DNA of 64,000 nucleotides. Source: Propioniciclava tarda (GTDB taxonomy: Bacteria > Actinomycetota > Actinomycetes > Propionibacteriales > Propionibacteriaceae). Where the stretch lies: the NCBI RefSeq assembly GCF_900182665.1, contig NZ_FXTL01000004.1, positions 62,001 to 126,000 on the forward strand, in the 5' to 3' direction. Position numbers and translations under genes: made by a program. The notes under the pieces are model-generated. The model made no database searches, had not been told where the DNA came from, and saw only the letters and a program-made list of their open reading frames with translations. Shown here one piece after another: positions 1-64,000 of the stretch (position 1 is its first letter; each line of letters begins with the position of its first letter).

Positions 1-438
1 GTTGCCGTCCATGACGATGATCTCGGCGCGGCCGTCCGGGATGCCCTTGACCTCGTACGCCCACTTGCGGGCCGTCTTGATGGCGGTCTCGACGGCCTCG
101 GCGCCGGAGTTCATGGGCAGGACCATGTCCTTGTTGCACATCTTCGCGAGGGCCTCGACGAACGGGCCGAAGGGGGCGCTGTAGAAGGCGCGCGACGTCA
201 GCGTCAGCGTGCGCAGCTGCTTCTCGGCGACGGCGAGCAGGCGGGGGTTCTGGTGGCCGAAATTCACCGCGGAGTAGGCCGCAAGGCAGTCGAGGTAGGT
301 GTTGCCGTCGAGGTCGACGACGGTCGCGCCGTCCGCCTCGGCGATCACCACGGGGAGGGGTGAATAGTTGTGAGCGCTGAACGTCTCGACCTGATCGATC
401 GCCTGCTGCTGCCGTGCCGACCGCGCGCTAGCCGCCAT
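1..438 (-). CDS. rocD: Ornithine aminotransferase, 5' part (runs off the window)
   Basis: This is the first 146 codons of a PLP-dependent class III aminotransferase; the rest lies beyond the left edge. Ornithine--oxo-acid transaminase converts ornithine and 2-oxoglutarate to glutamate semialdehyde and glutamate in cytosolic arginine/ornithine catabolism. The visible part carries the family's typical stretches: NYSPLPVVI near the N-terminus, then YLDCLAAYSAVNFGH, LTLTSRAFY, and MVLPMNSGAEAVETAIK followed by ARKWAYEVKG. The last is characteristic of RocD rather than of other class III enzymes. The ATG at 438 is preceded by an AAGGGG ribosome site about 9 bases upstream. The PLP lysine would lie outside the window, so catalytic competence cannot be judged. 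The downstream neighbour (518-1804) ends toward it, so rocD has its own promoter in the 80-bp gap. Confidence 0.92.
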   Translation of the reverse strand, partial: MAASARSARQQQAIDQVETFSAHNYSPLPVVIAEADGATVVDLDGNTYLDCLAAYSAVNFGHQNPRLLAVAEKQLRTLTLTSRAFYSAPFGPFVEALAKMCNKDMVLPMNSGAEAVETAIKTARKWAYEVKGIPDGRAEIIVMDGN

Positions 439-476
439 GATGGGTGCCCCTTCGTGAATCTGGGTGAGTCCGGGCG

Positions 477-504
477 ATCCTAGCGTCAAACGGTGACGTT
501 GCAA
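477..504 (-). promoter_or_regulatory. Candidate sigma-70 promoter of rocD
   Basis: On the minus strand there is TTGCAA (499-504), a 16-bp spacer, and TAGGAT (477-482), about 40 bases upstream of the rocD start. The surrounding 439-517 stretch is the only AT-richer DNA between the two genes. The call rests only on resemblance to consensus boxes. Confidence 0.4.
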
Positions 505-517
505 GCAATATTCACTG

Positions 518-1804
518 TCAACAGCGTCGAGAACTGAAAACTTTCCGAATGTCGAGCTTGGCGTTGTAGCTGATCGAGCCCGTCCGGAACAGCCGGACGC
601 CGAGGGCCAGGAAGAGCGCCGCGAACCCGTAGATCAGGACCAGGGTCACGGCCGTCTCCCACGGGTAGAGCGTGCCGGTCGCGTTGCGGACCATCGCCGT
701 CACCGGCGAGGTCAGCGGGAAGAACGTCAGCACCTGCGAGGCCACCCCGTGCGGATCGGCCATCAAGATGCCCATCGCATAGAACGGCAGGAACAGGGCG
801 ATGACGATGGTGCCGAACGCGGAGCCAGCGTCTTTGGCCGTCGGCATGATCGCGCCGATCGACACCAGCAGCCCGGTGAACATCAAGAAGGCGCCGAGGA
901 ACAACAGGGCGCCGACGGCGATGGCCGGCGGATTGATCGCCGACGCCAGGTCCGCCATGGACGGGAGGGCGTCCGGGGGCAGATCAGCCGAACTCGGCAG
1001 GTTGGCGCCCAGGAGCGTCATGATCAGCCCGGGCAGCACCAACATCGGCCCGATCAGGACGAGCGTCTGCACCAAGCCGACCGCCACGAGGGCCAGCAGC
1101 TTGCCGAGGATGAGCGTCGTCGGCTGGATCGTCGTCAAGATCATCTCGGTGACGCGGTTCTCCTTCTCTTCCACCGTGATGTTCAGCATCTGATTGCCCA
1201 ACATGATGATGGCTAGGTAGAACAGCACCAGGAACGCCCCCGGCAGGATGACCGACGCCACGCCCGGCGCGACCCTGCCGTCCGCGTACGTCAGCTCGTG
1301 GACGCGCGGCGTGCCGGTCAGGACGCCGGCCAGCTTGGCGTCCGAGACCTTCTCCTTCGCCGAAGCCAGCAGGACGGAGCGGGCGATCCCGGCGTAGTCC
1401 GTCGGTTGCGCGATGCCCTTGTCGCGCCCGGCAACTTCGATCGTCTGCTTGGTCGGATCGGCCGGATACGCGATGAACAGGTCGGCCTTGCCCGCGACCA
1501 CGGCGGCGCGGGCGGCGTCGGCGTCCGAGGTCGGAGTTCCGCCACTCTTGGCAGCGATGGTCGGGTCGATGAGCCCGGACGCGTCCGTGTAGGTGAAGGG
1601 GACCTGCTGACGCTGGGAGGCGTCCACGCTCTTCATCGCCGAGCCGTTACTGAAGATGACCAGGGCGCTGATCGCCAGCATCAGCGCCGGCACGGCCAGG
1701 GTCATCGCCCAGAACGAGCGGCGCTTGAGCGTGCGGCGGACCTCGAACGCGATGACGGTGCCGAGGTTGTGCCAGGCGCCCGGACGGCGTGTGGTATCAG
1801 CCAT
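518..1804 (-). CDS. ABC-2 type exporter permease (NatB-like)
   Basis: This is a 428-residue membrane permease of an ABC exporter, partner of the ATPase encoded just upstream (1806-2720). The layout is the NatB/YhaP type. One N-terminal membrane segment lies after a basic stretch (about residues 30-52). A large extracytoplasmic domain of roughly 130 residues follows, then a block of five or six hydrophobic segments from about residue 180 to the C-terminus. The stretch after the second segment, with NITVEEKENRVTEMILTT, is the conserved cytoplasmic coupling region of ABC-2 permeases. Only one base separates its ATG from the stop of the ATPase gene, so the two are surely co-translated. NatAB systems export Na+ in Bacillus, but the substrate here cannot be told from sequence; drug or lipid export is equally possible. 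Confidence 0.85.
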   Translation of the reverse strand: MADTTRRPGAWHNLGTVIAFEVRRTLKRRSFWAMTLAVPALMLAISALVIFSNGSAMKSVDASQRQQVPFTYTDASGLIDPTIAAKSGGTPTSDADAARAAVVAGKADLFIAYPADPTKQTIEVAGRDKGIAQPTDYAGIARSVLLASAKEKVSDAKLAGVLTGTPRVHELTYADGRVAPGVASVILPGAFLVLFYLAIIMLGNQMLNITVEEKENRVTEMILTTIQPTTLILGKLLALVAVGLVQTLVLIGPMLVLPGLIMTLLGANLPSSADLPPDALPSMADLASAINPPAIAVGALLFLGAFLMFTGLLVSIGAIMPTAKDAGSAFGTIVIALFLPFYAMGILMADPHGVASQVLTFFPLTSPVTAMVRNATGTLYPWETAVTLVLIYGFAALFLALGVRLFRTGSISYNAKLDIRKVFSSRRC

Positions 1805-1805
1805 G

Positions 1806-2720
1806 TCAGGCCTCCTTCGCGGCGTCCGCGCCGTAGATGCGCAGGAACACCTCTTCCATGCTGGCGAGCCCAGCCTCGAACGAGCGGACGGTCACGCCGG
1901 CGTCCAGCAGCTGCCGCAGGACGACTTGCGCGTCGGCGTCCGATGTCAGGGACAACTCGGCGTAGTTCTTCTCGTTGGTCTCGATGACGTACGCGCTCGA
2001 GGTCGGCAGGACGCCGGCATAGGTGAGCCGGATCATGCGCCCGCCGTAGTGCTCCTGGACCTCCGTGACTGTGCCGTACGCCTCGGCGCGGCCGTCCTTG
2101 AGCAGCAGGACGCGGTCGCAGAGGCGCTCGACCTCCTCCATCTGGTGGGTGACCATGACGACGGTCGCGCCGGCGCGCTGGTGGTCTTCGATGATGTCGA
2201 GCAGCAGTCGGCGGTTCACGGGGTCGAAGCCCTTCGTGGGCTCGTCCAGGATCAGAATCTCCGGGTTCGCCATCACGGTGACGCCCAGCTGCACCTTCTG
2301 CTGCTGGCCGCCCGACAGCTTGTCGAGGCGCGTCCGGGCGTGGGAGGCCAGGTCGACACGCTCGAGAAAGTGCAACGACCAGGCGGACGCCTGCGCGCGG
2401 GGGAGTCCTTTGAGTTGGCCGAAGTAGGTCATCACGTCGATGACCGTCTCCTTCTTGTAGAGGCCGCGCTCTTCTGGGAGGTAGGACAGGCCTCCGTGGA
2501 CGGCCGGGTCGTAGGGGCGTCCCTGGACGAGGAGGCGTCCGGCCGTCGGGGTGTAGATGCCGAGCAGCGCGCGGATCGTCGTCGTCTTGCCCGAGCCGTT
2601 CGAGCCGAGCAGGCCGAACGTCTCGCCTGGGCGAACGTCGAACGTGAGGCCGTCGATGACCGTCTTGTCGCCGAAGGTCATCGTGAAGTCGTCGACCTCG
2701 ATCACCGGGGTGGGTTGCAT
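1806..2720 (-). CDS. ABC exporter ATP-binding protein (NatA-like)
   Basis: This 304-residue cytoplasmic ATPase energises the adjacent ABC-2 permease. All nucleotide-binding motifs are intact: Walker A GSNGSGKT (residues 39-46), the Q-loop region after YLPEERGLY, the ABC signature LSGGQQQKVQ, and Walker B ILILDEPTKGFD followed by the H-loop histidine in MVTHQMEEVE. The roughly 80-residue C-terminal extension after the H-loop is typical of NatA/DrrA-type exporter ATPases and ends in a small regulatory fold. The ATG at 2720 begins the family-typical MQPTPVIEVDDFTMTF. The gene is first of a two-gene operon; a dispersed palindrome (2845-2926) lies about 125 bp upstream of it. Confidence 0.92.
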   Translation of the reverse strand: MQPTPVIEVDDFTMTFGDKTVIDGLTFDVRPGETFGLLGSNGSGKTTTIRALLGIYTPTAGRLLVQGRPYDPAVHGGLSYLPEERGLYKKETVIDVMTYFGQLKGLPRAQASAWSLHFLERVDLASHARTRLDKLSGGQQQKVQLGVTVMANPEILILDEPTKGFDPVNRRLLLDIIEDHQRAGATVVMVTHQMEEVERLCDRVLLLKDGRAEAYGTVTEVQEHYGGRMIRLTYAGVLPTSSAYVIETNEKNYAELSLTSDADAQVVLRQLLDAGVTVRSFEAGLASMEEVFLRIYGADAAKEA

Positions 2721-2844
2721 GGGTCATGCCTATCAGGCGTGGCAGACAGTTCCCGAGCGACCCAGGGCGAGGCGCTGTTAGCCGATGGTCGAATCGGGTG
2801 TCGTGGGCGGTGGTGGAGAGCCGACCACCCGTGCCGAACGCCTC

Positions 2845-2926
2845 AAACCCAAATCTCGTCACTCTCACGGTGTCGCCGGTGGCCGACGTGCGCGATTCTG
2901 TCGGTTGAGAGGGACAGAATCCGGGT
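2845..2926. repeat. Dispersed palindromic element, family B, copy 1
   Basis: An 82-bp element whose ends are inverted: AACCCAAATCTCGTCACTCT at the left and, at the right, GAGGGACAGAATCCGGGT reading back as its approximate complement. The ends match six other copies in this window (14772, 45130, 55618, 55731, 63021, 63121). It sits between the divergent ABC exporter and oxidoreductase genes and ends close to the ribosome site of the latter. Confidence 0.75.
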
Positions 2927-2944
2927 AGAGAGCAGGAGGCGTTC

Positions 2945-3985
2945 ATGAGAGCAGCGGTGGCGGTAGCCCAGTCGGCGACGGATCCGATCGCGGGGCTGGT
3001 GGTCCAGGACGTGCCCGAGCCCGAGGTGCCCGAGGGCTGGGTGAAGGTGCGGGTCCGGGCGGCGTCACTCAACCCGCACGACCTGTGGACGCTGCGCGGG
3101 GTCGGGCATCCGGCTGAGCGCATCCCGATGATCCTGGGCTGCGATGGGGTCGGTGAACTGGACGGGCGACGGGTGCTGCTGCACGGCGTGATCGGTGATC
3201 CGGACGCCGGCGGCGGCGACGAGACCCTGGACCCGCGGCGCGAGATCCTGTCGGAGATCCACCCCGGGACGTTCGCGGAGTACATCGCCGTGCCTCGGCG
3301 CAATGTCGTTGACCTGCCCGACGGGCTGTCGTTCGACGAGGCCGCCTGCCTGCCCGTGGCGTGGGGCACGGCCTACCGGATGCTGACGACGCGGGCCGGA
3401 GTGAGCGCGGGCCAGGCGGTGCTGGTGCAGGGGGCGTCCGGGGGAGTGTCGGCGGCGTCCATCTGGATCGCGAAGGCGCTCGGGGCTCGGGTGTACGCCA
3501 CGGCGCGGACGCCCGAGAAGCGCGCCTACGCGCTGGCGATGGGCGCCGATGCGGCGTTCGAGACGGGGGCCCGGCTGCCCGAACGAGTCGACGTCGTGGT
3601 CGACACGGTGGGCGAGGCGACGTGGTCGCACTCGCTGCGGGCGCTGCGTCCGGGTGGGACGGTCGTGCTGTGCGGCGCGACCACCGGCGGCTCGCCGGAC
3701 CCCGAGTTGCAGCGGGTCTTCTACCTGCAGCTCAAGATCGTCGGGTCGACCATGTGCACCCTCGACGAGCTCAAGGGGTTGCTGGCGTTGATCGACGAGA
3801 AGGGTCCCCTGCCGGAGGAGCTCATTGATCGCGTCGTGCCGCTGGAGGAAATTCGCGACGGTTTCGAAGCGCTCGCGTCCGGTGAGCACCTGGGCAAGAT
3901 CGTGGTGCGCCTGCCGCTCGCGTCCGAGATGGACGCCGTCGCGGGGTTCGCTGCGGCTAGAGCTGGGACGTCTCTGGCAGGCTAG
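2945..3985 (+). CDS. Zinc-independent medium-chain dehydrogenase / quinone oxidoreductase-like protein
   Basis: A 346-residue medium-chain reductase. The N-terminal GroES-like domain contains ASLNPHDLWTLRG and a G-C-D-G-V-G turn, the counterpart of the conserved GHE..G segment in true zinc alcohol dehydrogenases. The four-cysteine structural zinc loop is missing, as in the quinone oxidoreductase (QOR/Zta1) branch. The central Rossmann fold has VLVQGASGGVSAASIWIAKAL, whose GASGGV turn points to NADPH binding. It probably reduces a quinone or enone substrate in the cytosol. A clear AGGAGG ribosome site lies at about 2934-2939, 6 bases before the ATG. It stands alone; the trailing 3986-4118 region holds a short open frame that I do not recognise. 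Confidence 0.85.
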   Translation: MRAAVAVAQSATDPIAGLVVQDVPEPEVPEGWVKVRVRAASLNPHDLWTLRGVGHPAERIPMILGCDGVGELDGRRVLLHGVIGDPDAGGGDETLDPRREILSEIHPGTFAEYIAVPRRNVVDLPDGLSFDEAACLPVAWGTAYRMLTTRAGVSAGQAVLVQGASGGVSAASIWIAKALGARVYATARTPEKRAYALAMGADAAFETGARLPERVDVVVDTVGEATWSHSLRALRPGGTVVLCGATTGGSPDPELQRVFYLQLKIVGSTMCTLDELKGLLALIDEKGPLPEELIDRVVPLEEIRDGFEALASGEHLGKIVVRLPLASEMDAVAGFAAARAGTSLAG

Positions 3986-4135
3986 ATCGCGGAAGCTCGG
4001 GCGGAAGGGCGGCGCTGAGTCTCAGGCGGGGGGTGCGCCCGCCGTGACGTTCAGCGAGTGGAACGCGGTACAGCCCTTCACCGCGCCGCTGGCGGATGAG
4101 GTCATCAAGGCCGGCTAACGGCTCAGGGCGTGCGC

Positions 4136-5017
4136 CTACTTAAGGCCTGACTGCGTAACGCCCTGGACGAGCCAGCGTTGCAGGAACACGAACACCACCA
4201 GGGCCGGCGCGATGGCGATCAGGGCCCCCATGAACATCTCGGGATACCGAATCCCCTGCGAGGTCATGTATTGGCTCAACGCCACCTGAACCGTCCGCAT
4301 GCCGGGGTCCTGCGCGATGAGCAACGGCCAGAGGAAGGCGTTCCACGTCCCGATGAACGTGATCGTGCCAACGGCCGCCACCATGCCCATGCTGTTCGGG
4401 ACGACGATCCGCCAAAACGCCCGCCACGGACCAGCCCCGTCGATCGCCGCCGCCTCTTCCAGTTCGCGCGGGAAGTCGACGAACGACGACCTAAACAGGT
4501 AGGCCGCGAACGCCGAGAACAGCCCCGGGATGATCAGGCCCCGGAACGTCGAGATCCACCCGAGCGTGCTGACCATCACGAACATGGGCACGAACGTCAC
4601 GGTCGTGGGCACCATGAGCGTGAACACCGTCAGCCCTGTCGCCCACCGCGCGGCCCGGGTCGTCCAGCGCGCCAGCCCGTAGCCGGCCATCATCGCGATC
4701 ACGACGGTGCCGACGGTCTGCAGCACCGCCACGACTGCGGACGTGCCAAGCGCCGCCAGGACGCCGATGCCCGGGTCCGCCAGGACGCGCGCCACGTTGT
4801 CGACCCCGAACGCGTTCGGCAGCCAGTTCCAGGACGCCGCCGTGATCCAGGACTGCGTCGAGAACGCATTGCGCGCGATCACGTAGAAGGGCATCAAGAA
4901 CGCCACGGCCAGCACCGTCAACGTCAGATAGCGCAACCACAGACCCAGGCCGCGGGTGCGGCGTCCGGACGAACCCGACAGCCGGACGCCGCGGGCGCCG
5001 GCCTGCTGGGCGGTCAC
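4136..5017 (-). CDS. Sugar ABC transporter permease, MalG/LacG-type
   Basis: A 293-residue inner-membrane permease of a CUT1 carbohydrate importer. Six hydrophobic segments are visible. The EAA loop that contacts the ATPase reads EEAAAIDGAGPWRAFWRIV, exactly the MalG-type consensus. The start is the GTG at 5017, whose last two bases are shared with the TGA of the upstream permease (GTGA overlap), so the pair is translationally coupled; longer upstream readings in this frame lie inside that gene. It works with the permease at 5014-5979 and the binding lipoprotein at 6258-7541. No ATPase is encoded nearby, so the system presumably borrows a shared MsiK-type ATPase, as many actinobacterial sugar importers do. 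Confidence 0.93.
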   Translation of the reverse strand: MTAQQAGARGVRLSGSSGRRTRGLGLWLRYLTLTVLAVAFLMPFYVIARNAFSTQSWITAASWNWLPNAFGVDNVARVLADPGIGVLAALGTSAVVAVLQTVGTVVIAMMAGYGLARWTTRAARWATGLTVFTLMVPTTVTFVPMFVMVSTLGWISTFRGLIIPGLFSAFAAYLFRSSFVDFPRELEEAAAIDGAGPWRAFWRIVVPNSMGMVAAVGTITFIGTWNAFLWPLLIAQDPGMRTVQVALSQYMTSQGIRYPEMFMGALIAIAPALVVFVFLQRWLVQGVTQSGLK

Positions 5018-5979
5018 TTGTCGGCCCCGATCGAGAGGATCCGGCTCTGGACCAGGCTGAACACCAAGATCACCATCGTCAGGATCATGGTGCCGGCGCT
5101 GCCGATGCCGAGGTCCTGGGAGCCTTCGCCGAACGAGATGAGGTAGACGTAAACCAGCGGCGGACGCGCGTACGGCGGGTAGCCGCGGACCGTGTTGAGC
5201 GTGTTGTAGAACTCGTCGAACGCCTGGAACGCGTTGATCAGCAGCAGCATCGCCACCGCGATCGAGGTGGCCCGCAGCAGCGGCAGCGTGATGGAGCGGA
5301 ACACGTTGAAGCCGCGCGCACCGTCGATCGCGGCGGCCTCGTAGACCTGCGGGTCGATCGCGTTCAGCCCGGCGATGAACAGCACCATGTAGAACCCGAC
5401 CTGCAGCCACAGCCGCAGGCTGACCAGCACGACCCAGTACCAGTAGTTGGAGCCGCCCTCGAGCCAGTTGACTGGGTCGAGGCCGAGCCCGCGCAGGCCC
5501 GTGTTGAACATGCCGAAGCGCGCGCCGTTGAAGAACGACATCCGCCACACCATGGACGCCACCACGTACGAGCACGCCGTCGGCAGGAAGAACGCCGACC
5601 GGAAGAACGCCTGCATGACCGGGATCTTGTGCAGCAGCAACGCCAGCCCCAGCGAACATGCGAACGTCAACGGCACGATGACAAGGGCGAACACGATGAA
5701 CGTGCCCATCGAGTTCAAGAACAGCTGATCACTCAGCAGGTAGGCGTAGTTGCCCAAGCCGACGAACTTCGTCGGGGTGACCGTGTTGCGGGCGTCGAAG
5801 AACGACAGGTACAGGCTCCACGCGATCGGGATGTAGACGAACACCATCAGGCCCGCCAGGAACGGCGTCACGAAGGCCCAGAACCAGCGGTTTCGGCTGC
5901 GCGCGAGGGCGTTCCCGGGACGCGTCGGGGTCCGCCTGAGGCGTCCGGACGCCGTTGGCGCGGCCTGCGCTGTGGTCAT
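5014..5979 (-). CDS. Sugar ABC transporter permease, MalF/LacF-type
   Basis: A 321-residue inner-membrane permease of a CUT1 sugar importer. It has a basic cytoplasmic N-terminus (about 35 residues), six hydrophobic segments, and an EAA loop YEAAAIDGARGFNVFRSITL. It is the first of the permease pair, and its stop codon overlaps the GTG start of the MalG-type partner. The gene is separated from the binding-protein gene upstream by 278 bp holding one strong hairpin and four copies of an inverted 12-mer, an arrangement that recalls the malE-malF gap where stem-loops keep binding-protein mRNA in excess. Substrate is not evident; the nearest sugar genes (galE/GHMP kinase locus) lie 1.6 kb or more away. 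Confidence 0.93.
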   Translation of the reverse strand: MTTAQAAPTASGRLRRTPTRPGNALARSRNRWFWAFVTPFLAGLMVFVYIPIAWSLYLSFFDARNTVTPTKFVGLGNYAYLLSDQLFLNSMGTFIVFALVIVPLTFACSLGLALLLHKIPVMQAFFRSAFFLPTACSYVVASMVWRMSFFNGARFGMFNTGLRGLGLDPVNWLEGGSNYWYWVVLVSLRLWLQVGFYMVLFIAGLNAIDPQVYEAAAIDGARGFNVFRSITLPLLRATSIAVAMLLLINAFQAFDEFYNTLNTVRGYPPYARPPLVYVYLISFGEGSQDLGIGSAGTMILTMVILVFSLVQSRILSIGADK

Positions 5980-6036
5980 GGGCGGTCCTGTCGAGCGAAC
6001 GGGAAGTGGTGGGCAAAGGATCGTTGCCCGGAATCG

Positions 6037-6154
6037 GTCAGCGCAATGAGTTGTGCGCTGGGCGAATGGTGGGGGTCAGCGCAACGAACTGGTCGCCAGG
6101 GTGTTCTTGACATTGCGCTGACGGTCACAACAGCGGTCGAGACAATGCGCTGAC
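6037..6154. repeat. Four inverted/direct copies of a 12-mer between importer genes
   Basis: GTCAGCGCAATG lies at 6037-6048 and a variant GTCAGCGCAACG at 6075-6086. The exact reverse complement CATTGCGCTGAC lies at 6111-6122 and a one-mismatch copy at 6143-6154. The first and third copies form a perfect 12-bp inverted repeat; the second and fourth can also pair. They lie in the transcript between the binding protein and permease genes. They could be RNA stems that protect the upstream message, or regulator binding sites for an internal promoter. Confidence 0.7.
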
Positions 6155-6204
6155 GAGTCGGACTGAACCAGCGCCCGGACTTAGCCAAGAACCCTGGACT
6201 TGGT

Positions 6205-6242
6205 GGCGGGTTTGGTACCGGAGTACGAGTACCAAACCCGCC
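6205..6242 (-). terminator. Perfect 14-bp hairpin after the sugar-binding lipoprotein gene
   Basis: GGCGGGTTTGGTAC (6205-6218) and its exact complement (6229-6242) enclose a 10-base loop, 15 bp past the stop of the binding-protein gene. No U-run follows. It probably acts as a partial terminator or mRNA-stabilising stem that lowers permease expression relative to the lipoprotein. Confidence 0.75.
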
Positions 6243-6257
6243 CACTGTTTCGTCCGA

Positions 6258-7541
6258 TCAGCCGGTGACGCGCTTGAGCTCGGCGGCGACCTTGTCGGCG
6301 GCGGCGGTGAACTCGGTCTGCGCGTCCTTGCCGCTCTTGACCACGTTCGACAAGGCCGTCGAGTAGGCGGTGCCGGACGCCGGCGTCCACAGGATGTCGT
6401 CGATGTGGCCGAAGTCCGTGACGAACTTGGCGGCGTCCGCGCCGGCGCCGGACGCGACCTTGGACGCCTGCGCGAACAGCTTCGGCTTCGCCGGGATGTG
6501 CGTCCCGAACGCATTGCTGAACTCGATCTGCTTGGCGTCGTCGTCCACCCAGATGGCCTTGACGTAGGCCTTGGCGGCGTCCACGTCCTTGGCCTTGGCC
6601 GAGACGCAGGCGCTGTAGGCGCCGAACGGGACGACCTGGCGTCCGCCGGAGCCGATCGCCGGGAACGGGATGACCCCGAAATCGTCCTGATGGGCGGCCT
6701 GGACCTTCGTCATGTCCCAGAGGCCGGCCCACTGCATCGCGGTCTCGCCGTTGATGAACGGGGTGGCGTCGTACCAGTCGGTCGAGGCGGACTTGAGCAT
6801 GCCGGGGGCGTCGAAGAGCGTCTTGAACTTGGCGACGGCGTCGTAGAGGGCGCCCGTGTTGAAGCCGGCGGACTTGCCGTCGGCCGAGATCTGCTCGAGG
6901 CCGGCCGCCCAGATGATGAAGGAGCCGAGGACGCCGAGGCCGCCGTCGTTGCCGGCGAAGAAGCCGCCCATGTCCTTGGTCTTGAGGGCGTTCGCGGCCG
7001 CGATGAGCTCGTCGATCGTCTTCGGGGGTTGCAGGCCGGCCTTGGTCAGCAGCGACTTGCGGTAGTAGAGCAGGTGCATGTCGACGGTCTGCGGGACGGC
7101 CCAGATCTTGTCCTGGAAGGTGAGGCGCTTCATGACCGTGGGCGTGAAGTCGGCCTTTGCGGCGCCGACGATGTCGGTGACGTCGACGACCTGCTTGGCC
7201 TGGATCATGTCCAGTGACGGTCCGGTGCCCCACTCGAAGACGTCGGGTCCGCTGGAGGTGAGGAGCGCCGCGGCTGCCGTCTTCTCGTAGTCGGCGGCGA
7301 CCCAGTTCACGCTGACCTTGGCCTTGGTGTACTCGGCGGCCCACTTCTTGAGGGCCTGCTCGACGCCGTCTTCGCCGTACTTGTGGTACCAGACGGAGAC
7401 GCTCGGCAGCGCGGCAGCGGCCGAACTCGCAGCCGGGGCGGCGGTGTCGGTGCGTCCGGTGTTGGACCCGCACGCGGCGAGTCCGGCGGTGGCGGCGATG
7501 CCGCCCGACAGGGTGAAGAGGTGACGACGAGAGAGGCTCAT
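6258..7541 (-). CDS. Sugar-binding lipoprotein of an ABC importer (SBP family 1)
   Basis: A 427-residue extracellular solute-binding protein that captures a carbohydrate for the two permeases downstream. I chose the ATG at 7541 because the protein then begins MSLSRRHLFTLSGG, a Tat-like twin-arginine signal, followed by a hydrophobic stretch and the lipobox LAAC about 25 residues in. The open frame continues upstream to 7640 but adds no sensible signal. A Ser/Ala linker follows the lipobox cysteine, then the bilobed fold with typical family-1 segments (SVWYHKYGE, GPDVFEWGTG, YYRKSLL, GETAMQWAGLWDM). An AT-rich patch containing the palindrome GAAATTTC (7558-7565) just upstream is the likely promoter or operator. 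It is divergent from the aminotransferase gene. Confidence 0.92.
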   Translation of the reverse strand: MSLSRRHLFTLSGGIAATAGLAACGSNTGRTDTAAPAASSAAAALPSVSVWYHKYGEDGVEQALKKWAAEYTKAKVSVNWVAADYEKTAAAALLTSSGPDVFEWGTGPSLDMIQAKQVVDVTDIVGAAKADFTPTVMKRLTFQDKIWAVPQTVDMHLLYYRKSLLTKAGLQPPKTIDELIAAANALKTKDMGGFFAGNDGGLGVLGSFIIWAAGLEQISADGKSAGFNTGALYDAVAKFKTLFDAPGMLKSASTDWYDATPFINGETAMQWAGLWDMTKVQAAHQDDFGVIPFPAIGSGGRQVVPFGAYSACVSAKAKDVDAAKAYVKAIWVDDDAKQIEFSNAFGTHIPAKPKLFAQASKVASGAGADAAKFVTDFGHIDDILWTPASGTAYSTALSNVVKSGKDAQTEFTAAADKVAAELKRVTG

Positions 7542-7617
7542 GCGCCGAAGCGTAGTTGAAATTTCTTTGATATCGACACCGGGTTTCCGCGGAGTCGGTG
7601 GGTCGACCGGATCAGCG

Positions 7618-7745
7618 GGCTTCGACAGAAGCTCAGCCAACGGACGCCGCAGCCGACGGAGCGTTACACCTGACGAAGGGCTAGGCCGGTTGGTGGGTCC
7701 CTGGAGCGCCCGGGTCAGCCGGCTTCGACAAGCTCAGCCAACGGA
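7618..7745. repeat. Two copies of a REP-like 'cttcgacaagctcag' repeat (family D)
   Basis: GGCTTCGACAGAAGCTCAGC (7618 onward, followed by CAACGGA) recurs at 7721-7745 with a 2-base deletion. The same core in other arrangements is at 24356-24389 and 43027-43070. The core CTTCGACAAGCTCAG is, to my knowledge, a common intergenic repeat in many bacterial genomes. The copies lie between divergent genes. Confidence 0.7.
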
Positions 7746-7883
7746 GAGCTTTGCGCCGATGGGTTGCCGGTACGTGGGGCTCGCGGCGGACCGGCGCGTG
7801 GGCGTCCGGACTGTGAAAACGGACGAACCTTTAGGATGGCGACGCCACTCCACCGCGCGCCGCGCTAGATCAAAGGTGTTTCC

Positions 7884-9077
7884 ATGTCGCTGTTCACTGA
7901 CGTCACCGCTGCCCCGGCCGACCCGATTCTGGGGCTGACCGAGAAGTTCAACGCCGACACGGATCCGCGCAAGGTGAACCTCGGCGTCGGCGTCTACCAG
8001 GACGAGACGGGCAAGCTGCCGCTGCTGGCGGCCGTTCGGGCCGCCGAAGAGCGCCTCGCCGCCGAGCCCAAGCCACGCGGTTACCTGCCGATCGACGGCA
8101 TGAAGCTCTACGACGACGACGTCAAGGCGCTGGTGTTCGGCGAGGGCTCGGACGCCGTCACCTCCGGACGCACCATCACGATCCAAGCCCTCGGTGGCAC
8201 GGGCGCGCTGAAGATCGGCGCCGACTTCCTCAAGTTCCTCAACCCGGACGCCCGCGTCCTGATCTCGACGCCGTCGTGGGAGAACCACCGCGCGCTGTTC
8301 ACCCGCGCCGGCATCGAGGTGGGGGAGTACCGCTACTACGACCCGGCGCGCCGCGGCATCGACGTCGACGGCATGCTCGCGGACCTGCGCGCGGCGGCGT
8401 CCGGCACGATCGTCCTGTTGCACGCCTGCTGCCATAACCCGACCGGTTACGACCTGACCCCCGCGCAGTGGGACGAGGTCATCGCCGTCGTGAAGGCCGG
8501 CGGGCTCGTGCCGTTCCTCGACATGGCCTACCAGGGCTTCGCCAAGAGCCTCGAGGAGGACGGCGCGGTCGTCCGCAAGTTCGTGGACGCCGGACTGTCG
8601 TTCTTCTGCTCGACGTCGTTTTCGAAGTCGTTCTCGCTGTACGGCGAGCGCGTCGGCGCGCTGTCGATCGTCTGCGCGGACGCCGACGAGGCCAAGCGCG
8701 TCCTGTCGCAGGTGAAGATCGTGGTCCGGACGAATTACTCCAACCCGCCCACCCACGGCGCCGCGCTCGTCGAGACCGTCCTGAAGGACGCCGACCTGCG
8801 GGCCCTGTGGGTCGACGAGCTGGCCGCCATGCGCGACCGGATCAAGGAGATGCGCCAGGCGCTGGTCGCTGGGCTCGAGGCCGAGGGGGTCACGGACTTC
8901 GGCTTCATCGCCGAGCAGGTCGGCATGTTCAGCTACTCGGGCCTCACCAAGGACCAGATGATCAAGCTCCGCGAGGAGCATCACGTCTACGGCACGGACG
9001 CCGGCCGCATCTGCGTCGCCGCCCTCAACGCGGGCAACGTCGAGTACGTCTCCAAGGCGATCGCGGCGGTTCTGTAG
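7884..9077 (+). CDS. Aspartate / aromatic amino acid aminotransferase (class I)
   Basis: A 397-residue PLP enzyme of aminotransferase class Iα, the same branch as E. coli AspC and TyrB. The N-terminus runs into the hallmark KVNLGVGVYQDETGKLP, and the PLP lysine lies in CSTSFSKSFSLYGERVGALS. The arginine in YGERVG and the cofactor-contact segment LLHACCHNPTGYDLT are intact. It should interconvert aspartate and oxaloacetate with 2-oxoglutarate/glutamate in the cytosol and may also take aromatic amino acids, which sequence alone does not separate. Most actinobacteria use the Iγ or Iβ branches, so the Iα type is slightly unusual. The ATG at 7884 follows a GTGTTTCC leader with only a weak ribosome site. 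A 49-bp palindrome (9098-9146) follows the stop. Confidence 0.9.
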   Translation: MSLFTDVTAAPADPILGLTEKFNADTDPRKVNLGVGVYQDETGKLPLLAAVRAAEERLAAEPKPRGYLPIDGMKLYDDDVKALVFGEGSDAVTSGRTITIQALGGTGALKIGADFLKFLNPDARVLISTPSWENHRALFTRAGIEVGEYRYYDPARRGIDVDGMLADLRAAASGTIVLLHACCHNPTGYDLTPAQWDEVIAVVKAGGLVPFLDMAYQGFAKSLEEDGAVVRKFVDAGLSFFCSTSFSKSFSLYGERVGALSIVCADADEAKRVLSQVKIVVRTNYSNPPTHGAALVETVLKDADLRALWVDELAAMRDRIKEMRQALVAGLEAEGVTDFGFIAEQVGMFSYSGLTKDQMIKLREEHHVYGTDAGRICVAALNAGNVEYVSKAIAAVL

Positions 9078-9097
9078 TCGCGGGGCAAGTCCATCGC

Positions 9098-9146
9098 TCC
9101 CACGGGTGACGTTGTCGGGGTAGACGCCAACAAAGTCACCTGTGGA
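9098..9146. repeat. Palindromic element, family C, copy 1
   Basis: A 49-bp imperfect palindrome starting TCCCACGGGTGACG and ending AAAGTCACCTGTGGA. It matches, at roughly three quarters of positions and with identical length, the reverse complement of 58190-58238 inside yqeB. Here it sits between the convergent aminotransferase and galE genes, where its stem could terminate both. Confidence 0.7.
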
Positions 9147-9160
9147 AGCACACCGGCGGC

Positions 9161-10180
9161 TCAGCCAGCGCTGCGCGCGTAGCCGTTCGGGTTCGCGGAC
9201 TGCCAGCGGTGCGTGTCGGCGCACATCTCGTCGATGCCCTTGACGGCTGTCCAGCCCAGCTCGCGCTGGGCCTTCGCCGGGTCGGCGTAGTTCACCGCCA
9301 CGTCACCCGGACGCCTCGGCGCGATGCGATAGGGAATCGCGATCCCGGACGCCGCCTCGTACGCCGCGACCAGCTCCAGGACGGACGTGCCGCGTCCGGT
9401 GCCGAGGTTCCAGACGTGGAAGCCGGGGCGTCCGCTGAGGTACTCGAGCGCCGCCAGGTGCCCGGCGGCTAGGTCGACGACGTGCACGTAATCGCGCACT
9501 CCGGTGCCGTCCACCGTGTCGTAGTCGTTGCCGAAGACGACCAACTCCGGACGCCGCCCCGCGGCCACCTGCGCGATGAACGGCACCAGGTTGTTGGGGA
9601 TGCCCTGGGGGTCCTCGCCGATCCGACCGGACGCGTCCGCCCCGATGGGGTTGAAGTACCGCAGGACGCCGACCGCCAACTCATCGTCGGCGGCCGCGGC
9701 GTCCGACAAGATCTGCTCGATCATGTGCTTGGTGCGCCCGTACGGGTTGGTGGCGCCGGTGGGCGAGTCCTCGGTGAACGGCGGCTCGGACGCGCCGTAG
9801 ACGGTCGCCGACGAGCTGAACACGATCCGCTTGCAGCCGAACTCGGCCATCGTCTCGAGCAGCGTCACCGTCGCCGCGACGTTCTCGCGGTAGTAGAGCA
9901 GCGGCAGCTGGGTCGACTCGCCGACGGCCTTGCGTCCGGCGAAGTGGATGACGGCGTCCGGACGGTGCTCGGCGAAAACGGACGCCAGCCGCGCGGCGTC
10001 CCCGATGTTGGCCTCGATGAAGACGGGCTCGCGTCCGGCCAACTCGCCGACGCGGACGACGGCCTCGCGCGACGAGTTCGACAGGTCGTCCACGATGACG
10101 ACGTCGTGCCCGGACCGCAGGAGCGCCAACGTGGTGTGGGAGCCGATGTAGCCCGCTCCGCCGGTGACCAGAAGCTTCAT
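9161..10180 (-). CDS. galE: UDP-glucose 4-epimerase
   Basis: A 339-residue extended short-chain dehydrogenase that interconverts UDP-glucose and UDP-galactose with a tightly bound NAD. The N-terminal Rossmann motif is VTGGAGYIGSHT (residues about 5-16). The catalytic Ser lies in VFSSSATVYG, and the Tyr/Lys pair lies in NPYGRTKHMIEQIL. Length is normal for bacterial GalE (about 330-340). It is divergent from the phosphohexomutase gene. Between them are 115 bp with an inverted ACTGATC pair that could be a shared operator. The context (hexomutase, nucleotidyltransferase, GHMP kinase) suggests a galactose- or related-sugar activation locus rather than purely cell-wall use. Confidence 0.96.
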   Translation of the reverse strand: MKLLVTGGAGYIGSHTTLALLRSGHDVVIVDDLSNSSREAVVRVGELAGREPVFIEANIGDAARLASVFAEHRPDAVIHFAGRKAVGESTQLPLLYYRENVAATVTLLETMAEFGCKRIVFSSSATVYGASEPPFTEDSPTGATNPYGRTKHMIEQILSDAAAADDELAVGVLRYFNPIGADASGRIGEDPQGIPNNLVPFIAQVAAGRRPELVVFGNDYDTVDGTGVRDYVHVVDLAAGHLAALEYLSGRPGFHVWNLGTGRGTSVLELVAAYEAASGIAIPYRIAPRRPGDVAVNYADPAKAQRELGWTAVKGIDEMCADTHRWQSANPNGYARSAG

Positions 10181-10226
10181 GGGACGCCTTCCTTGTGGAC
10201 CCCAGCCAACGCTACACCGCTCGCAG

Positions 10227-10276
10227 ACTGATCAAAACTGCATGTTCGGTGCCATTTAGAATCAGATACGATCAGT
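10227..10276. promoter_or_regulatory. Inverted ACTGATC/GATCAGT pair in the divergent galE–hexomutase promoter
   Basis: ACTGATC (10227-10233) and GATCAGT (10270-10276) flank a 36-bp AT-richer core that includes a TAGAAT -10-like box near 10257. The DeoR-type repressor encoded at 13903-14688 is a plausible ligand; that link is inference. Confidence 0.4.
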
Positions 10277-10295
10277 CAACGACAGGGGGGCCACC

Positions 10296-11714
10296 ATGAT
10301 CTCGTTCGGAACCGGCGGCTGGCGCGACATCATCGGCGACGGCTTCACGCGCGCGAACGTGCGCCTGCTGGTCCAGGGCCTCTGTGACCGGATGGCCGCA
10401 GAGGGCGTCGCCGAGCGCGGCGTCGTCATCGGCTACGACCGGCGCTTCCTCTCCGACGTCGCCGCCTGGTGGGCGACCGAGGTGTTCGTGGGCAACGGCG
10501 TCCCGGTGACGCTGATCGGTCGCCCGGCGCCGACGCCGATGTTCATGTGGACGGTCCGCAACCTCGGCTGCGCGTACGGGATCGCCGTCACGGCGTCCCA
10601 CAACCCCGCCCTCTACAACGGCATCAAGCTCTTCACCGAGGGCGGCCGGGACGCCGAACTCGAGATCACCGACGAACTCGCAGCGCATGTCAACAGTCTG
10701 TCGGACGCCGACGTGAGGTGGGCGTCCCCGGAGGCGACGAGGGCGTCCGGCCTTGTCACCGTGCAAACGAGCCTGAACTGGTACATCGACGCGATCCTGG
10801 ACCAGCTCGACGTTGACGCCATCCGGCACGGGCACCTGAGCGTCGTCCTCGACCCCATGTTCGGCGTTGCGCAGACCTGCCTGCAGACGGTGCTACTGAC
10901 CGCCCGCTGCCAGGTCGAGGTCATCAACGAGCGTCACGACGCGCTCTTCGGCGGACGGATGCCGTCGCCGACCGAGGCGTCCATGGAGACGCTGCGTCGC
11001 GCGGTCCTCGACAAGCACGCCGACCTCGGCATCGCCACCGACGGGGACGCCGACCGGCTCGGCATCGTCGACGACCGCGGCGAGTACCTGAGCCCGAACC
11101 AGGTGCTGGTGCTGCTGTACCACTACCTACTGACCGGCAAGGGCTGGACGGGTCCGGCTGTGCGCAACATGTCGACCACGCACCTGCTCGACCGGGTCGC
11201 CGCCGCGCACGGCCAGGAGTGCCACGAGGTGCCCGTCGGCTTCAAGTGGATCTCGGCGAAGATGACCGAGACGGACGCCGTGATCGGCGGCGAGTCGTCA
11301 GGCGGCTTGACGGTCCGCGGGCACATTGCTGGCAAGGACGGCATCTACGCCGGCTCGCTACTCGTCGAGATGGTGGCGAAGTCGGGCAAGAAGCTGTCCG
11401 AGATCTACGCCGATCTCGTCGCCACCTACGGAAGCCTCGAGATGGTCGAGCGGTCGTTCACCTTCACGCCCGAGCGGCGAGCGGAACTGCAGCGCCGTCT
11501 GTTCGTCGACCACGACCTGCCCGCGTTCGAGCAGGCGGTGGAGCGCGTCGCCTGGGAGGATGGCTGCAAGGTCTACTTCGCCGACGGCGGCTGGGTCACC
11601 ATCCGGTTCTCGGGCACCGAGCCGGTGCTGCGGGTCTTCTGCGAGCAGGAGACGCTCGCCGCGGCGTCCGAGGTGTCAGACCTTGTCGCACGGCATTTGG
11701 GGGTGGGGGAGTGA
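10296..11714 (+). CDS. Phosphohexomutase (PGM/PMM family)
   Basis: A 472-residue member of the alpha-D-phosphohexomutase superfamily, which moves phosphate between C6 and C1 of a hexose phosphate through a phosphoserine. The N-terminal FGTGGWRDIIGDGFT is the sugar-entry segment. The phosphoserine loop is TASHNPALYNGIK (Ser about 101), the metal loop is TDGDADRLGIVDD, and the sugar-specificity loop near residue 308 contains GGESSG. The C-terminal phosphate-binding loop is RFSGTEPVLRVF. A strong AGGGGGG ribosome site precedes the ATG. Its last codon overlaps the GTG of the nucleotidyltransferase. The trio with the GHMP kinase would give both routes into a sugar-1-phosphate and its activation. 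Glucose versus mannose specificity is not evident. Confidence 0.92.
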   Translation: MISFGTGGWRDIIGDGFTRANVRLLVQGLCDRMAAEGVAERGVVIGYDRRFLSDVAAWWATEVFVGNGVPVTLIGRPAPTPMFMWTVRNLGCAYGIAVTASHNPALYNGIKLFTEGGRDAELEITDELAAHVNSLSDADVRWASPEATRASGLVTVQTSLNWYIDAILDQLDVDAIRHGHLSVVLDPMFGVAQTCLQTVLLTARCQVEVINERHDALFGGRMPSPTEASMETLRRAVLDKHADLGIATDGDADRLGIVDDRGEYLSPNQVLVLLYHYLLTGKGWTGPAVRNMSTTHLLDRVAAAHGQECHEVPVGFKWISAKMTETDAVIGGESSGGLTVRGHIAGKDGIYAGSLLVEMVAKSGKKLSEIYADLVATYGSLEMVERSFTFTPERRAELQRRLFVDHDLPAFEQAVERVAWEDGCKVYFADGGWVTIRFSGTEPVLRVFCEQETLAAASEVSDLVARHLGVGE

Positions 11715-12520
11715 GTTCGTTGACCACGGCGGTGGTGCTGGCCCGCGGGCTGGGCAGCCGCATGCGGGCGGCGTCCGATGTGGTCTTGGACGCCGACCAG
11801 GAGCGCGCCGCCGACGGCGGAGCGAAGGCGATGATGCCGCTGGGCGGGCGTCCGTTCCTGGACTACGTCCTCTCGGCGCTCGCGGACGCCGGCGTCCGGG
11901 ACGTGTGCCTCGTCATCGGGCCCGAGCATGGCGCGGTGCGCGAGTACTACGACGCGCGTCCGGCGGGGCGGTTGTCGATCGGGTACGCGATCCAGGAGCG
12001 TCCGTTGGGCACGGCGGACGCCGTCGCGGCGGCCGAATCGTGGGTCGGGTCGCGGCGGTTCGTCGTCGTCAACGGCGACAACTACTACGCCCCGGACGCC
12101 GTCGCGCGGCTTGGCTCGGTGGCGGGGAACGCGACGCTCGGGTACGAGCGGGAAGCGTTGGTGGCGCTGGGGAACATCCCGGCTGAGCGGGTGGCGGCGT
12201 ACGCGATCCTGCGGTCGGCGGGCCGGGTGCTCACTGGAATCACCGAGAAGCCGTCGGCGTCCGAGGTTGAGGCGGCCGGGCCGCGCGCGTTGATCAGCAT
12301 GAACTGTTGGGCGTTTACGCCGGCTGTGTTTGACGCCTGCCGAGCGATCGGGCCGTCCGCGCGGGGGGAGTACGAGATCGCGGACGCCGTGTCGGCGCTG
12401 GGTAGAGCGGGGCACCAGGTGCGGGTCGTGCCGGTGGCGTCCGGCGTGCTGGACCTGTCCAGTCGCGCAGACATCGCCGGGGTGGCCGCCCGGGTCGCCG
12501 GACGGGAGGTCCGGCTGTGA
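11711..12520 (+). CDS. Sugar-1-phosphate nucleotidyltransferase
   Basis: A 269-residue NTP-transferase-fold enzyme expected to join a sugar 1-phosphate to a nucleotide. The start is the GTG at 11711, which overlaps the hexomutase stop (GTGA); the frame extends upstream, but only inside that gene. The nucleotide-binding loop reads VVLARGLGSRM instead of the usual AxGxGTR. The conserved 'PK' lysine appears as AKAMMPLGG only after an insertion of about 20 residues. The catalytic metal aspartate is in VVVNGDNYY and the sugar-contact glutamate in TGITEKPSA. It belongs to no textbook RmlA, GalU or GlmU group that I can name. Neighbours suggest it activates the product of the GHMP kinase. Confidence 0.82.
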   Translation: MSSLTTAVVLARGLGSRMRAASDVVLDADQERAADGGAKAMMPLGGRPFLDYVLSALADAGVRDVCLVIGPEHGAVREYYDARPAGRLSIGYAIQERPLGTADAVAAAESWVGSRRFVVVNGDNYYAPDAVARLGSVAGNATLGYEREALVALGNIPAERVAAYAILRSAGRVLTGITEKPSASEVEAAGPRALISMNCWAFTPAVFDACRAIGPSARGEYEIADAVSALGRAGHQVRVVPVASGVLDLSSRADIAGVAARVAGREVRL

Positions 12521-12580
12521 GCGCGTCGCCTGACAGCGGGACCGAGGTCGGCGTCCGCGGGCTCGGCAGACCTCCATCGA

Positions 12581-12655
12581 GTTTGCTCGGTTTCGGCCAG
12601 TTTCCCGGGTTTGCCGTGCGGCAAAGGCGGGATTTCTTCCCGAAACCGAGCAAAC
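12581..12655. repeat. 75-nt hairpin with 16-bp arms between nucleotidyltransferase and kinase genes
   Basis: GTTTGCTCGGTTTCGG (12581-12596) is exactly complementary to 12640-12655. Inside is a second short stem (TTGCC/GGCAA, about 12611-12624). It lies in the 168-bp gap between two genes otherwise packed in one operon. I see no second copy in the window. It may be an attenuator, an mRNA-processing stem or a mobile palindrome. Confidence 0.75.
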
Positions 12656-12688
12656 ACGTTCGTGGGGTGTGCGGGAGGGAGTGGGGGC

Positions 12689-13906
12689 ATGAGCAGCCTG
12701 ACGTGGCGGGTCCCCGGACGCATTGAGGTGCTGGGCAAGCACACCGACTACGCGGGCGGACGCGTCCTGGTCGGGGCGATCGACCACGGCATCACGGTGC
12801 GTGCGACGCTCGGGGGAGAGGGCGTGGTGGCGTCCACGGACGCCTTCGGCGACCGGGTGCGGCTGGCCGCTGGGGTTGATCCGGGGCTGCCGGACGGGCA
12901 CTGGGCGCGCTACGTCCAGACGGCGATCGACCGGCTGACCGCCAACTTCGGCACCATCGCCCCTTGTGAACTCACGATCACGTCAGACCTGCCGCCGGCG
13001 TCCGGGATGAGCTCGTCGTCGGCGCTGCTGTGTGGGGTGGCGCTGGCGCTGGCCGACCTGAACGGCTTCTCGTCGACGCCGGCCTGGCAGGACGCCTGCC
13101 CCGATCGGCTGTCCCTGGCCGGCTACCTGGCCTGCATCGAGAACGGACGCACCTGGCGCGGCCTCGCCGGCTCGCGCGGGGTGGGCACGTTCGGCGGCTC
13201 CGAGGACCACACGGCGATGCTCTGCGGCTCGGTCGGCGAGCTGTTGCAGGTCGAGTTCGATCCGCTGCGGGTGATCGAGTCGGTGCCGCTGAGTGAAGAC
13301 GTCGCGTTCGTGGTCGCCGTGAGCGGCGTCCTCGCCGAGAAGACGGGGCCGGCGCGCGACGCCTACAACCGGGCATCGCTAGCGACGGCGTCCATCTTGG
13401 ACCTGTGGAACGAGCGGTCCGGACGCCGTGCCGCGACACTCGCCGCCGTCGTGCGCACGCTCGCCGGTGATGCGCCCGACCCCGCCGACCCGACGCTCGG
13501 GGTGCTGCGCCGGGTGACCGGGGGCGACGCCTGGCTGTCGGCGCGGCTCGAGCACTTCCTGCAGGAGTCCTACGGGCTGGTGCCCGGCGCGACCCGTGCG
13601 CTGGCGTCCGGCGACTGGGCGACGTTCGGCCGTGTCAGCGCCGAATCGCAGCGGCTGGCCGAGACCCTGCTGGGCAACCAGGTGCCGCAGACGATCGCGC
13701 TGGCGGCGTCCGCGCGCGAGCTGGGCGCGCACGCGTCCTCGGCGTTCGGGGCCGGCTTCGGCGGCTCGGTCTGGGCGCTCGTCGACGCGCAAGACGCGGA
13801 CGCCTTCGCCCACGACTGGCTGGCGCGCTACCGCTCAGAATTCCCGGACGAGACCGGGGCGTCCGTGCTCGTGACGCGTCCGGGATCGGCGGCCGAGCGG
13901 ATCTAG
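12689..13906 (+). CDS. Galactokinase-like GHMP sugar kinase
   Basis: A 405-residue GHMP-superfamily kinase, probably phosphorylating the anomeric hydroxyl of a sugar with ATP. Motif 1 is VPGRIEVLGKHTDYAGG (residues 8-24), motif 2 (ATP loop) is SGMSSSSALLCGVAL, and motif 3 is SSAFGAGFGGSVWAL near the C-terminus. In true galactokinases motif 1 reads GEHTDY. Here the sugar-contacting Glu is Lys17 while Arg11, His18 and Asp20 are kept, so the substrate may not be plain galactose. I chose the ATG at 12689 because a GGGAGGGAG ribosome site precedes it and the protein then starts at the family's usual point. Its TAG stop shares the palindromic CTAG with the stop of the convergent DeoR gene. Confidence 0.85.
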   Translation: MSSLTWRVPGRIEVLGKHTDYAGGRVLVGAIDHGITVRATLGGEGVVASTDAFGDRVRLAAGVDPGLPDGHWARYVQTAIDRLTANFGTIAPCELTITSDLPPASGMSSSSALLCGVALALADLNGFSSTPAWQDACPDRLSLAGYLACIENGRTWRGLAGSRGVGTFGGSEDHTAMLCGSVGELLQVEFDPLRVIESVPLSEDVAFVVAVSGVLAEKTGPARDAYNRASLATASILDLWNERSGRRAATLAAVVRTLAGDAPDPADPTLGVLRRVTGGDAWLSARLEHFLQESYGLVPGATRALASGDWATFGRVSAESQRLAETLLGNQVPQTIALAASARELGAHASSAFGAGFGGSVWALVDAQDADAFAHDWLARYRSEFPDETGASVLVTRPGSAAERI

Positions 13907-14688
13907 ACCACGATCACCTGGACGCCGGCGGCGTCCAACTGGGCCAACGCCGAATCGGACGCGCCGGCGTCCGTGATCAGGGTCTGGACGTCAGCGAGCC
14001 CGCAGATCCGGGCGAAGGCGGTCCCACCCAGCTTGGACGAGTCGGCGAGGACGACTGTGCGCCGCGCCGCCCGGACCAGAGCCGCGTTGATGGACGCCTC
14101 GTCCTCGGTGTGGGTGTAGAAGCCGCCGTCGAAGTCGACCGCGTTGACGCCGAGGAACAGCGTCTCGATCGTGATCGACGGCAAAATCAGCTCGGCCAGG
14201 GGGCCGACCAGCTCGTACGAGCGCGTCCGGGCGACGCCGCCCGTGACAACGACGCGCGCCTGCTCGCGGATCGTCAGGTCGTTGGCGATGTTCACCGCGT
14301 TCGTGACGACGGTGATGTAGTGACCCGCGAACTCGGGCTCGCCGGCGATCCGGACGCCCAACTCATGCGCCGCCGCCGTCGTCGTCGTGCCCCCGTTGAA
14401 GCCGACGATCTCGCCCGGACGCACCATGGCCGCCGCCGCTCGCGCGATGGCCTCCTTCTCGCGGGGCTGACGAGCGGTCCGGTAGCGCAGCGGCACCTCC
14501 CCGGACGTGTGGTTGGCGGTCGCACCGCCGCGCGTCCGGATGATCAACTGCTGCGCGGCCAAGGCGTCCAGGTCGCGGCGGACCGTCGCCGGCGACACCC
14601 CCAGGTCGGCCACGATGTCGTCAACGTGCACCGAGCCGCGCTCGACCACGTAGTCGACGAGCGTGGAAAGCCGGTCCTGCCGGGCCAT
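13903..14688 (-). CDS. DeoR/GlpR-family transcriptional repressor
   Basis: A 261-residue DNA-binding repressor. The N-terminal DeoR winged helix (residues 5-60) contains HVDDIVADLGVSPATVRRDL followed by the wing TRGGATA. The C-terminal DeoRC ligand domain, built like sugar-phosphate isomerases, has GFNGGTTTTAAAHEL, VVVTGGV and VLADSSKLG. Members sense phosphorylated sugars, which fits the surrounding kinases. The ATG at 14688 has a perfect CAGGAGG site; the long upstream extension of the frame runs antisense into the ROK gene and is not coding. It is divergent from the ROK kinase gene, with a family B palindrome (14772-14861) between them. Confidence 0.93.
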   Translation of the reverse strand: MARQDRLSTLVDYVVERGSVHVDDIVADLGVSPATVRRDLDALAAQQLIIRTRGGATANHTSGEVPLRYRTARQPREKEAIARAAAAMVRPGEIVGFNGGTTTTAAAHELGVRIAGEPEFAGHYITVVTNAVNIANDLTIREQARVVVTGGVARTRSYELVGPLAELILPSITIETLFLGVNAVDFDGGFYTHTEDEASINAALVRAARRTVVLADSSKLGGTAFARICGLADVQTLITDAGASDSALAQLDAAGVQVIVV

Positions 14689-14771
14689 GGCTGCCTCCTG
14701 GTCGCTGCCGGGTTCACCGGCGTCGCTGTCGATTCTTGCCCAAACGGACGCCTCCGGCACGCCGCACCGAT

Positions 14772-14861
14772 GCGCAACCCGGTTTTGCGCACTCTCAGTG
14801 ACGGTTCGGCGGCGCTTTCGACCACCAGAGCCCGGTGAGAGTGACCAAAATCGGGTTGCGC
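14772..14861. repeat. Dispersed palindromic element, family B, copy 2
   Basis: A 90-bp element with inverted ends GCGCAACCCG (14772-14781) and CGGGTTGCGC (14852-14861). Just inside are GTTTTGCGCACTCTCA and TGAGAGTGACCAAAAT, the family B signature. It occupies the divergent promoter region of the DeoR and ROK genes and may therefore affect their transcription. Confidence 0.8.
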
Positions 14862-14910
14862 GGCGGCGTCCGGCTTGACGCGTGAGGCGTCCGGGCCAAC
14901 GCTGGACGCG

Positions 14911-15774
14911 ATGAGACGGGCAGCGGGCATCGACGTGGGCGGCACCACGATCAAAGGCCTGCGCCTGGACGCCTCCGGCCGCCGCTTCCCAGGCCCGGTG
15001 CCGGTGCCGACCCCGACCGACGAGGCCGCGCTCGTGGACGCCGTCGCGGCCTTGGCGCGCGAGCTCGGCGAGCCGCGGGTGGGCGTCTGCGTCGCCGGCA
15101 TCGTGGACGAGACCAGGGGCGTCGCGCTGAGCGGCAGCAACCTGCCCTGGCGGGACTCCCCGCTGCGGGAAAGGCTGTCGGACGCCATCGGAGCCCCCGT
15201 CGCCCTCGGTCACGACGTCCGCTGCGGTGCGCGTGCCGAGGCGCGCTGGGGCGGGCACGGCGGCGTCCGATTCTTGTACGTGAACCTGGGCACGGGCGTG
15301 TCGGCCGTCACGGTGACCGACGGCGAGCCCGCGTCCGGACCCTGGCACGGCGAGATCGGCCAGCCGTTGGTGCCGGACCCGGCCGATCCGACATCGCTGG
15401 TAAGCATCGAGCGCCTCGCCTCGGCCGAGGCGGTGACCCGCCGGTACGCCGACCGCAGCGGAGGCCTCCCGTCGGCCGGAGCCGACGTCGTCTTCGGACG
15501 CCTCGCGCAGGGCGACCCGGTCGCGGCGGCCGTCGTAAACGAGGCCGTCTCCGCGCTGGCCCAGTGCCTGGCGTTCACCGTCGCCGCCACCGCGCCGGAG
15601 GTGATCGTGCTAGCCGGAGGCATGGCGCAGGCCGGCTCGGCGCTCGTCGAGCCGTTGTCTGGACGCCTCGAGTCCCTGCTGGGCATCCTGCCGCGGCCCA
15701 GGCTGGTGGTCAGCCGTCTTGGCCCGGACGCCGAGGCGATGGGGGCGGCCGCGTTGGCGCTGAGCGCCGACTGA
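14911..15774 (+). CDS. ROK-family sugar kinase lacking the zinc motif
   Basis: A 287-residue ROK-fold protein with the phosphate loop AAGIDVGGTTIKGL at the N-terminus, the sugar-binding stretch SGSNLPWRDSPL, and the catalytic aspartate in GHDVRCGARAEARWG (LGHDV in place of the common NDV). Classical ROK kinases have GEIGH and then a CxCGxxGC zinc finger; here the segment is GEIGQPLVPDPADPTSLVSI with no cysteines and Gln for His, so zinc is not bound. It most likely phosphorylates glucose or a related hexose in the cytosol. The ATG at 14911 is preferred over an upstream TTG (14875) because it gives the usual ROK N-terminus. It is divergent from the DeoR repressor gene, its probable regulator. 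Confidence 0.85.
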   Translation: MRRAAGIDVGGTTIKGLRLDASGRRFPGPVPVPTPTDEAALVDAVAALARELGEPRVGVCVAGIVDETRGVALSGSNLPWRDSPLRERLSDAIGAPVALGHDVRCGARAEARWGGHGGVRFLYVNLGTGVSAVTVTDGEPASGPWHGEIGQPLVPDPADPTSLVSIERLASAEAVTRRYADRSGGLPSAGADVVFGRLAQGDPVAAAVVNEAVSALAQCLAFTVAATAPEVIVLAGGMAQAGSALVEPLSGRLESLLGILPRPRLVVSRLGPDAEAMGAAALALSAD

Positions 15775-15968
15775 GGGGCCGCGCCGACCCGGGCGCTCGA
15801 TGTGCCGAGAGCTTGACCGATGGGGCTGCCCGATCATGGGCGACACCGCCATACTGGTGTAGCGAACCGTCCCGTCGCTCGCAGCGCCTGCCCTTGTCGG
15901 CCTGCGAACGGCTGCGGCGGCGCGAAGACGGGCGTCGGATGACGTCGAACCTAAGAAGGGACGGGGCT

Positions 15969-17861
15969 GTGGTCTCCATCAATGACATCGCCGTTGTGCG
16001 TGCGGCTACTGCGTACTGCAAGGACGGAAACAAGGTTGGACGCGTCGGCGACGTCTACGTTGACGACCTATCCAACGAGCCGGCGTGGGTGACCCTCACC
16101 GCCGGACTCTTCGGCACCAAGACTCTGTTCGCGCCGCTGGCCGGCTCCCGGCTGGACGGTGACCGCCTCGTCCTGGCCTACGGCAAGGACGTCATCAACG
16201 GCGCCCCCGCGATCGCTGACAGCGGCCACATCAGCGAGGCCGAGCAGCAGGCCCTCATCGAGTACTTCACCCGGCACGCCCCGGTCGTCGCGGCCGCCGC
16301 GGCTCCCGTGGTCGCCGAGGCGGCTGACACCGTGGTGATGGACGCCACCGCTCCCGCCTACGAGGGCGAGGCGCCGCTGGTCGCCGCTGCTGACGCGGCC
16401 ATGATCGCCCCCGAGGCCGAGGTCGTCGTGCCCGAGGTCGGCGTGGACGCCCACGCCCCGATGTACCAGGCCCCGCCGGCCGTCGACCCGTCCGCCGTGG
16501 TCGAGGTTCCGGTCAGCGACCACGCGCACGCCTCCGTGGTGGAGGTCCCCGAGAACCTGGTGGACACCTACCGGTCCCCGGTCGCCGACGTCGTGGACGC
16601 CGTGGAGGCGCCCGTCGTCGAGGCCGCGGATGCCGCGATGATCGCTCCCGAGGCCGAGGTCGTCGTCCCCGAGGTCGGCGTGGACGCGCACGCCCCCATG
16701 TACCAAGCCGCGCCCGCGATCGACCCGTCTGCCGTGGTCGAGGTCCCGGTCGCCGATCCGGATGCCCCCGCGATCGCGCTGCCCGAGTCGCTCGTCGACA
16801 CCTACCGGGCCAGCTACGAGCCCGCCGCTGCCGAGCCGGCGGTCGAGGTCGGCCCGTTCGACGCCCCGTACGCCGCCCCTGCCAAGCAGGAGTCCTGGGA
16901 GCTGCGCGAGGCCACCTCCTGGGACGCCCCCGCGCCGATCCGTAGCTCCGCTCTCGATGGCGCCTCGGACGCCGTCGCCGCCGGTGCCGCTGGCGTGGCG
17001 GGCGTCGGTGCTGCCGCCGCAGCCGCGGCCGGTGCCCCGAACGCCGCTGCCGTCGCCGCCGCCGGCGCGGCCGCCCCGGTCGCCGCCGCCGGACTCACTG
17101 CGCTGCTGCGCGAGGGCCTCGACAAGGCGTCCTCGCAGCTGGCCGGCGTCACGGACGCCCTCCGCGACGGTCTCGAAGGCGCCATGGCGCACCTCCACGG
17201 CCACGATGACGAGGCTGCCGCTGAGCCGGTGGCCGAGCCCGTCGCCGAGGTCGTGGACGCCCCCGCCGCCGAGGCGGTCGAGGGTGCGGACGCCGTCGCC
17301 GAGGCGTCCGCTGCGCCGGTGTTCGCGAACGCGTTCGATGCCGAGGCAGCCGTCACCGAGGAGGACGTCATCCCGGTGGCTACCCCCTACGGTGGGCTCA
17401 CCGAGGAAGGCGTCCTCTACGAGGAGGCCAAGGCCGGCATCATCCCGTCCGCCACCGACGGTCCCCTCGTGGTCGACGCCACCGCGATCGCTCCCGAGGA
17501 CGTCGAGGCATCCGCGGACGAGGTCACCGACCTGGCCCAGCCGGGCTGGCAGGGCGAGGACAGCTGGGACGCCGCGGCGTCCGAGGTCGCCGTCGAGGAC
17601 GCCGCACCCGAGGCGTCCGATGCGACCGTCGAAGGGGAGTGGGGCGCGGAGCCCGTCGAGGCCGAGGCGGATCACCACCTCCCGGCGTCCGGCGTGCTGA
17701 GCGCCCCGGTCGAGGGTGACACGGCGGCGCAGGAAGCCCACAGCGGGTCGTTCCGCATGCACCCGTCGCACACCCGCGAGACGATCTACCGCGACTCCGA
17801 AGGCAACATCCTGTACTCGATCATCCACACGTTCGAGGACATCTTCGGCAAGAAGGACTGA
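15969..17861 (+). CDS. PRC-barrel protein with long Ala/Val/Glu-rich repeat tail
   Basis: A protein of about 630 residues. Residues 1-85 form a PRC-barrel-like domain (INDIAVVRAATAYCKDGNKV, then GDVYVDDLSNEPAWVTL), as in photosynthetic reaction-centre H subunits and RimM. There follows a very acidic, Ala/Val/Pro-rich tail with two repeats of roughly 60-70 residues, each carrying AAMIAPEAEVVVPEVGVDAH and ending near LVDTYR. Next comes an alanine-rich helix-forming stretch and an amphipathic segment LREGLDKASSQLAGVTDALR. The basic C-terminus is conserved-looking (RMHPSHTRETIYRDSEGN). GTG 15969 has an AAGAAGGGA site 7-8 bases upstream; ATG 15939 would add ten residues. There is no signal peptide. 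Function is unknown; a stress-related scaffold is a guess. Confidence 0.75.
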   Translation: MVSINDIAVVRAATAYCKDGNKVGRVGDVYVDDLSNEPAWVTLTAGLFGTKTLFAPLAGSRLDGDRLVLAYGKDVINGAPAIADSGHISEAEQQALIEYFTRHAPVVAAAAAPVVAEAADTVVMDATAPAYEGEAPLVAAADAAMIAPEAEVVVPEVGVDAHAPMYQAPPAVDPSAVVEVPVSDHAHASVVEVPENLVDTYRSPVADVVDAVEAPVVEAADAAMIAPEAEVVVPEVGVDAHAPMYQAAPAIDPSAVVEVPVADPDAPAIALPESLVDTYRASYEPAAAEPAVEVGPFDAPYAAPAKQESWELREATSWDAPAPIRSSALDGASDAVAAGAAGVAGVGAAAAAAAGAPNAAAVAAAGAAAPVAAAGLTALLREGLDKASSQLAGVTDALRDGLEGAMAHLHGHDDEAAAEPVAEPVAEVVDAPAAEAVEGADAVAEASAAPVFANAFDAEAAVTEEDVIPVATPYGGLTEEGVLYEEAKAGIIPSATDGPLVVDATAIAPEDVEASADEVTDLAQPGWQGEDSWDAAASEVAVEDAAPEASDATVEGEWGAEPVEAEADHHLPASGVLSAPVEGDTAAQEAHSGSFRMHPSHTRETIYRDSEGNILYSIIHTFEDIFGKKD

Positions 17862-17876
17862 GCGACAGCGACACGC

Positions 17877-17908
17877 ACGACCCCGGGAGCGCTGACTCCC
17901 GGGGTCGT
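17877..17908 (+). terminator. GC-rich hairpin terminator after the PRC-barrel gene
   Basis: ACGACCCCGGGAG (17877-17889) and its exact complement (17896-17908) around a 6-base loop, 16 bp past the stop codon. There is no U-tract, as usual for actinobacterial terminators. Confidence 0.8.
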
Positions 17909-17974
17909 CCTGCGTCTGGCCCGAGCTGCGCGTGATCATGGACGCCGCTGCGCGGCGTGGCCCCCTGTAACGCT

Positions 17975-19207
17975 CTACATCTCGTCGAGCGGCTCGTAGC
18001 CGGGGGCGTCCGGGGTGGTGGGAGCGAGGCGGGTGCGGCGGACGTGACGCGTCCAGATCAGCCAGGCCGTGGTGAACAGCACCAGCGAGCCGACGGCCAG
18101 CGTGACCAGGGAGCCGCCCAGCAGCGGCGCCACGACGCCCGCGATGACGGCGTTCACCAGCAGGCTCGCGAACCCCTGAACGGACGCCGCCGCGCCTCGG
18201 TCGGTCGGGAAGAGGTCGAGCATGGCGAGCGTCAGGATCGGGAAGACCACCGACATGCCGAACGCCAGCAGCGGAATGGCCAGCACCGAGTAGGGGAGTC
18301 CGCGCGTCGCGGGGATCAGCGCCAGACCCAGGTTGATGAGCAGGCCGATCGTGCCGACCAGGTAGCCGACGAACGCGAGGCGGCGTCCGGGCAGATGCGC
18401 GAGGCGTCCGGAGACCCAGGAGCCGGCGATCATGCCGACGACGATGGGCACGAACAGCTTCCAGTAGTCCTGCTCGCCGCCGCCCAGCAGGCCCATCACC
18501 AGCGGCGCCCCGCTGATGTACAGGAACAGCGCGGCGAAATGCACGGCGCCGATCAGGGCGAGGCGGCGTCCGTCTGCGTTCCGCCAGACGCGGCCCAGGC
18601 CGGCCAGGACCGGTCCCGGTGAGAATGGACGCCGCCGCTCCGGCCCGATCGGCTCGGGCAGCAGGAACGTCGCGGCGATCATCAGCGCCGCCCAGATGAC
18701 GAGGAACCAGAAGATGCCGCGCCAGTTGGTCCAGCCGAGGATCCAGCCGCCCACGATCGGCGCCACCGCCGGCGCCAGCCCGAAGATCATCGCGATGCTC
18801 GCCATCATCTTCTGTGCCTTCTCACCCTCGAAGTAGTCGCGGACGAGGGCGCGTCCGATGATCTGGGACGCCCCGGCTCCGGCTCCCTGCAATCCCCGCA
18901 TGACAAGCAGGAACCCCAGGTTCGGCGCCAGGGCGCAGCCCACGGACGCGAGCAGGTAGACGACCAGTCCGACGAGGATGACCGGACGCCGTCCGCGCGC
19001 GTCCGAGAGGGGTCCGTGGAAGAGACTGAAGGCCGCGTAGACGATGAGGTAGACGCTGACGAGCTGTTGCAGCGCCACCGGGGACGCCGCGAGGTCCGTC
19101 CCCATCTGGGCGAAGGCCGGGAAGATCGTGTCGGTCGAGAAGGGTCCGAACATGCCCAGCCCGGCCAGGACCGTCACGATGATCGAATCCGGGGGACGCC
19201 TGCGCAT
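17975..19207 (-). CDS. MFS drug-resistance transporter, Bcr/CflA type
   Basis: A 410-residue inner-membrane proton antiporter with twelve hydrophobic segments. The N-terminal GMFGPFSTDTIFPAFAQM and the loop FHGPLSDARGRRPVILVG are the Bcr/CflA signatures. RGLQGAGAGASQIIGRALVRD is the motif C/antiporter region characteristic of drug pumps. The family exports antibiotics such as chloramphenicol or bicyclomycin and sometimes cysteine; the substrate here is open. I take ATG 19207 (MRRRPPDS) because the first membrane helix then begins where it should, though its ribosome site is poor. It is monocistronic, ending 67 bp from the terminator of the convergent PRC-barrel gene. Confidence 0.9.
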   Translation of the reverse strand: MRRRPPDSIIVTVLAGLGMFGPFSTDTIFPAFAQMGTDLAASPVALQQLVSVYLIVYAAFSLFHGPLSDARGRRPVILVGLVVYLLASVGCALAPNLGFLLVMRGLQGAGAGASQIIGRALVRDYFEGEKAQKMMASIAMIFGLAPAVAPIVGGWILGWTNWRGIFWFLVIWAALMIAATFLLPEPIGPERRRPFSPGPVLAGLGRVWRNADGRRLALIGAVHFAALFLYISGAPLVMGLLGGGEQDYWKLFVPIVVGMIAGSWVSGRLAHLPGRRLAFVGYLVGTIGLLINLGLALIPATRGLPYSVLAIPLLAFGMSVVFPILTLAMLDLFPTDRGAAASVQGFASLLVNAVIAGVVAPLLGGSLVTLAVGSLVLFTTAWLIWTRHVRRTRLAPTTPDAPGYEPLDEM

Positions 19208-19269
19208 GGTCGTCAGTCTGGCCCTGCTCTGTTGTCGATGCCCTTCGCGGTCGGTTGCTGGGATGACCC

Positions 19270-19567
19270 GGATCAAGCGGTTGCCGGGTCGGTACCCGCA
19301 GCGTCCGAGCACCAGACCGGACTCGCGGCCGACCTGACCAACGCGTCCGGCGCGCACGGCACGGCCTTCAACCACACCCCCCGAGGCGGCCTCCTGGGGC
19401 GCAACGCGACCGAGTACGGGTTCATCGTCCGGTACCCGAAGGGTGCGAAGGCGATCACCGGCTACGAGAGGGAACCCTGGCACGTGCGCTACGTCGGCAA
19501 GGCCGTGGCGGCGGAGTTCGAGAGGCGTCCGGGGTTGACATTCGAGCAGTATCTGGGCGTCGCCTAA
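19270..19567 (+). pseudogene. Remnant of a VanY-type D-Ala-D-Ala carboxypeptidase (M15)
   Basis: About 100 codons encode the C-terminal half of an M15B peptidase. SEHQTGLAADL supplies the His and Asp zinc ligands, FIVRYPKG and GYEREPWHVRYVG supply the third ligand, and the C-terminus FEQYLGVA is complete. The N-terminal half (substrate groove, signal peptide) is missing, and the region upstream is the promoter and start of the divergent MFS gene. It therefore looks truncated by the rearrangement that placed that gene here. VanY enzymes trim peptidoglycan stem peptides outside the membrane; this fragment lacks a secretion signal and is unlikely to function. Confidence 0.75.
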
Positions 19568-19862
19568 TTCCCCATCGTGCTGGTTGGACCAGCCTTCATG
19601 TTCGGGACGCCGATGATGGGCGCACGTGGGTGGCCTTTCGACGTCCTTGCTCTCGCGCGTGACGTTTCCTGTTCCGATCGTTAGGCGCGGCTGCCACGGA
19701 GCCTGGGCTGGGCACGCTCGGTCACGGAGCTGGATGGCACGTGCGGCCTCCGGGTTAGCGACACCTGAGCGGTCTGGTCGTACGACGGAACTCCGTGATG
19801 TGCGACCGGCGTGATCCTGCGAACCGGACGCCTCCGCGCGATCCGCCGGGTAGGTTACGGCC
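19568..19862. other. Gene-poor gap, nothing convincing
   Basis: 295 bp between the VanY remnant and the radical SAM gene. A short stem GCTGGT/ACCAGC near 19580-19594 may terminate the former. A 62-codon open frame here has no recognisable features and I do not call it. Confidence 0.5.
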
Positions 19863-21051
19863 CGTGACTCAGCCTCAGACGCGTCCCGGACACCCGACAG
19901 GCCATCCCGGCGGACACCCCGGCGGGCACCCAGGAGGCCACCCGGGCGGGCACCCGCACGGGGCGTCCAGATCGGGACTCGACTTCGACTCGGCGCCGTT
20001 CATCGCGATCTGGGAGACGACGCAGGCCTGTGATCTGTCCTGCAAGCACTGCCGCGCCTGCGCGCAGCCGGAGCGCGACTCCGGCGAGCTGACGACCGCC
20101 GAGGCCAAGGCCCTCATGAACCGGCTGCGCGAGTTCGGACCCATCGTGTTCGTGTTCTCGGGTGGCGACTGCTTCAAGCGTCCCGACATCGTCGAGCTGG
20201 TCGGGCACGGCGCGAACCTCGGCCTGCGCATGGGCATCACCCCGGCGACCACGTCGCTGGCCACGAAGGAGCTGATGATCGAGCTGAAGCGCGTCGGGCT
20301 GACCCGGCTGGCGATTTCCCTGGACGGCTCGAACGCCGCGATTCACGACGAGTTCCGCCAGGTGCAGGGCAGCTTCGATCACGGGCTCCGCATCCTCCGC
20401 GAGGCGCAGGAGGTGGGCCTGACGACCCAGGTCAACACGGTGATCCGCAAGGCGAACATCGACGACATGGACGCCATGACCACACTGATGACGACCCTCG
20501 GGGTCGTGTTCTGGGAGGTCTTCTTCCTCGTCCCCATGGGACGCGCCAAGGCCGACGATGTGGCGTCCGCTGAGGAATTCGAAGCCGTCTTCAACCAGCT
20601 CTACGACCTGTCCAAGACGGCGCCGTTCGACATCAAGGCGACGGCCGCGCCGCAGTACTCGCGCGTCGTGATGCAGCGCAAGCGGGCCGAGTCCGACGAG
20701 GACGTCACCGAGGTCATGACCCGCGGCATGCACTACAGCCAGCTCGACGGCATCGGACGCGCCCGCAACGTCAACGACGGCGACGGGTTCGTGTTCATCA
20801 GCCACACCGGCGACGTGATGCCGTCGGGCTTCCTGCCGCTCAAGTGCGGCAACATCCGCGACGCCGACATCATCGACATCTACCGCAACTCGCCGGTCTT
20901 CAAACAACTCCGCGACCGGACGCTCCTCAAGGGCAAGTGCGGCACCTGCGGCTACCGCGGCTCGTGCGGCGGCTCCCGCGCGCGGGCTTACGCGATGACC
21001 GGCGACTACCTCGCCGCCGAGCCGTTCTGCGTCTACCACGAGCACGGCTGA
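19863..21051 (+). CDS. Radical SAM/SPASM maturase-like protein with His-rich N-terminus
   Basis: A cytosolic protein of about 395 residues. The N-terminal 40 residues carry repeated GHPG units (HPTGHPGGHPGGHPGG and onward), a likely metal-binding tail. The radical SAM cluster motif is CDLSCKHCRAC, followed by VFSGGDCFKRPD (the GGE-like SAM-binding strand). The C-terminal SPASM-type region has cysteines in PLKCGNIRDAD, KGKCGTCGYRGSCGGSRARA and EPFCVYH. The overall pattern resembles the AhbD/NirJ group and the group I remember as TIGR04053, suggesting haem modification or peptide maturation; I cannot decide. GTG 19863 is chosen because it directly precedes the His-rich segment; an ATG at 19795 would add 22 unlikely residues. 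No precursor peptide gene is apparent beside it. Confidence 0.85.
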
Positions 21052-21088
21052 GGTCGGGTCTGTCGAACCCGTCGGACGCCTCGCCGGG

Positions 21089-22402
21089 TTAGTTGTCGAG
21101 GGCGCGTCCGCGTAGCTCGGGGAGCGCCAAGGCGCCGATCGCCGCCACCACAAACGCCGCCGCGAACACGCCGAACACCGCGGGATGCCCGCCAGCGACC
21201 AGCAGCACCGGCACCACCAAGGGCGCCAGGATCGAGGCGATCCGACCGAAGGCTGCCGCCGCGCCGGTGCCGGTGCCGCGCAGTCCGGTGGGGTAGAGCT
21301 CGGGTCCGACGGCGTACAACGCCCCCCACGCGCCGAGGTTGAAGAACGACAGCGCGCAGCCCGCGGCGATGATCGTTTCGGGTGTTGTCGCGAACCCGAG
21401 CAGCGCCGCCGCCACGGCCGAGCCGACCAGGAACGTCGCCAACGTCGGACGCCTCCCCCAGCGCTCGATCAGGTACGCGGCCGCGGCGTAGCCGGGCAGC
21501 TGAGCCAGCGTGATGATGAGGGTGTACTCGAAGCTCTTCACGAGCGTGAAACCCGACTTGACCAGCAACGATGGTAGCCAGATGAACGCGCCGTAGTACG
21601 ACAGGTTGATGCAGAACCACACCACCCACAGGGCCGCCGTCCGCCGCCGGTAGACAGCCGACCAGATGCCCTCGCCCGCGACCGCAGGCGACGGCGTCCA
21701 CTCACGGGTCTCAACCGGCGCGACGCCGGCGGCGTCCTCGAAGACGCGGACGGACCGCTCGGCCTCGGCGTCCCGATCGTGGTTTTCGAGCCAGCGCACC
21801 GACTCGGGGATGCCGAACCGGACCACCAGCGCGTACACCGTCGGCACCAGCCCGACCGCGAGCGCCCAGCGCCAGCCGTCGGGCTGCGTCGGGATGATGA
21901 GGTAGCCGATGAGCGCGGCCAGGATCCAGCCCACCGCCCAGAAGGCTTCGAGCGCGACGACCATCCGGCCGCGGATGTGCCGCGGCGCGAACTCGCTGAT
22001 CAGCGTGGACGCCACGGGCAGTTCGGCGCCGAGCCCCAGCCCGACCAGGAACCGCAGGATCATCAGGGCCGCGACGCTCCCGACCAGCGCGGACGCCCCC
22101 GTCGCCAGGCCGTACACCAGGAGGGTCAGGGCGAAGACGTTGCGGCGTCCGAGCTTGTCAGCGAGCAGTCCGCCCAGGGACGCCCCCAGCGCCATGCCCA
22201 CGAACCCGATCGAGCCGATCCAGGACAGGGTCGTGGCGTCCAGCTTCCACTGCACCGCGAGGGCGGCCATGACGAACGAGATGAGGCCGACGTCCATGGC
22301 GTCCAGCGCCCAGCCCACCCCGGACCCGACCAGCACCTTCGCGTGGGCGCGGGTGAAGGGCAGGCGGTCCAGCCGCTCGGAGCGGGTGAGTGGTCCAGTC
22401 AT
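21089..22402 (-). CDS. MFS metabolite transporter (sugar-porter/NiaP-like)
   Basis: A 437-residue, twelve-segment MFS permease. The first helix contains GSGVGWALDAMDVGLISFVM, the D-x-M-D motif of aromatic-acid and niacin carriers of the NiaP/MhbT kind. The conserved loop is GGLLADKLGRRNVFAL, and a helix 4 motif RFLVGLGLGAELPVASTLISE follows. Members import niacin, benzoates or similar acids with protons; which one is undetermined. It stands alone and is convergent with the radical SAM gene (37 bp apart), with no coupled catabolic gene. Confidence 0.85.
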   Translation of the reverse strand: MTGPLTRSERLDRLPFTRAHAKVLVGSGVGWALDAMDVGLISFVMAALAVQWKLDATTLSWIGSIGFVGMALGASLGGLLADKLGRRNVFALTLLVYGLATGASALVGSVAALMILRFLVGLGLGAELPVASTLISEFAPRHIRGRMVVALEAFWAVGWILAALIGYLIIPTQPDGWRWALAVGLVPTVYALVVRFGIPESVRWLENHDRDAEAERSVRVFEDAAGVAPVETREWTPSPAVAGEGIWSAVYRRRTAALWVVWFCINLSYYGAFIWLPSLLVKSGFTLVKSFEYTLIITLAQLPGYAAAAYLIERWGRRPTLATFLVGSAVAAALLGFATTPETIIAAGCALSFFNLGAWGALYAVGPELYPTGLRGTGTGAAAAFGRIASILAPLVVPVLLVAGGHPAVFGVFAAAFVVAAIGALALPELRGRALDN

Positions 22403-22501
22403 GGGAGCCTTCGCGATGGTGTGGCGGTCGTGTGCAGCGTAGGCGAGCCGCTGACGGGCCGTCTGGCGCTTTGAATCCCAACTTTTGCTTGGTCCACCAT
22501 G

Positions 22502-23362
22502 TCAAAGCCGGGAATGTGACGAGTACTCGACGTCGATTCCCTCGAACCGTCGCCGCATGACCTCGATCGCCTCGGGGTTGGCGTCCACGAGGACGAACCG
22601 ACGACCCAGCTCGGACGCCGCCGCGCCCGTCGTCCCGGACCCGGCGAAGAAGTCGAGCACCCAGTCGCCCGGACGCGACGACGCGGCGATGATCCGGCGC
22701 AAGACCCCGAGCGGCTTCTGCGTCGGGTAGCCCGTCTTCTCGCGCCCCGTCGGCGACACGATGGTGTGCCACCAGACGTCGGTCGGCAGCTTGCCGCGGG
22801 CGGCCTTCTCGGGCGTGACAAGGCCGGGTGCCATGTACGGCTCGCGGTCGACCTCGGCCGAGTCGAAGTAGTAGGCGTCCGGGGACTTCACGTACACCAG
22901 GATCGTGTCGTGCTTCGCCGGCCAGCGCTTGGTCGTCCGGGCGCCGTAGTCGTAGGCCCAGATGATCTCGTTGAGGAAGCACTCGCGGCCGAACAGCGCG
23001 TCCAGCAGCACCTTCGCGTAGTGCACCTCGCGGTAGTCCAGGTGAAGATACAACGTGCCGGACGCCGTGAGCAGTCGCCAGGCTTCCTCGAGTCGGGGCT
23101 CCAGAAAGCCCCAGTAGTCGGCGAACTCGTCGTCATACGACGTCACCCGGCCGCGAACGGTCTCGTACGTCTGCCCCTTGAAGCCGACGCGACCGCCGGC
23201 GTCCGATCGTCTCGTCGTCAACGTCGAACGGGTCTGGCGGCGTCCGGTGTTGAAGGGGGGGTCCAGGTAGATGACCTGGAACGAGGCGTCCGGCAGGTCG
23301 CGACAGACGTCCAAGTTGTCGCCACCCATGACCAGGTTGGGTCCGTCTGGCGTCCAGGTCAC
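22502..23362 (-). CDS. Orphan DNA methyltransferase (adenine/N4-cytosine, DPPF class)
   Basis: A 286-residue amino-methyltransferase with the beta-class order: catalytic motif IV first (VIYLDPPFNTG, Asp34-Phe37) and the SAM-binding motif I at the C-terminus (LDFFAGSGTTG, about residues 237-246). Between them is a target-recognition region with DYREVHYAKVLLDALFG and the conserved TQKPLGVL. This resembles Mod-like and YhdJ-like enzymes. No restriction endonuclease or specificity gene lies alongside, so it is a solitary methylase with a possible epigenetic role or a remnant of an R-M system. The ATG at 23362 overlaps no neighbour; the PAP2 gene upstream ends 9 bp away on the same strand. Confidence 0.9.
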   Translation of the reverse strand: MTWTPDGPNLVMGGDNLDVCRDLPDASFQVIYLDPPFNTGRRQTRSTLTTRRSDAGGRVGFKGQTYETVRGRVTSYDDEFADYWGFLEPRLEEAWRLLTASGTLYLHLDYREVHYAKVLLDALFGRECFLNEIIWAYDYGARTTKRWPAKHDTILVYVKSPDAYYFDSAEVDREPYMAPGLVTPEKAARGKLPTDVWWHTIVSPTGREKTGYPTQKPLGVLRRIIAASSRPGDWVLDFFAGSGTTGAAASELGRRFVLVDANPEAIEVMRRRFEGIDVEYSSHSRL

Positions 23363-23371
23363 GGCGCGAAT

Positions 23372-24199
23372 CTATCGTGCGAGCATCGCGGTCCAGCGCT
23401 GCGGACCGAACCGCGCGCGGGCGGTGAGCCAGAGGCGGTGCAGGGTCATGACGACGCCGAGCCACGCCAGCCCGAACACCCAGCCGGCGATGACGTCGGT
23501 GAGCCAGTGGTGGCCGAGGTAGACCCGCGACAGCCCCATGGCTACGGCATACACCGCGGCGACGATCACCCAGAGCGTCCGGACGCCTCGCGTCCGGAAC
23601 CAGTGCAGCATGAGGTAGCAGAGGATCCCGGCGATGACTGTGCCGTTGAGGGTGTGCCCGCTGGGGAAGCTCGGCGAGTACTCGTACGGCGGGATCGCGT
23701 CGCTCAGCGGCGGCCGGACGCGTCCGTAGAACTGCTTGCCCAGCGTCGTCATCGCGAGCGAACCACCGGCCGCCACCAGGGCGAGGACGACCGGCGTCCA
23801 CGACTTCCAACGCCAGCCGAGGAACAGCACGACGAGCGCCGTCAGGATCGGCTGCAGCACCGGCCCGCCCGTGTTGGAGAAGAACGCCACGGCGGCGTTG
23901 AGCGACGGCGTCCGAATGCCCTCGACCCAGGTCAGGACGGGACTGTCCAGCGCCGCGAGCCCGACGTTGTCGAGCACGGACTCGAACAGCTCCTCGGCCG
24001 CCCACTGAGCCCCGACCAGCAGTCCGGATGCCGCCACCAGCATCGCGATCAGCGCCACGTTCGCGCCCACCCAGCCCCGGGTCGAACGCACGACGGACGC
24101 CAGCGCGCGGCCCGCGCGGCTGGTCCAGACGGCGTGGTCGTCGGAGCCGATCGCGGCGTCCGCACGATCAGGGTTGGACGCCGCCGGCGGGCCCCCCAT
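23372..24199 (-). CDS. PAP2-family membrane phosphatase
   Basis: A 275-residue integral membrane phosphatase. The three catalytic motifs are intact: KQFYGRVRPP, SFPSGHT and SRVYLGHHWLTD, on the extracytoplasmic side between six hydrophobic segments. Such enzymes dephosphorylate phosphatidate, undecaprenyl pyrophosphate or related lipids; the substrate is undetermined. The start is uncertain: ATG 24199 and GTG 24244 are both possible, and neither has a strong ribosome site. The frame upstream of 24244 crosses repeat DNA and is not coding. It probably forms a two-gene unit with the methyltransferase downstream. Confidence 0.88.
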   Translation of the reverse strand: MGGPPAASNPDRADAAIGSDDHAVWTSRAGRALASVVRSTRGWVGANVALIAMLVAASGLLVGAQWAAEELFESVLDNVGLAALDSPVLTWVEGIRTPSLNAAVAFFSNTGGPVLQPILTALVVLFLGWRWKSWTPVVLALVAAGGSLAMTTLGKQFYGRVRPPLSDAIPPYEYSPSFPSGHTLNGTVIAGILCYLMLHWFRTRGVRTLWVIVAAVYAVAMGLSRVYLGHHWLTDVIAGWVFGLAWLGVVMTLHRLWLTARARFGPQRWTAMLAR

Positions 24200-24355
24200 G
24201 TCGCGGGGGCTGATCTCGCCGTGCGGCGTCGAGGTTGAGCTCACCGGGGAAGTCTCGCAGCCGCTTTGGCGCGTCCCAACCGGTGCACGACCCCATCTCG
24301 GCGCGGACGAGCACCCACCCTGAGTAGCGGAAGAGCCTGCGGAAGCCCAGTTGGG

Positions 24356-24389
24356 TGAGCTTGTCGAAGCTGGCCCTTCGACAAGCTCA
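24356..24389. repeat. REP-like inverted repeat (family D)
   Basis: TGAGCTTGTCGAAG (24356-24369) and its exact reverse complement (24376-24389) with a 6-base loop. It lies in the 290-bp divergent region between PAP2 and pyruvate carboxylase; the rest of that gap must carry the pyc promoter. Confidence 0.85.
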
Positions 24390-24536
24390 GGGATCGGGAA
24401 AGCGTCACGTCCTTCGATGAGCTCCCGGACCGATCGACGGGACAGGGATCTGGTCCGGTGGGCGGAGGACGGCGAGGCACCGTAGATTTGCCTTTCCACG
24501 TCAGCTTGCGTAACTGAGGCGTCCCAGGGAGTCGGA

Positions 24537-27500
24537 ATGATCAAGAAGGTGCTCGTCGCCAACCGCGGAGAGATCGCGGTGCGCGCGTTCCGCGCCGCCA
24601 CCGAGCTCGGCATCACGACGGTCGCGGTGTTTCCGCACGAGGACCGCCTGAGCGAGTACCGCCTCAAGGCCGACGAGAGCTACCAGATCGGCACCGAGGG
24701 CCACGCGGTCCGCGCCTACCTCGACGTCGAGGGCATCGTCGCCGCCGCGAAGGCCGCCGGCGCGGACGCCATCTACCCGGGCTACGGCTTCCTCAGCGAG
24801 AACCCCGACCTGGCGACCCGCTGCGAGGAGGAGGGCATCACCTTCGTCGGCCCGTCCCACGAGGTGCTCGAGCTGACCGGCAACAAGGCCCGCGCGATCG
24901 CGGCCGCCCGCGAGGCGGGCCTGCCAGTCCTCAAGGGCTCCGAGCCGTCGTCCGACATCAAGCAACTGAAGTCGGACGCCGACGCGATCGGCTACCCCGT
25001 GTTCGTCAAGGCCGTCTCCGGCGGCGGCGGACGCGGCATGCGGCGGGTGGACGACCCGGCCAAGTTCGAGGCGTCCGTCGCCGAGGCGATGCGCGAGGCG
25101 GACGCGGCGTTCGGCGACTCCCGCGTCTACCTCGAGCAGGCCGTGGTGAATCCGCGGCACATCGAGGTGCAGATCCTCGCGGACGGCGAGGGCAACGTCA
25201 TCCACCTGTTCGAGCGCGACTGCTCCGTGCAGCGGCGTCACCAGAAGGTCGTCGAGCTGGCCCCGGCGCCGAACCTAGACCCGGCCCTGCGCGACGAGAT
25301 CTGCGCGGCCGCGGTGAAGTTCGCGCGGCACATCAACTACAAGAACGCGGGCACGGTCGAGTTCCTCGTGGGCTCCGACGGACGCTTCACGTTCATGGAG
25401 ATGAACCCCCGCATCCAGGTCGAGCACACGGTGACCGAGGAGGTCACCGACGTCGACCTGGTGAGCTCGCAACTCCGCATCGCGTCCGGCGAGACCCTCG
25501 CCGACCTCGGCCTGCGCCAAGAAGACATCCATGTCCGCGGCGCGGCGCTGCAGTGCCGGATCACCACCGAGGACCCGGCCAACGGCTTCCGTCCCGACAC
25601 GGGCACCGTCCAGGTCTACCGCTCGCCGGGCGGCGCGGGCATCCGCCTCGACGGCGGCACGGTGTTCGCCGGCGCCCAGGTCGGCGCCCACTTCGACTCG
25701 ATGATGGTCAAGCTGACCTGCCGCGGACGCGACCTGCCGACGGCGATCCGCCGGGCACAGCGCGCCCTGGCCGAGTTCCGCATCCGCGGCGTGAACACCA
25801 ACATCGGGTTCCTGCGCGGCGTCCTGGCCGACGCCGACTTCCGTGCCGGCAACGTGACGACGTCGTTCATCGACGAGCGTCCGCAGCTGCTGACGCCGCA
25901 CGAGTCCGCGGACCGCGCGACCAAGCTGCTCACCTACCTCGCCGGCGTCACGGTCAACAAGCCGCACGGCGAGCCGCGCACGTCCATCGTCGCGCGCGAG
26001 AAGCTGCCCAAGCTGACCAGAAAGCAGCTGGACGCCCCGGCGTCCGGCTCGCGTCAGAAGCTGCGCGAGCTGGGACCGGCCGGCTTCGCGAAGGCTCTGC
26101 GCGAGCAGACGGCCGTCGCGGTCACCGACACCACCTTCCGGGACGCCCACCAGAGCCTGCTGGCCACCCGCGTCCGGACGCGCGACCTGATGAACGTCGC
26201 GCCGCACGTGTCGGCCATGCTGCCGCAGCTGTTCAGCGCCGAGGCGTGGGGCGGGGCCACCTACGACGTCGCGCTGCGGTTCCTCAAGGAGGACCCCTGG
26301 GACCGCCTGGCGACCCTGTCCGAGGCCATGCCGAACATCCCGTTGCAGATGCTGCTGCGCGGCCGCAACACGGTCGGCTACACGCCGTATCCCCTAGCCG
26401 TGACGAAGACGTTCGTGCACGAGGCGGCGTCCACCGGCCTCGACATCTTCCGGATCTTCGACGCGCTCAACAACATCGACCAGATCCGTCCGGCGGTCGA
26501 GGCGGTGTTGGAGACCAACACCGCGGTCGCCGAGGCGGCCCTGTGCTACACGGGCAACATGCTGTCGCCCGGCGAGAAGCTGTACACCCTGGACTACTAT
26601 CTGCGCCTCGCCCAGCAACTCGTGGACGCCGGCGCGCACATCCTCGCGATCAAGGACATGGCCGGGCTGCTCCGCGCCCCCGCCGCCGCGCGCCTCGTCC
26701 GCGAGCTGCGCAGCAACTTCGACCTGCCGGTTCACCTGCACACGCACGACACCGCGGGCGGCCAGCTGGCCACCCTGCTCGCGGCCATCGACGCCGGGGT
26801 GGACGCCGTCGACGTCGCGTCCGCGGCGTGGGCCGGGACGACCTCGCAGGTCTCGATGTCGGCGCTCATCGCGGCCACGGACGGCACCGAGCGCGAGACC
26901 GGCCTGTCCCTGGACGCCGCGACCGCGCTCGAGCCGTACTTCGAGGGCGTCCGGCTGCTGTACGGGCCGTTCGAGTCCGGCCTGGCCGGCCCCACCGGAC
27001 GCGTCTACCACCACGAGATCCCGGGCGGCCAGCTGTCGAACCTGCGCCAGCAGGCCATCGCGCTCGGCCTCGGCGACCGCTTCGAGCAGATCGAGGACAT
27101 GTACGCCGCGGCGAACAAGATCCTGGGCAACATCATCAAGGTGACGCCGTCGTCCAAGGTGGTGGGCGACCTGGCGTTGGCCCTGGTCGGCCAGGGCATC
27201 GACCCGGATGCCTTCGAGAAGGACCCGGGCAAGTACGACATCCCCGACTCCGTGATCGGCTTCCTCAACGGCGACCTCGGCGACCCCGCGGGCGGCTGGC
27301 CGGAGCCCTTCCGCACCAAGGCCCTCGCCGGACGCCGCACCAAGCCCGTCGAGACCGAGCTGTCGGACGCCGACGCCGCGGCGCTGGCGTCCGACCCCAA
27401 GCGGACGCTCAACCGGCTGCTGTTCCCCGGCCCGACCAAGGACTACGAGGACGCCTGCGAGGACTACTCCGACCTGTCGGTGCTGACCACGCGGCAGTTC

Positions 27501-27920
27501 CTGCACGGGCTGAGCCTCGGCGTCGAGCACCAGGTGCCGATCGAGAAGGGCAAGACGCTGCTGGTCTCACTGCAGGCGATCGGCGAGGCGGACGAGCGCG
27601 GGATGCGTCCGGTCATGGCGACGATCAACGGCCAGATGCGCCAGGTCTGGGTCCGCGACCACTCGGTCAAGTCGACCGTCGTCGCCCGCGAGAAGGCGGA
27701 CGCCACCAAGCGCGGCCAGGTCGCGGCGCCGTTCGCTGGCGTCGTCACCCTGACGGTCGAGGTCGGCCAGCGGGTCGGCGAGGGCCAGCCGGTCGCGACG
27801 ATCGAGGCCATGAAGATGGAGGCGTCCATCACGTCGCCGATCAGCGGCGAGGTGAAGCGCCTGGCCATCGGCCACGCGCAGGCCGTCGAAGGCGGCGACC
27901 TGCTGCTGGTCGTCGAGTAG
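24537..27920 (+). CDS. pyc: Pyruvate carboxylase
   Basis: A 1127-residue single-chain, biotin-dependent enzyme making oxaloacetate from pyruvate, bicarbonate and ATP, refilling the TCA cycle. The biotin carboxylase domain (residues 1-450) opens with MIKKVLVANRGEIAVRAF and has the ATP loop GGGGRGMRRV and the MNPRIQVEHTVTEE segment. The carboxyltransferase domain begins near residue 530 with VTDTTFRDAHQSLLATRVRT and includes the metal site HLHTHDT. The C-terminal biotinyl domain carries EAMKMEA with the acceptor Lys1093. Length is normal. A weak GGGAGTCGG site precedes the ATG. In propionibacteria-like metabolism it would feed succinate and propionate formation, but the organism's pathway is inference. 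Confidence 0.97.
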   Translation: MIKKVLVANRGEIAVRAFRAATELGITTVAVFPHEDRLSEYRLKADESYQIGTEGHAVRAYLDVEGIVAAAKAAGADAIYPGYGFLSENPDLATRCEEEGITFVGPSHEVLELTGNKARAIAAAREAGLPVLKGSEPSSDIKQLKSDADAIGYPVFVKAVSGGGGRGMRRVDDPAKFEASVAEAMREADAAFGDSRVYLEQAVVNPRHIEVQILADGEGNVIHLFERDCSVQRRHQKVVELAPAPNLDPALRDEICAAAVKFARHINYKNAGTVEFLVGSDGRFTFMEMNPRIQVEHTVTEEVTDVDLVSSQLRIASGETLADLGLRQEDIHVRGAALQCRITTEDPANGFRPDTGTVQVYRSPGGAGIRLDGGTVFAGAQVGAHFDSMMVKLTCRGRDLPTAIRRAQRALAEFRIRGVNTNIGFLRGVLADADFRAGNVTTSFIDERPQLLTPHESADRATKLLTYLAGVTVNKPHGEPRTSIVAREKLPKLTRKQLDAPASGSRQKLRELGPAGFAKALREQTAVAVTDTTFRDAHQSLLATRVRTRDLMNVAPHVSAMLPQLFSAEAWGGATYDVALRFLKEDPWDRLATLSEAMPNIPLQMLLRGRNTVGYTPYPLAVTKTFVHEAASTGLDIFRIFDALNNIDQIRPAVEAVLETNTAVAEAALCYTGNMLSPGEKLYTLDYYLRLAQQLVDAGAHILAIKDMAGLLRAPAAARLVRELRSNFDLPVHLHTHDTAGGQLATLLAAIDAGVDAVDVASAAWAGTTSQVSMSALIAATDGTERETGLSLDAATALEPYFEGVRLLYGPFESGLAGPTGRVYHHEIPGGQLSNLRQQAIALGLGDRFEQIEDMYAAANKILGNIIKVTPSSKVVGDLALALVGQGIDPDAFEKDPGKYDIPDSVIGFLNGDLGDPAGGWPEPFRTKALAGRRTKPVETELSDADAAALASDPKRTLNRLLFPGPTKDYEDACEDYSDLSVLTTRQFLHGLSLGVEHQVPIEKGKTLLVSLQAIGEADERGMRPVMATINGQMRQVWVRDHSVKSTVVAREKADATKRGQVAAPFAGVVTLTVEVGQRVGEGQPVATIEAMKMEASITSPISGEVKRLAIGHAQAVEGGDLLLVVE

Positions 27921-27975
27921 GCGTCCGGCCGGGACCAACACCGACGCGTCCGGCCGCCCGGTCTCCACGACGCTG

Positions 27976-28023
27976 GTCTGAGTGCTGAACCTTTCGGAAT
28001 TCCGACAGGTTGAGCACTCAGAC
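27976..28023. repeat. Palindromic element, family A, copy 1 (48 bp)
   Basis: A near-perfect palindrome from GTCTGAGTGCTGAAC to GTTGAGCACTCAGAC centred on GAATTC, with only two mispaired positions. Related copies lie at 55300-55343 and 61400-61443. Located 55 bp after pyc, it probably also serves as its terminator. Confidence 0.85.
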
Positions 28024-28076
28024 AAGCCACCATGGGTGGTCGAGTTCTGGGCCGCAGGATCAGAGAAGGGAACGCG

Positions 28077-28685
28077 ATGAGTGAGTCTGGAGCGATCGGT
28101 GTCACCGACTACGAGCTGGCGGCGCTGATCTGCGGCAACGACACCGCGTCCGGACGCCGCGTCGCCGAGGCCGTCGGCATCGCCGAGTTGATCGACGACC
28201 CGACGGCCCAGCGCGCCGGGCTCACGAGCTTGCTGGTGCGCGACCTGGCCGGGCTCGACGAGGGGCTGATCGTCGCCGAGGGGGCCGCGACCGCCATCGG
28301 GACGATCGTCTCGACCGCCGACGACATCCTGCGGCTGGTGCTGCGCCACGACGACACCCCCGTCGGCCGGACCATCCTCGTGGACGCCGCCCAGGGCTGC
28401 TTCCTGCTCGACATGACGGCGTACGGCGTCCACGCCGCGCAGCCGCTGCGGCTCGACACCGACCTGCTCGCGCTGGTCCGCGACATCATCGCCAACGTCG
28501 CGTCCGACCACGCCGACGAGCTGCCCTTCGACGTGACCGTCAGCCGCTTCCCCGTCGGCGGCGAGGTGCGCGAGGCGTTCCTGGTGGTCACGGGCGACAT
28601 CGAGCCGGACGTCTGGTCCGGCGTCCAGGCGGCGTTGGGCAAGTCGGACGCCGAGGCCGGCAGCCTCGCTCGGCGCGGGCTCTGA
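28077..28685 (+). CDS. Uncharacterised 202-residue protein
   Basis: I do not recognise this protein. It has no signal peptide or membrane segment and is Asp/Ala/Leu-rich, with a central strand-rich part (TILVDAAQGCFLLDMTAYGV) and an RFPVGGEVREAFLVVTGDI segment that looks like a small alpha/beta fold. ATG 28077 is supported by a GAGAAGGGAA site; an upstream ATG at 28032 overlaps the palindrome region and is less likely. It is followed after 2 bp by ychJ, so the two are one operon. Confidence 0.7.
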   Translation: MSESGAIGVTDYELAALICGNDTASGRRVAEAVGIAELIDDPTAQRAGLTSLLVRDLAGLDEGLIVAEGAATAIGTIVSTADDILRLVLRHDDTPVGRTILVDAAQGCFLLDMTAYGVHAAQPLRLDTDLLALVRDIIANVASDHADELPFDVTVSRFPVGGEVREAFLVVTGDIEPDVWSGVQAALGKSDAEAGSLARRGL

Positions 28686-28687
28686 CG

Positions 28688-29065
28688 TTGCCCGAAACAG
28701 GTGTCTGCCCTTGCGGCGGCGGACTTCTGGACGCCTGCTGCGGTCCCTACCTGGCCTCGCAGAGCTGGCCTGAGACGGCCGAGCGGTTGATGCGCTCGCG
28801 CTACAGCGCGTTCGCCCTCGGGGACGCCGAGCACCTGATCAGGACCTGGCATCCGCGGACGCGTCCCGAGACGATCGACCTCGACGACACCGTCTGGACG
28901 CAGCTCGACATCCTCGACGTGGTCGACGGCGGCGTCCACGATCGCGACGGTGTGGTCGAGTTCACAGCCCACTGGCGGCGGGGCCGCCGCGGCGGCGTCC
29001 AGACGGAGCGGTCGCGGTTCGAGCGTCGCGGCGGACGCTGGTTCTACCTGGACGCCCAGGCCTGA
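28688..29065 (+). CDS. ychJ: YchJ-family protein (SEC-C motif plus NTF2-like domain)
   Basis: A 125-residue UPF0225/YchJ protein. The N-terminus has the metal-binding cysteines CPCGGG and LLDACCGPYL. The body is an NTF2-like cone with PETAERLMRSRYSAFALGDA and EFTAHWRRG, ending RGGRWFYLDA, all family hallmarks. The biochemical role of YchJ is not settled; the cysteine cluster suggests zinc binding. The start is the TTG at 28688, two bases after the previous stop, consistent with translational coupling. Confidence 0.88.
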   Translation: MPETGVCPCGGGLLDACCGPYLASQSWPETAERLMRSRYSAFALGDAEHLIRTWHPRTRPETIDLDDTVWTQLDILDVVDGGVHDRDGVVEFTAHWRRGRRGGVQTERSRFERRGGRWFYLDAQA

Positions 29066-29139
29066 CGGGTTGGCCAACCCATGGGCGTGCCGCGGGTCGT
29101 GGGCTAGATTCGGGGCGTGTCCACCACTCGCCGGGCACG

Positions 29140-29472
29140 ATGTTCACCGCCGCTGGCGCGGGCCTGTTCCTGGACATGTCGGACGCCAAGAGCTCCCCGT
29201 CGGAGTTGATGGGCGGCGTGGACGATTTCCTGGGCTTCGCGCAGGCGTACGTCCTCGGCGGCGTGGATTTCGCCGCCGATGAGGGCGAGCGGCGCGAGTA
29301 CTACCGCAAGATGATCGATATGAACGGGACGTCGCGAGCTCAAATCGAGCGCATCTTCTCCGACGTCAGCGCGGCGGACCGAACGTTCGCGTCCGAGATG
29401 AACACGTGGACGAGCGACGCTCGATCCTGCCTGCACAGCCTCAACGAGATTGCGGGCAAGGTCCATGGCTAG
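29140..29472 (+). CDS. Uncharacterised 110-residue helical protein
   Basis: Not recognised. Predicted largely helical: an N-terminal small-residue stretch (AAGAGLFLDM), then charged helices with EYYRKMIDMNGTSRAQIERI and a C-terminal HSLNEIAGKV. Its size and helicity loosely recall WXG-like or chaperone-sized proteins, but no W-x-G turn is present. ATG 29140 and ATG 29173 are both possible starts. It is 9 bp from the next gene, with which it forms a pair. Confidence 0.55.
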   Translation: MFTAAGAGLFLDMSDAKSSPSELMGGVDDFLGFAQAYVLGGVDFAADEGERREYYRKMIDMNGTSRAQIERIFSDVSAADRTFASEMNTWTSDARSCLHSLNEIAGKVHG

Positions 29473-29481
29473 GAGAAACGC

Positions 29482-29988
29482 ATGAGTGAGGTTAGGCCGA
29501 TCCAGCCGGAACCGCCGCTCTCGGACGAGGAGCAGGCCAACAAGGAGGCCTTCGACGCCTACGGCATGCGACTGGCGTTGTGGTTGATGGACCGGCGCGT
29601 CCAGCCCGTCGCCACGGGCAGCCCCGTGGCAGGCACGTGGCTGCTGGTCGACGACCCTGGCGTGCTGGTGTTCACCGAGTCCGAGTTCACGTGGCTGCGT
29701 GACCGCAACGAGCCTGCGGGCGACTACTACCGGGGCACCTACTCCTACATGCAGGGCGCCCTGACCCACGATGGGTTCGTGATCTCGAGGGATGGCGCCG
29801 ACCTCTACTCCCTTTTCCAGCGCTACACCGTTGAAAGCGATGGCGGCGACCCCCGAGCGGTCCACTTCTACGGCGTTTTCATGGTGCAGCGGAGGGGCGA
29901 CGAGCTGCACATTCGCAACCAGCGGACCGGCGGCGACCTGCAAGCCCGGCGATCCGCTTTCAGGCCCGGGGCCGCCGAAGGGCTCTGA
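29482..29988 (+). CDS. Uncharacterised 168-residue protein, lipocalin-like strand pattern
   Basis: Not recognised. After an acidic N-terminus (PEPPLSDEEQANKEAFDAY) there is a run of short strands: AGTWLLVDD, GVLVFTESEFTWLRD, YYRGTYSYMQG, AVHFYGVFMVQRRGDELHI. The run resembles the small beta-barrel of lipocalin-like domains (G-x-W near the start, repeated strand-turns). No signal peptide is visible. An AGGAGAAACGC site precedes the ATG. It pairs with the 110-residue gene upstream; a two-component function is possible but unproven. Motif GGACGCC is nearly absent from both, hinting at foreign origin. Confidence 0.6.
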   Translation: MSEVRPIQPEPPLSDEEQANKEAFDAYGMRLALWLMDRRVQPVATGSPVAGTWLLVDDPGVLVFTESEFTWLRDRNEPAGDYYRGTYSYMQGALTHDGFVISRDGADLYSLFQRYTVESDGGDPRAVHFYGVFMVQRRGDELHIRNQRTGGDLQARRSAFRPGAAEGL

Positions 29989-29990
29989 GG

Positions 29991-32555
29991 TCAGCCGTCA
30001 GAAGGAGCTGCCGCATCGGCGTCGTCGAGCGATAGGAACGTGATCGTCCCGGACGTCCCGTCCAGGCGGATGCGGCGTCCGTCGCGCAGGATCTCCGTCG
30101 CGCCGCCGACCCCGACGACGGCCGGCAGGCCGTACTCGCGGGCCACGACCGAGCCGTGCGTCATCAGCCCGCCCACCTCCGTGACCAGGCCGGACGCCGT
30201 GAGGAACAGCGGCGTCCAGGCCGGGTCGGTGCCGCGGCAGACCATGATCTCGCCCGGCTGCAGCTCGGACGAGCGCGGGTCGTCGACGACGCGGGCGCGC
30301 CCCTCGACCACGCCGGGCGACACGCCCAGGCCGGCCAGGTCGGCGTCCGTCGCGATGCCGGCGTCGAAGAACGTGCGTCCGTCGCCGACCAGCACGATCG
30401 GGATGCGCGTCCGGCGCTGCTCCCGCGCCCGAATCGCGCGGCGCTCGGCCACCAGCGGACGCAGGTCGCGGCGTCCGAACGCGCCGTGCAACTCCTCGAC
30501 GCGCAGGAAGAAGACGTCGTCGGGATCGTCCAGCACGCCCGCCGCCACCAGGTCGCGGCCGGACGCCTGCAGCGCCAGCCGGATCATGCCCAGCGCCCGA
30601 ACCAGCGTGAACTTGGGCGTCTCGCGGGCGCCGAACATGGCCCGGATGCGGCTGCCGATGAACCGCACCTGCCGCGCCTTCGCGGGCGTGGACGCCGCCG
30701 CGATCCGCTCGATGGCCTCTTCGGCCTCGCGGCGTCCGGCGGCGTAGGTGACGTCGGGGGCGCGGTCCGGATCAATCGTGAGGTAGGACGCCAGCGTGCG
30801 GAACAGCCCCTCGGGACCCTCCCGCCAGCGGGGCGTCCCGAGGTCGATTTCGGCGACACCGCGCATTCCGTACCGATCCAGGAAGGACGCCACGGCCTGC
30901 TGGGCAGCGGGCGCCAGGGTTCCGGCGAGGTAGTCGGCGGCCAGGTCGGCCGCGTCGTAGGTGGAGACGGCCGCCCGCGCGGCCGGGTCGGCAGCGATGG
31001 CCCGGGAGGTGGCCCAGAGCTCGAGGTCCATCTCGGCCGTGACGTTGCCGGGCAGCGATCGCAGCACGGTGAAGGCCGCGGCGTCGGCGTCCGGAAGTCC
31101 CGCCTCGGACGCCAGCGTGCGGAGCCGCTGCATCATGCCGACCGACGGGCCCATGATGGGGAAGAAGTCCGGCAGCAACACCCGGAAGGCGCCCGGGGCG
31201 GCGCTCTCCAGCGTCCGGAGCCGGGCGGCCAGGCGCAGGTGCGGGAAGGTGACGTTCGCGGCGGCGTCCAGTCGGACGCGAAGGTCGGCGAGGTAGGCGT
31301 CGACGTCGCGCTCGAGGCGCAGCCGGGCGTTCGTGGGGGCGAACAGCGTGTGCCGCAGGCGCGGGAGGACCGGAGCGAGGGTGCGGGCGAGGGTGGCCGC
31401 CGCGCGCGGGCTCGTGCCCTTGATCGGCGCGTAGGCGGGGTCGTCGGCGAACCGCTTGACGATCGCCGCGGCGTTGGGGTCGAGGCCGTGCGCGATCGCG
31501 GGGAGGACCCGGTGGCCGATGCCGTTGCGCAGCATGCGGTCGACGCGGATCCAGAGGCGCTCGCCGGCCGGCACGAGGAACGGGATCGTCCGGTAGTCGA
31601 GGGTCGCGCCGAACAGGCTCGCGGCGCCGGTCAGCATGAGGCGCAGGGCGTCCTGGCCGAGGGGCGTGATCGGCTCCAACATGCCCTGGAAGGCGCCGAA
31701 GCTGAACCACAGGGCCTCGTCCGGGCCGGCGGGCAGGGGGTAGAGGCTGGTGATCGCGCGGCTCTGGACGAGGTTGATGGTGCCGCCGACGCGGGTCCAC
31801 TCGATGTCCTGGGGACTGCCGTAGTGGTCGGCGACCCGGCGGCCCAGGGCGACCAGGCTGGCGAGTTGCGCGTCTGACAAGGTGCTGTGATCGCCCTGGA
31901 CGGTGCGCTCGATGGTCGAGCCGTCGGCGTCCACCTCGAAATGGTCCGGGGTGACCTGGCCGGAGACGAGCTTCTCGCCGAGCCCGAAGACGGCGTCCAC
32001 GACGGTGCGGTCGCGGCGTCCGGTGAGGGGATCGGCGGTGAACAGGACGCCGGACGCGTCGGCGTCCACCAGTTCCTGAACGACGACCGCGAGGGCAACG
32101 GAGCCGGCGGGCACGTCGTTGCGGGCGCGGTAGGTGATGGCGCGCTCAGTCCAGAGGCTGGACCAGCATTCAACCGTGGCGTCGCAGATGGCGTCGAGGC
32201 CGCGGACGTCGAGGAACGTGTCCTGCTGGCCGGCGAAGGACGCCTCGGGCAGGTCCTCGGCGGTGGCCGAGGAGCGGACGGCGACCGGGCGGTCGGCGAG
32301 GTCAGCGACGGTTGCGGCGATGCGTCGGCGCTGGTCGGCGTCGATCGGACGCCGGAACGCCGCCCTGATCAGCTCGGACGCCTCGCGCGGTTCGCAGGTC
32401 CGGACGGCCTCGGCGATGACGGCGTCCAGGTGGTGCTGGGCGACGAACGCGCGGTACTCGTCGGTGCCCAGGATGACGAACGGCGGCACCGGGAAGCCCG
32501 CGTCGCGCAGGGTGATCAGGTTGGCGCCCTTGCCGCCCAGGGATTCGATGCTCAC
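29991..32555 (-). CDS. PEP-synthase-like phosphotransferase, rifampin phosphotransferase type
   Basis: An 854-residue protein with the three-part layout of rifampin phosphotransferase (about 865 residues). It has an N-terminal ATP-grasp domain (GGKGANLITLRDAG, SSATAEDLPEASFAGQQDTF), a long central domain (about 330-740) in place of the pyruvate barrel, and a C-terminal swivelling domain with catalytic His800 in GGLMTHGSVVAREYGLPAVV. Such enzymes split ATP and phosphorylate rifamycins, but homologues of unknown substrate are common, so resistance is not assured. PEP synthase proper would need a C-terminal TIM barrel, which is absent. The start is GTG 32555 (AGGAGAAG about 14 bases before); the frame upstream is not coding. 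Confidence 0.82.
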   Translation of the reverse strand: MSIESLGGKGANLITLRDAGFPVPPFVILGTDEYRAFVAQHHLDAVIAEAVRTCEPREASELIRAAFRRPIDADQRRRIAATVADLADRPVAVRSSATAEDLPEASFAGQQDTFLDVRGLDAICDATVECWSSLWTERAITYRARNDVPAGSVALAVVVQELVDADASGVLFTADPLTGRRDRTVVDAVFGLGEKLVSGQVTPDHFEVDADGSTIERTVQGDHSTLSDAQLASLVALGRRVADHYGSPQDIEWTRVGGTINLVQSRAITSLYPLPAGPDEALWFSFGAFQGMLEPITPLGQDALRLMLTGAASLFGATLDYRTIPFLVPAGERLWIRVDRMLRNGIGHRVLPAIAHGLDPNAAAIVKRFADDPAYAPIKGTSPRAAATLARTLAPVLPRLRHTLFAPTNARLRLERDVDAYLADLRVRLDAAANVTFPHLRLAARLRTLESAAPGAFRVLLPDFFPIMGPSVGMMQRLRTLASEAGLPDADAAAFTVLRSLPGNVTAEMDLELWATSRAIAADPAARAAVSTYDAADLAADYLAGTLAPAAQQAVASFLDRYGMRGVAEIDLGTPRWREGPEGLFRTLASYLTIDPDRAPDVTYAAGRREAEEAIERIAAASTPAKARQVRFIGSRIRAMFGARETPKFTLVRALGMIRLALQASGRDLVAAGVLDDPDDVFFLRVEELHGAFGRRDLRPLVAERRAIRAREQRRTRIPIVLVGDGRTFFDAGIATDADLAGLGVSPGVVEGRARVVDDPRSSELQPGEIMVCRGTDPAWTPLFLTASGLVTEVGGLMTHGSVVAREYGLPAVVGVGGATEILRDGRRIRLDGTSGTITFLSLDDADAAAPSDG

Positions 32556-32737
32556 CCTCGCGATTCTTCTCCTGATCGGGGGCGCGGGGTAGGGGTCGGG
32601 TGGTTGGGGCCTGGGTGCGAGGCTCGGCCGTTGAGGTGGTCGAGGACAAGGCCGGAGGTCGGCTGGGTCGGACGAGCGCTGGGACGTCAGCGGACGTGGT
32701 CGTTCCTCCGGGTGAGGGCCACGTCCCGATGCCAAGG

Positions 32738-33361
32738 TCAGGCGTCGGCGTCCAACAGGCTCGGCGGACGCGTCACCGTCACCTGATCACCCGGACGGAT
32801 CTCGCCCGGCACGACGACCTTCGCGTTGAGACCTCGCAGGCGCAGGGGGCGTCCGTGCTCGCCGTTGACGAACTTCATGGCCTCGGGCCCGAAGCGGGCG
32901 ACGAACTTCTTGCAGCCCGTGTGGGGCTGGGCGGTGACCTCGATGGCGGGGGCGTCCGGGCGGGCCGGGTCACCGAACGTCAGGCGCGTCCCGGCGGGCA
33001 GGTTCTCGTGCGACAGGTCCAGGTCGAGGTGCACCTGGTCGCCGGCGAGGGCCTGGCGGGCGGCGTCCGAGTACGACAGGAACTCGATCAGCCGGTGGTT
33101 GATGACGTTGAGCTGCATGTCCGGGTGGCTGGACCCGTCCGGCGTCCGGCTGCTGCCACGCTCGATCCAGTTGTCGCCGACCAGGCCCGTTTCGAGAGAC
33201 AGGACGCCGACGTCCAGCACCTCGCGCCGCTCGGTCTTCGGACGCCGGACGACCATCGTGAGCGTGCCGACGTCCTTCGGGCTGGCCTCGATGACCGGCA
33301 AGTGCCCGAGCATCTCGTCGGGGGTCCGGCAGGGCTCGGTGGTCTGGGGCAGGTCGGTCAT
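32738..33361 (-). CDS. MOSC-domain protein
   Basis: A 207-residue MOSC (molybdenum cofactor sulfurase C-terminal) protein. The family hallmark GLVGDNW is at about residues 59-65 and the conserved cysteine lies in QPHTGCKKFVARFGPEAMKF. MOSC proteins bind molybdenum cofactor or pass sulfur or selenium to it, or reduce N-hydroxylated substrates as YiiM does. The C-terminal NGEHGRPLRLRGLNAKVV is typical of stand-alone actinobacterial members. It is 14-20 kb from the molybdenum hydroxylase locus, so a functional link is only possible. ATG 33361 precedes MTDLPQTTEPCRT. Confidence 0.9.
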   Translation of the reverse strand: MTDLPQTTEPCRTPDEMLGHLPVIEASPKDVGTLTMVVRRPKTERREVLDVGVLSLETGLVGDNWIERGSSRTPDGSSHPDMQLNVINHRLIEFLSYSDAARQALAGDQVHLDLDLSHENLPAGTRLTFGDPARPDAPAIEVTAQPHTGCKKFVARFGPEAMKFVNGEHGRPLRLRGLNAKVVVPGEIRPGDQVTVTRPPSLLDADA

Positions 33362-33635
33362 GGGTGAGATTCAACACGATGCGTCCGGCGTGCGAGAACA
33401 GCCCCACGACCAACACCGCGACGCCTTGGCGCCAGTGTGTTGCGCGGATGTTTTCGCCGATACGCGCAGATTGCGTCCTGTAACGATCTCGTTTCCGGAC
33501 GCCGACGCGCGGCCCGGTCTGCGGTTGGCACATCCCACACAGTCGCAGGGCCCCCACGGCGCCCTCACATCAAACCCACAGGACCGCGGCGCACCGTGGA
33601 CACGTAGCCATTGCAGCCCCAGAAGGATCCACACC

Positions 33636-34211
33636 ATGAGCACTCGCGCACAGGTCGCATCGGCCCTGGCCTCCATCGGCGTCCTGACGCTGGGTTGGCA
33701 GGTCGGGACGGCGAATGGGCAGACCGTCGCGGCGACCACCACCACGACGACCTCCGGCACGTCCGGCACATCAACGACTTCCACCGCGTCCGGCACATCA
33801 ACGACTTCCACCGCGTCCGGCACATCAACGACTTCCACCGCGTCCGGCACATCAACGACTTCCACCGCGTCCGGCACCACGTCGACGGCGGCCAAAACCA
33901 CGACGACCACCACGGCCACGTCGACCTCGAGCCTCAAAGACGGCACCTTCGCGGGGGCGTCCTCGTCGAACCGATATGGCAGCGTCCAGGTGACGATTAC
34001 GGTCGCGGGCGGCAAGATCACGGCGGTCAACGCCACGGCGAACGCGAACGACGGCCACTCGGCCCAGATCAACAGCCGTGCGCTGCCGACGCTGAAGTCC
34101 GCGACGTTGTCGGCGCAGAGCGGCAACATCTCGACGGTGAGCGGCGCCACGTACACCTCGGTCAGCTACCAGACCTCCCTGCAGTCGGCGCTGGACCAGG
34201 CCAAGGCCTGA
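33636..34211 (+). CDS. Secreted FMN-binding domain protein with Thr/Ser repeat linker
   Basis: A 191-residue exported protein. The N-terminus (STRAQVASALASIGVLTLGW) looks like a signal or anchor helix. A threonine/serine-rich linker of about 60 residues follows, made of four identical 9-residue repeats (SGTSTTSTA), and then an FMN_bind domain (residues about 105-191) ends in SGATYTSVSY. Thr174 of that motif is the predicted covalent FMN attachment site. The next gene, 2 bp on, is ApbE, the enzyme that attaches FMN. The pair probably forms an extracytoplasmic electron-transfer module. AGAAGGA precedes the ATG. Confidence 0.9.
   Translation: MSTRAQVASALASIGVLTLGWQVGTANGQTVAATTTTTTSGTSGTSTTSTASGTSTTSTASGTSTTSTASGTSTTSTASGTTSTAAKTTTTTTATSTSSLKDGTFAGASSSNRYGSVQVTITVAGGKITAVNATANANDGHSAQINSRALPTLKSATLSAQSGNISTVSGATYTSVSYQTSLQSALDQAKA
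33762..33869 (+). repeat. Four perfect 27-bp tandem repeats
   Basis: Period 27, copies at 33762, 33789, 33816 and 33843, each starting TCCGGCACATCAACGACTTC, plus a partial fifth. They encode the Ser/Thr linker of the FMN-binding protein. Perfect identity suggests recent slippage expansion and probable copy-number variation between strains. Confidence 0.97.
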
Positions 34212-34213
34212 CC

Positions 34214-34942
34214 ATGACCGAGCCGTTCGTCTTCGAGGCCATGGGGACCGTCGTCAGCGTCACCGCCGCCGACGGCGTCCGACCCGAAACCCGGACCCGC
34301 CTGACGGACGCCTTCGAGGCCCTCGAGGACCGGTTCAGCCTCTGGCGTCCGGACGCCGAGGGCGCGCGCGTCGCGCGCCGCGAGGTGCTGGTGCCGCATG
34401 CCAGCCCGGAGTTTCGGGCGGTGTTCGACCAAGCGTTCGACTGGCGTGAGGCCACGGAGGGCAGCTTCACGCCGATGCGTCCGGACGGGGTCATCGACCT
34501 GTCCGGCATCGTGAAAGCCCTAGCCATTGCAGAAGCGGCCGACATCCTGGACGCCGACGGCCCCGACTGGTGCATCAACGCCGGCGGAGACGTGCTGGTG
34601 AGCGGCGTCCAGGTGGACGGGCGTCCGTGGGTCGTTGGGATCGTCGACCCCGACGACCGGACAGCCCTGCTGAGCCAGTTCACCAGCCGCGGCGGACGCC
34701 ACGCGGTCGCTACCTCCGGCGTCGCCGAGCGCGGCGAGCACGTCTGGCGCACGGGCGCGGACGCGACCTTCGGCCAGGTCACGGTGGCCGCCGACGACAT
34801 CGTGACCGCGGACGTGCTGGCGACTGCGATCCTCGCGGGCGGCCCGGATGCCCTCGAACGCTGCCAGGACCGCTGGTCCATCGAGGTCCTCGCCTGCGCC
34901 GTCGACGGACGCCTCTGGGCGTCCCCCGTCTTTCGCGCCTGA
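34214..34942 (+). CDS. apbE: FAD:protein FMN transferase (ApbE)
   Basis: A 242-residue ApbE-type enzyme, somewhat shorter than the usual 300-350 because it lacks the N-terminal lipoprotein signal. It splits FAD and links FMN to Thr/Ser of target proteins. Recognisable are AMGTVVSVT, the ALEDRFSLWRPDAEGARV segment, DLSGIVKALAIAEAADIL (normally D-x-G-x-x-x-K-G), the CINAGGDVLVSG strand, HAVATSGVAERG, and VTVAADDIVTADVLATAIL with the metal-binding region. It is coupled to the FMN-binding protein gene just upstream, its evident substrate. Without a signal it may act in the cytosol or be released otherwise. Confidence 0.92.
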   Translation: MTEPFVFEAMGTVVSVTAADGVRPETRTRLTDAFEALEDRFSLWRPDAEGARVARREVLVPHASPEFRAVFDQAFDWREATEGSFTPMRPDGVIDLSGIVKALAIAEAADILDADGPDWCINAGGDVLVSGVQVDGRPWVVGIVDPDDRTALLSQFTSRGGRHAVATSGVAERGEHVWRTGADATFGQVTVAADDIVTADVLATAILAGGPDALERCQDRWSIEVLACAVDGRLWASPVFRA

Positions 34943-35050
34943 GGCGTCCGGGGGCTCCCGAGAACGCGATCGCAAAGGCACTGCAAAGCGGCCTCCGGGC
35001 TGCGTGCTGACGCTGATGCCTGCCTGTGCAGCCATTTCTAAACTGGGGCC

Positions 35051-35482
35051 ATGCGGCTACCGGGAACGCTGGATGCGACGGTGCGCTACTTCGTCGTGAC
35101 TGGGCTCGGCTTGCTGGTGTTGGCCGTCGTGCCGGCGTCCGTCCTGGGTCCGGCTCCACTGTGGCGGCTCCCCGGCCGATCCGGCCCCACCGCCGCCAAC
35201 CTCCTCGCGGTCGCCTTGATCATCGCGGCCTGGCTCTACCTGAGCCTGATCGTCGGGCGGGTTGCGGTGGCCCAGCCGGACGCCGTGGCTCGCGTCCTAC
35301 TCGCGGTCAGCTTCGTGGGTCTCGTCGTGTTCGTGCTGACGGCGTCCTCGAGGTTGGACGCCGTGAGCGTCGGCTCGCTAGCCGTCGCGACCGCGGCCCA
35401 GGTTGGGATTTCATGGCGGGTGGCCCGCGTCGGCGTCCGAATCGCCGCAAGCGAACCTGAGGTGCCTGCCGGGCTGAAATGA
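35051..35482 (+). CDS. Small four-helix membrane protein, unknown function
   Basis: A 143-residue hydrophobic protein with four likely membrane helices (roughly residues 13-33, 48-68, 78-98 and 104-122). I do not recognise the family. The ATG at 35051 lies close to a GGGG stretch. Its stop overlaps the ATG of the phosphoribosyltransferase (ATGATG at 35479), so they are co-expressed. Confidence 0.65.
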   Translation: MRLPGTLDATVRYFVVTGLGLLVLAVVPASVLGPAPLWRLPGRSGPTAANLLAVALIIAAWLYLSLIVGRVAVAQPDAVARVLLAVSFVGLVVFVLTASSRLDAVSVGSLAVATAAQVGISWRVARVGVRIAASEPEVPAGLK

Positions 35483-35982
35483 TGTCGCCCATGGCGGATG
35501 AGCGGGAAGTGTTGACGTGGGAGCGGTTCGGATCGGCAACGCGTGAGCTCACGCAGATGGTCCTGGACTCGGGATTCGAGCCCGAGATCGTGTTGTCCAT
35601 CACGCGCGGCGGCCTGCTGCCCGCGGGTGCGATCGCCTATGCCCTCGACAACAAGAACATCCACATCATCAACGTCGAGTTCTACACCGGCGTCGACCAA
35701 CGGCTGCCCGAGCCCGTCTTCTTGCCGCCGCTGCCGGCGACCACGTACCTGGACGGCGCCACAGTGCTCATCGTTGACGACGTCGCCGACACCGGCGAGA
35801 CGCTGAAGCTGGTCCGGGAATTCTGCGACAAGCACGCCGTGGAGTCGCGCGTGGCCGTGCTGTACGAGAAGTCGCGCTCGGTGATCAAGTGCGACTACGT
35901 CTGGAAGCGCACCGATCAGTGGATCACGTTCCCCTGGTCCGCGCTGCCCCCGATGACGGCGTCCACCCGGGTCGACAACTAA
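35479..35982 (+). CDS. Phosphoribosyltransferase (purine type I)
   Basis: A 167-residue type I phosphoribosyltransferase. The PRPP-binding loop is VLIVDDVADTGETLKLV, with the flexible region ITRGGLLPAGAIAYAL before it and the base-contact segment KCDYVWKRTDQWITFPW near the end, as in xanthine/hypoxanthine-guanine PRTs of the short XGPRT kind. It would salvage a purine base to its nucleotide in the cytosol. ATG 35479 overlaps the previous gene; ATG 35491 (MADEREVL) is an equally good start. Purine salvage fits the two nucleobase permeases 10 kb away, though they are not in one operon. Confidence 0.88.
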   Translation: MMSPMADEREVLTWERFGSATRELTQMVLDSGFEPEIVLSITRGGLLPAGAIAYALDNKNIHIINVEFYTGVDQRLPEPVFLPPLPATTYLDGATVLIVDDVADTGETLKLVREFCDKHAVESRVAVLYEKSRSVIKCDYVWKRTDQWITFPWSALPPMTASTRVDN

Positions 35983-36248
35983 CCAAGCCAACCCGCAAGA
36001 CGTGTTCTTGGTGGTATTTGGGCCCTCGGAAGGGCTCTAACACCACCTTGATCCTCGCGCGCCGCCGCTAGCAGCAGCCATGTGAACACCAGGAGGAAGC
36101 CCAAGACGCCTGCCGCTCCCCATCGCACGCGTGTCGTGACCACCAGGACCACAGAGGTAGCACCCGCCACCAGCAGCACCGCGTCGCCGACGATGAACGC
36201 GACCGTGGTCGTGCCACCTGGCATGGCATCAAGCCAGTTCCGCAGCAC
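35979..36248 (-). CDS. Possible small membrane protein (two helices)
   Basis: An 89-codon GTG-started frame with two hydrophobic stretches (about 14-36 and 43-63) and a basic C-terminal tail. Its 3' end runs through the terminator-like hairpin of the phosphoribosyltransferase and overlaps that gene by four bases, and no good ribosome site is seen. It may be real or may be chance open frame. Confidence 0.3.
   Translation of the reverse strand: MLRNWLDAMPGGTTTVAFIVGDAVLLVAGATSVVLVVTTRVRWGAAGVLGFLLVFTWLLLAAAREDQGGVRALPRAQIPPRTRLAGWLG
36010..36047 (+). terminator. Hairpin after the phosphoribosyltransferase gene
   Basis: GGTGGT (36010-36015) pairs with ACCACC (36042-36047), with a GC-rich inner stem (GGGCCC/GGGCTC), starting 28 bp past the stop. 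Confidence 0.6.
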
Positions 36249-36303
36249 TAAGGGCTCACGCCGTCGGCGTGGTGGCGGGTACCGAATCCCCCGGCCATCG
36301 ACG

Positions 36304-36627
36304 TCAGATGAAGTCGGCGAGCGCCTTGATCAGGGCGGCCTTGGTCTTCCCGCCGGTCATCGAGTGCACCAGCTCGCCGTTGCTCCAGATCTGCAGCGTC
36401 GGCAGGCCCATGACGCCGTAGCGGGTCGGGACGTCGGTGTTCTCGTTGGTGTCGAGCTTGAGGAACCTCACCTTGTCGCCGTGCTCGCGGGCGAGCTCGT
36501 CGATGATCGGCGACAGCTGCTTGCAGGGCGAGCACCAGTCGGCCCAGTAGTCCACCATCACGGGCTTGGTCGACTTGAGCACCAGCTGCTCGAACGTGGT
36601 GTCCGTGACCTCTGCAACGTCTGACAT
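36304..36627 (-). CDS. trxA: Thioredoxin
   Basis: A 107-residue thioredoxin, the cytosolic disulfide reductant recharged by the TrxB encoded just upstream. The active site is DWCSPCK (Cys32, Cys35), with Ser in place of the near-universal Gly of WCGPC; the cis-proline loop MGLPTLQIW is intact. An AGAGGAGGAACCC ribosome site fixes the ATG at 36627. Between trxB and trxA are 159 bp with a hairpin and a 14-bp palindrome, so trxA probably has its own promoter as well. Confidence 0.95.
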   Translation of the reverse strand: MSDVAEVTDTTFEQLVLKSTKPVMVDYWADWCSPCKQLSPIIDELAREHGDKVRFLKLDTNENTDVPTRYGVMGLPTLQIWSNGELVHSMTGGKTKAALIKALADFI

Positions 36628-36668
36628 GGGTTCCTCCTCTGCGGCGACGACGCCACTGTAATAGGCCG

Positions 36669-36682
36669 CTCCGACATGTCGG
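36669..36682. promoter_or_regulatory. 14-bp perfect palindrome upstream of trxA
   Basis: TCCGACATGTCGGA, centred about 48 bp upstream of the trxA start. Its position and symmetry fit a regulator site; which regulator is unknown. Confidence 0.4.
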
Positions 36683-36711
36683 ACGGCCGACTCTTGGGGG
36701 CCTGATTTGTT

Positions 36712-36749
36712 GGCGGAGTTGTTGTTGCTGGACAACAGCAACTCCGCCC
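36712..36749 (-). terminator. Hairpin after trxB
   Basis: GGCGGAGTTG and the adjoining bases pair with CAGCAACTCCGCC over about 16 bp with one mismatch and a 4-base loop, 38 bp past the trxB stop. It is a likely (partial) terminator. Confidence 0.65.
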
Positions 36750-36786
36750 GCTGTTCACCGGACCGGCGCCCGCGGCGTCCGATCGA

Positions 36787-37719
36787 CTACGACTGGGCCA
36801 ACAGGTAACGCTCGGCGTCCAGCGCGGCCGCGCAGCCGGTGCCGGCGGCGGTGATCGCCTGGCGGTAGGTGTGGTCGACGAGGTCGCCCGCGGCGAAGAC
36901 GCCCGGCAGGTTCGTCGCCGTCGACCCGGACGCGACCTTCACGTAGCCGGCGTCGTCCAACTCGACCTGGCCCTTGACCAGCGCCGAGCGCGGGTCGTGA
37001 CCGATCGCGATGAACACGCCCTGGACGGCCAGTTCGCGTGTCTCGCCGGTGACCGTGTCGCGCAGGACGAGCGCCTCAACCGAGTTCTCGCCCTTGATGG
37101 CCTCGACGGTTGAGTTGAACACCAACTGAACCTTGGGGTCGTTCTCCACCCGGTCGACCATGATCTTGGACGCCCTCAGCTCGTCGCGGCGGTGCACCAG
37201 GTACACGACGGTGCCGAAGCGCGACAGGAACGTCGCCTCCTCGACCGCCGAGTCGCCGCCGCCGATGACGGCGATCGCCTTGTTCCGGAAGAAGAACCCG
37301 TCGCACGTCGCGCACCACGAGACGCCCTTGCCGGACAGACGATCCTCGTCGGCGAGCCCGAGCCGCCGGTAGCCGGACCCCATCGCCAGGATCACCGTCT
37401 TGGCCTCGTACCAGGTCCCCTCCGAGTCGCGCACCCGCTTGATCGGACCCGTCAGGTCGACCTCGACCACGTCGTCGGCGATCAGCTCGGCGCCGAACCG
37501 CTCCGCCTGGGCCTTCATGTTCATCATCAGGTCCGGACCCATGACGCCCTCGGGGAAGCCCGGGAAGTTCTCGACCTCGGTGGTGTTCATCAGCGCGCCG
37601 CCGGCCTCCAGGGCCCCCTCGAACACCAGCGGCTTCAGCGCCGCTCGGGCGGCGTAGATCGCCGAGGTGTAGCCGGTCGGGCCGGATCCGATGATGATGA
37701 CTTCGCGGACGTCGCTCAT
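36787..37719 (-). CDS. trxB: Thioredoxin reductase
   Basis: A 310-residue FAD/NADPH disulfide reductase that reduces TrxA. FAD-binding [20 protein letters not shown] is at the N-terminus, the redox pair lies in [11 protein letters not shown], the NADPH fold is [20 protein letters not shown], and the closing [23 protein letters not shown] contains the conserved FAD aspartate. ATG 37719 is fixed by GAGGAATC just upstream. The murJ-trxB-trxA order is widely kept near the actinobacterial replication origin; a sigM gene often found between murJ and trxB is missing here. Confidence 0.97.
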
Positions 37720-37828
37720 GATTCCTCGCTGGACGGTGGCACTGCGGGACAGCCTATCGGCGTCCCACGAGCCTGGAACGCCCCAACCGGACGCGCCTAT
37801 TCCGATCACTTTCGCCGCGCCCGAGCGC

Positions 37829-40800
37829 CTACGACGACACTGAGATGTCGGCGATCGCTGCCTGGAAGCCGGCCCCCGAGCCGAGGTCCGGCAGCTTGGT
37901 GATGTAGACCAGCACGTACCGCGTCTGGACGGGCTTCGTCGGCGTGAGCGTGCTCTCCCCGAGGCTGCCCGGCCCGGACGCCACCACGCGCCAGTCCTTC
38001 TGCGTCGCCATGGACGCCGCCCCTGGGTCGCCGGCGGGCACCCTGATCTCGAGGTCGGTCGGACCAGTCGCCACCGTCACCCGGACCGACGTCACCGTCT
38101 GCACGGCCCCCAGGTCGAGCAGCAGCCCGACGCCGGGCTTGCGTCCGTTGAACGCAGCCGACTTGCCGTACTTCTCGGTCTTCCACAGCGTGCCGGCCTG
38201 GCCGTCGGTCGCCAGCGCCGCCTGCGTGCCGTTCTCGGAGTCGTCGCCGCCGTCCGCCTTCGGGTCGAAATCGCGGACGCCGACGATCGCGATCGGCGTG
38301 TGGACCGGCGCGACCGGCCTGGACGCCCGGTACTGGTTCACGAAGACCCCCGCCATGCCGGCGACCAGCGCCACCAGGAAGCAGACGATCAGCAGTCGGA
38401 ACCAGAAGTGCTTGCGCGGCTGGGTGATGGCGACGAGGTCGCGCTCCGGCGTCGGGGCCGGGATGGGCGTCGACAGCTCGTCGTGCTCGCTCGGCGTCGA
38501 GGACGACGGGGCGCCCTCGAACGGGAAGGGGATCGGGGCGGTGGCGTCCAGGGCCGGCAGCCCCGGGTCGTCCGAGGCGTCGGCGTCGACGACGGCGTCC
38601 ACGCGCAGCGGTCGCCGCTGCCCGGCCGGCAGCACCGGGGCGGGCGGGGCGGGGGTCGACACCTGGGGTAGGGCCGCCGCGGTCGGCGTCCAGGTCTCCT
38701 CCTCCTCGTCCGTGGGCGCCCAGGCGGCGGTCTCGTCCAACGTGGACGCCAACACGGCCCGCTGCGGACGCACCACCGGCACGGGCGGCGGGATCGGCGT
38801 CGCCCCGTGCGGCAGCGCCGGACGCGTCGTCGCCACCAGCGGGATCGGGTACTGCAGCCGTTGCTCCAGCAGGCGCGAGGCGTCCGCGCCCTGCAGGATG
38901 TCGGCCAGCGCGGACGCCACCGCGGACGCCGTCTGCAGCGGCGGCTGGGGGCTGGCGATGGGGGTCAGGATGCGGTCGATGACGTCGGCCACGGCGTCCG
39001 ACAGTTCCGGACGCAGCTCGCCGGGCGCGAGGACGCGACCGCGGGCGTCCCGGGGCGACTCGGGCAGGCCGTAGGCCGGACCGTCAGGCCAGCAGCCCAG
39101 CAGCGACGCGAAGAGCACGAGCCCGAGCCCGCGGACGTCCGCGCGCTCGCCGCTGACGCCGCCGTCCGGGCTGGGGGCGAGCGCCTCTTCGAGCAGGAAG
39201 CCGACGATCTTGACGTTGCCGGACGCCGTGATGACGACCGTGTCCGGGTTGAGGTGCCGGTGGTAGAGGCCGTCGGCGTGCAGCGCGATCAGGCCCTCGG
39301 CCAGCTGCCGGACGATCCAGCAGGCCTCGATCTCGCTCATCGCCCCGCGGCGCAGGGCCAGCTCCAGCGACTGCCCAGGCGCGTACTCGCAGGGCACCAT
39401 CGCCCCGTACGTCTGGCCCTCGACGAGCACCGCGTCCCACACGCGCAGGAACCGCGAGTCGAGGACGCGTCCGGACTCGCGTGCCGCGTCCAGCACGTCG
39501 AGCGCCCGCGGCGCCCCGGCGGGCAGCACGTGCAGCAGCACCGGACGCGACAGCGTCTGGTCGCGCGCCAGCCAGGTCAGCGCCTGGCCGCGGCGCACCA
39601 GCAGCCGGTCGAGGCGGTAGCGCCGGTCGAGCACGTCGCCGGGCTGGACGAACGCGTCGGCGTCCACCTCGGGCGCCGAGATGGGGGCGTCCGGGTCGGG
39701 GTAGTTGAGCAGCGGCGTGAGCCGGATGGCGTCCGCCTCGGTCAGCTCGGACGCCACGACGTCGCCTTCGTCGGTGCCGGGTGCCCAGTCGTCTGCTCGG
39801 ACGCCGCCGCGGCCTCGCCGCAGGCCGAGGCGGCGCGCCACGGCGTCCAGGATGACGGCGACTTCGCTGAGGCCGAGCAGACGGGCCAAGGGGATGAACA
39901 GGCCGCCGAAGACCAGTCCGGCGACGACGAACCCGGCCGCCACGATCGGCTTGCCGCGGTCGGCCGCGAACGCCGTGATGCCCCAGGCGAGCGCCGCCCC
40001 GGGCAGGGTGGCGGCGAGCACGCGGACCACGTGGCCGAGCATCGTGCCGCCGCCCAGATCGGGCAGTCGCCGGGCGAGCGAGCGGAAGGTGATGAAGGCG
40101 CCGAGCAGGTACGAGATCGAGTACGCCAGCGCGAGGCGCGGGGCGACCGTGAGCGGGTTCGGGTCGAGCTGGACCCAGCCCCAGGCCAGCAGCGCGTTCG
40201 CGCCCGAGATCCAGATCTGGAGGCCGAAGACGGTCCGCATGTTCTCGAGCGCGTAGAAGCCGCGCAGGTAGACGTACTGGATCGTGTACGGCACCAGCCC
40301 GACCGCGAAGCACATCAGCGTCAGCGCGACGGCGTGCCAGTCGGACGCCCCCGCGCCGTTGCCGAACACCAGGTTGGCGAAGGGGTTCGCGAGCACGCCG
40401 AGCCCGACGGCCGCGGGGACGATGAAGGTGTTCGCCAGGCGGAGCGTCCGGCTGGTCTCGCCGGCGACCCCCGGCAGGTCGCCGGCGGCGGCGAGCCTGG
40501 ACGCCGACGGCAGCAGCGCCGTCGCGAGGCTCACGGTGAGCAGCGAGTGGGGGAGGATCCAGGTCAGGTAGGCCTCGTTGTAGGCCAGCAGTCCGGGGCC
40601 GGGTTTTGCGGGGTCGACGATGGTCGCCGCGCTGGCCAGGCGTGTGACGACGACGGCGGCCAGCTGGGTCAAGACGACGTAGCCGATCGCCCACTTGGCC
40701 AGGTGGAACGTCGCGCCGAGTCCCGAGCCGCGCAGGTCGAAGCGCGGACGGTAGCGGAGCCCTAGCGCCCGCATCGCCGGGATCAGGACCAGCGTCTGCG

Positions 40801-41464
40801 CGATGATGCCGACCGTTGACCCGACGCCGAGCACCAGCACCTGCTCGCGGGTGAAGGGCACCGAGTGATCGGACTGGGATGCCCACGCGATCGCGTACCC
40901 GCCCAGCACCACGATCTGGACGAGGTTGTTCACGATCGGCGCCCACATCATCGGGCCGAACTTGTCGCGCGCGTTGAGCACCTGCCCGATCAGGAAGAAC
41001 GCGCCGTAGAAGAACAGCTGCGGCATCGTCAGGTAGGCGAGGAAGAACAGGGCGTCGCGGTGGCCGGCGAGGCGTCCAGCAGTCCAGGCGTCGCCCATCC
41101 ACAGGCTCATCAGCTGCGGCGTGAAGACGAGGGCGAACGCCGTCACCACCGCCAGCGCCACCAAGAAGGCGGTCATGATGCGGTTGATGAAGGCGACCCC
41201 GCCGTCGGCGTCCGAACGAATATGCCGGACGATCTGCGGCACCAGCACGGTGTTGAGGGCCCCGCCGGCGAAGATCATGTAGAGGTTGTTGGGGACGACC
41301 GTCGCGAGGGTGAAGGTGTCGCCTTGGGTGGTCACGTTGCCGAGGGCGAACGCGACGAGCATGGTCCGGACGAAGCCCAGGATGCGCGAGACCATCGTCC
41401 CGGACGCCATCACGGCGGTCGCGCTGAGCAGCCGCTTGCTCGAACCCGATGCGGCGTCAGTCAC
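37829..41464 (-). CDS. murJ: MurJ lipid II flippase fused to a pseudokinase and C-terminal extracellular domain
   Basis: A 1211-residue membrane protein. Residues 1-540 are the MviN/MurJ fold with about 14 helices ([20 protein letters not shown] at the start) that flips lipid II across the membrane for peptidoglycan synthesis. Residues about 610-870 resemble a Ser/Thr kinase but are dead: the VAIK lysine is replaced (PVLLHVL), HRD reads HRH in [13 protein letters not shown], and DFG reads VGF. A Pro-rich linker, one membrane helix ([20 protein letters not shown]) and an extracellular beta-sandwich-like domain follow. The same architecture is known from mycobacterial MviN, where phosphorylation by PknB recruits FhaA. 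The start is a GTG at 41464. It is divergent from cca. Confidence 0.95.
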
Positions 41465-41582
41465 GGCGTCCGCCCGGGGTGTGGACCGTCGCCAGCCGTG
41501 CCACGGTCGTGCCGACCCAGCGCGGGCGGCGGCGGGACGGCTCGCTCACCCGCCCATCGTAGGCCCGGTAAGCTGGCCGACC

Positions 41583-43025
41583 GTGTCATCTCTGAGCCCG
41601 TCGCAGCGTCAGTCGCTGGAGCGCGTCGTGCTGGACGCCCCCGCGATCGGCTCTCTGGCGTCCGCTTTCGCCGCGGCTGGGCACGAGTTGCACCTCGTGG
41701 GGGGCTCGGTGCGCGATGCCCTGATCGGTCGCCTCGGCAACGACTTGGACTTCACGACGGACGCGCGTCCGGACGCCATCGAGCGGCTGCTGCGGACGGT
41801 GACCCGGGCGACGTGGGACATGGGACGGGAGTTCGGCACCATCGGCGGACGCGTCCGGGAGGCCGACGGCCGCGAATGGATCGTCGAGATCACCACCTAT
41901 CGTGCGGACGCCTACGACCCCGCCTCACGGAAGCCCCTGGTGGCCTTCGGGGACGTGCTGGTCGACGACCTGAAGCGGCGCGACTTCCGGGTCAATGCGA
42001 TGGCGTTGTCGGTCGTGACTGGGGCGTTCACCGATCCGTTCGACGGGCTCGCGGACCTCGAGAACCGGGTGATCCGGACGCCGGCGTCCGCGGAGCTGTC
42101 GTTCGGAGACGACCCGCTGCGGATGATGCGGGCGGCCCGGTTCGTGTCGCAGTTGGGCTTCGTGGCTGATCCGGCGGTGGTGACGGCGATGCGCGAGATG
42201 GCCAGGCGGCTGTCGATCATCTCGGCTGAGCGGGTGCGCGACGAACTGTCGAAGTTGATGCTGTCGGCGTCCCCCTGGCCGGGACTGGACCTCTTGGTCG
42301 ACACCGGACTCGCTGAGCTGGTGCTGCCCGAGGTCGCTGCGCTGCGCGCCGAGGTGGACGAGCACAAGCGCCACAAGAACATCTACCTGCACACTCTCAC
42401 CGTGCTCGACAACGTCATCACGTTGGAGCGGGAGCGGGGGCACGGGCCCGATCTGATCGTTCGGATGGCGGCCCTGCTGCACGACATCGGCAAGCCCCGG
42501 ACGAAGCGGTTCGAAGCCGGCGGGGTCACCTTCCACCACCACGACGTGGTCGGCGCCAAGATGGCGAAGAAGCGGCTGACGGAACTGCGGTTCTCGTCCG
42601 ACGAGATCAAGTCGATCTGCCTGCTCATCGAGCTGCACCTGCGGTTCCACGGGTACGCGGAGGCGGACTGGTCCGACTCGGCGGTGCGGCGGTACGTGCG
42701 CGACGCGGGGCCCGAACTCGAGCGGCTGCACATCCTGACCCGCGCCGACTGCACCACGCGGAACGTCCGCAAGGCCCACCGGCTGCGGACGGCGTACGAG
42801 CAGTTGGAGTTCCGCATCGACGCGCTGGCCGAGGCCGAGGAGTTGGACGCCATGCGTCCGGATCTCGATGGGGTGGCGATCATGGGCCTGCTCGGGATCG
42901 GGCCAGGTCCGGTGGTCGGGGAGGCCTACCGGTTCTTGCTGGAGCGTCGGCTGGACGAGGGTCCGCTGGGCGAAGAACGAGCGCGCGAAGAGTTGCTCGC
43001 CTGGTGGGCGTCCCGGCCAAGCTAG
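41583..43025 (+). CDS. cca: CCA-adding tRNA nucleotidyltransferase with HD domain
   Basis: A 480-residue class II nucleotidyltransferase that builds or repairs the 3'-CCA of tRNA without a template. The polymerase core has LHLVGGSVRDALIG and the metal aspartates in DLDFTTDARP. The nucleotide-recognition segment is KRRDFRVNAMAL, followed by DPLRMMRAARFVSQLGF. A metal-dependent HD domain follows (MAALLHDIGKPRTKR), typical of actinobacterial and gamma-proteobacterial enzymes. The start is GTG 41583; the frame upstream overlaps the divergent murJ gene and is not coding. Confidence 0.95.
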   Translation: MSSLSPSQRQSLERVVLDAPAIGSLASAFAAAGHELHLVGGSVRDALIGRLGNDLDFTTDARPDAIERLLRTVTRATWDMGREFGTIGGRVREADGREWIVEITTYRADAYDPASRKPLVAFGDVLVDDLKRRDFRVNAMALSVVTGAFTDPFDGLADLENRVIRTPASAELSFGDDPLRMMRAARFVSQLGFVADPAVVTAMREMARRLSIISAERVRDELSKLMLSASPWPGLDLLVDTGLAELVLPEVAALRAEVDEHKRHKNIYLHTLTVLDNVITLERERGHGPDLIVRMAALLHDIGKPRTKRFEAGGVTFHHHDVVGAKMAKKRLTELRFSSDEIKSICLLIELHLRFHGYAEADWSDSAVRRYVRDAGPELERLHILTRADCTTRNVRKAHRLRTAYEQLEFRIDALAEAEELDAMRPDLDGVAIMGLLGIGPGPVVGEAYRFLLERRLDEGPLGEERAREELLAWWASRPS

Positions 43026-43026
43026 G

Positions 43027-43070
43027 TTCCCTGAGCCCGTCGACGGCCGTTCCCTGAGCCTGTCGAAGGG
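43027..43070. repeat. REP-like repeat (family D) after cca
   Basis: Two near-identical units, TTCCCTGAGCCCGTCGACGG and TTCCCTGAGCCTGTCGAAGG, in direct orientation right after the cca stop. They share the core of the copies at 7618 and 24356. Confidence 0.8.
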
Positions 43071-43100
43071 CGGCGTCCGGACCTGGCTTAGGCTGACGGG

Positions 43101-43931
43101 ATGCGCGTCCCACCGGTGTTGTTGGTCCTGGTGTCGATCGCGTCGGTGCAGCTGGGGTCGTCGTTCGCGAAGGACCTGTTCTCGTCCGCCCCGCCCCAAA
43201 CCGTGGCGTGGCTCCGGCTCGCGTTCGGGGCGCTGATCCTGACGGTGATCGCGCGTCCGCGGCTGGCCGGACGCACCCGCGGCCACTGGGGCATCGTCTT
43301 CGCCTACGGCCTCGCGATGGCGGTGATGAACCTGGTGTTCTACCTAGCCATCCAGCGAATCCCGATCGGGATGGCGGTCACGCTCGAGTTCCTCGGACCC
43401 CTGGTCGTCGCCATCATCGGCTCCCGCCGCGTCCGCGATTACCTGTGGGCCGGGCTGGCGTTCGTCGGGGTGGCGATGCTGGGCTTCACCCCGGGAGACC
43501 TCGATCCGCTCGGCATCGTCCTGGCCCTGCTCGCTGGCGCGTTGTGGGCGGGCTACATCGTGCTGGCGGGGCCGACCGGACGCAGCTGGTCCGGCGTGAC
43601 GGGTGTCACAGTCGCCTGCTGGGTCGGGACGTTCGCGCTCGCCGCTCCCGCGCTGGCGTCCGCGCCGCAGTGGGTGACCAACCCGAAGGTGTGGCTTCTC
43701 GGCGCCGTCGTCGGGCTGCTGTCGTCCGTGGTGCCCTACGGCCTCGAGATGATCGCCTTGCGCACCATCGACCGCGGGGCCTTCGGCATCCTGATGAGCC
43801 TCGAACCGGCCGCCGCCGCACTGTTCGCGTTCGCGCTGCTGCACGAGCAGCTGCGCCCGATCGAGTTGGCCGCGATGGCCTGCGTCATCGTCGCGAGCGT
43901 GGGGGCGACCCGCTCCACTCGCCACCCCTGA
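43101..43931 (+). CDS. EamA/RhtA-type metabolite exporter
   Basis: A 276-residue drug/metabolite-transporter protein with ten hydrophobic segments in two EamA halves (VQLGSSFAKDLF at the first; GALWAGYIVLAGPTGRSWSG opening the second). It ends with the usual LEPAAAALFAFALLHEQL. The closest described relatives are RhtA-like threonine/homoserine exporters; the substrate is not certain. ATG 43101 fits the first helix. A hairpin built from two GGACGCC-type motifs follows the stop. Confidence 0.88.
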   Translation: MRVPPVLLVLVSIASVQLGSSFAKDLFSSAPPQTVAWLRLAFGALILTVIARPRLAGRTRGHWGIVFAYGLAMAVMNLVFYLAIQRIPIGMAVTLEFLGPLVVAIIGSRRVRDYLWAGLAFVGVAMLGFTPGDLDPLGIVLALLAGALWAGYIVLAGPTGRSWSGVTGVTVACWVGTFALAAPALASAPQWVTNPKVWLLGAVVGLLSSVVPYGLEMIALRTIDRGAFGILMSLEPAAAALFAFALLHEQLRPIELAAMACVIVASVGATRSTRHP

Positions 43932-43941
43932 GGGCTGCTCG

Positions 43942-43968
43942 GACGCCGATCCGTCGCGTCGGCGTCCA
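43942..43968 (+). terminator. Terminator built from inverted GGACGCC motifs
   Basis: GGACGCCGA (43942-43950) and TCGGCGTCC (43960-43968) form a perfect 9-bp stem with a 9-base loop, 10 bp after the EamA gene. Each arm is one copy of the over-represented 7-mer. Confidence 0.8.
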
Positions 43969-44054
43969 ACGTCTTGGTCCGAGCATCGGAGCGAGCGCCC
44001 GGCCGGAACCCACCTGAGGACTGTTCGGACGCGCCGCTGGCGCCAGTCCGAGCT

Positions 44055-44960
44055 CTACTCCGGCGCCGGCCCGATGATCGAAGGACCCCGCACCCCGGCC
44101 GCGCGCAACGCTTCCTGCGACCGCTCGAGGATGTCACGCTGGACGCCCCAGTTCTGGTTTGGCGCGCACTTGGCGAAGATGCGGATCGTCATCGCGGCCC
44201 CGACGACCTTCTCGACGCCGGCCACCTCCGGACGCTGCAGCAACACCGTCTCCCACTTGGGATCGGCGTACACGGCGTCCATCGTCTTGTTCAAGATGCC
44301 GACGACGCGCGGGGCGTCCTCGTCGTAGGCGACGGGGATGTCGACGGTCGCCGTGGACCAGCCCTGCGACCGGTTGCCGATGCGGGCGATCTCGCCGTTG
44401 CGGACGTACCAGACCTGGCCGGACGCGTCCCGCAGGCGCGTGGTGCGCAGGCCCACGTCCTCGACGGTGCCGGTGACGTCGCCGGTGTCGATGAGGTCGC
44501 CGACGCCGAACTGGTCCTCCATGATCATGAACATCCCGGACAGGAAGTCCTTCACCAGGCTCTGAGCGCCGAAGCCGAGGGCGACGCCGCCGATGCCGGC
44601 GGAGGCGACGATGGGTCCGAGGGGGACGCCGAGGGCGTCCAGAATCGTGAGCACCGCGATCGTGGCGATGACGGCCGTGGTCATGCTGCGCAGGATCGAG
44701 CCGATCGTGCGCGTCCGGGCCTCGTGGCGGGCGCCGTTCACGCCGGTCGCCGCGGCCAGGATCCGGTCGGCCCTCGACCCGTGCCCGGCGTTGCGGTCGC
44801 GGGCCCGCTTCAGCGAGGCGTCCACGCCGGCCTTGACGGCGCGCACGATGATCCAGCGGACGGCGATGCCAAGCACGACCACCAGCCCCACGACGATGGG
44901 GGTCTCGGGCCAGGTCCAGGTCAGTAGCGGCAGCACCCGTCCATTCTTCCCGGTCGGCAC
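44055..44960 (-). CDS. Small-conductance mechanosensitive channel (MscS family)
   Basis: A 301-residue MscS-family channel that releases solutes on hypo-osmotic shock. An N-terminal membrane helix lies at about residues 18-38, and a second segment (MTTAVIATIAVLTILDALGV) leads into the pore-lining helix IVASAGIGGVALGFGAQSLVKD. The cytoplasmic beta domain begins FLSGMFMIMEDQFGVGDLID with the conserved VEDVGLRTTRLRD. The length and three-helix layout match E. coli MscS (286). GTG 44936 (MLPLLTWTWPE) could be the true start instead of ATG 44960. Confidence 0.92.
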   Translation of the reverse strand: MPTGKNGRVLPLLTWTWPETPIVVGLVVVLGIAVRWIIVRAVKAGVDASLKRARDRNAGHGSRADRILAAATGVNGARHEARTRTIGSILRSMTTAVIATIAVLTILDALGVPLGPIVASAGIGGVALGFGAQSLVKDFLSGMFMIMEDQFGVGDLIDTGDVTGTVEDVGLRTTRLRDASGQVWYVRNGEIARIGNRSQGWSTATVDIPVAYDEDAPRVVGILNKTMDAVYADPKWETVLLQRPEVAGVEKVVGAAMTIRIFAKCAPNQNWGVQRDILERSQEALRAAGVRGPSIIGPAPE

Positions 44961-45129
44961 GTCCGCGGGAAGCGCCGGTCTGTCCGCTGATGAGGCCGGA
45001 CGCCGACGCGCCCGTCCGACTTCACGGCAACCCGGAATCCGGCACGCTCAACCCGGCTGCTGATCCGAGAGGCGCCAGGTGCGAGGTTGAGTGCGACGAC
45101 ATCCGTGGTCACGGATGGACCCTGGACGA

Positions 45130-45208
45130 CCCGAATCTCGTGGCTCTCACCGTCTCGTGCGGTGACAAACGTGCTCAGTTCAACCGTGAGTGTGACCGAA
45201 TCCGGGTG
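45130..45208. repeat. Dispersed palindromic element, family B, copy 3
   Basis: A 79-bp element beginning ACCCGAATCTCGTGGCTCTC and ending GTGAGTGTGACCGAATCCGG-GT, the inverted family B ends. It lies in the 336-bp gap between mscS and the first NCS2 permease, which otherwise holds only the mscS promoter region and the terminator at 45244. Confidence 0.75.
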
Positions 45209-45243
45209 GTGGTCCCGAGGCTGACAGACCGCGTTAATGGCAC

Positions 45244-45273
45244 GAGGCCGGACGACTCGCGTCGTCCGGCCTC
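45244..45273 (-). terminator. Perfect hairpin after the first NCS2 permease
   Basis: GAGGCCGGACGAC (45244-45256) and its exact complement (45261-45273) with a 4-base loop, 23 bp past the stop codon at 45297. Confidence 0.85.
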
Positions 45274-45296
45274 GGGTGTTGGGTTCTTCTGACCTA

Positions 45297-46787
45297 TCAG
45301 GCCTCGGACTGCTTGGCAGCCTCGATCATCTCGGCCTCGGTGTTGTGAGCGCCGTTGAAGAAGAAGTTCAGGCCGACGGCCACGATCGAAGCCAGCAGGA
45401 TGCCGGAGTCGACCATCGGGTGGATCTGGGCGGGCATCCACTGCTTGAAGTCGGGGGCGATGAGCGGAATCATGCCGAAGCCGACGGAGACGGCGACGAT
45501 GAACGGGTTGAACCGGTTCTTGAAGTCGACGCCCGCGAGGATGCGGATACCGGTCGCCGCGACCATGCCGAACATGACCAGGCCGGCGCCACCGAGGACG
45601 GCGGTGGGCAGCGCGGCGACGATGGCGCCCATCTTCGGCACGAGCCCGAGGATCAGCAGGATGATGCCGCCGGTGATGGTGACCCAACGGGACTTGATGC
45701 CGGTCACGCCCACCAGGCCGACGTTCTGGGAGAACGACGTGTAGGGGAACGTGTTGAAGATGCCACCGATGAGGGTGCCGAGGCCGTCGGTGCGCAGACC
45801 GGCGGACAGCATCGGCTGGGTGACCTTGCGTCCGGTCATCTCGCCCAGGGCGAGGAACATGCCCGTGGACTCGATCATGACGACGATCATGACGATGGTC
45901 ATCGTGAGGATCATGACGATGTCGAAGACCGGCACCCCGAAGTGGAACGGCATGATCAGGGCGAACCAGTCGGCCTTCATGACGTTGTCGAACTTCATCA
46001 TGCCCGTGGCAGCGGCCACGATGGCGCCGATCACGATGCCGATGAGGACGGCGACGTTGGCCAGGAAGCCCTTACCGAAGCGCGAGATGATCAGGATGAT
46101 CGCCAGGACGAGGGCTGACATGCCGATGCCGGCGGCAGAGGCGTAGGCCGGGTTCATCATGGTGGCTGCCGGGGCGAAGCCCTTGGGCAGCTCGGGGATG
46201 CCGGGGGTGGCCTTGGCAGCCTCGACCCACTTGGCCCAGTCGGGGTTGACCATCTTGGACGTGACGGCGGACGACGGAGCGAAGATCCAGCCGATGCCGA
46301 TCTTCATCAGCGAGACGCCGATGACGAGGATGATCGTGCCGGTCACGACCGGCGGGAAGAACCGGATCAGGCGGCTGACCAACGGGGCGATGATCATCGC
46401 GATGACGCCGGCGCCGATGATCGTGCCGAACAGGAGCCGTGCGCCCTGGGCGCCCGGGTTGGCGGCGGTGATGGCCAGCATCGGGCTGACGGAGGCGAAC
46501 GTGACGCCCATCATGACGGGCAGCTTGATGCCGAACCACTGCGAGGCGCCGAGCGACTGAATGATCGTGACGATGCCACAGGCGAACAGGTCGGCGGAGA
46601 CCAGGAATGCGATGTCCTGGGGGCTCAGCTTGAGCGCGTTTCCGACGATGAACGGCACGGCCACGGCGCCGGCGTACATGACGAGAACGTGCTGAAGGCC
46701 AAGGGTGATGAGTCGGGGTACTGGAAGGATCTCGTCGACAGGTTCGACCTGCTTCGAGACCGGTGCTTCAACGGTAGACACCTGCAT
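45297..46787 (-). CDS. NCS2 nucleobase permease (xanthine/uracil family)
   Basis: A 496-residue proton-coupled nucleobase importer with 14 membrane segments. The first helix opens ITLGLQHVLVMYAGAVAVPF, the core has PVMMGVTFASVSPMLA, and the substrate-region glutamate lies in MIESTGMFLALGEMTGRKV. The NAT signature region reads FSQNVGLVGVTGIKSRWV (Q-N-x-G). This places it with xanthine/uric acid-type carriers (COG2233) rather than uracil UraA. The ATG at 46787 (MQVSTVEAPVS) is the better start than an upstream ATG at 46904. Codon and motif use differ from neighbours: not one GGACGCC/GGCGTCC is present in the whole gene. Confidence 0.92.
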   Translation of the reverse strand: MQVSTVEAPVSKQVEPVDEILPVPRLITLGLQHVLVMYAGAVAVPFIVGNALKLSPQDIAFLVSADLFACGIVTIIQSLGASQWFGIKLPVMMGVTFASVSPMLAITAANPGAQGARLLFGTIIGAGVIAMIIAPLVSRLIRFFPPVVTGTIILVIGVSLMKIGIGWIFAPSSAVTSKMVNPDWAKWVEAAKATPGIPELPKGFAPAATMMNPAYASAAGIGMSALVLAIILIISRFGKGFLANVAVLIGIVIGAIVAAATGMMKFDNVMKADWFALIMPFHFGVPVFDIVMILTMTIVMIVVMIESTGMFLALGEMTGRKVTQPMLSAGLRTDGLGTLIGGIFNTFPYTSFSQNVGLVGVTGIKSRWVTITGGIILLILGLVPKMGAIVAALPTAVLGGAGLVMFGMVAATGIRILAGVDFKNRFNPFIVAVSVGFGMIPLIAPDFKQWMPAQIHPMVDSGILLASIVAVGLNFFFNGAHNTEAEMIEAAKQSEA

Positions 46788-46907
46788 TCTCCATCTTTGC
46801 TGGTGTGGGCAGGCAGCTGATCGTCCAACACGTTGGGGCAGCTGACGCCACAGGCTTTGTCGAGTTCCCGAGTTGGCCTTCTCAACAACGTTGCCTTGAG
46901 ACATGGT

Positions 46908-46924
46908 GACTACCCCGGGTAGTC
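46908..46924. promoter_or_regulatory. 17-bp palindrome upstream of the NCS2 permease
   Basis: GACTACCC-C-GGGTAGTC, about 120 bp upstream of the chosen start, in an otherwise gene-free 460-bp gap (46788-47249). It is a candidate operator. Confidence 0.4.
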
Positions 46925-47124
46925 GTCATCCTAGGAGTGAGGATTCACGCTGTCAGGCGAACCGAATAACTCATCAATTCAACGTGACACAGCCAGGAAT
47001 CACCCCAAGTCAGACCCGGATCAGCACTTGTCGTCGGTGGCTCAGTTGGCGGCCTCGGGACGCCTCGCGGCGTCCAAATTCCCGCAAAAGGTTTGGCGAC
47101 AGTGCGTCTACCTTGCCCAAGGTT

Positions 47125-47158
47125 GCGCGGACGCCCCCCGTTCGAGGAGCGTCCGCGC
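47125..47158 (-). terminator. Hairpin after the second NCS2 permease
   Basis: GCGCGGACGC (47125-47134) and GCGTCCGCGC (47149-47158) form a 10-bp perfect stem that extends inward with partial pairing. It lies about 90 bp past the stop at 47250. Confidence 0.75.
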
Positions 47159-47249
47159 GGCAACCTGGGGCCTTGTTGATCCGGGCCGGCGTGACCTCGG
47201 GCTCTGGACCGTCCCGTGCTCGGCGCGGGTCGGGCCTCCCCGTCTCGGC

Positions 47250-48746
47250 CTAGTGGTCGGCGTCCACCAGGGTCTTGAGCTGGTCCTCGGTGACGGCGCG
47301 GGCCGGCGCGTGGGCGTCCGTGACGTGGACGCCGGACGTGTCCGACTTGCCCCACACGTTGAACGCCAGGTTCAGCACGAAGGCCACGAGGGCGGCCGAG
47401 CTGATGCCGGAGTCGAGGACGGTCGAAAGGGCGTCCGGTAGCCGATGCCAGAAGCCGGGCAGGACCACCGGCAGCAGGCCGAACCCGAGGGACGCCGCCA
47501 CGATCAGCAGGTTGTTGTTGCCGTCGTAATTGACCTTGCCGAGGCTGCGGATGCCGGACGCGGCGACGGTGCCGAACAGGACGATCCCGACGCCGCCGAG
47601 GACCGGGGTGGGCAGCGCGCCGATGATGGCGGCGAGCCAGGGCGACAGGCCGAGCACGGCGAGGATGCCGCCGCCGACCGCGACGACCCAGCGGCTCTTG
47701 ATGCCGGACAGGGCGACCAGGCCGACGTTCTGGGCGAACGCGGTGGCGGGGAAGGTATTCATGACCGGCGCGAGGACGCAGGAGAGCATGTCGGCGCGCA
47801 GGCCGTTGGCGACGCGCTTGGAGTCCACCTCGGTGCCCACCACGGTGCCCACGGCGAGGATGTCGGCGGTCGTCTCGACCATGATCACGATCAGGACGAT
47901 GACCATCGAGACGATCGCGCCCACCTCGAAGATCGGCAGTCCGAACGCGAACGGACGCGGCACGTCAACCGGCAGCTTGCCCGCGAAGGACGGCGCCTTG
48001 ATCATCCCGGACGTCGGTGATATGAAGTTCCAGATGACGGCGAGCAGGGTGCCCGCGACGAGGCCCAGCAGGATCGCCATCCGGGCCAGCCGCTTGATCA
48101 TCGACAGGCCGAGGGTGATCGCGAGGGTCAGCAGCGCGAGGACGATGTTGTTGGGGTTGCCGAAGGCGGGATTGCTGACGAGCTTGCCGTCCACGACGAC
48201 CTGCGCGGGCATGGAGCCGACGATCCACTTGCCGGCGGCGGGCACGAGCGACAGGCCGATGACGGCGATGATCGAGCCGGTGACCACAGGCGGGAAGAAC
48301 CGGATCACCTGCGCGAAGAACGGCACGATGACCAGGGCGACCAGGCCGGCGACGATCACCGAGCCGAACGCCATCCGCAGCCCAGTGACGCCGCCACCCT
48401 TGGCGATGATCGCCGTCAGCGTCGACACGGACGCGAACGAGATGCCCTGGACGAGCGGGAGCTGCGAGCCGAAGCCGACGGGGGTCTTCGTGAAGACGCC
48501 GACCGTCTGCAGGATCGTCGCCAGCCCGCTGAACAGGATCGCCGACGACACGAGCAGCGCGTTCTCGGCCGGGCTCAGGCCGGCCGCGCCGCCCACGATC
48601 AGGGGCACGGCGATGACGCCGCCGAACATCGACAGGATGTGCTGGAGGCCGTAGACGATGCTGTCGCCCACGCTCAGGCGCTCGTCCTCGGGTCGTGTCG
48701 TGCCAACCGGGGTGGGTTCTTGCTTGCTGCGTCCACGAGCGGACAT
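47250..48746 (-). CDS. NCS2 nucleobase permease (xanthine/urate type)
   Basis: A 498-residue NCS2/NAT carrier with 14 membrane segments, a distant paralogue of the previous gene. The first helix has IVYGLQHILSMFGGVIAVPL, the substrate-site glutamate is in MVETTADILAVGTVVGTEV, and the NAT region reads FAQNVGLVALSGIKSRWV. It imports a purine such as xanthine or urate into the cell. ATG 48746 has an AAAGGAGA ribosome site; an ATG 18 bases upstream is less favoured. Upstream is an AT-rich, palindrome-containing promoter. Being next to the xanthine dehydrogenase locus, it plausibly supplies its substrate. Confidence 0.93.
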   Translation of the reverse strand: MSARGRSKQEPTPVGTTRPEDERLSVGDSIVYGLQHILSMFGGVIAVPLIVGGAAGLSPAENALLVSSAILFSGLATILQTVGVFTKTPVGFGSQLPLVQGISFASVSTLTAIIAKGGGVTGLRMAFGSVIVAGLVALVIVPFFAQVIRFFPPVVTGSIIAVIGLSLVPAAGKWIVGSMPAQVVVDGKLVSNPAFGNPNNIVLALLTLAITLGLSMIKRLARMAILLGLVAGTLLAVIWNFISPTSGMIKAPSFAGKLPVDVPRPFAFGLPIFEVGAIVSMVIVLIVIMVETTADILAVGTVVGTEVDSKRVANGLRADMLSCVLAPVMNTFPATAFAQNVGLVALSGIKSRWVVAVGGGILAVLGLSPWLAAIIGALPTPVLGGVGIVLFGTVAASGIRSLGKVNYDGNNNLLIVAASLGFGLLPVVLPGFWHRLPDALSTVLDSGISSAALVAFVLNLAFNVWGKSDTSGVHVTDAHAPARAVTEDQLKTLVDADH

Positions 48747-48787
48747 CGAGTCTCCTTTGATCACCAGCCGCTGGTTCCAACTTCGGC

Positions 48788-48824
48788 AAAAGTATCGATA
48801 ACTATAACCTCAGTTTGAGGATAG
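48788..48824 (-). promoter_or_regulatory. AT-rich promoter/operator of the second NCS2 permease
   Basis: Contains AAAAGTATCGATA, then CTATAACCTCA followed by GTT and TGAGGATAG, an imperfect inverted repeat. A GAAAGTATCC box also lies upstream of the xanthine dehydrogenase gene (53871-53880), so a shared regulator is possible. Confidence 0.4.
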
Positions 48825-49182
48825 GTCGGACGCCGCGTGCTCGCTGGGCTTTCGCCAGATTGCCTCGACGTCGAGGAAAGAACGGATTGAGGGGCTTCCC
48901 GGACGCGTGACGTCCGGAACGATCTTGAAAGCCCTTGTCAACAGCAGAAAGCCGAAACCGGACGCCTGTGCCCACTGGTGGAGTCGGCTTCCGGTTGGTG
49001 CCACTTGTTGCACGGGGATGCCCGCGGAGGGCCCGGCTTCGGGGCAGCGAGCCGGGCCGGCGGCGTCCGAACTCGTTCGCCACCTGGGCCGAAACAATCG
49101 GAACTTTATTGGCAACTCTGCCAACTGGTGACGCCAGGCCGATAGGCTAGTGACGCCGATAACCAGTGCATGAAGGGTCATC
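48825..49182. other. Intergenic region upstream of the ammonia-lyase-like gene
   Basis: 358 bp without a convincing gene. It holds a 9-bp hairpin GGCCCGGCT/AGCCGGGCC (49030-49058) and a smaller TTCC-GGACG/CGTCC-GGAA palindrome near 48895-48918. The promoter of the gene at 49183 must lie toward the right end. Confidence 0.5.
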
Positions 49183-50310
49183 ATGGGAACCGCACGCCTC
49201 GTCCTCAACCCCTACGTCGACCGCGACCATGTGAAGGCCCCGGTCTTCACCAGCGCCAGCTTCCACAAGTCGATCCCGGGCTTCGTGCCCACGCCCCTGC
49301 GCGAGGCGGAGGAGGCGGCGAAGATCCTCGGCGTCCGGTCGGTGTGGGTGAAGGACGAGTCGACGCGCCTCGGAATGCCGGCCTTCAAGATCCTCGGGGC
49401 GTCCTGGGCGACGTACCGCGCGCTGATGAAGCACCTCGGGCTGCCCGAGCACAAGAAGCCCACGATGGCGAAGCTGAAGAAGGCGGTCGCCGAGTCCGGA
49501 CGCGAGCTCGCGCTGGTCGCCGCCACGGACGGCAACCACGGACGCGCCGTCGCCCGCATGGCCCGCGACATGGGGCTACCGTGCACGATCTTCGTGCCCC
49601 AAGGCACGGTGAAGAGCCGCATCAAGGCGATCGCGCGCAACGGCTGCGAGGTGATCGTCGCTGACGGCAACTACGACGAGGCCATCGAGCGCGCCGCCGC
49701 CCTGGCGGACGATACGACCGTCGTGATCCAGGACACGTCCTGGGAGGGCTACACCGAGGTCCCCGACTGGATCATCGACGGCTACCAGACGATGATGAAA
49801 GAGGTCATCGACCTCATCGACGAGGAACTCACGCCCGAGCCGTCCGTCGTGGTGGCGCAGATGGGCGTCGGCGCCTTCAGTGCCGCGGTCGCGGCGGCGT
49901 TCGCCCACCGCCCGGCGCGGCTGCTGGTCGGCGCCGAGCCGACCGTCGCCGACTGCCTCACCACCAGCATCGAGAACGGCGGCCAGCTGACCGTCATCGA
50001 CGAGACCCCGTACACGTCGATGGCCGGCCTCAACTGCGGGACGCCGTCCGACCTGGCCTGGATGACCAACCGGTCCGCGTTCAACGCCTTCGCCACCGTC
50101 GAAGACGCCGACGCCGAAGAGGCGACGCGCGTCCTGCACGAGGACTGGATCGAGTCCGGCGAGTCCGGCGCCGCCGGCCTAGCCGCCCTGCTGCGCTGGG
50201 GCAAGGACCTCGGGCTGCGCGCCGACGACGATGTGCTGGTCTTCGTCACCGAGGGCGTCACCGATCCGATCAACTTCGCCCGCATCATCGGCCCGGAGTC
50301 GGCTGACTGA
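49183..50310 (+). CDS. dpaL: Diaminopropionate ammonia-lyase-like PLP enzyme (YgeX type)
   Basis: A 375-residue fold-type II PLP enzyme. The PLP lysine lies in GMPAFKILGASWA, the pattern of diaminopropionate ammonia-lyase (threonine synthase and serine dehydratase differ here). The cofactor asparagine loop is AATDGNHGRAVARMA, and QDTSWEGYTEVPDWIIDGY is a YgeX hallmark. It would split 2,3-diaminopropionate to pyruvate and two ammonia. In E. coli ygeX sits in the purine/selenium gene region beside xdh and ssnA, so its place here next to a selenium-type xanthine dehydrogenase supports a role in purine-derived amino acid breakdown. No strong ribosome site is seen; ATG 49183 opens the conserved N-terminus. 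Confidence 0.75.
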   Translation: MGTARLVLNPYVDRDHVKAPVFTSASFHKSIPGFVPTPLREAEEAAKILGVRSVWVKDESTRLGMPAFKILGASWATYRALMKHLGLPEHKKPTMAKLKKAVAESGRELALVAATDGNHGRAVARMARDMGLPCTIFVPQGTVKSRIKAIARNGCEVIVADGNYDEAIERAAALADDTTVVIQDTSWEGYTEVPDWIIDGYQTMMKEVIDLIDEELTPEPSVVVAQMGVGAFSAAVAAAFAHRPARLLVGAEPTVADCLTTSIENGGQLTVIDETPYTSMAGLNCGTPSDLAWMTNRSAFNAFATVEDADAEEATRVLHEDWIESGESGAAGLAALLRWGKDLGLRADDDVLVFVTEGVTDPINFARIIGPESAD

Positions 50311-50322
50311 AAGGGAAGAGAA

Positions 50323-50349
50323 CTCGATATCAAGATACGTGATATCGAG
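50323..50349. promoter_or_regulatory. Perfect 10+10 palindrome, candidate MarR/TetR-type operator
   Basis: CTCGATATCA (50323-50332), a 7-base spacer, then TGATATCGAG (50340-50349), strikingly AT-rich for this genome. It abuts the GTG of a truncated MFS gene and may have controlled it. Confidence 0.6.
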
Positions 50350-50352
50350 ATA

Positions 50353-50556
50353 GTGCGGATCTCGTCTGTCGCCGTAAGTTCTCCGCTGCGGCCGCTCGTC
50401 TGGACGGTCTTTGCCCCTTCGGTCGTGTACGCGGCGGCGGCGTCCACGATGGTTCCGGCAACCGTCGTCCTCGGGCTGAAGCTCGGACTCTCCGGAGGCG
50501 CGCTCGCCCTACCCTGCGGGCTTGGGTCCTGGACCGCTACGGCACCTTCCGCGTAG
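50353..50556 (+). pseudogene. N-terminal fragment of an MFS transporter
   Basis: A 67-codon frame starting at GTG 50353, encoding a short cytoplasmic leader and two hydrophobic segments (LVWTVFAPSVVYAAAASTMV and VVLGLKLGLSGGALALPCGL). This looks like the first helices of an MFS efflux pump that then stops. It follows the palindromic operator by three bases, so it would be nearly leaderless. It is probably the stub of a deleted regulated pump. Confidence 0.5.
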
Positions 50557-50618
50557 GCGTCCGACCGGCGTCGTCGCTTGAGTCACCTGTCACGCGGTTT
50601 GACCGCCCATCCCGGCGA

Positions 50619-51041
50619 CTAACTGGGTGACCCGAACTCCGGGAAGTGCTCGGCGAACAGGACGTCGACCGCGGCGTCCACCTCGTGGCTGAAGCGGGCG
50701 AAGCGGTGCAGGAGCGTCCGGCACTCGGGGGTCAGGGACGCGCGGCCGCCGCCCACGCCGCCCTGCTGGCGGGTGACGCAGACGAAGCCCAGCTCGTTCT
50801 CGAGCGTGTGGATGAGCCGCCAGCCCTTCGTGTACGACAGCCCGATCGTGGCGCAGGCGCTCTTGACCGAGCCGGACGCGTCCACGGCGTGGAGCAGTTG
50901 CACGACCCCGGGCCCCAAGAAGCGGGACGCCGACCCGAGCAGCACGGTCTTCGCCTGCGCCCGGACCACGCGCGCGCCGGCGTCCGACGAAACGCCAAAG
51001 GGCGAGGCAACAGCCTCGCCCTCGACGTCGAACTCAGCCAT
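50619..51041 (-). CDS. ModE-like winged-helix regulator without effector domain
   Basis: A 140-residue protein whose body is the LysR-like winged helix of ModE: FLGPGVVQLLHAVDASGSVKS, SYTKGWRLIHTLENELGFV, then a glycine-rich wing QQGGVGGGRASLTPECRTLL. The molybdate-binding (TOBE) domains of full ModE are absent, so it may bind DNA constitutively or sense molybdate through a partner. ATG 51041 follows the xanthine dehydrogenase stop by 31 bases, so it is the last gene of that operon. It is the likely regulator of the molybdenum hydroxylase locus. Confidence 0.85.
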   Translation of the reverse strand: MAEFDVEGEAVASPFGVSSDAGARVVRAQAKTVLLGSASRFLGPGVVQLLHAVDASGSVKSACATIGLSYTKGWRLIHTLENELGFVCVTRQQGGVGGGRASLTPECRTLLHRFARFSHEVDAAVDVLFAEHFPEFGSPS

Positions 51042-51072
51042 ACCGCAGAGCCTAAGCCCCGTGGCGTCCGGA

Positions 51073-53727
51073 CTAGCGGTTCTTCTTCGGACGGTAGAAG
51101 GTGCCCTCCAGCGGCAGCTTCGTGCGCCACTCGCCGTCGAACAGGTAGTAGGCCTCCTGCGCGGCCGGCGCGACCAGGCAGCAGACGATCTCGCCGATGC
51201 CCTTGGCGCCGTAGGCCGGGTCGTCGTACGTGCCGCGGTTGACGAAGATCGTCTCGACCGGCGGCATCTGATTGGCCTTGACCAGTCCGAGCTGGGCGAG
51301 CTTCTGATCCGGGACGCCGTTGGTGTAGGTGAAGTTCTCGGTGAGCGCGTAGCCGATACCCATCGCGATGCCGCCGACGACCTGGCCCTCGGCTGCGGGC
51401 GGGTTGATGATCGTGCCCGAGTCGTGGGCCGCAATGATCTTGAGCATCTCGCCCGTCTCGGCGCTGATCACGACCAGCTGGGTGCCGTAGGCATAGCTGA
51501 TGTGGCTCACCGGGTTCGGCTTGTCGGACGTGATCGGGTCGGTCTCGGCGTCGAACTCGCCGTGGTAGATCTTGCCGTTCAGATCGTCGAGGGACGCCCC
51601 GGCGTCCAAGTCCGCCTTGAGCTGCAGGCCTGCGATGCGGGCCGCCTGGCCGGTGAACACCGTCTGCCTGGACGCCGTGGTCGTGCCCGCGTTCGGCGAG
51701 TAGGTCGTATCGGGCATGGTGTAAACGAGCTTGTCAACGGACAGTCCGGTGGACTCAGCGGCCATCTGGACGACCACCGTCGCGACGCCCTGGCCGATGC
51801 CGGCCGCGGACGACCGGACCTCAACCTTGCCGTCCACGACGGCCAGGTCACAGCGGCCCGGATCCTTCAGGCCGACGCCGACGCCGGCGTTCTTGAGCCC
51901 GCAGGCGATGCCCACGTGGACGGACGGGTCGGCCGCGTACGCGTAGTAGGCGTCCTTGACGGCGTCCAGGGTCTCGACGAGCGCGGCGTCGTCGCCGACG
52001 ATCTGGCCGTTGGGCAGCTCGAGCCCCGGACGGATCGCGTTGCGGTAGCGGATCTCGAAGGCGTCGATCCCGACCTTGCGGGCCAGCTCGTTCAGCAGCG
52101 GCTCGATCGCGGCGGCCGACTGGGTGACTCCGAAGCCGCGGAACGCGCCGGCGGGCGGGTTGTTGGTGTAGACCGCGTCGCCGACGATGTCGACGTTCGT
52201 GTAGTTGTAGGGGCCACCGAGGTGGGTGCAGGCGCGCTGCAGGACGGGTCCGCCGAGGGAGCCGTACGCGCCCGTGTCGGAGACGACCTTGGCCTGCATG
52301 GCGTGCAGGATGCCGTCCGCGTCGCAGCCGAGCTTGATGTCGATCTTCATCGCGTGGCGCTTGGGGTGGTAGTTCAGCGAGTCGGTGCGGTCGAACTTGA
52401 CCTTGACCGGACGCTTCACCAGGAAAGCGGCGAGCGCAGCCTGGTGCTGGACCGACATGTCCTCCTTGCCGCCGAAGCCGCCGCCGACCCACGCGGACCG
52501 GATGCGCACCTTGTCCATCGGGATGCCCAGGTAGTCGCTGACCTCGTGGTACTCGTCGTAGATGCCCTGGCCGCCGGAGATCACCATGATCCCGTCGTCG
52601 CCCTGCGGAATGCCGATCGCGGCCTCGGTCTCCATGAACGCGTGCTCCTGCGGCGGAAGATCCCAGGACGCCTCCGCGAAGTGGACGCACTTGGCGAAGC
52701 CGGCCTCGACGTCGCCACGCTTGACGACCTCGTGGTCGAAGACGTTGGACGTCGGCTCGATCCAGCGTCCGAACTGCTTGTAGCCCTCGCCGTGGATCAG
52801 GTGCGCGCCCTCCGCGAGCGCCTCTTCGGGCGTGTTCAGCGGGGGCAGCTCGTCGTAGTCGATCTTGACGGCGTCCGCGGCCGCGAGGGCCTGGTCGAGG
52901 GTCTCGGCGATCACGAGGGCGACCGAGTCGCCCTTCATCTTGGTCTCCTCGCCGACGGCGATCATGCCGGGCCAGTCCTTCGCGAGGTGGCCGATGTAGC
53001 GGGAGCCGGGGATATCGGACGCCGTGAGGATGCGTACGACGCCGGGCATCTTCTCGGCCTCGGACGTGTCGATGCCCTTGATCAGCGCGCGGGCGCAGGG
53101 GCTGAAGACGTTGCGGCCATGGATCAGGCCCTCGACCTCGATGTCGTCGACGTACTCGGCGGTGCCGAGGGTCTTGGCGTAGGAGTCGACGCGGTGCAGG
53201 TTCGTGCCGATGCCGCCCGCGGTGGTCGGGGCGGGGATCGGGGCGCCCGTGCGCTTCATCTCGGCGTAGTCGAGGATGGCGTCCTCGATCTGCTGGTAGC
53301 CGGTGCAGCGGCAGATGTTGGTGCGGATCGCGAACTTGACCTCGTCGCGGGTCGGCTCGGGCTTGGCGTCCACGAGGCCCTTCGCCGAGACGACCATGCC
53401 GGGGATGCAGAAGCCGCACTGCGTGGCGCCGTGCTTGGCAAATGAGTACTCGAACAATTCCTTCTCGCGCTGCTCGAAGCCCTCGATCGTGATGATCTTC
53501 TTGCCGACCAGGCGCTTCGTGCGCTGCGTGCAGGCCCGGACCACCTTGCCGTCGACGAGCACCATGCACGTGCCGCAGGCGCCCTGGTTGCAGCCGTCCT
53601 TGGCCGACTTGATGCCGAGCCGCTCGCGCAGGACGACGAGGAGGTCGAGGTCCTCGGCGAAGTCGTGGTCGACGCCGTTGATGTTCAGGGTGAAGACCTG
53701 GGTGGGGGTCTCGGCGGCTGTCGTCAT
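51073..53727 (-). CDS. Selenium-type xanthine dehydrogenase (fused 2Fe-2S / molybdopterin chain)
   Basis: An 884-residue molybdenum hydroxylase, probably oxidising xanthine or a related purine. Residues 1-165 hold two [2Fe-2S] domains: Cys46, 51, 54 and 66, then Cys104, 107, 139 and 141 in QCGFCIPG and ICRCTGY. Residues about 175-884 are the Mo-pterin part, with GGFGGKE, the substrate-site arginine in GAFRGFGVTQ, and the catalytic glutamate in GAKGIGEIVCC. No FAD chain is encoded. This two-domain fusion, about 850-950 long, is the layout of the selenium-dependent XDH family (as I remember it, TIGR03311) and E. coli XdhD. All selenium-maturation genes lie directly upstream on the same strand. 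AGAAGGG precedes ATG 53727. Confidence 0.93.
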   Translation of the reverse strand: MTTAAETPTQVFTLNINGVDHDFAEDLDLLVVLRERLGIKSAKDGCNQGACGTCMVLVDGKVVRACTQRTKRLVGKKIITIEGFEQREKELFEYSFAKHGATQCGFCIPGMVVSAKGLVDAKPEPTRDEVKFAIRTNICRCTGYQQIEDAILDYAEMKRTGAPIPAPTTAGGIGTNLHRVDSYAKTLGTAEYVDDIEVEGLIHGRNVFSPCARALIKGIDTSEAEKMPGVVRILTASDIPGSRYIGHLAKDWPGMIAVGEETKMKGDSVALVIAETLDQALAAADAVKIDYDELPPLNTPEEALAEGAHLIHGEGYKQFGRWIEPTSNVFDHEVVKRGDVEAGFAKCVHFAEASWDLPPQEHAFMETEAAIGIPQGDDGIMVISGGQGIYDEYHEVSDYLGIPMDKVRIRSAWVGGGFGGKEDMSVQHQAALAAFLVKRPVKVKFDRTDSLNYHPKRHAMKIDIKLGCDADGILHAMQAKVVSDTGAYGSLGGPVLQRACTHLGGPYNYTNVDIVGDAVYTNNPPAGAFRGFGVTQSAAAIEPLLNELARKVGIDAFEIRYRNAIRPGLELPNGQIVGDDAALVETLDAVKDAYYAYAADPSVHVGIACGLKNAGVGVGLKDPGRCDLAVVDGKVEVRSSAAGIGQGVATVVVQMAAESTGLSVDKLVYTMPDTTYSPNAGTTTASRQTVFTGQAARIAGLQLKADLDAGASLDDLNGKIYHGEFDAETDPITSDKPNPVSHISYAYGTQLVVISAETGEMLKIIAAHDSGTIINPPAAEGQVVGGIAMGIGYALTENFTYTNGVPDQKLAQLGLVKANQMPPVETIFVNRGTYDDPAYGAKGIGEIVCCLVAPAAQEAYYLFDGEWRTKLPLEGTFYRPKKNR

Positions 53728-54067
53728 TGATCTGGCCCTTCTCGCGTCACGATGTCGGTCGCCGTTTGCTGATCAGCTTGGACGGCGTCCCCGGGGTCGG
53801 ACGGTCCGGATTCCCCAGCGATACCGGCGAGGGATACGGACACTCCTGCTCAGGTAAAGGATACCTAGGCGAAAGTATCCGGGGGTCCGTCTAGGGAAAT
53901 CAGCGAATCACACGTCGAAGGCACTCGGTAGCGGGTGTCGACCGACCACGATTCGGCCGGTGAGGTCGCCGGACCTGCCGCATGGTGCGCTCCTGACTGG
54001 TCAGCGCATCCGGCCGGGAGACCCCACCGGCGGACGGTGCGCGCGCGAGGTGCTCGGTCGAGTCCGC
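53728..54067 (-). promoter_or_regulatory. Promoter region of the xanthine dehydrogenase gene
   Basis: A 340-bp gap inside the selenium locus. GGATAC (53859-53864) and GTATCC (53875-53880) form an inverted pair with a 10-bp spacer; another GGATAC is at 53832-53837. These suggest xdh has its own regulated promoter. The rest of the gap shows nothing convincing. Confidence 0.45.
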
Positions 54068-55069
54068 TCACAGCCGCTCGAACAGCACTCGGACGCGTCC
54101 GCCGCAGATCATGCCCAGCTCGGCGCCCTGGGCGTTGGAGAGTTCGTAGTCCTGGACGCCGACGCCCTGGGCGTCCGGGTCGGCCAGCAGGGCCAGCGCG
54201 TGCGCGATGGACTCGGCCTCGATGGGCCCGCCGCCGACGGAGCCGGCGACCGGCCCGGAGGCGTCCACCAGCATGCGGCTGCCGGCACCGCGCGGGACCG
54301 AGCCGCCGTGGCCGACGATCGTGGCGAGCACGGCCGGACGTCCGGCGGCGGCTGCCAACGCACGGATTCCGGTGGCGACGTTCGGGTCGAACGACCTCGC
54401 ACCCGACCGCGCCCGCACCTGGATGATCTCGGCCGCGATCGCGACGGCGATCTCGGCCGGCTCGCGTCCGCCGAGCTCGAGTCCGATCGGGGCGCGGAGC
54501 CGCGCGACGGCGTCCGGAGAGATGCCCTGCGACGTCAGGGCCGCGCGCACCGTGGCGCACTTGCCGCGCGAGCCGATCATGCCGACGTACTCGGACGGGC
54601 GGGCGAGGCAGGCGGCGGCGGCTTCGCGGTCCATGCGGTGGCCCGGGGTGACCAGGACGTAGCAGGCGTTGCCGTAGGGCGGCAGCGCGGCGAGCGTGGT
54701 GCCGTAGTCGCCGCAGAGGACCTCGGCGACGCCGGGGAGGCGCGCTGGGTCGGCGAACTCCGGACGCTCATCGACGACGATCACCCGGAAACCCAGCAGG
54801 ACGCCCAGGTGCGCGACCGCCACCCCGACGTGACCGGCGCCGGCGATGACGAGGTGCGGAGTCCCCTTGAGGGTCTCGACGAAGACGAGGTCGCCGCCGA
54901 CGTCGCGGCACGCCGAGCCCAAGCCGGTGACGGGTTGGCCGGGGGCGTCCGTGGTTGGGTCCCAGGGGTCGTGAGCGCCGGTGCGGGCGCCGGACAGGTA
55001 GTGGATCCGGGAATCCTCGCCCGCGGCCGCGATGCGGTCGAGCAGGGCGACGTAGTCGTTGCGGTTCAT
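54068..55069 (-). CDS. XdhC/CoxI-family maturation protein with swapped domain order
   Basis: A 333-residue XdhC-type protein. These deliver and sulfurate (or here perhaps selenate) the molybdenum cofactor of hydroxylases. Usually the CoxI-like domain is N-terminal and the Rossmann domain C-terminal. Here the Rossmann part comes first (HLVIAGAGHVGVAVAHL, VIVVDERPEFADPARL, about residues 68-110) and the CoxI signatures come last (GHGGSVPRGAGSRMLVD, GSVGGGPIEAE, MICGGRVRVLFE at the very end). ATG 55069 has an AAGGGAGCC site. It is 13 bp downstream of yqeC, clearly in the same operon, and just upstream of the hydroxylase it would mature. Confidence 0.9.
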   Translation of the reverse strand: MNRNDYVALLDRIAAAGEDSRIHYLSGARTGAHDPWDPTTDAPGQPVTGLGSACRDVGGDLVFVETLKGTPHLVIAGAGHVGVAVAHLGVLLGFRVIVVDERPEFADPARLPGVAEVLCGDYGTTLAALPPYGNACYVLVTPGHRMDREAAAACLARPSEYVGMIGSRGKCATVRAALTSQGISPDAVARLRAPIGLELGGREPAEIAVAIAAEIIQVRARSGARSFDPNVATGIRALAAAAGRPAVLATIVGHGGSVPRGAGSRMLVDASGPVAGSVGGGPIEAESIAHALALLADPDAQGVGVQDYELSNAQGAELGMICGGRVRVLFERL

Positions 55070-55082
55070 GCTGGCTCCCTTG

Positions 55083-56054
55083 TCAGATGGGGTTTCGGTT
55101 CGATGCCAGCAGCACCAGCTCACCGGGGAGGTAGGCGGCGAGTTCGCGTCCGAGGTGGTCGAGGTGGGCGTCGTCGGCCTGATTGAGGACGACCGCGCGG
55201 CGGCCCACCCAGGTGGCCAGCCGCGGGTTGTCGAGATAGCCGGCCTTGATCAGGGACGCCGCCAGTTGGGGGGTGAGGAGCTCTGCTCCGGGATCGTGAC
55301 TGGGTGCCGAGCGTCCCGGGTTTCCGGGACGTTGAGCACCCAGATCGACGGTTTCCAGGATCCGGGACGCCTCGTCGAGCCGGCAGCAGACCTCGGCCAG
55401 GGGGCGTCCGAGGGCGGTGAGGCCGACGACGATCAGCAGCACGTCGGTGGCCTCCGGCACCACCGGCTCGTGCGCGGCCGGCACCTTGAACGGCAGGCGC
55501 CGGCTGCCGTCGCCCTCGATGACCGTGAGATCGGCGGCCCTGATGAGTCGGTTGAGGTCGGACGCCTCGGGTCCGGTGAACTTGTCGTCGGCGACCTCGC
55601 GTCCGACGACGATCACGAACCCGGTTTTGGTGACTCTCAGTGAGGCTTCCGACGCGGCTTGGGGCTCGACGGTGTTCGTGAGGGGGACGACATCCGGGTT
55701 GGGTGTTGGAGTCGCCGGTCCTGGGGTGACCAACCCGGTTTTGGTCTCTCTCAGTGTGGCGTCGGGCGCTGCTGGGGGCTCGACGGTGTTCATGAGAGTG
55801 ACGAAGACCGGGTTGAGCGTGGCGAGCGCGAGGTCGACGTCGGTGATCAGCGCCGGTTCGCGGACCATGTGGGTGGTCGTGGTGAGCAGGACGCGTCGCC
55901 CCCGCGCGGACGCCTCGTCGGCGAGCGCGTTTATCAGCGACGTCTTGCCCCCGGCGCCGACGGCGGTGATGACGCGTGCGCCCGGCAAGAGGTCCAGCAG
56001 CGGACGCCGCGTCGGATCGTCAGGCGTCCAACCGAAAGTAGGCGTTGTCGACAA
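55083..56054 (-). CDS. yqeC: Selenium cofactor biosynthesis protein YqeC with palindromic insertions
   Basis: A 323-residue protein of the YqeC family, part of the labile-selenium cofactor pathway of molybdenum hydroxylases. The P-loop is VGAGGKTSLINALA; the family core continues in REVADDKFTG, VIEGDGSRRLPFKVPAAHEP and a C-terminal VVLNQADDAHLDHLGREL. YqeC is usually about 220-260 residues. The excess here is about 66 codons between TDVDLALA and VIVVGREV, encoded by two family B palindromes (55618-55700, 55731-55815), plus about 15 codons from a family A palindrome (55300-55343). All stay in frame. The first codons overlap the DUF3343 gene by 35 bp. Confidence 0.9.
   Translation of the reverse strand: MSTTPTFGWTPDDPTRRPLLDLLPGARVITAVGAGGKTSLINALADEASARGRRVLLTTTTHMVREPALITDVDLALATLNPVFVTLMNTVEPPAAPDATLRETKTGLVTPGPATPTPNPDVVPLTNTVEPQAASEASLRVTKTGFVIVVGREVADDKFTGPEASDLNRLIRAADLTVIEGDGSRRLPFKVPAAHEPVVPEATDVLLIVVGLTALGRPLAEVCCRLDEASRILETVDLGAQRPGNPGRSAPSHDPGAELLTPQLAASLIKAGYLDNPRLATWVGRRAVVLNQADDAHLDHLGRELAAYLPGELVLLASNRNPI
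55300..55343. repeat. Palindromic element, family A, inside yqeC
   Basis: A 44-bp palindrome, CTGGGTGC at one end and GCACCCAG at the other with an inner CGTCCCGG/CCGGGACG stem. It aligns over its full length with 61400-61443 and 27976-28023. It is translated in frame as part of YqeC (…LGAQRPGNPGRSAPSH…). Confidence 0.75.
55618..55700. repeat. Dispersed palindromic element, family B, inside yqeC (copy 4)
   Basis: An 83-bp element, AACCCGGTTTTGGTGACTCT to CGACATCCGGGTT, inserted in frame in yqeC. Translated on the minus strand it gives NPDVVPLTNTVEPQAASEAS and a few more residues. Confidence 0.85.
55731..55815. repeat. Dispersed palindromic element, family B, inside yqeC (copy 5)
   Basis: An 85-bp element, CAACCCGGTTTTGGTCTCTC to GACGAAGACCGGGTTG, 30 bp from copy 4 and in the same orientation. 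It contributes NPVFVTLMNTVEPPAAPDAT to YqeC. The two copies give the protein an internal repeat (NTVEP…LR.TKTG). Confidence 0.85.
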
Positions 56055-56268
56055 ACCGATACACCCCCTCGTGACGCATGCCCGCTACGGCGGCCAGCAG
56101 CTCCACCGCTGAGCCGGACGGCAGCTTCCACGCCAGCCCGCACGTCGCCGCGATCCCGGTCGGTAGCGGGATCAAGCGCCCCGGCAGCCCGGCCGCGCGT
56201 GCGGCGTCCTCGAACGCGAACGCGTCCAGGGTCGAGCCGAAGGTGACGACGATCGCACCGGCGTCCAT
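56020..56268 (-). CDS. DUF3343 putative Se/S carrier-like protein
   Basis: An 82-residue small protein of the DUF3343 type, found with selenium and sulfur trafficking genes. Typical are the opening IVVTFGSTLDAFAFEDAARA, the GLPGRLIPLPTGIAATCG strand with the single conserved cysteine (Cys43) that could carry Se or S, and a closing YRFVDNAYF. It is encoded between the cysteine desulfurase (28 bp upstream) and yqeC (35-bp overlap). This suggests hand-over of selenium or sulfur from the desulfurase toward the YqeB/YqeC step; that path is inference. Confidence 0.85.
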   Translation of the reverse strand: MDAGAIVVTFGSTLDAFAFEDAARAAGLPGRLIPLPTGIAATCGLAWKLPSGSAVELLAAVAGMRHEGVYRFVDNAYFRLDA

Positions 56269-56296
56269 CAGAAATCCCCGCGGCGGCTCGTGACCA

Positions 56297-57433
56297 TCAC
56301 AGGCCCGCGATCTCGCGGACGGCGGCCAGGGCGGTGTCGACGTCGGCGTGCGAGGTCAGGTGGCTGGGGCTGAACCGGACCATCCCGGACGCCTCCGTGC
56401 CGCAGCGGCGATGGACGAGCGGCGCGCAGTGGAAGCCACCCCGAACGGCGATGCCGCGCTGGGCGAGGGCGTCCGCGACGTCGGCGACGTCGAGGGGCTG
56501 GCCGGCGGCGTCCAGGATCAGCCCCGACACCACCGGGACACCCCAGGCGTCGGCGTCGACGTCGGGGGTCCAGAAGCGTCCGGACGCCACGAGCCCATCC
56601 CGCAGCCGGCGCGCTTGGGTGAGGGCACGGGCCAGGTGCGTGCCGCCCGCAGAGAGAACGACGTCGAGGGATGCCGCCAGCCCGGCGAGCCCGGGCACGT
56701 TCGGCGTGCCGGCCTCCAAGGCCTCGGGGAGGGCGGCCGGCATGGACTCGTTGAACGTGTCCTCGCCGGTGCCGCCGACCTCGAACGGCCGCGGTCGGAC
56801 GCCGTCGCCCAGGACGAGAAGGCCGGTGCCCGCGGGCCCGAGGAGGGACTTGTGGCCGCCGGTTGCGAGGGCCGCAAGGGGGGTCTGGGTGAAGTCGAGG
56901 GGGAGGAGTCCAGCGGTCTGGGCGGCGTCGACGATCAGGTGAATGCCCTGGTGGACGCAGAGTTGAGCGATCGCGTCGATCGGTTGCACGGTGCCGAGGA
57001 CGTTCGAGGCGTGGCCGATCGCCACCAGCCGAGTCGACGGACGCAGGGCCGCGGCGACGGCGTCCGGGCTGATGACCCCGCGCTCGGATCGGACGATCGT
57101 CAGCTCGACCCCGCGGGCCCGGGCCGCGTACAGCGGACGCAGCACCGAGTTGTGTTCGAGGTCGGTGGTGATCGCGTGGTCGCCGGGGTTGAGGAGTCCG
57201 GCGATCGCGAGGTTGAGGCCGTGGGTGGCGCTGTGGGTGAGGATCACCCGCTCGGGTGCGGCCCCGAACAGCCGCGCGGCCCGGGTCCGGACGCGCAACA
57301 GGATACGTCCGGCATCGAGGGCCTGGTCGTGCGCGCCGCGTCCGGGATTGCCGGCGCCCAGGGCCGCGGTCATCGCCTCGGCGACGCCGGGGGCTTTCGG
57401 CCAGGACGTGGCCGCGTTGTCGAGGTAGATCAT
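56297..57433 (-). CDS. Class V cysteine desulfurase of the selenium/molybdenum type
   Basis: A 378-residue PLP enzyme that removes S (or Se) from cysteine (selenocysteine) onto an active-site cysteine. The PLP lysine lies in ALATGGHKSLLGPAGTGLLV, and the catalytic cysteine in RGGFHCAPLVHRRCGT has the SufS-like context. It belongs to the branch found in Se/Mo-hydroxylase clusters (the group I recall as EF2568-like). With SelD nearby, its likely task is to release selenide from selenocysteine for selenophosphate synthesis, or to feed the DUF3343 carrier. ATG 57433 (MIYLDNAATSWPK) is the family start; the upstream extension is noncoding. It lies 64 bp after yqeB. Confidence 0.92.
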   Translation of the reverse strand: MIYLDNAATSWPKAPGVAEAMTAALGAGNPGRGAHDQALDAGRILLRVRTRAARLFGAAPERVILTHSATHGLNLAIAGLLNPGDHAITTDLEHNSVLRPLYAARARGVELTIVRSERGVISPDAVAAALRPSTRLVAIGHASNVLGTVQPIDAIAQLCVHQGIHLIVDAAQTAGLLPLDFTQTPLAALATGGHKSLLGPAGTGLLVLGDGVRPRPFEVGGTGEDTFNESMPAALPEALEAGTPNVPGLAGLAASLDVVLSAGGTHLARALTQARRLRDGLVASGRFWTPDVDADAWGVPVVSGLILDAAGQPLDVADVADALAQRGIAVRGGFHCAPLVHRRCGTEASGMVRFSPSHLTSHADVDTALAAVREIAGL

Positions 57434-57497
57434 CGGACGCCTCGCAGGCTTGGTCCCTCGGCGGGGGGCACGGGGGTCGGGATGCTCATGGCGACCG

Positions 57498-58478
57498 TCA
57501 AACCCTGGCTGCTGGCCAGCGGCCGCTCGCCATGAGTCCCTGGAGCACGGCGTCCAACGCCCCACCGCCGACGGCACGGGACTTGTCGGAGATGGTGTCC
57601 ACCGAGGACGCGAGTTCCACGCGTGGATCGACGTCGGCGATCTTCATGCCCGCGTGCACGCGCGCGCCGTCCGGGATCATCCCGCGGATCACCCCAGCGA
57701 TCGCTGCCCGGACCTCAGGGGGACGGTGAGGTCTCCCGGCCGCGGCGGATTGCCTGCCGTAAGAGGGGATATCGCCCGGTCCGGCGACGCCACCGTCTTG
57801 AGGCTCATCGTCGGCCTCGATCAGACACACCACCTCGTCGGCCTCGACGACGTCGCCGATGCCGCGGACCACCCGAACCACCCCAGACGCCGGCGCATGC
57901 AGCACGCGCTCCTTGGCGCGTCCGGCGATCAAACCCGGGATGCCGGTGTTGGGCAGCGCGGGACCGTCTCCGATGACGCGTCCGAGCTCGTGGCCGCGCA
58001 TGGTCTCGATGACGTAGTGGCAGTCGACTCCCGCGGTGAACCCCGGCCCGAGCCCGACCACCACGGGTGCCATCTCGATGGTGGTGCCCACGTTGCGCTT
58101 GGCCAGCACGGCGTCCACGACCGCCCACGGCCGGACCTCCCCCAGCAGCGCACCCTCGGGGTCGACCAGAACCGGTACCTGCCACCCGCTCCACGTGTGA
58201 CTTTGTTGGCGACGACCCGACGAAAGTCGCACGTGGGACTCGGCGAGCACCCCGGACGCCTCCGCCCAGGACGCGACTCGGACGCCCTCCAGGTCCTCGA
58301 CCACCCACCGGGCCTCGCGCACGGCCGTCGCCAGCGCCGCCCGCCACCGAATCGCCATCGGCTCGGCCGTCTCGAGCGCGACCACGGCGAACCCGGCGTG
58401 CACCAGCTTCTGGATCACCCCGGTCGCGATGTCGCCGGCCCCGCGGACGACAACGAGTCCCGGCACCTCAACCGTCAT
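57498..58478 (-). CDS. yqeB: Selenium-dependent molybdenum hydroxylase maturation protein YqeB
   Basis: A 326-residue YqeB-family protein, one of the markers, with yqeC and an orphan selD, of selenium use as a molybdenum hydroxylase cofactor. It starts VVRGAGDIATGVIQKLVHAG (Rossmann-like) and continues ETAEPMAIRWRAALATAVRE, then GLGPGFTAGVDCHYVIETMRGHELG with a candidate active cysteine. The C-terminal half is a biotinyl-like barrel (VLHAPASGVVRVVRGIGDVVEADEVV). Its ATG overlaps the yedF stop (ATGA). About 16 residues near 80-100 (SHVRLSSGRRQQSHTW) are encoded by a 49-bp family C palindrome and look inserted. Confidence 0.92.
   Translation of the reverse strand: MTVEVPGLVVVRGAGDIATGVIQKLVHAGFAVVALETAEPMAIRWRAALATAVREARWVVEDLEGVRVASWAEASGVLAESHVRLSSGRRQQSHTWSGWQVPVLVDPEGALLGEVRPWAVVDAVLAKRNVGTTIEMAPVVVGLGPGFTAGVDCHYVIETMRGHELGRVIGDGPALPNTGIPGLIAGRAKERVLHAPASGVVRVVRGIGDVVEADEVVCLIEADDEPQDGGVAGPGDIPSYGRQSAAAGRPHRPPEVRAAIAGVIRGMIPDGARVHAGMKIADVDPRVELASSVDTISDKSRAVGGGALDAVLQGLMASGRWPAARV
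58190..58238. repeat. Palindromic element, family C, inside yqeB
   Basis: A 49-bp imperfect palindrome, TCCACGTGTGACTTTG at the left and GAAAGTCGCACGTGGGA at the right. Its reverse complement aligns end-to-end without gaps with 9098-9146 (about three quarters identical). It is translated in frame. Confidence 0.8.
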
Positions 58479-59077
58479 GGCTTGATGATGAGATCTGCCG
58501 CGCTGAGGATCTCGACGATCGTGTACATGTTCGACACCCCGCCGACCGCCAGCTTGTCGCCGAGCCCGTAGTGGTTCAGGCAGGTGCCGCACGTGAGCAC
58601 CTGGACGCCGGCGTCCTCGAGCCGCTTGAGGTCCTCGATCGACTCCGAGCCCTCGGTCGTCAGGTAAGCGCCGCCGTTGTAGAAGAGCACCGAGTCGGGC
58701 CACGCGTCCGCCTCGGTGAGCGCGTACAGGAACCCCTTCAGCAGCGTCGCGCCCAGGCGCTCGTCGCCTTCGCCCATGGTCCGGGACGACACTGCGACCA
58801 CCCGCACCTTCCGTCCGGACGCCGCCGGCGCACCCTCAGCGGAACCGGCGGCGTCGGCGTCTGGGCTGGTCAGCTGGACGCGGAACTCGCCCGGGGCGTC
58901 CGAGCCGCGCACGAAGCCATAGCCGCGCTGGGACGCGAACTTCGCCAGGTTCTCGACCGAGGTCGGGTTGTCGACGATGACCTCGAACGTCGTGCCGGGC
59001 GCGGAGGCTTCGAGCGCCTTCTTCGTCTCGATCACGGGGATCGGGCAGGACTTTCCGGTGAGGTCCAGGGTCTGCAT
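58475..59077 (-). CDS. yedF: Selenium metabolism protein YedF (TusA + DsrE-like)
   Basis: A 200-residue two-domain protein. Residues 1-72 form a TusA/SirA-like domain with the sulfur-relay cysteine in GKSCPIPVIETKKAL (Cys11). Residues about 90-200 form a DsrE-like domain (VVAVSSRTMGEGDERLGATL) with a CGTC pair in VLTCGTCLNHYGLGDKL. YedF proteins associate with selD and are thought to deliver selenium to selenophosphate synthase. It lies between selD (11 bp upstream) and yqeB (overlapping), in one transcription unit. ATG 59077 has a GAAAGGCACGCC site. Confidence 0.93.
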   Translation of the reverse strand: MQTLDLTGKSCPIPVIETKKALEASAPGTTFEVIVDNPTSVENLAKFASQRGYGFVRGSDAPGEFRVQLTSPDADAAGSAEGAPAASGRKVRVVAVSSRTMGEGDERLGATLLKGFLYALTEADAWPDSVLFYNGGAYLTTEGSESIEDLKRLEDAGVQVLTCGTCLNHYGLGDKLAVGGVSNMYTIVEILSAADLIIKP

Positions 59078-59088
59078 GGCGTGCCTTT

Positions 59089-60132
59089 CTATCGGACCAG
59101 GATCGTGTGCTCGGCCCGCTCGGTGACGGTCCCGATGATGGACGCCGCGAGTCGCGTCCCGCTGGCGGCGCGGTCGTCGGCCAGGGCGGCGACGTACGCG
59201 TCGGCGTCCGGACGGGGCATCGCGACCAGCAGGCCACCGGACGTTTGCGCGTCGAACAGCACCTCCTGGACGCCGAAGGGGACGCGGTCGAAGACGAGCC
59301 CGTTCGCCTCGGCGTGGGTGCGGTTGCGTTGGGCGGCGGCGGTGAGGAAGAAGCCTTCGGCCAGCGTCCGGACGTGCGGGATCAGGGGCAGCGCGAGGGT
59401 GTCGATAGTGGCGCTGAAGTCGGTGCCGAGCATCTCGAGGAGGTGGCCGGCGAGTCCGAATCCGGTGACGTCAGTGACGGCGTGCGGGGTCTGGAGGAGT
59501 TCGGCGGCGCGCAGGTTGAGCTCGGTCATGGACGCGACGGCCGCCTCGAAGGCGCCGGGCGGGGCCGAGTCGAGGCGGTGCGCGGCGCAGGCGATGCCGA
59601 CGCCGAGGGGCTTGGTCAGGACGAGCGCGTCGCCCGGCTGCGGGGTGTCGTTGCGCCACAGGTGGCGCGGGTCGACGGTGCCCGTGACGCTCAGCCCGTA
59701 CAGGACGCCGTCGCCGGTGATCGAATGCCCGCCCGCGAGCGAGGCGCCGGCCGCGGCGACCCGCTCGGCGCCCCCCGCCAGGATCGCGCCCAGTTGGTTG
59801 AGGTCGCCGTCCTCATCGAAGGCCACGATGTTGAGCGCCGTGCGGACGCGTCCGCCCATGGCCCACACGTCACTCATCGCGTTGGCCGCTGCGATCTGGC
59901 CGAACGTGTACGGGTCGGCCACGACGGGCGGGAAGAAGTCGAGGGTGCTGACGACCGCTAGGTCGTCGGTGAGGCGCAGCACGGCGGCGTCGTCGGACGA
60001 GGCGAAGCCCACCAGGAGGTCAGGGTCGGTGGGGGCGGGAAGCTGCGACAGCACCCGCGAGAGCGCGCGGGGGCCGAGCTTGGCCGTGCATCCGCCGCCG
60101 GAGCAGAACAGTGGCGCGATGGTCGCGTCCAT
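59089..60132 (-). CDS. selD: Selenophosphate synthase
   Basis: A 347-residue SelD, making selenophosphate from selenide and ATP. The N-terminal catalytic loop is FCSGGGCTAKLGP with Cys15 and Lys18 in the positions of E. coli Cys17 and Lys20. The family core VSTLDFFPPVVADPYTFGQI, AAANAMSDVWAMGG and AGGHSITGDGVLYGL is complete. It uses Cys, not selenocysteine, so no recoding is needed. No selA, selB or tRNA-Sec is present in the window; with yqeB and yqeC adjacent this looks like the selD of the cofactor trait. ATG 60132 has a GGGAGGAGGACGC site. It is the first gene of the locus. Confidence 0.97.
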   Translation of the reverse strand: MDATIAPLFCSGGGCTAKLGPRALSRVLSQLPAPTDPDLLVGFASSDDAAVLRLTDDLAVVSTLDFFPPVVADPYTFGQIAAANAMSDVWAMGGRVRTALNIVAFDEDGDLNQLGAILAGGAERVAAAGASLAGGHSITGDGVLYGLSVTGTVDPRHLWRNDTPQPGDALVLTKPLGVGIACAAHRLDSAPPGAFEAAVASMTELNLRAAELLQTPHAVTDVTGFGLAGHLLEMLGTDFSATIDTLALPLIPHVRTLAEGFFLTAAAQRNRTHAEANGLVFDRVPFGVQEVLFDAQTSGGLLVAMPRPDADAYVAALADDRAASGTRLAASIIGTVTERAEHTILVR

Positions 60133-60222
60133 GCGTCCTCCTCCCGGCGAGTGGTATCGAAATGGTAGTCCCGGGGGCGGTAGTGCGGCGCCCGGGGCGT
60201 CCGCTGGGCAACTACCAATCGT

Positions 60223-61341
60223 GTGCTACTCGACAAATCGGGGACAGGGCGGTGGTCGATGGCTGAATCGGGGCGAATTCGCCCTCAACCCGGCATCGGG
60301 AACCACGCTGCACCGAGATCCGATCGCGACGGTCCGGGTGCGGGGCCGGTGCAGGGGTCGGACGCCGATGCGGTCCCCGACGCGGCCTGGCTCGACACCA
60401 TCGAGGACGCCGCCGCCGGGGCCGACGTCCTGCTCGGGATGCCGGTGGCGGGCTTCCACGCCGGCTCGGCCGCGCTCGCCGTGGGCGCGACCAGGGTGTT
60501 CGGGGTCCTGCAACCGTTCGAGCCGACCCGCGACTTCCCGCCCGCCGGACTCGGGCTGCGTCGCGTGCCGCGGTGGCTGAATCGTCCGCTGGGGAGGTTC
60601 GTCGAGTCCCTGGCTTGGCGGGTCGCGGGGCCGCCGCTCAACAAGGCCCGCCGCGCGAGGGGACAGCCGCCCATCGGAGATCCCATCCGTGGCCAGCGCA
60701 TGCTGTGCGGCTGGTCACCGACCCTGCTGACCGCGCCGGACGACTGGCCCGCCGACCGCTTCACGGTCACCGGGGCGTGGCGGCTGCCACCCGACTCGGG
60801 CTGGCGTCCGGACGCCGATCTGACGACCTTTCTGGACGCCGGCGAGCCCCCGATCTACCTCGGCTTCGGGTCGATGCCGCCCATCTCGGGCATGGACCGC
60901 CTGCTCCGCACCCTTCTCGACGGCCTCGTCGGACGCCGCATCCTGGTGTCGGCCGGCTGGGCCGAGCTGGGCTCAACCGCGCTGCCATCAGGGGTCTTGC
61001 GCATCGGACCCGTCCCGCACGAGTGGCTGTTCCCGCGCTGCGCCGCGATCATCCACCACTGCGGCGCCGGCACGACGCACGCGGCGGCGGCGTCCGGGGT
61101 GCCGTCGATCCCGGTTCCGTTCACGCTGGACCAGCCCTTCTGGGCCGGACGCCTCCGGGCCGTCGGCATCGGCTCGCGTCCCCTGGATCCCCGTCGACCC
61201 CGTTCGGACGCCGTCGCCGCGGCCCTGGCTGAGGTCGAGTCTGCGGCGATGCGTGAGCGAGCCCGGGAGGTGGCCGAGGCCATGGCGTCCGAGGATGGCG
61301 TCCGGGTCGCGGTCGCGGCGATCGAGGCGCTCGTCGCCTGA
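60223..61341 (+). pseudogene. UDP-glycosyltransferase (GT1-type), N-terminally truncated
   Basis: An open frame of 372 codons whose C-terminal two thirds is a GT1/MGT-type glycosyltransferase. It has PPIYLGFGSMPPISGMDRL, LVSAGWAEL, the nucleotide-sugar site VPHEWLFPRCAAIIHHCGAGTTHAAAASGVPSI, and DQPFWAGRLRAVGIG. The acceptor domain is incomplete: the usual opening strand (…GSRGDVQPFLAL…GH.V) and about 80-100 residues are missing, and the first 50 codons have no sense as protein. It is either a pseudogene or a gene with a start further in. It is divergent from selD; any link to selenosugar chemistry is unsupported. Confidence 0.65.
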
Positions 61342-61399
61342 TCGCCTGACGGGGCGCGAGCGTCCAGGTGGCCGACGGCGGGCCCAGGCCAACCGATGA

Positions 61400-61443
61400 C
61401 TGAGTGCTGAACGTTTCGGATGTCCGACACATCGAGCACTCAG
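61400..61443. repeat. Palindromic element, family A, copy 3
   Basis: A 44-bp palindrome beginning CTGAGTGCTGAACGTTTCGG and ending GAGCACTCAG, nearly the same as 27976-28023. It lies between the glycosyltransferase remnant and the glycerol-1-phosphate dehydrogenase gene. Confidence 0.85.
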
Positions 61444-61573
61444 ACGCCATGCCGGGCTCGGAGGCATCCCGATCGCTGTCGTCCGTGGCCCGCTGCGGGC
61501 CCGACGACGTGGACCGGTGCCCGCGGCGTCCGCATCTGCGACAGGCTGGGGGCAGCCGACGGAAGGGACTGCC

Positions 61574-62920
61574 ATGACCCACGAACTCATCAGCGAGGGG
61601 CTCGCGGCGGCGAGCGACACGCGGGTGGTCGAGGTGGCGCGGGGGCTGCTGCCGCGGATCCCGGCGATCCTGGCGGAGGAACTGTTCGACGGACGCCGTC
61701 CCGCGCTGGTCGTCGCCGACGAGCGCACCTGGGACGCCGCCGGCCGGTCGGTGTTTGAGGGGCTTCAGGGGCTGGGCGTGCCGACGGTGGAGCCCGTGAT
61801 CTTCCCCGGCGAGCCGCCCGTGTACGCCGACCTCGCGATCAGCCGCGACATCCAGGCGCGGCTGGCCGAGACGGACGCGACCGGCGTGGCCGTCGGCTCG
61901 GGCACGATCAACGACCTGGTCAAGCTGGCCTCGGGCGACCTCGGACGCCCCTACGCGGTCGTCGGGACGGCGGCGTCCATGGATGGGTACTCCGGCTTCG
62001 GGGCGCCCATGAGCGCGGACGGGGTCAAGCAGACGCGTCCTTGCGCGGCGCCGGCCGTGTGTCTGATCGACCTCGACGTCGCCGCGGCGGCGCCCGGGTG
62101 GCTGGTGGCGTCCGGGTACGGCGACCTGTCGGCGAAGATCCCCGCCGGAGCCGACTGGATCCTCGCGGACGCCGTCGGCCTCGACCCGATCGATCCGCTC
62201 GCGTGGAAGCTCGTGCAGAGCGGCGTGGCCGAGGCGCTGTCGCGTCCGGAGGCGCTGGCCGCCGGCGACGCCGACGCCTACTCGGGCCTGGTGTCGGGTC
62301 TGGTGCTGTCCGGTTTGGCGATGCAGGTCTACCGCGGGACGCGTCCGGCGTCCGGCGCCGAGCACTACTTCGCCCACCTGTGGGAGCTCGACCACCTGGG
62401 CGTCGACCGGAATCCGCCCTTGTCGCATGGGCAAAAGGTCGCCATCGGCACGCTCGCGATGTGTGCGTTCTACGAGCGCTTCCTCGCCCGGGACCTGACC
62501 TCGCTTGATGTGGACGCCGCCGCTGCGGCGTGGCCGACCTGGGACGAGCTGGAGGCGTCCGTTCGTGGTCGCTTCGCGGGGTCGTTGGGCGACTACGCGG
62601 TGGGGGAGACGCGGGCGAAGTACCTGGATGCGGCTGGCGTCCGCGAGCGGTTGCGGCGCTTCGTGGACGGCTGGCCGAGCCTGCGTCCACGGGTCCAGGC
62701 GCAGTTGGTGCCCGCCCGGCGGTTGCAGTCGATGCTGCGTGGCGCGGGTGCGCCGTCGGTGCCCGCCGACCTCGGACTCACCCCGGACGCCGTCCGCGCG
62801 ACCTTCCCGCTGGCGATGTTCTACCGCTCGCGCTACACCGTCTTGGACCTTGCACACGAGGCCGGCTGGTTCGACGAGCTCGTCGACGAGGTCTTCGCGT
62901 CCGGGGGGCTTTGGACCTGA
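61574..62920 (+). CDS. Glycerol-1-phosphate dehydrogenase (AraM/EgsA family)
   Basis: A 448-residue iron-type dehydrogenase-fold protein that would reduce dihydroxyacetone phosphate to sn-glycerol-1-phosphate with NAD(P)H. The nucleotide loop is GVAVGSGTINDLVKLAS, followed by VVGTAASMDGYSGFGAPM. The metal-binding aspartate lies in ASGYGDLSAKIPAGADW and the histidines in SGAEHYFAHLWELD and LSHGQKVAIGTLA. Bacterial members make heptaprenylglyceryl phosphate precursors or serve arabinan metabolism; in archaea the product starts ether lipids. The GGAAGGG site fixes ATG 61574. No prenyltransferase partner is encoded nearby. Confidence 0.9.
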   Translation: MTHELISEGLAAASDTRVVEVARGLLPRIPAILAEELFDGRRPALVVADERTWDAAGRSVFEGLQGLGVPTVEPVIFPGEPPVYADLAISRDIQARLAETDATGVAVGSGTINDLVKLASGDLGRPYAVVGTAASMDGYSGFGAPMSADGVKQTRPCAAPAVCLIDLDVAAAAPGWLVASGYGDLSAKIPAGADWILADAVGLDPIDPLAWKLVQSGVAEALSRPEALAAGDADAYSGLVSGLVLSGLAMQVYRGTRPASGAEHYFAHLWELDHLGVDRNPPLSHGQKVAIGTLAMCAFYERFLARDLTSLDVDAAAAAWPTWDELEASVRGRFAGSLGDYAVGETRAKYLDAAGVRERLRRFVDGWPSLRPRVQAQLVPARRLQSMLRGAGAPSVPADLGLTPDAVRATFPLAMFYRSRYTVLDLAHEAGWFDELVDEVFASGGLWT

Positions 62921-63020
62921 GGCGTCGCGGGTCTCGCCGCGTGGGTGTGAGTTCCCTGGACGATGCGCGTCGCGCCGAGGAGGACGGCGCACGATGTGAG
63001 CGGCTGGCAGATCAGGCCGC

Positions 63021-63103
63021 CAACCCGGATTTGGTGTCTCTCACGATGGGTGGCTGCGCGTTTCGGCGATCTCGCGTCCTTGAGAGTGACGAAAATCGGG
63101 TTG
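63021..63103. repeat. Dispersed palindromic element, family B, copy 6
   Basis: An 83-bp element, CAACCCGGATTTGGTGTCTC to GTGACGAAAATCGGGTTG, in the gene-free 62921-63237 stretch. Confidence 0.88.
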
Positions 63104-63120
63104 ACGCCCGCGCTCGGGAA

Positions 63121-63203
63121 AACCCGGTTTTGGTGTCTCTCGGCGAGGCTGGGGCGTCGGAATCCACGTCCGGGCGAGCGTGGGAGTGACCAAAATCGGG
63201 TTG
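63121..63203. repeat. Dispersed palindromic element, family B, copy 7
   Basis: An 83-bp element, AACCCGGTTTTGGTGTCTCT to GTGACCAAAATCGGGTTG, 17 bp after copy 6 and in the same orientation, repeating the tandem arrangement seen inside yqeC. Confidence 0.88.
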
Positions 63204-63237
63204 AAGCCGATGCGCGGTCCCGGGAGGGTGCGGAGGG

Positions 63238-64000
63238 TCACGCCCAGGTGCGCAGGTCCCGCAGCGCCGGTCCGTGCAGGGGCGAGGTCAGCCAGGCCAC
63301 GCCCGTCCGAGCGCCGAGGCGGACGACCAGCACGTGTGGCGTGTCGGTGAACACCAGGTGCGCGACGGCGTCCGACCCCTCGGTGCCCATCGCCAGCGCG
63401 ACCGGCACGTTGTCGGGGCCGACCAGTTGGCGCGTCCAGCCGGGTCCGCCGGCCAGGCTGAGCGGGACGCCGTCCCAGGTCAGCGCCAGCGTCCAGCGGT
63501 CCCCGTCCCGTGAGGCACGGGCGTCGGTGACCTCCGGGACGCACCCCTGAACCGATCCCGGCGCGAGAACTGGACGCGGCGGCACGACGGCGGCACTCCA
63601 CGGTCCGGACGCGCCGGCGTCCGTCGGCATCGGTAGCGCCAACTCGCCGGGCGATGCCCACGGCTCCGCCAGTGCCGGGACGAGGTGCTCGAACACCAAC
63701 TCGAGCACCGCCTTGCCGCCCTCGATTCCGCCGCTGGTCAGGGTGATCGTCGCCTCCGGCTCGGGCAGGACGAAGCTGAACTGCCCGTACGCACCGTCCA
63801 GTCGGTACCCCTCGCGGCCGCCCCACACCTGGTAGCCGTAGCCGAGCGCCCAGTCGGGGTTCTCCTCGAAGCGGGTATCGATGTGCATCGTGGACGCCGC
63901 CGCGACCCAGCCCTCCGGCAGCACCCGGCGTCCATCGTGAACGCCGTCGTTGAGATAGAGCTCGCCGATCGCCGACAGCTCCCGCGTCGTCAGCCGACAC
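63238..64000 (-). CDS. Serine hydrolase (class C beta-lactamase fold), 3' part
   Basis: The last 254 codons of a beta-lactamase-type serine hydrolase that enters from the right edge. The frame starts inside the conserved LTTRELSAIGELYLNDG segment preceding the third motif. It continues RRVLPEGWVAAAS, GYGYQVWGGREGYRLDGAYGQFSFV (the turn holding the HxG/KTG-like substrate loop), and then an added C-terminal domain of about 130 residues. The catalytic S-x-x-K lies beyond the window. Such proteins include esterases, D-amino peptidases and penicillin-binding relatives, so resistance should not be assumed. Confidence 0.85.
   Translation of the reverse strand, partial: CRLTTRELSAIGELYLNDGVHDGRRVLPEGWVAAASTMHIDTRFEENPDWALGYGYQVWGGREGYRLDGAYGQFSFVLPEPEATITLTSGGIEGGKAVLELVFEHLVPALAEPWASPGELALPMPTDAGASGPWSAAVVPPRPVLAPGSVQGCVPEVTDARASRDGDRWTLALTWDGVPLSLAGGPGWTRQLVGPDNVPVALAMGTEGSDAVAHLVFTDTPHVLVVRLGARTGVAWLTSPLHGPALRDLRTWA

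Follow-up and report, generated by a model that had tools for sequence, protein, structure and literature searches.

The use of selenium as a cofactor that depends on SelD, YqeB and YqeC was described in 2008 (Haft and Self, PMC2276186; Zhang et al., PMC2432076; all papers cited here are represented by excerpts). The excerpt of Zhang et al. places selD beside yqeB and yqeC in 5 organisms, all with an orphan SelD, and describes a labile 75Se species held in a protein of E. faecalis, also with orphan SelD (PMC2432076). In C. difficile, selD and yqeB mutants grew poorly on xanthine and urate, according to excerpts of a later report (PMC11448449).

We analyzed 64,000 nucleotides (the window; contig 4, 62001-126000) of the genome of Propioniciclava tarda (2.97 Mb, 40 contigs, rated 100% complete). 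As in the third selenium trait of the 2008 papers, selD lies beside yqeB and yqeC, and a molybdenum hydroxylase with XdhC is nearby; the difference is that this genome still holds a tRNA-Sec and pieces of selA, selB and fdhA. Judging from the protein families, the locus is quite likely a selenium-cofactor operon dedicated to production and maturation of a single selenium-dependent xanthine dehydrogenase (XDH). An earlier note on this DNA had assigned the locus to the third selenium trait, and both family membership and a matching operon in E. faecalis support that assignment.

Gene content and unusual proteins of the operon

Nine genes were found on the minus strand at 50619-60132, in the order given by the earlier note, by their reading frames and profile scores:

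59089..60132, minus strand: selD, selenide water dikinase, first gene of the run; 347 aa; TIGR00476 347 bits (cut-off 125)
58475..59077, minus strand: yedF, TusA-DsrE sulfurtransferase-like selenium protein; 200 aa; TIGR03527 202 bits (cut-off 110); PF01206, PF02635
57498..58478, minus strand: yqeB; 326 aa; TIGR03309 278 bits (cut-off 220); start overlaps the yedF end by 4 nt; predicted biotinyl/lipoyl-like C-terminal domain
56297..57433, minus strand: cysteine desulfurase/selenocysteine lyase-like protein; 378 aa; TIGR01977 318 bits (below cut-off 377); PF00266 over cut-off
56020..56268, minus strand: Se/S carrier (DUF3343); 82 aa; PF11823 53 bits (cut-off 25); Cys in common with genus-mate G128 in the alignment
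55083..56054, minus strand: yqeC; 323 aa; GAGGKTS near the start; TTG start overlaps the carrier gene; TIGR03172 134 bits (cut-off 73); PF19842
54068..55069, minus strand: xdhC; 333 aa; circularly permuted, Rossmann domain (PF13478) first and XdhC_CoxI (PF02625) last
53728..54067, minus strand: gap between xdhC and xdh; 340 nt, without recognized promoter or RNA family
51073..53727, minus strand: xdh, selenium-dependent xanthine dehydrogenase; 884 aa; 2Fe-2S/2Fe-2S/Mo, no FAD domain; TIGR03311 1134.6 bits (cut-off 830.45)
50619..51041, minus strand: ModE-like DNA-binding protein; 140 aa; TIGR00637 56 bits (below cut-off 98.5)

Start codons of yqeB (58478), desulfurase (57433), xdhC (55069) and modE (51041) were picked from the reading frames and comparison with G128, which has the nine genes in the same order. 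Six of the nine proteins (SelD, YedF, YqeB, Se/S carrier, YqeC and selenium-dependent XDH) exceeded specific curated cut-offs; the desulfurase, XdhC and ModE were clear matches, yet fell under NCBIfam cut-offs. The desulfurase reached 243 bits against the model of the selenocysteine lyase SclA (cut-off 525) and is therefore termed desulfurase/lyase-like only, and XdhC remained below both whole-protein models (235 bits, cut-off 350; 144 bits, cut-off 162). With general Pfam cut-offs, the desulfurase (PF00266) and XdhC (PF13478 and PF02625) passed and ModE passed none. Distances between consecutive genes were 11, -4, 64, 28, -35, 13, 340 and 31 nt; thus, the short gaps or overlaps described earlier hold for seven junctions but not for that between xdhC and xdh. 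Neither Rfam families (0 matches up to E 1 in 48.7-61.0 kb) nor sigma-70-like promoters (50.3-60.7 kb) were found, and terminator-like sites in the latter region (2, against a shuffle mean of 2.5) were not in excess. Codon-wise comparison of the nine genes with G128 gave dN/dS values from 0.21 (selD) to 0.58 (xdhC), indicating selection on the proteins.

All motifs of the nine genes had also been described as intact. The yqeB and yqeC frames are indeed open, but both genes carry in-frame inserts that are missing from G128, several of which are dispersed repeats:

58182..58238, minus strand: yqeB insert 1; in frame; gap in the G128 orthologue; dispersed repeat, 82% over 50 nt to window 9098-9146
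57717..57812, minus strand: yqeB insert 2; in frame, within the lipoyl-like domain hairpin; gap in the G128 orthologue; short dispersed matches only
55629..55820, minus strand: yqeC insert; in frame; holds repeat copies (families D7 and D9); gap in G128 and Austwickia
55300..55345, no strand assigned: further yqeC repeat (family D10); in frame; also found at 27978-28023 and 61400-61445; absent from G128 and Austwickia

Dispersed repeats of short length, some of which end in inverted repeats, were observed inside yqeB and yqeC (55300-55345, 55615-55820 and 58182-58238) and also outside the operon (window positions 9098-9146, 14829-14872, 27978-28023, 61400-61445 and 63074-63217). In-frame palindromic elements occur in Rickettsia, and the repeats in yqeB and yqeC are much like them; a literature search for such elements in Rickettsia together with Propionibacter found nothing. 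A tandem repeat of a 27-nt unit, in about six copies, is present at window 33705-33913. The inserts raise the question of whether the operon itself is decaying, that is, whether they broke maturation so that XDH runs on sulfur or not at all. Their absence from G128 (for the yqeC inserts, also from Austwickia) is in line with decay, as are the dN/dS values of yqeC and xdhC, the highest of the run (0.48 and 0.58). However, the inserts preserve the frame, both proteins still score above their family cut-offs and YqeB retains its conserved residues, among them RG and K..(D/E)(V/I)DPR; we regard decay as highly improbable. A selenium-cofactor operon remains the preferred reading.

Two proteins of this operon have unusual architectures. 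XdhC was circularly permuted, with the Rossmann domain before XdhC_CoxI, in all three loci of the window type (the window, G128 and Austwickia), and a literature search for XdhC together with circular permutation found nothing. The permuted form is a natural experiment on which XdhC domain has to adjoin which partner. For YqeB, modeling predicted a biotinyl/lipoyl fold of the C-terminal domain; the whole-protein model was poor (mean pLDDT 50.1), its usable part being only about residues 181-240. A likeness of YqeB to AccB was already pointed out by Johnstone and Self, as an excerpt indicates (PMC11448449). Lys was present in the hairpin in 4 of 23 YqeB sequences and was never located between two Met, so there is no conserved biotin or lipoate lysine; a lipoyl-like domain of this kind narrows the guess that YqeB carries or presents a cofactor. 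When solved structures were searched by sequence, YqeB had nothing beyond one lipoyl match at E 0.14 and YqeC had none up to E 1.

Xanthine dehydrogenase and probable purine use

The window XDH shares 79% identity with that of G128, 66% with Austwickia and 49.5% with E. faecalis. Its closest solved relative by score was the single-chain Desulfovibrio aldehyde oxidoreductase (1sij/1vlb; phmmer 369 bits, query residues 14-849), which likewise has 2Fe-2S and Mo domains in one chain; unlike XDH, it oxidizes aldehydes. Because XDH has no FAD domain and is built like this enzyme, its electron acceptor is probably a soluble electron carrier. The proposal of the earlier note that the single-chain XDH is the selenoenzyme gains support from the TIGR03311 equivalog and from the matching E. 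faecalis operon, in which xdh is annotated as selenium-dependent xanthine dehydrogenase, and we infer that the window enzyme carries selenium.

On the basis of the families present, the desulfurase/lyase-like enzyme would act on an amino acid to release selenium (or sulfur), the freed selenium would be held by YedF and the small Se/S carrier, and SelD would convert it to selenophosphate. XdhC would hold the molybdenum cofactor, completed by a MocA-like transferase encoded elsewhere; YqeB and YqeC would assist in attaching selenium to molybdenum, after which the cofactor would enter apo-XDH. The enzyme may oxidize xanthine, or run from urate to xanthine, with electrons passing through two 2Fe-2S clusters to a soluble carrier without an FAD subunit.

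The two purine permeases and the YgeX-type lyase noted previously next to the operon were also recognized by profiles:

49183..50310, plus strand: ygeX-like diaminopropionate ammonia-lyase family protein; NF006058 320 bits (cut-off 276); TIGR03528 256 bits (below cut-off 532); same neighbor in G128, 83%
47250..48764, minus strand: xanthine/uracil permease family transporter; TIGR03173 411 bits (just below cut-off 414); TIGR00801 and PF00860 over cut-off
45297..46904, minus strand: xanthine permease, pbuX-type; TIGR03173 498 bits (cut-off 414)

These three genes fit purine use, as far as their families tell, and G128 keeps the position of the lyase and one permease beside the operon.

A MocA-type protein and an FAD subunit had been reported missing from the window; candidates for both are present elsewhere in the genome. 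Contig 19 encodes a fusion protein, an NTP transferase with a ModE-type DNA-binding domain at its C terminus (L095:10217-11161), a MocA-like candidate that scored 112 bits, below the NF045665 cut-off of 315. It clusters with XdhA (1124 bits, cut-off 780), XdhB (378 bits, cut-off 310) and two guanine deaminases; an FAD subunit lies beside XdhA, and an Fe-S subunit is visible by XdhA/XdhB from its reading frame alone. Contig 16 encodes a two-subunit XDH and contig 7 a 978-aa molybdenum hydroxylase that matched the TIGR03313/TIGR03312 pair below cut-off; FAD-domain proteins occur on both contigs. The idea that the organism has neither an FAD subunit nor a MocA-like protein was rejected, given these candidates on other contigs (the MocA-like one below cut-off).

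With at least three other molybdenum hydroxylases (contigs 7, 16 and 19) that could use selenium or oxidize purines, the assignment to a single enzyme is weakened, and the selenium of the operon might instead go mainly to one or more of them (XdhAB(C) of contig 19 or the 978-aa enzyme of contig 7), the neighboring XDH being one client among others. We consider this unlikely. Inside the run, the only such enzyme is Se_dep_XDH, in both genus members as well as in E. faecalis, and Se_dep_XDH is an equivalog defined for selenium dependence. The evidence pointing to other clients includes the contig 19 cluster, with XdhA and XdhB over their cut-offs beside two guanine deaminases and the NTP transferase/ModE fusion, and the sub-threshold TIGR03313/TIGR03312 match of the contig 7 enzyme. 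To our knowledge, E. coli has no single-chain XDH. Its yqeB and yqeC occur with xdhABC and ygfKMN genes, as given in an excerpt of Haft and Self (PMC2276186). For the 75Se-labeled protein of E. faecalis, the excerpt of Zhang et al. states 30 kDa, which does not match the size of XDH (PMC2432076), and a C. difficile yqeC deletion showed no obvious phenotype in the portion of PMC11448449 at hand; the former suggests another client, and both count against an operon for selenium-dependent XDH, as do the sub-threshold NCBIfam scores of desulfurase, XdhC and ModE. Nevertheless, maturation of the neighboring XDH remains the preferred function of the operon.

Selenocysteine genes elsewhere in the genome

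The earlier note had called selD an orphan and proposed a genome-wide search for selA, selB and tRNA-Sec. A tRNA-Sec was found (66.5 bits, cut-off 47; anticodon TCA) and was recognized as a complete tRNA. Beside it, on contig 1 (410 kb), are the remains of selA, selB and formate dehydrogenase, with the joins described below at about 336.9-342.9 kb; for these remains the whole locus of genus-mate G126 (fdhA, fdhB, fdhC, selD, tRNA-Sec, selA, selB and fdhD) served as reference; G126 fdhA has one in-frame TGA, at codon 186. In P. tarda, selA keeps 61% of its length and selB 27%, and the two remnants abut: selA residues 1-267 of 439 run into selB residues 425-586, and the reading frame changes within the selB part. 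Missing are the lysine of selA SGDKLLGG (residue 280), which we take to be the PLP lysine, and the GTPase part of selB. In fdhA, residues 3-407 adjoin residues 1013-1072 directly, a loss of ~605 codons that leaves the in-frame TGA in place; only residues 23-80 of fdhB are left, and fdhD is whole. Neither fdhC nor a Sec-type selD was found in the 19-kb stretch of this locus. The interval from the fdhB piece to tRNA-Sec contains fragments with matches to a glycosyltransferase and to a LysR-type regulator. An EryCIII-like glycosyltransferase C-terminal domain is matched both by the gene beside selD in the window (60223-61341) and by a piece in the broken formate dehydrogenase locus (L019:8581-9732).

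No second copy of selA or selB was detected in the whole genome: PF03841 and PF09107 matched contig 1 only, and the eight TIGR00475 matches, all below cut-off, were read as GTPases of other kinds (such as EF-Tu, IF-2 and CysN), judged by length and, for two of the eight, also by sequence. MnmH/YbbB (tRNA 2-selenouridine synthase) gave one 24-residue match in this genome (25.6 bits, cut-off 219.75). A tRNA-Sec alone was rejected as a sign of a working selenocysteine system, since selA and selB are gutted. Thus, although tRNA-Sec, partial selA and selB and a TGA-containing fdhA exist on another contig, the gutting of selA, selB, fdhA and fdhB makes SelD look like an orphan in function. From gene content, it is without another user among the selenium traits searched (selenocysteine genes and MnmH) and most likely serves only the window operon.

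In the family, 32 genomes had a tRNA-Sec or SelB match, of which 31 were read (all except G144). In 25 of the 31, selA and selB were each at least 95% covered (G117 selB over two frames). Sec genes of G134, G129, G113 and G074 were cut or split by contig ends, and G103 had only a tRNA-Sec on an 8-kb contig; P. tarda alone of the 31 had selA and selB broken internally. The lowest three tRNA-Sec scores of 31 were those of P. tarda (66.5), G103 (67.4) and G144 (67.8), all without a whole SelB match, and the contig-cut G134 scored 76. The tRNA-Sec genes without SelB wing match (G103:C455:1930-2023 and G144:C26:6781-6872) may be further relics or assembly gaps. G128 showed neither tRNA-Sec nor a SelB wing match.

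Compared with G126, the remains of fdhA and selA had dN/dS values of 0.34 and 0.35, similar to intact relatives (0.18-0.40), suggesting that either the loss of selenocysteine was recent or the assembly is at fault. In the latter case, the gutting of selA, selB and fdhA would be artificial, the living cell would decode selenocysteine and SelD would serve both traits. The damage itself argues otherwise: it comprises several separate losses, the frame change in selB and unrelated gene pieces between fdhB and tRNA-Sec, on a 410-kb contig whose 19-kb stretch is free of N, and the lost selA and selB pieces occur nowhere else in the assembly. While the substitution pattern of the remaining fdhA and selA pieces is of the coding type seen in intact relatives, the short selB remnants (0.53 and 0.74) are above controls; similarly, the tRNA-Sec is recognized as complete, but its score is the lowest of 31 in the family. 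The shortened fdhA, in frame apart from the TGA, also fits an assembly fault. Repeats provided a weak argument against it, lost sequence being beyond such a check: of the 14-mers repeated between positions 6.9 and 12.95 kb of the 19-kb stretch, none lay at the fdhA or selA/selB joins, although one was located 22 nt beyond the fdhB remnant. An assembly fault is therefore the less likely explanation, one that we consider improbable, and we infer a genuine, recent loss of selenocysteine decoding.

The window SelD is about 80-81% identical to that of G128 and 48% to that of E. faecalis. In a SelD tree, from which Sec-locus matches shorter than 250 residues were omitted, the SelDs of the window, G128 and three yqeB loci of the phylum were split by a 100/100 branch from 25 Sec-locus SelDs of the family. 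However, the kin of the window SelD is unsure because of a tool warning of long branches and because the SelD of locus L131, located 8 kb from yqeB, is nearer to G126 by identity (52%, against 46% to the window). We tentatively propose, with slightly less than even confidence, a trait swap caught part-way: a lineage with a selenocysteine formate dehydrogenase and its own selD may have taken in a complete selenium-cofactor operon with a different selD, after which the selenocysteine genes decayed and tRNA-Sec became spare. The operon would then be a distinct actinomycete type marked by the permuted XdhC.

Distribution and comparison with known systems

Within the family, 2 of 198 genomes had a YqeB over its cut-off (P. 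tarda and G128, both in a genus of 13); the same was true in 1 of 394 genomes sampled from the class (P. tarda itself) and in 16 of 396 sampled from the phylum, P. tarda included (22 at E up to 1e-15). YqeB loci were read in 20 of the 21 other phylum genomes (all except G787); 14 of these were over the YqeB cut-off, and 13 of the 14 had yqeC and xdhC nearby. No neighboring gene in any of the 20 had the window XDH as its best tblastn match; that in L134 was XdhA-type. Six lone YqeB-like genes (L135-L140; 27-34% identity) perhaps form a subfamily with another role; below the YqeB cut-off and with no partner genes near, they were not counted as selenium-cofactor loci. The window, G128 and Austwickia formed one group (100/99) in a midpoint-rooted tree of 23 YqeB rows. 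The Austwickia chelonae locus (NZ_BAGZ01000001) resembles the window in its adjoining xdh (66%), yqeB, yqeC and permuted xdhC, but selD, yedF, desulfurase and carrier were not found within its 22.6-kb stretch. As judged from these surveys, the operon is rare near the studied organism. It is of a known kind, and the genome around it seems to have had its selenocysteine system gutted recently.

The selenium-cofactor operon of E. faecalis (EF_2563-EF_2582 region; plasmid pCF3A-343-2, NZ_CP142821.1) likewise has an HTH regulator, xdhC, xdh, selenocysteine lyase, selD, yedF, DUF3343, yqeC and yqeB in one run, with a permease and diaminopropionate ammonia-lyase near and no FAD subunit beside XDH. 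Operon and purine genes are located together on a 139.5-kb plasmid record (L170, NZ_CP142821.1). Unlike the window, E. faecalis has mocA within the run, which is followed by a flavodoxin gene, and ygfK, hydA, ygeY, ygeW and arcC are also near; gene order differs, and its XdhC domains are in the usual order whereas those of the window are permuted. YqeB is 40% identical between the two, and the E. faecalis DUF3343 had no tblastn match to the window carrier at 1e-3. Because all nine genes, together with mocA, form a single run in E. faecalis, the window locus appears to be a further member of the selenium-cofactor trait, and the value that the earlier note placed on a complete nine-gene set does not extend to its being the first. 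What is new here is the permuted XdhC, the predicted biotinyl/lipoyl fold of YqeB without a conserved lysine, and the in-frame inserts of yqeB and yqeC. With selenocysteine decoding apparently dead, selD and yqeB phenotypes could be read without selenoprotein interference in an organism that has most selenium-cofactor parts in one run, an interference-free advantage that E. faecalis already offers.
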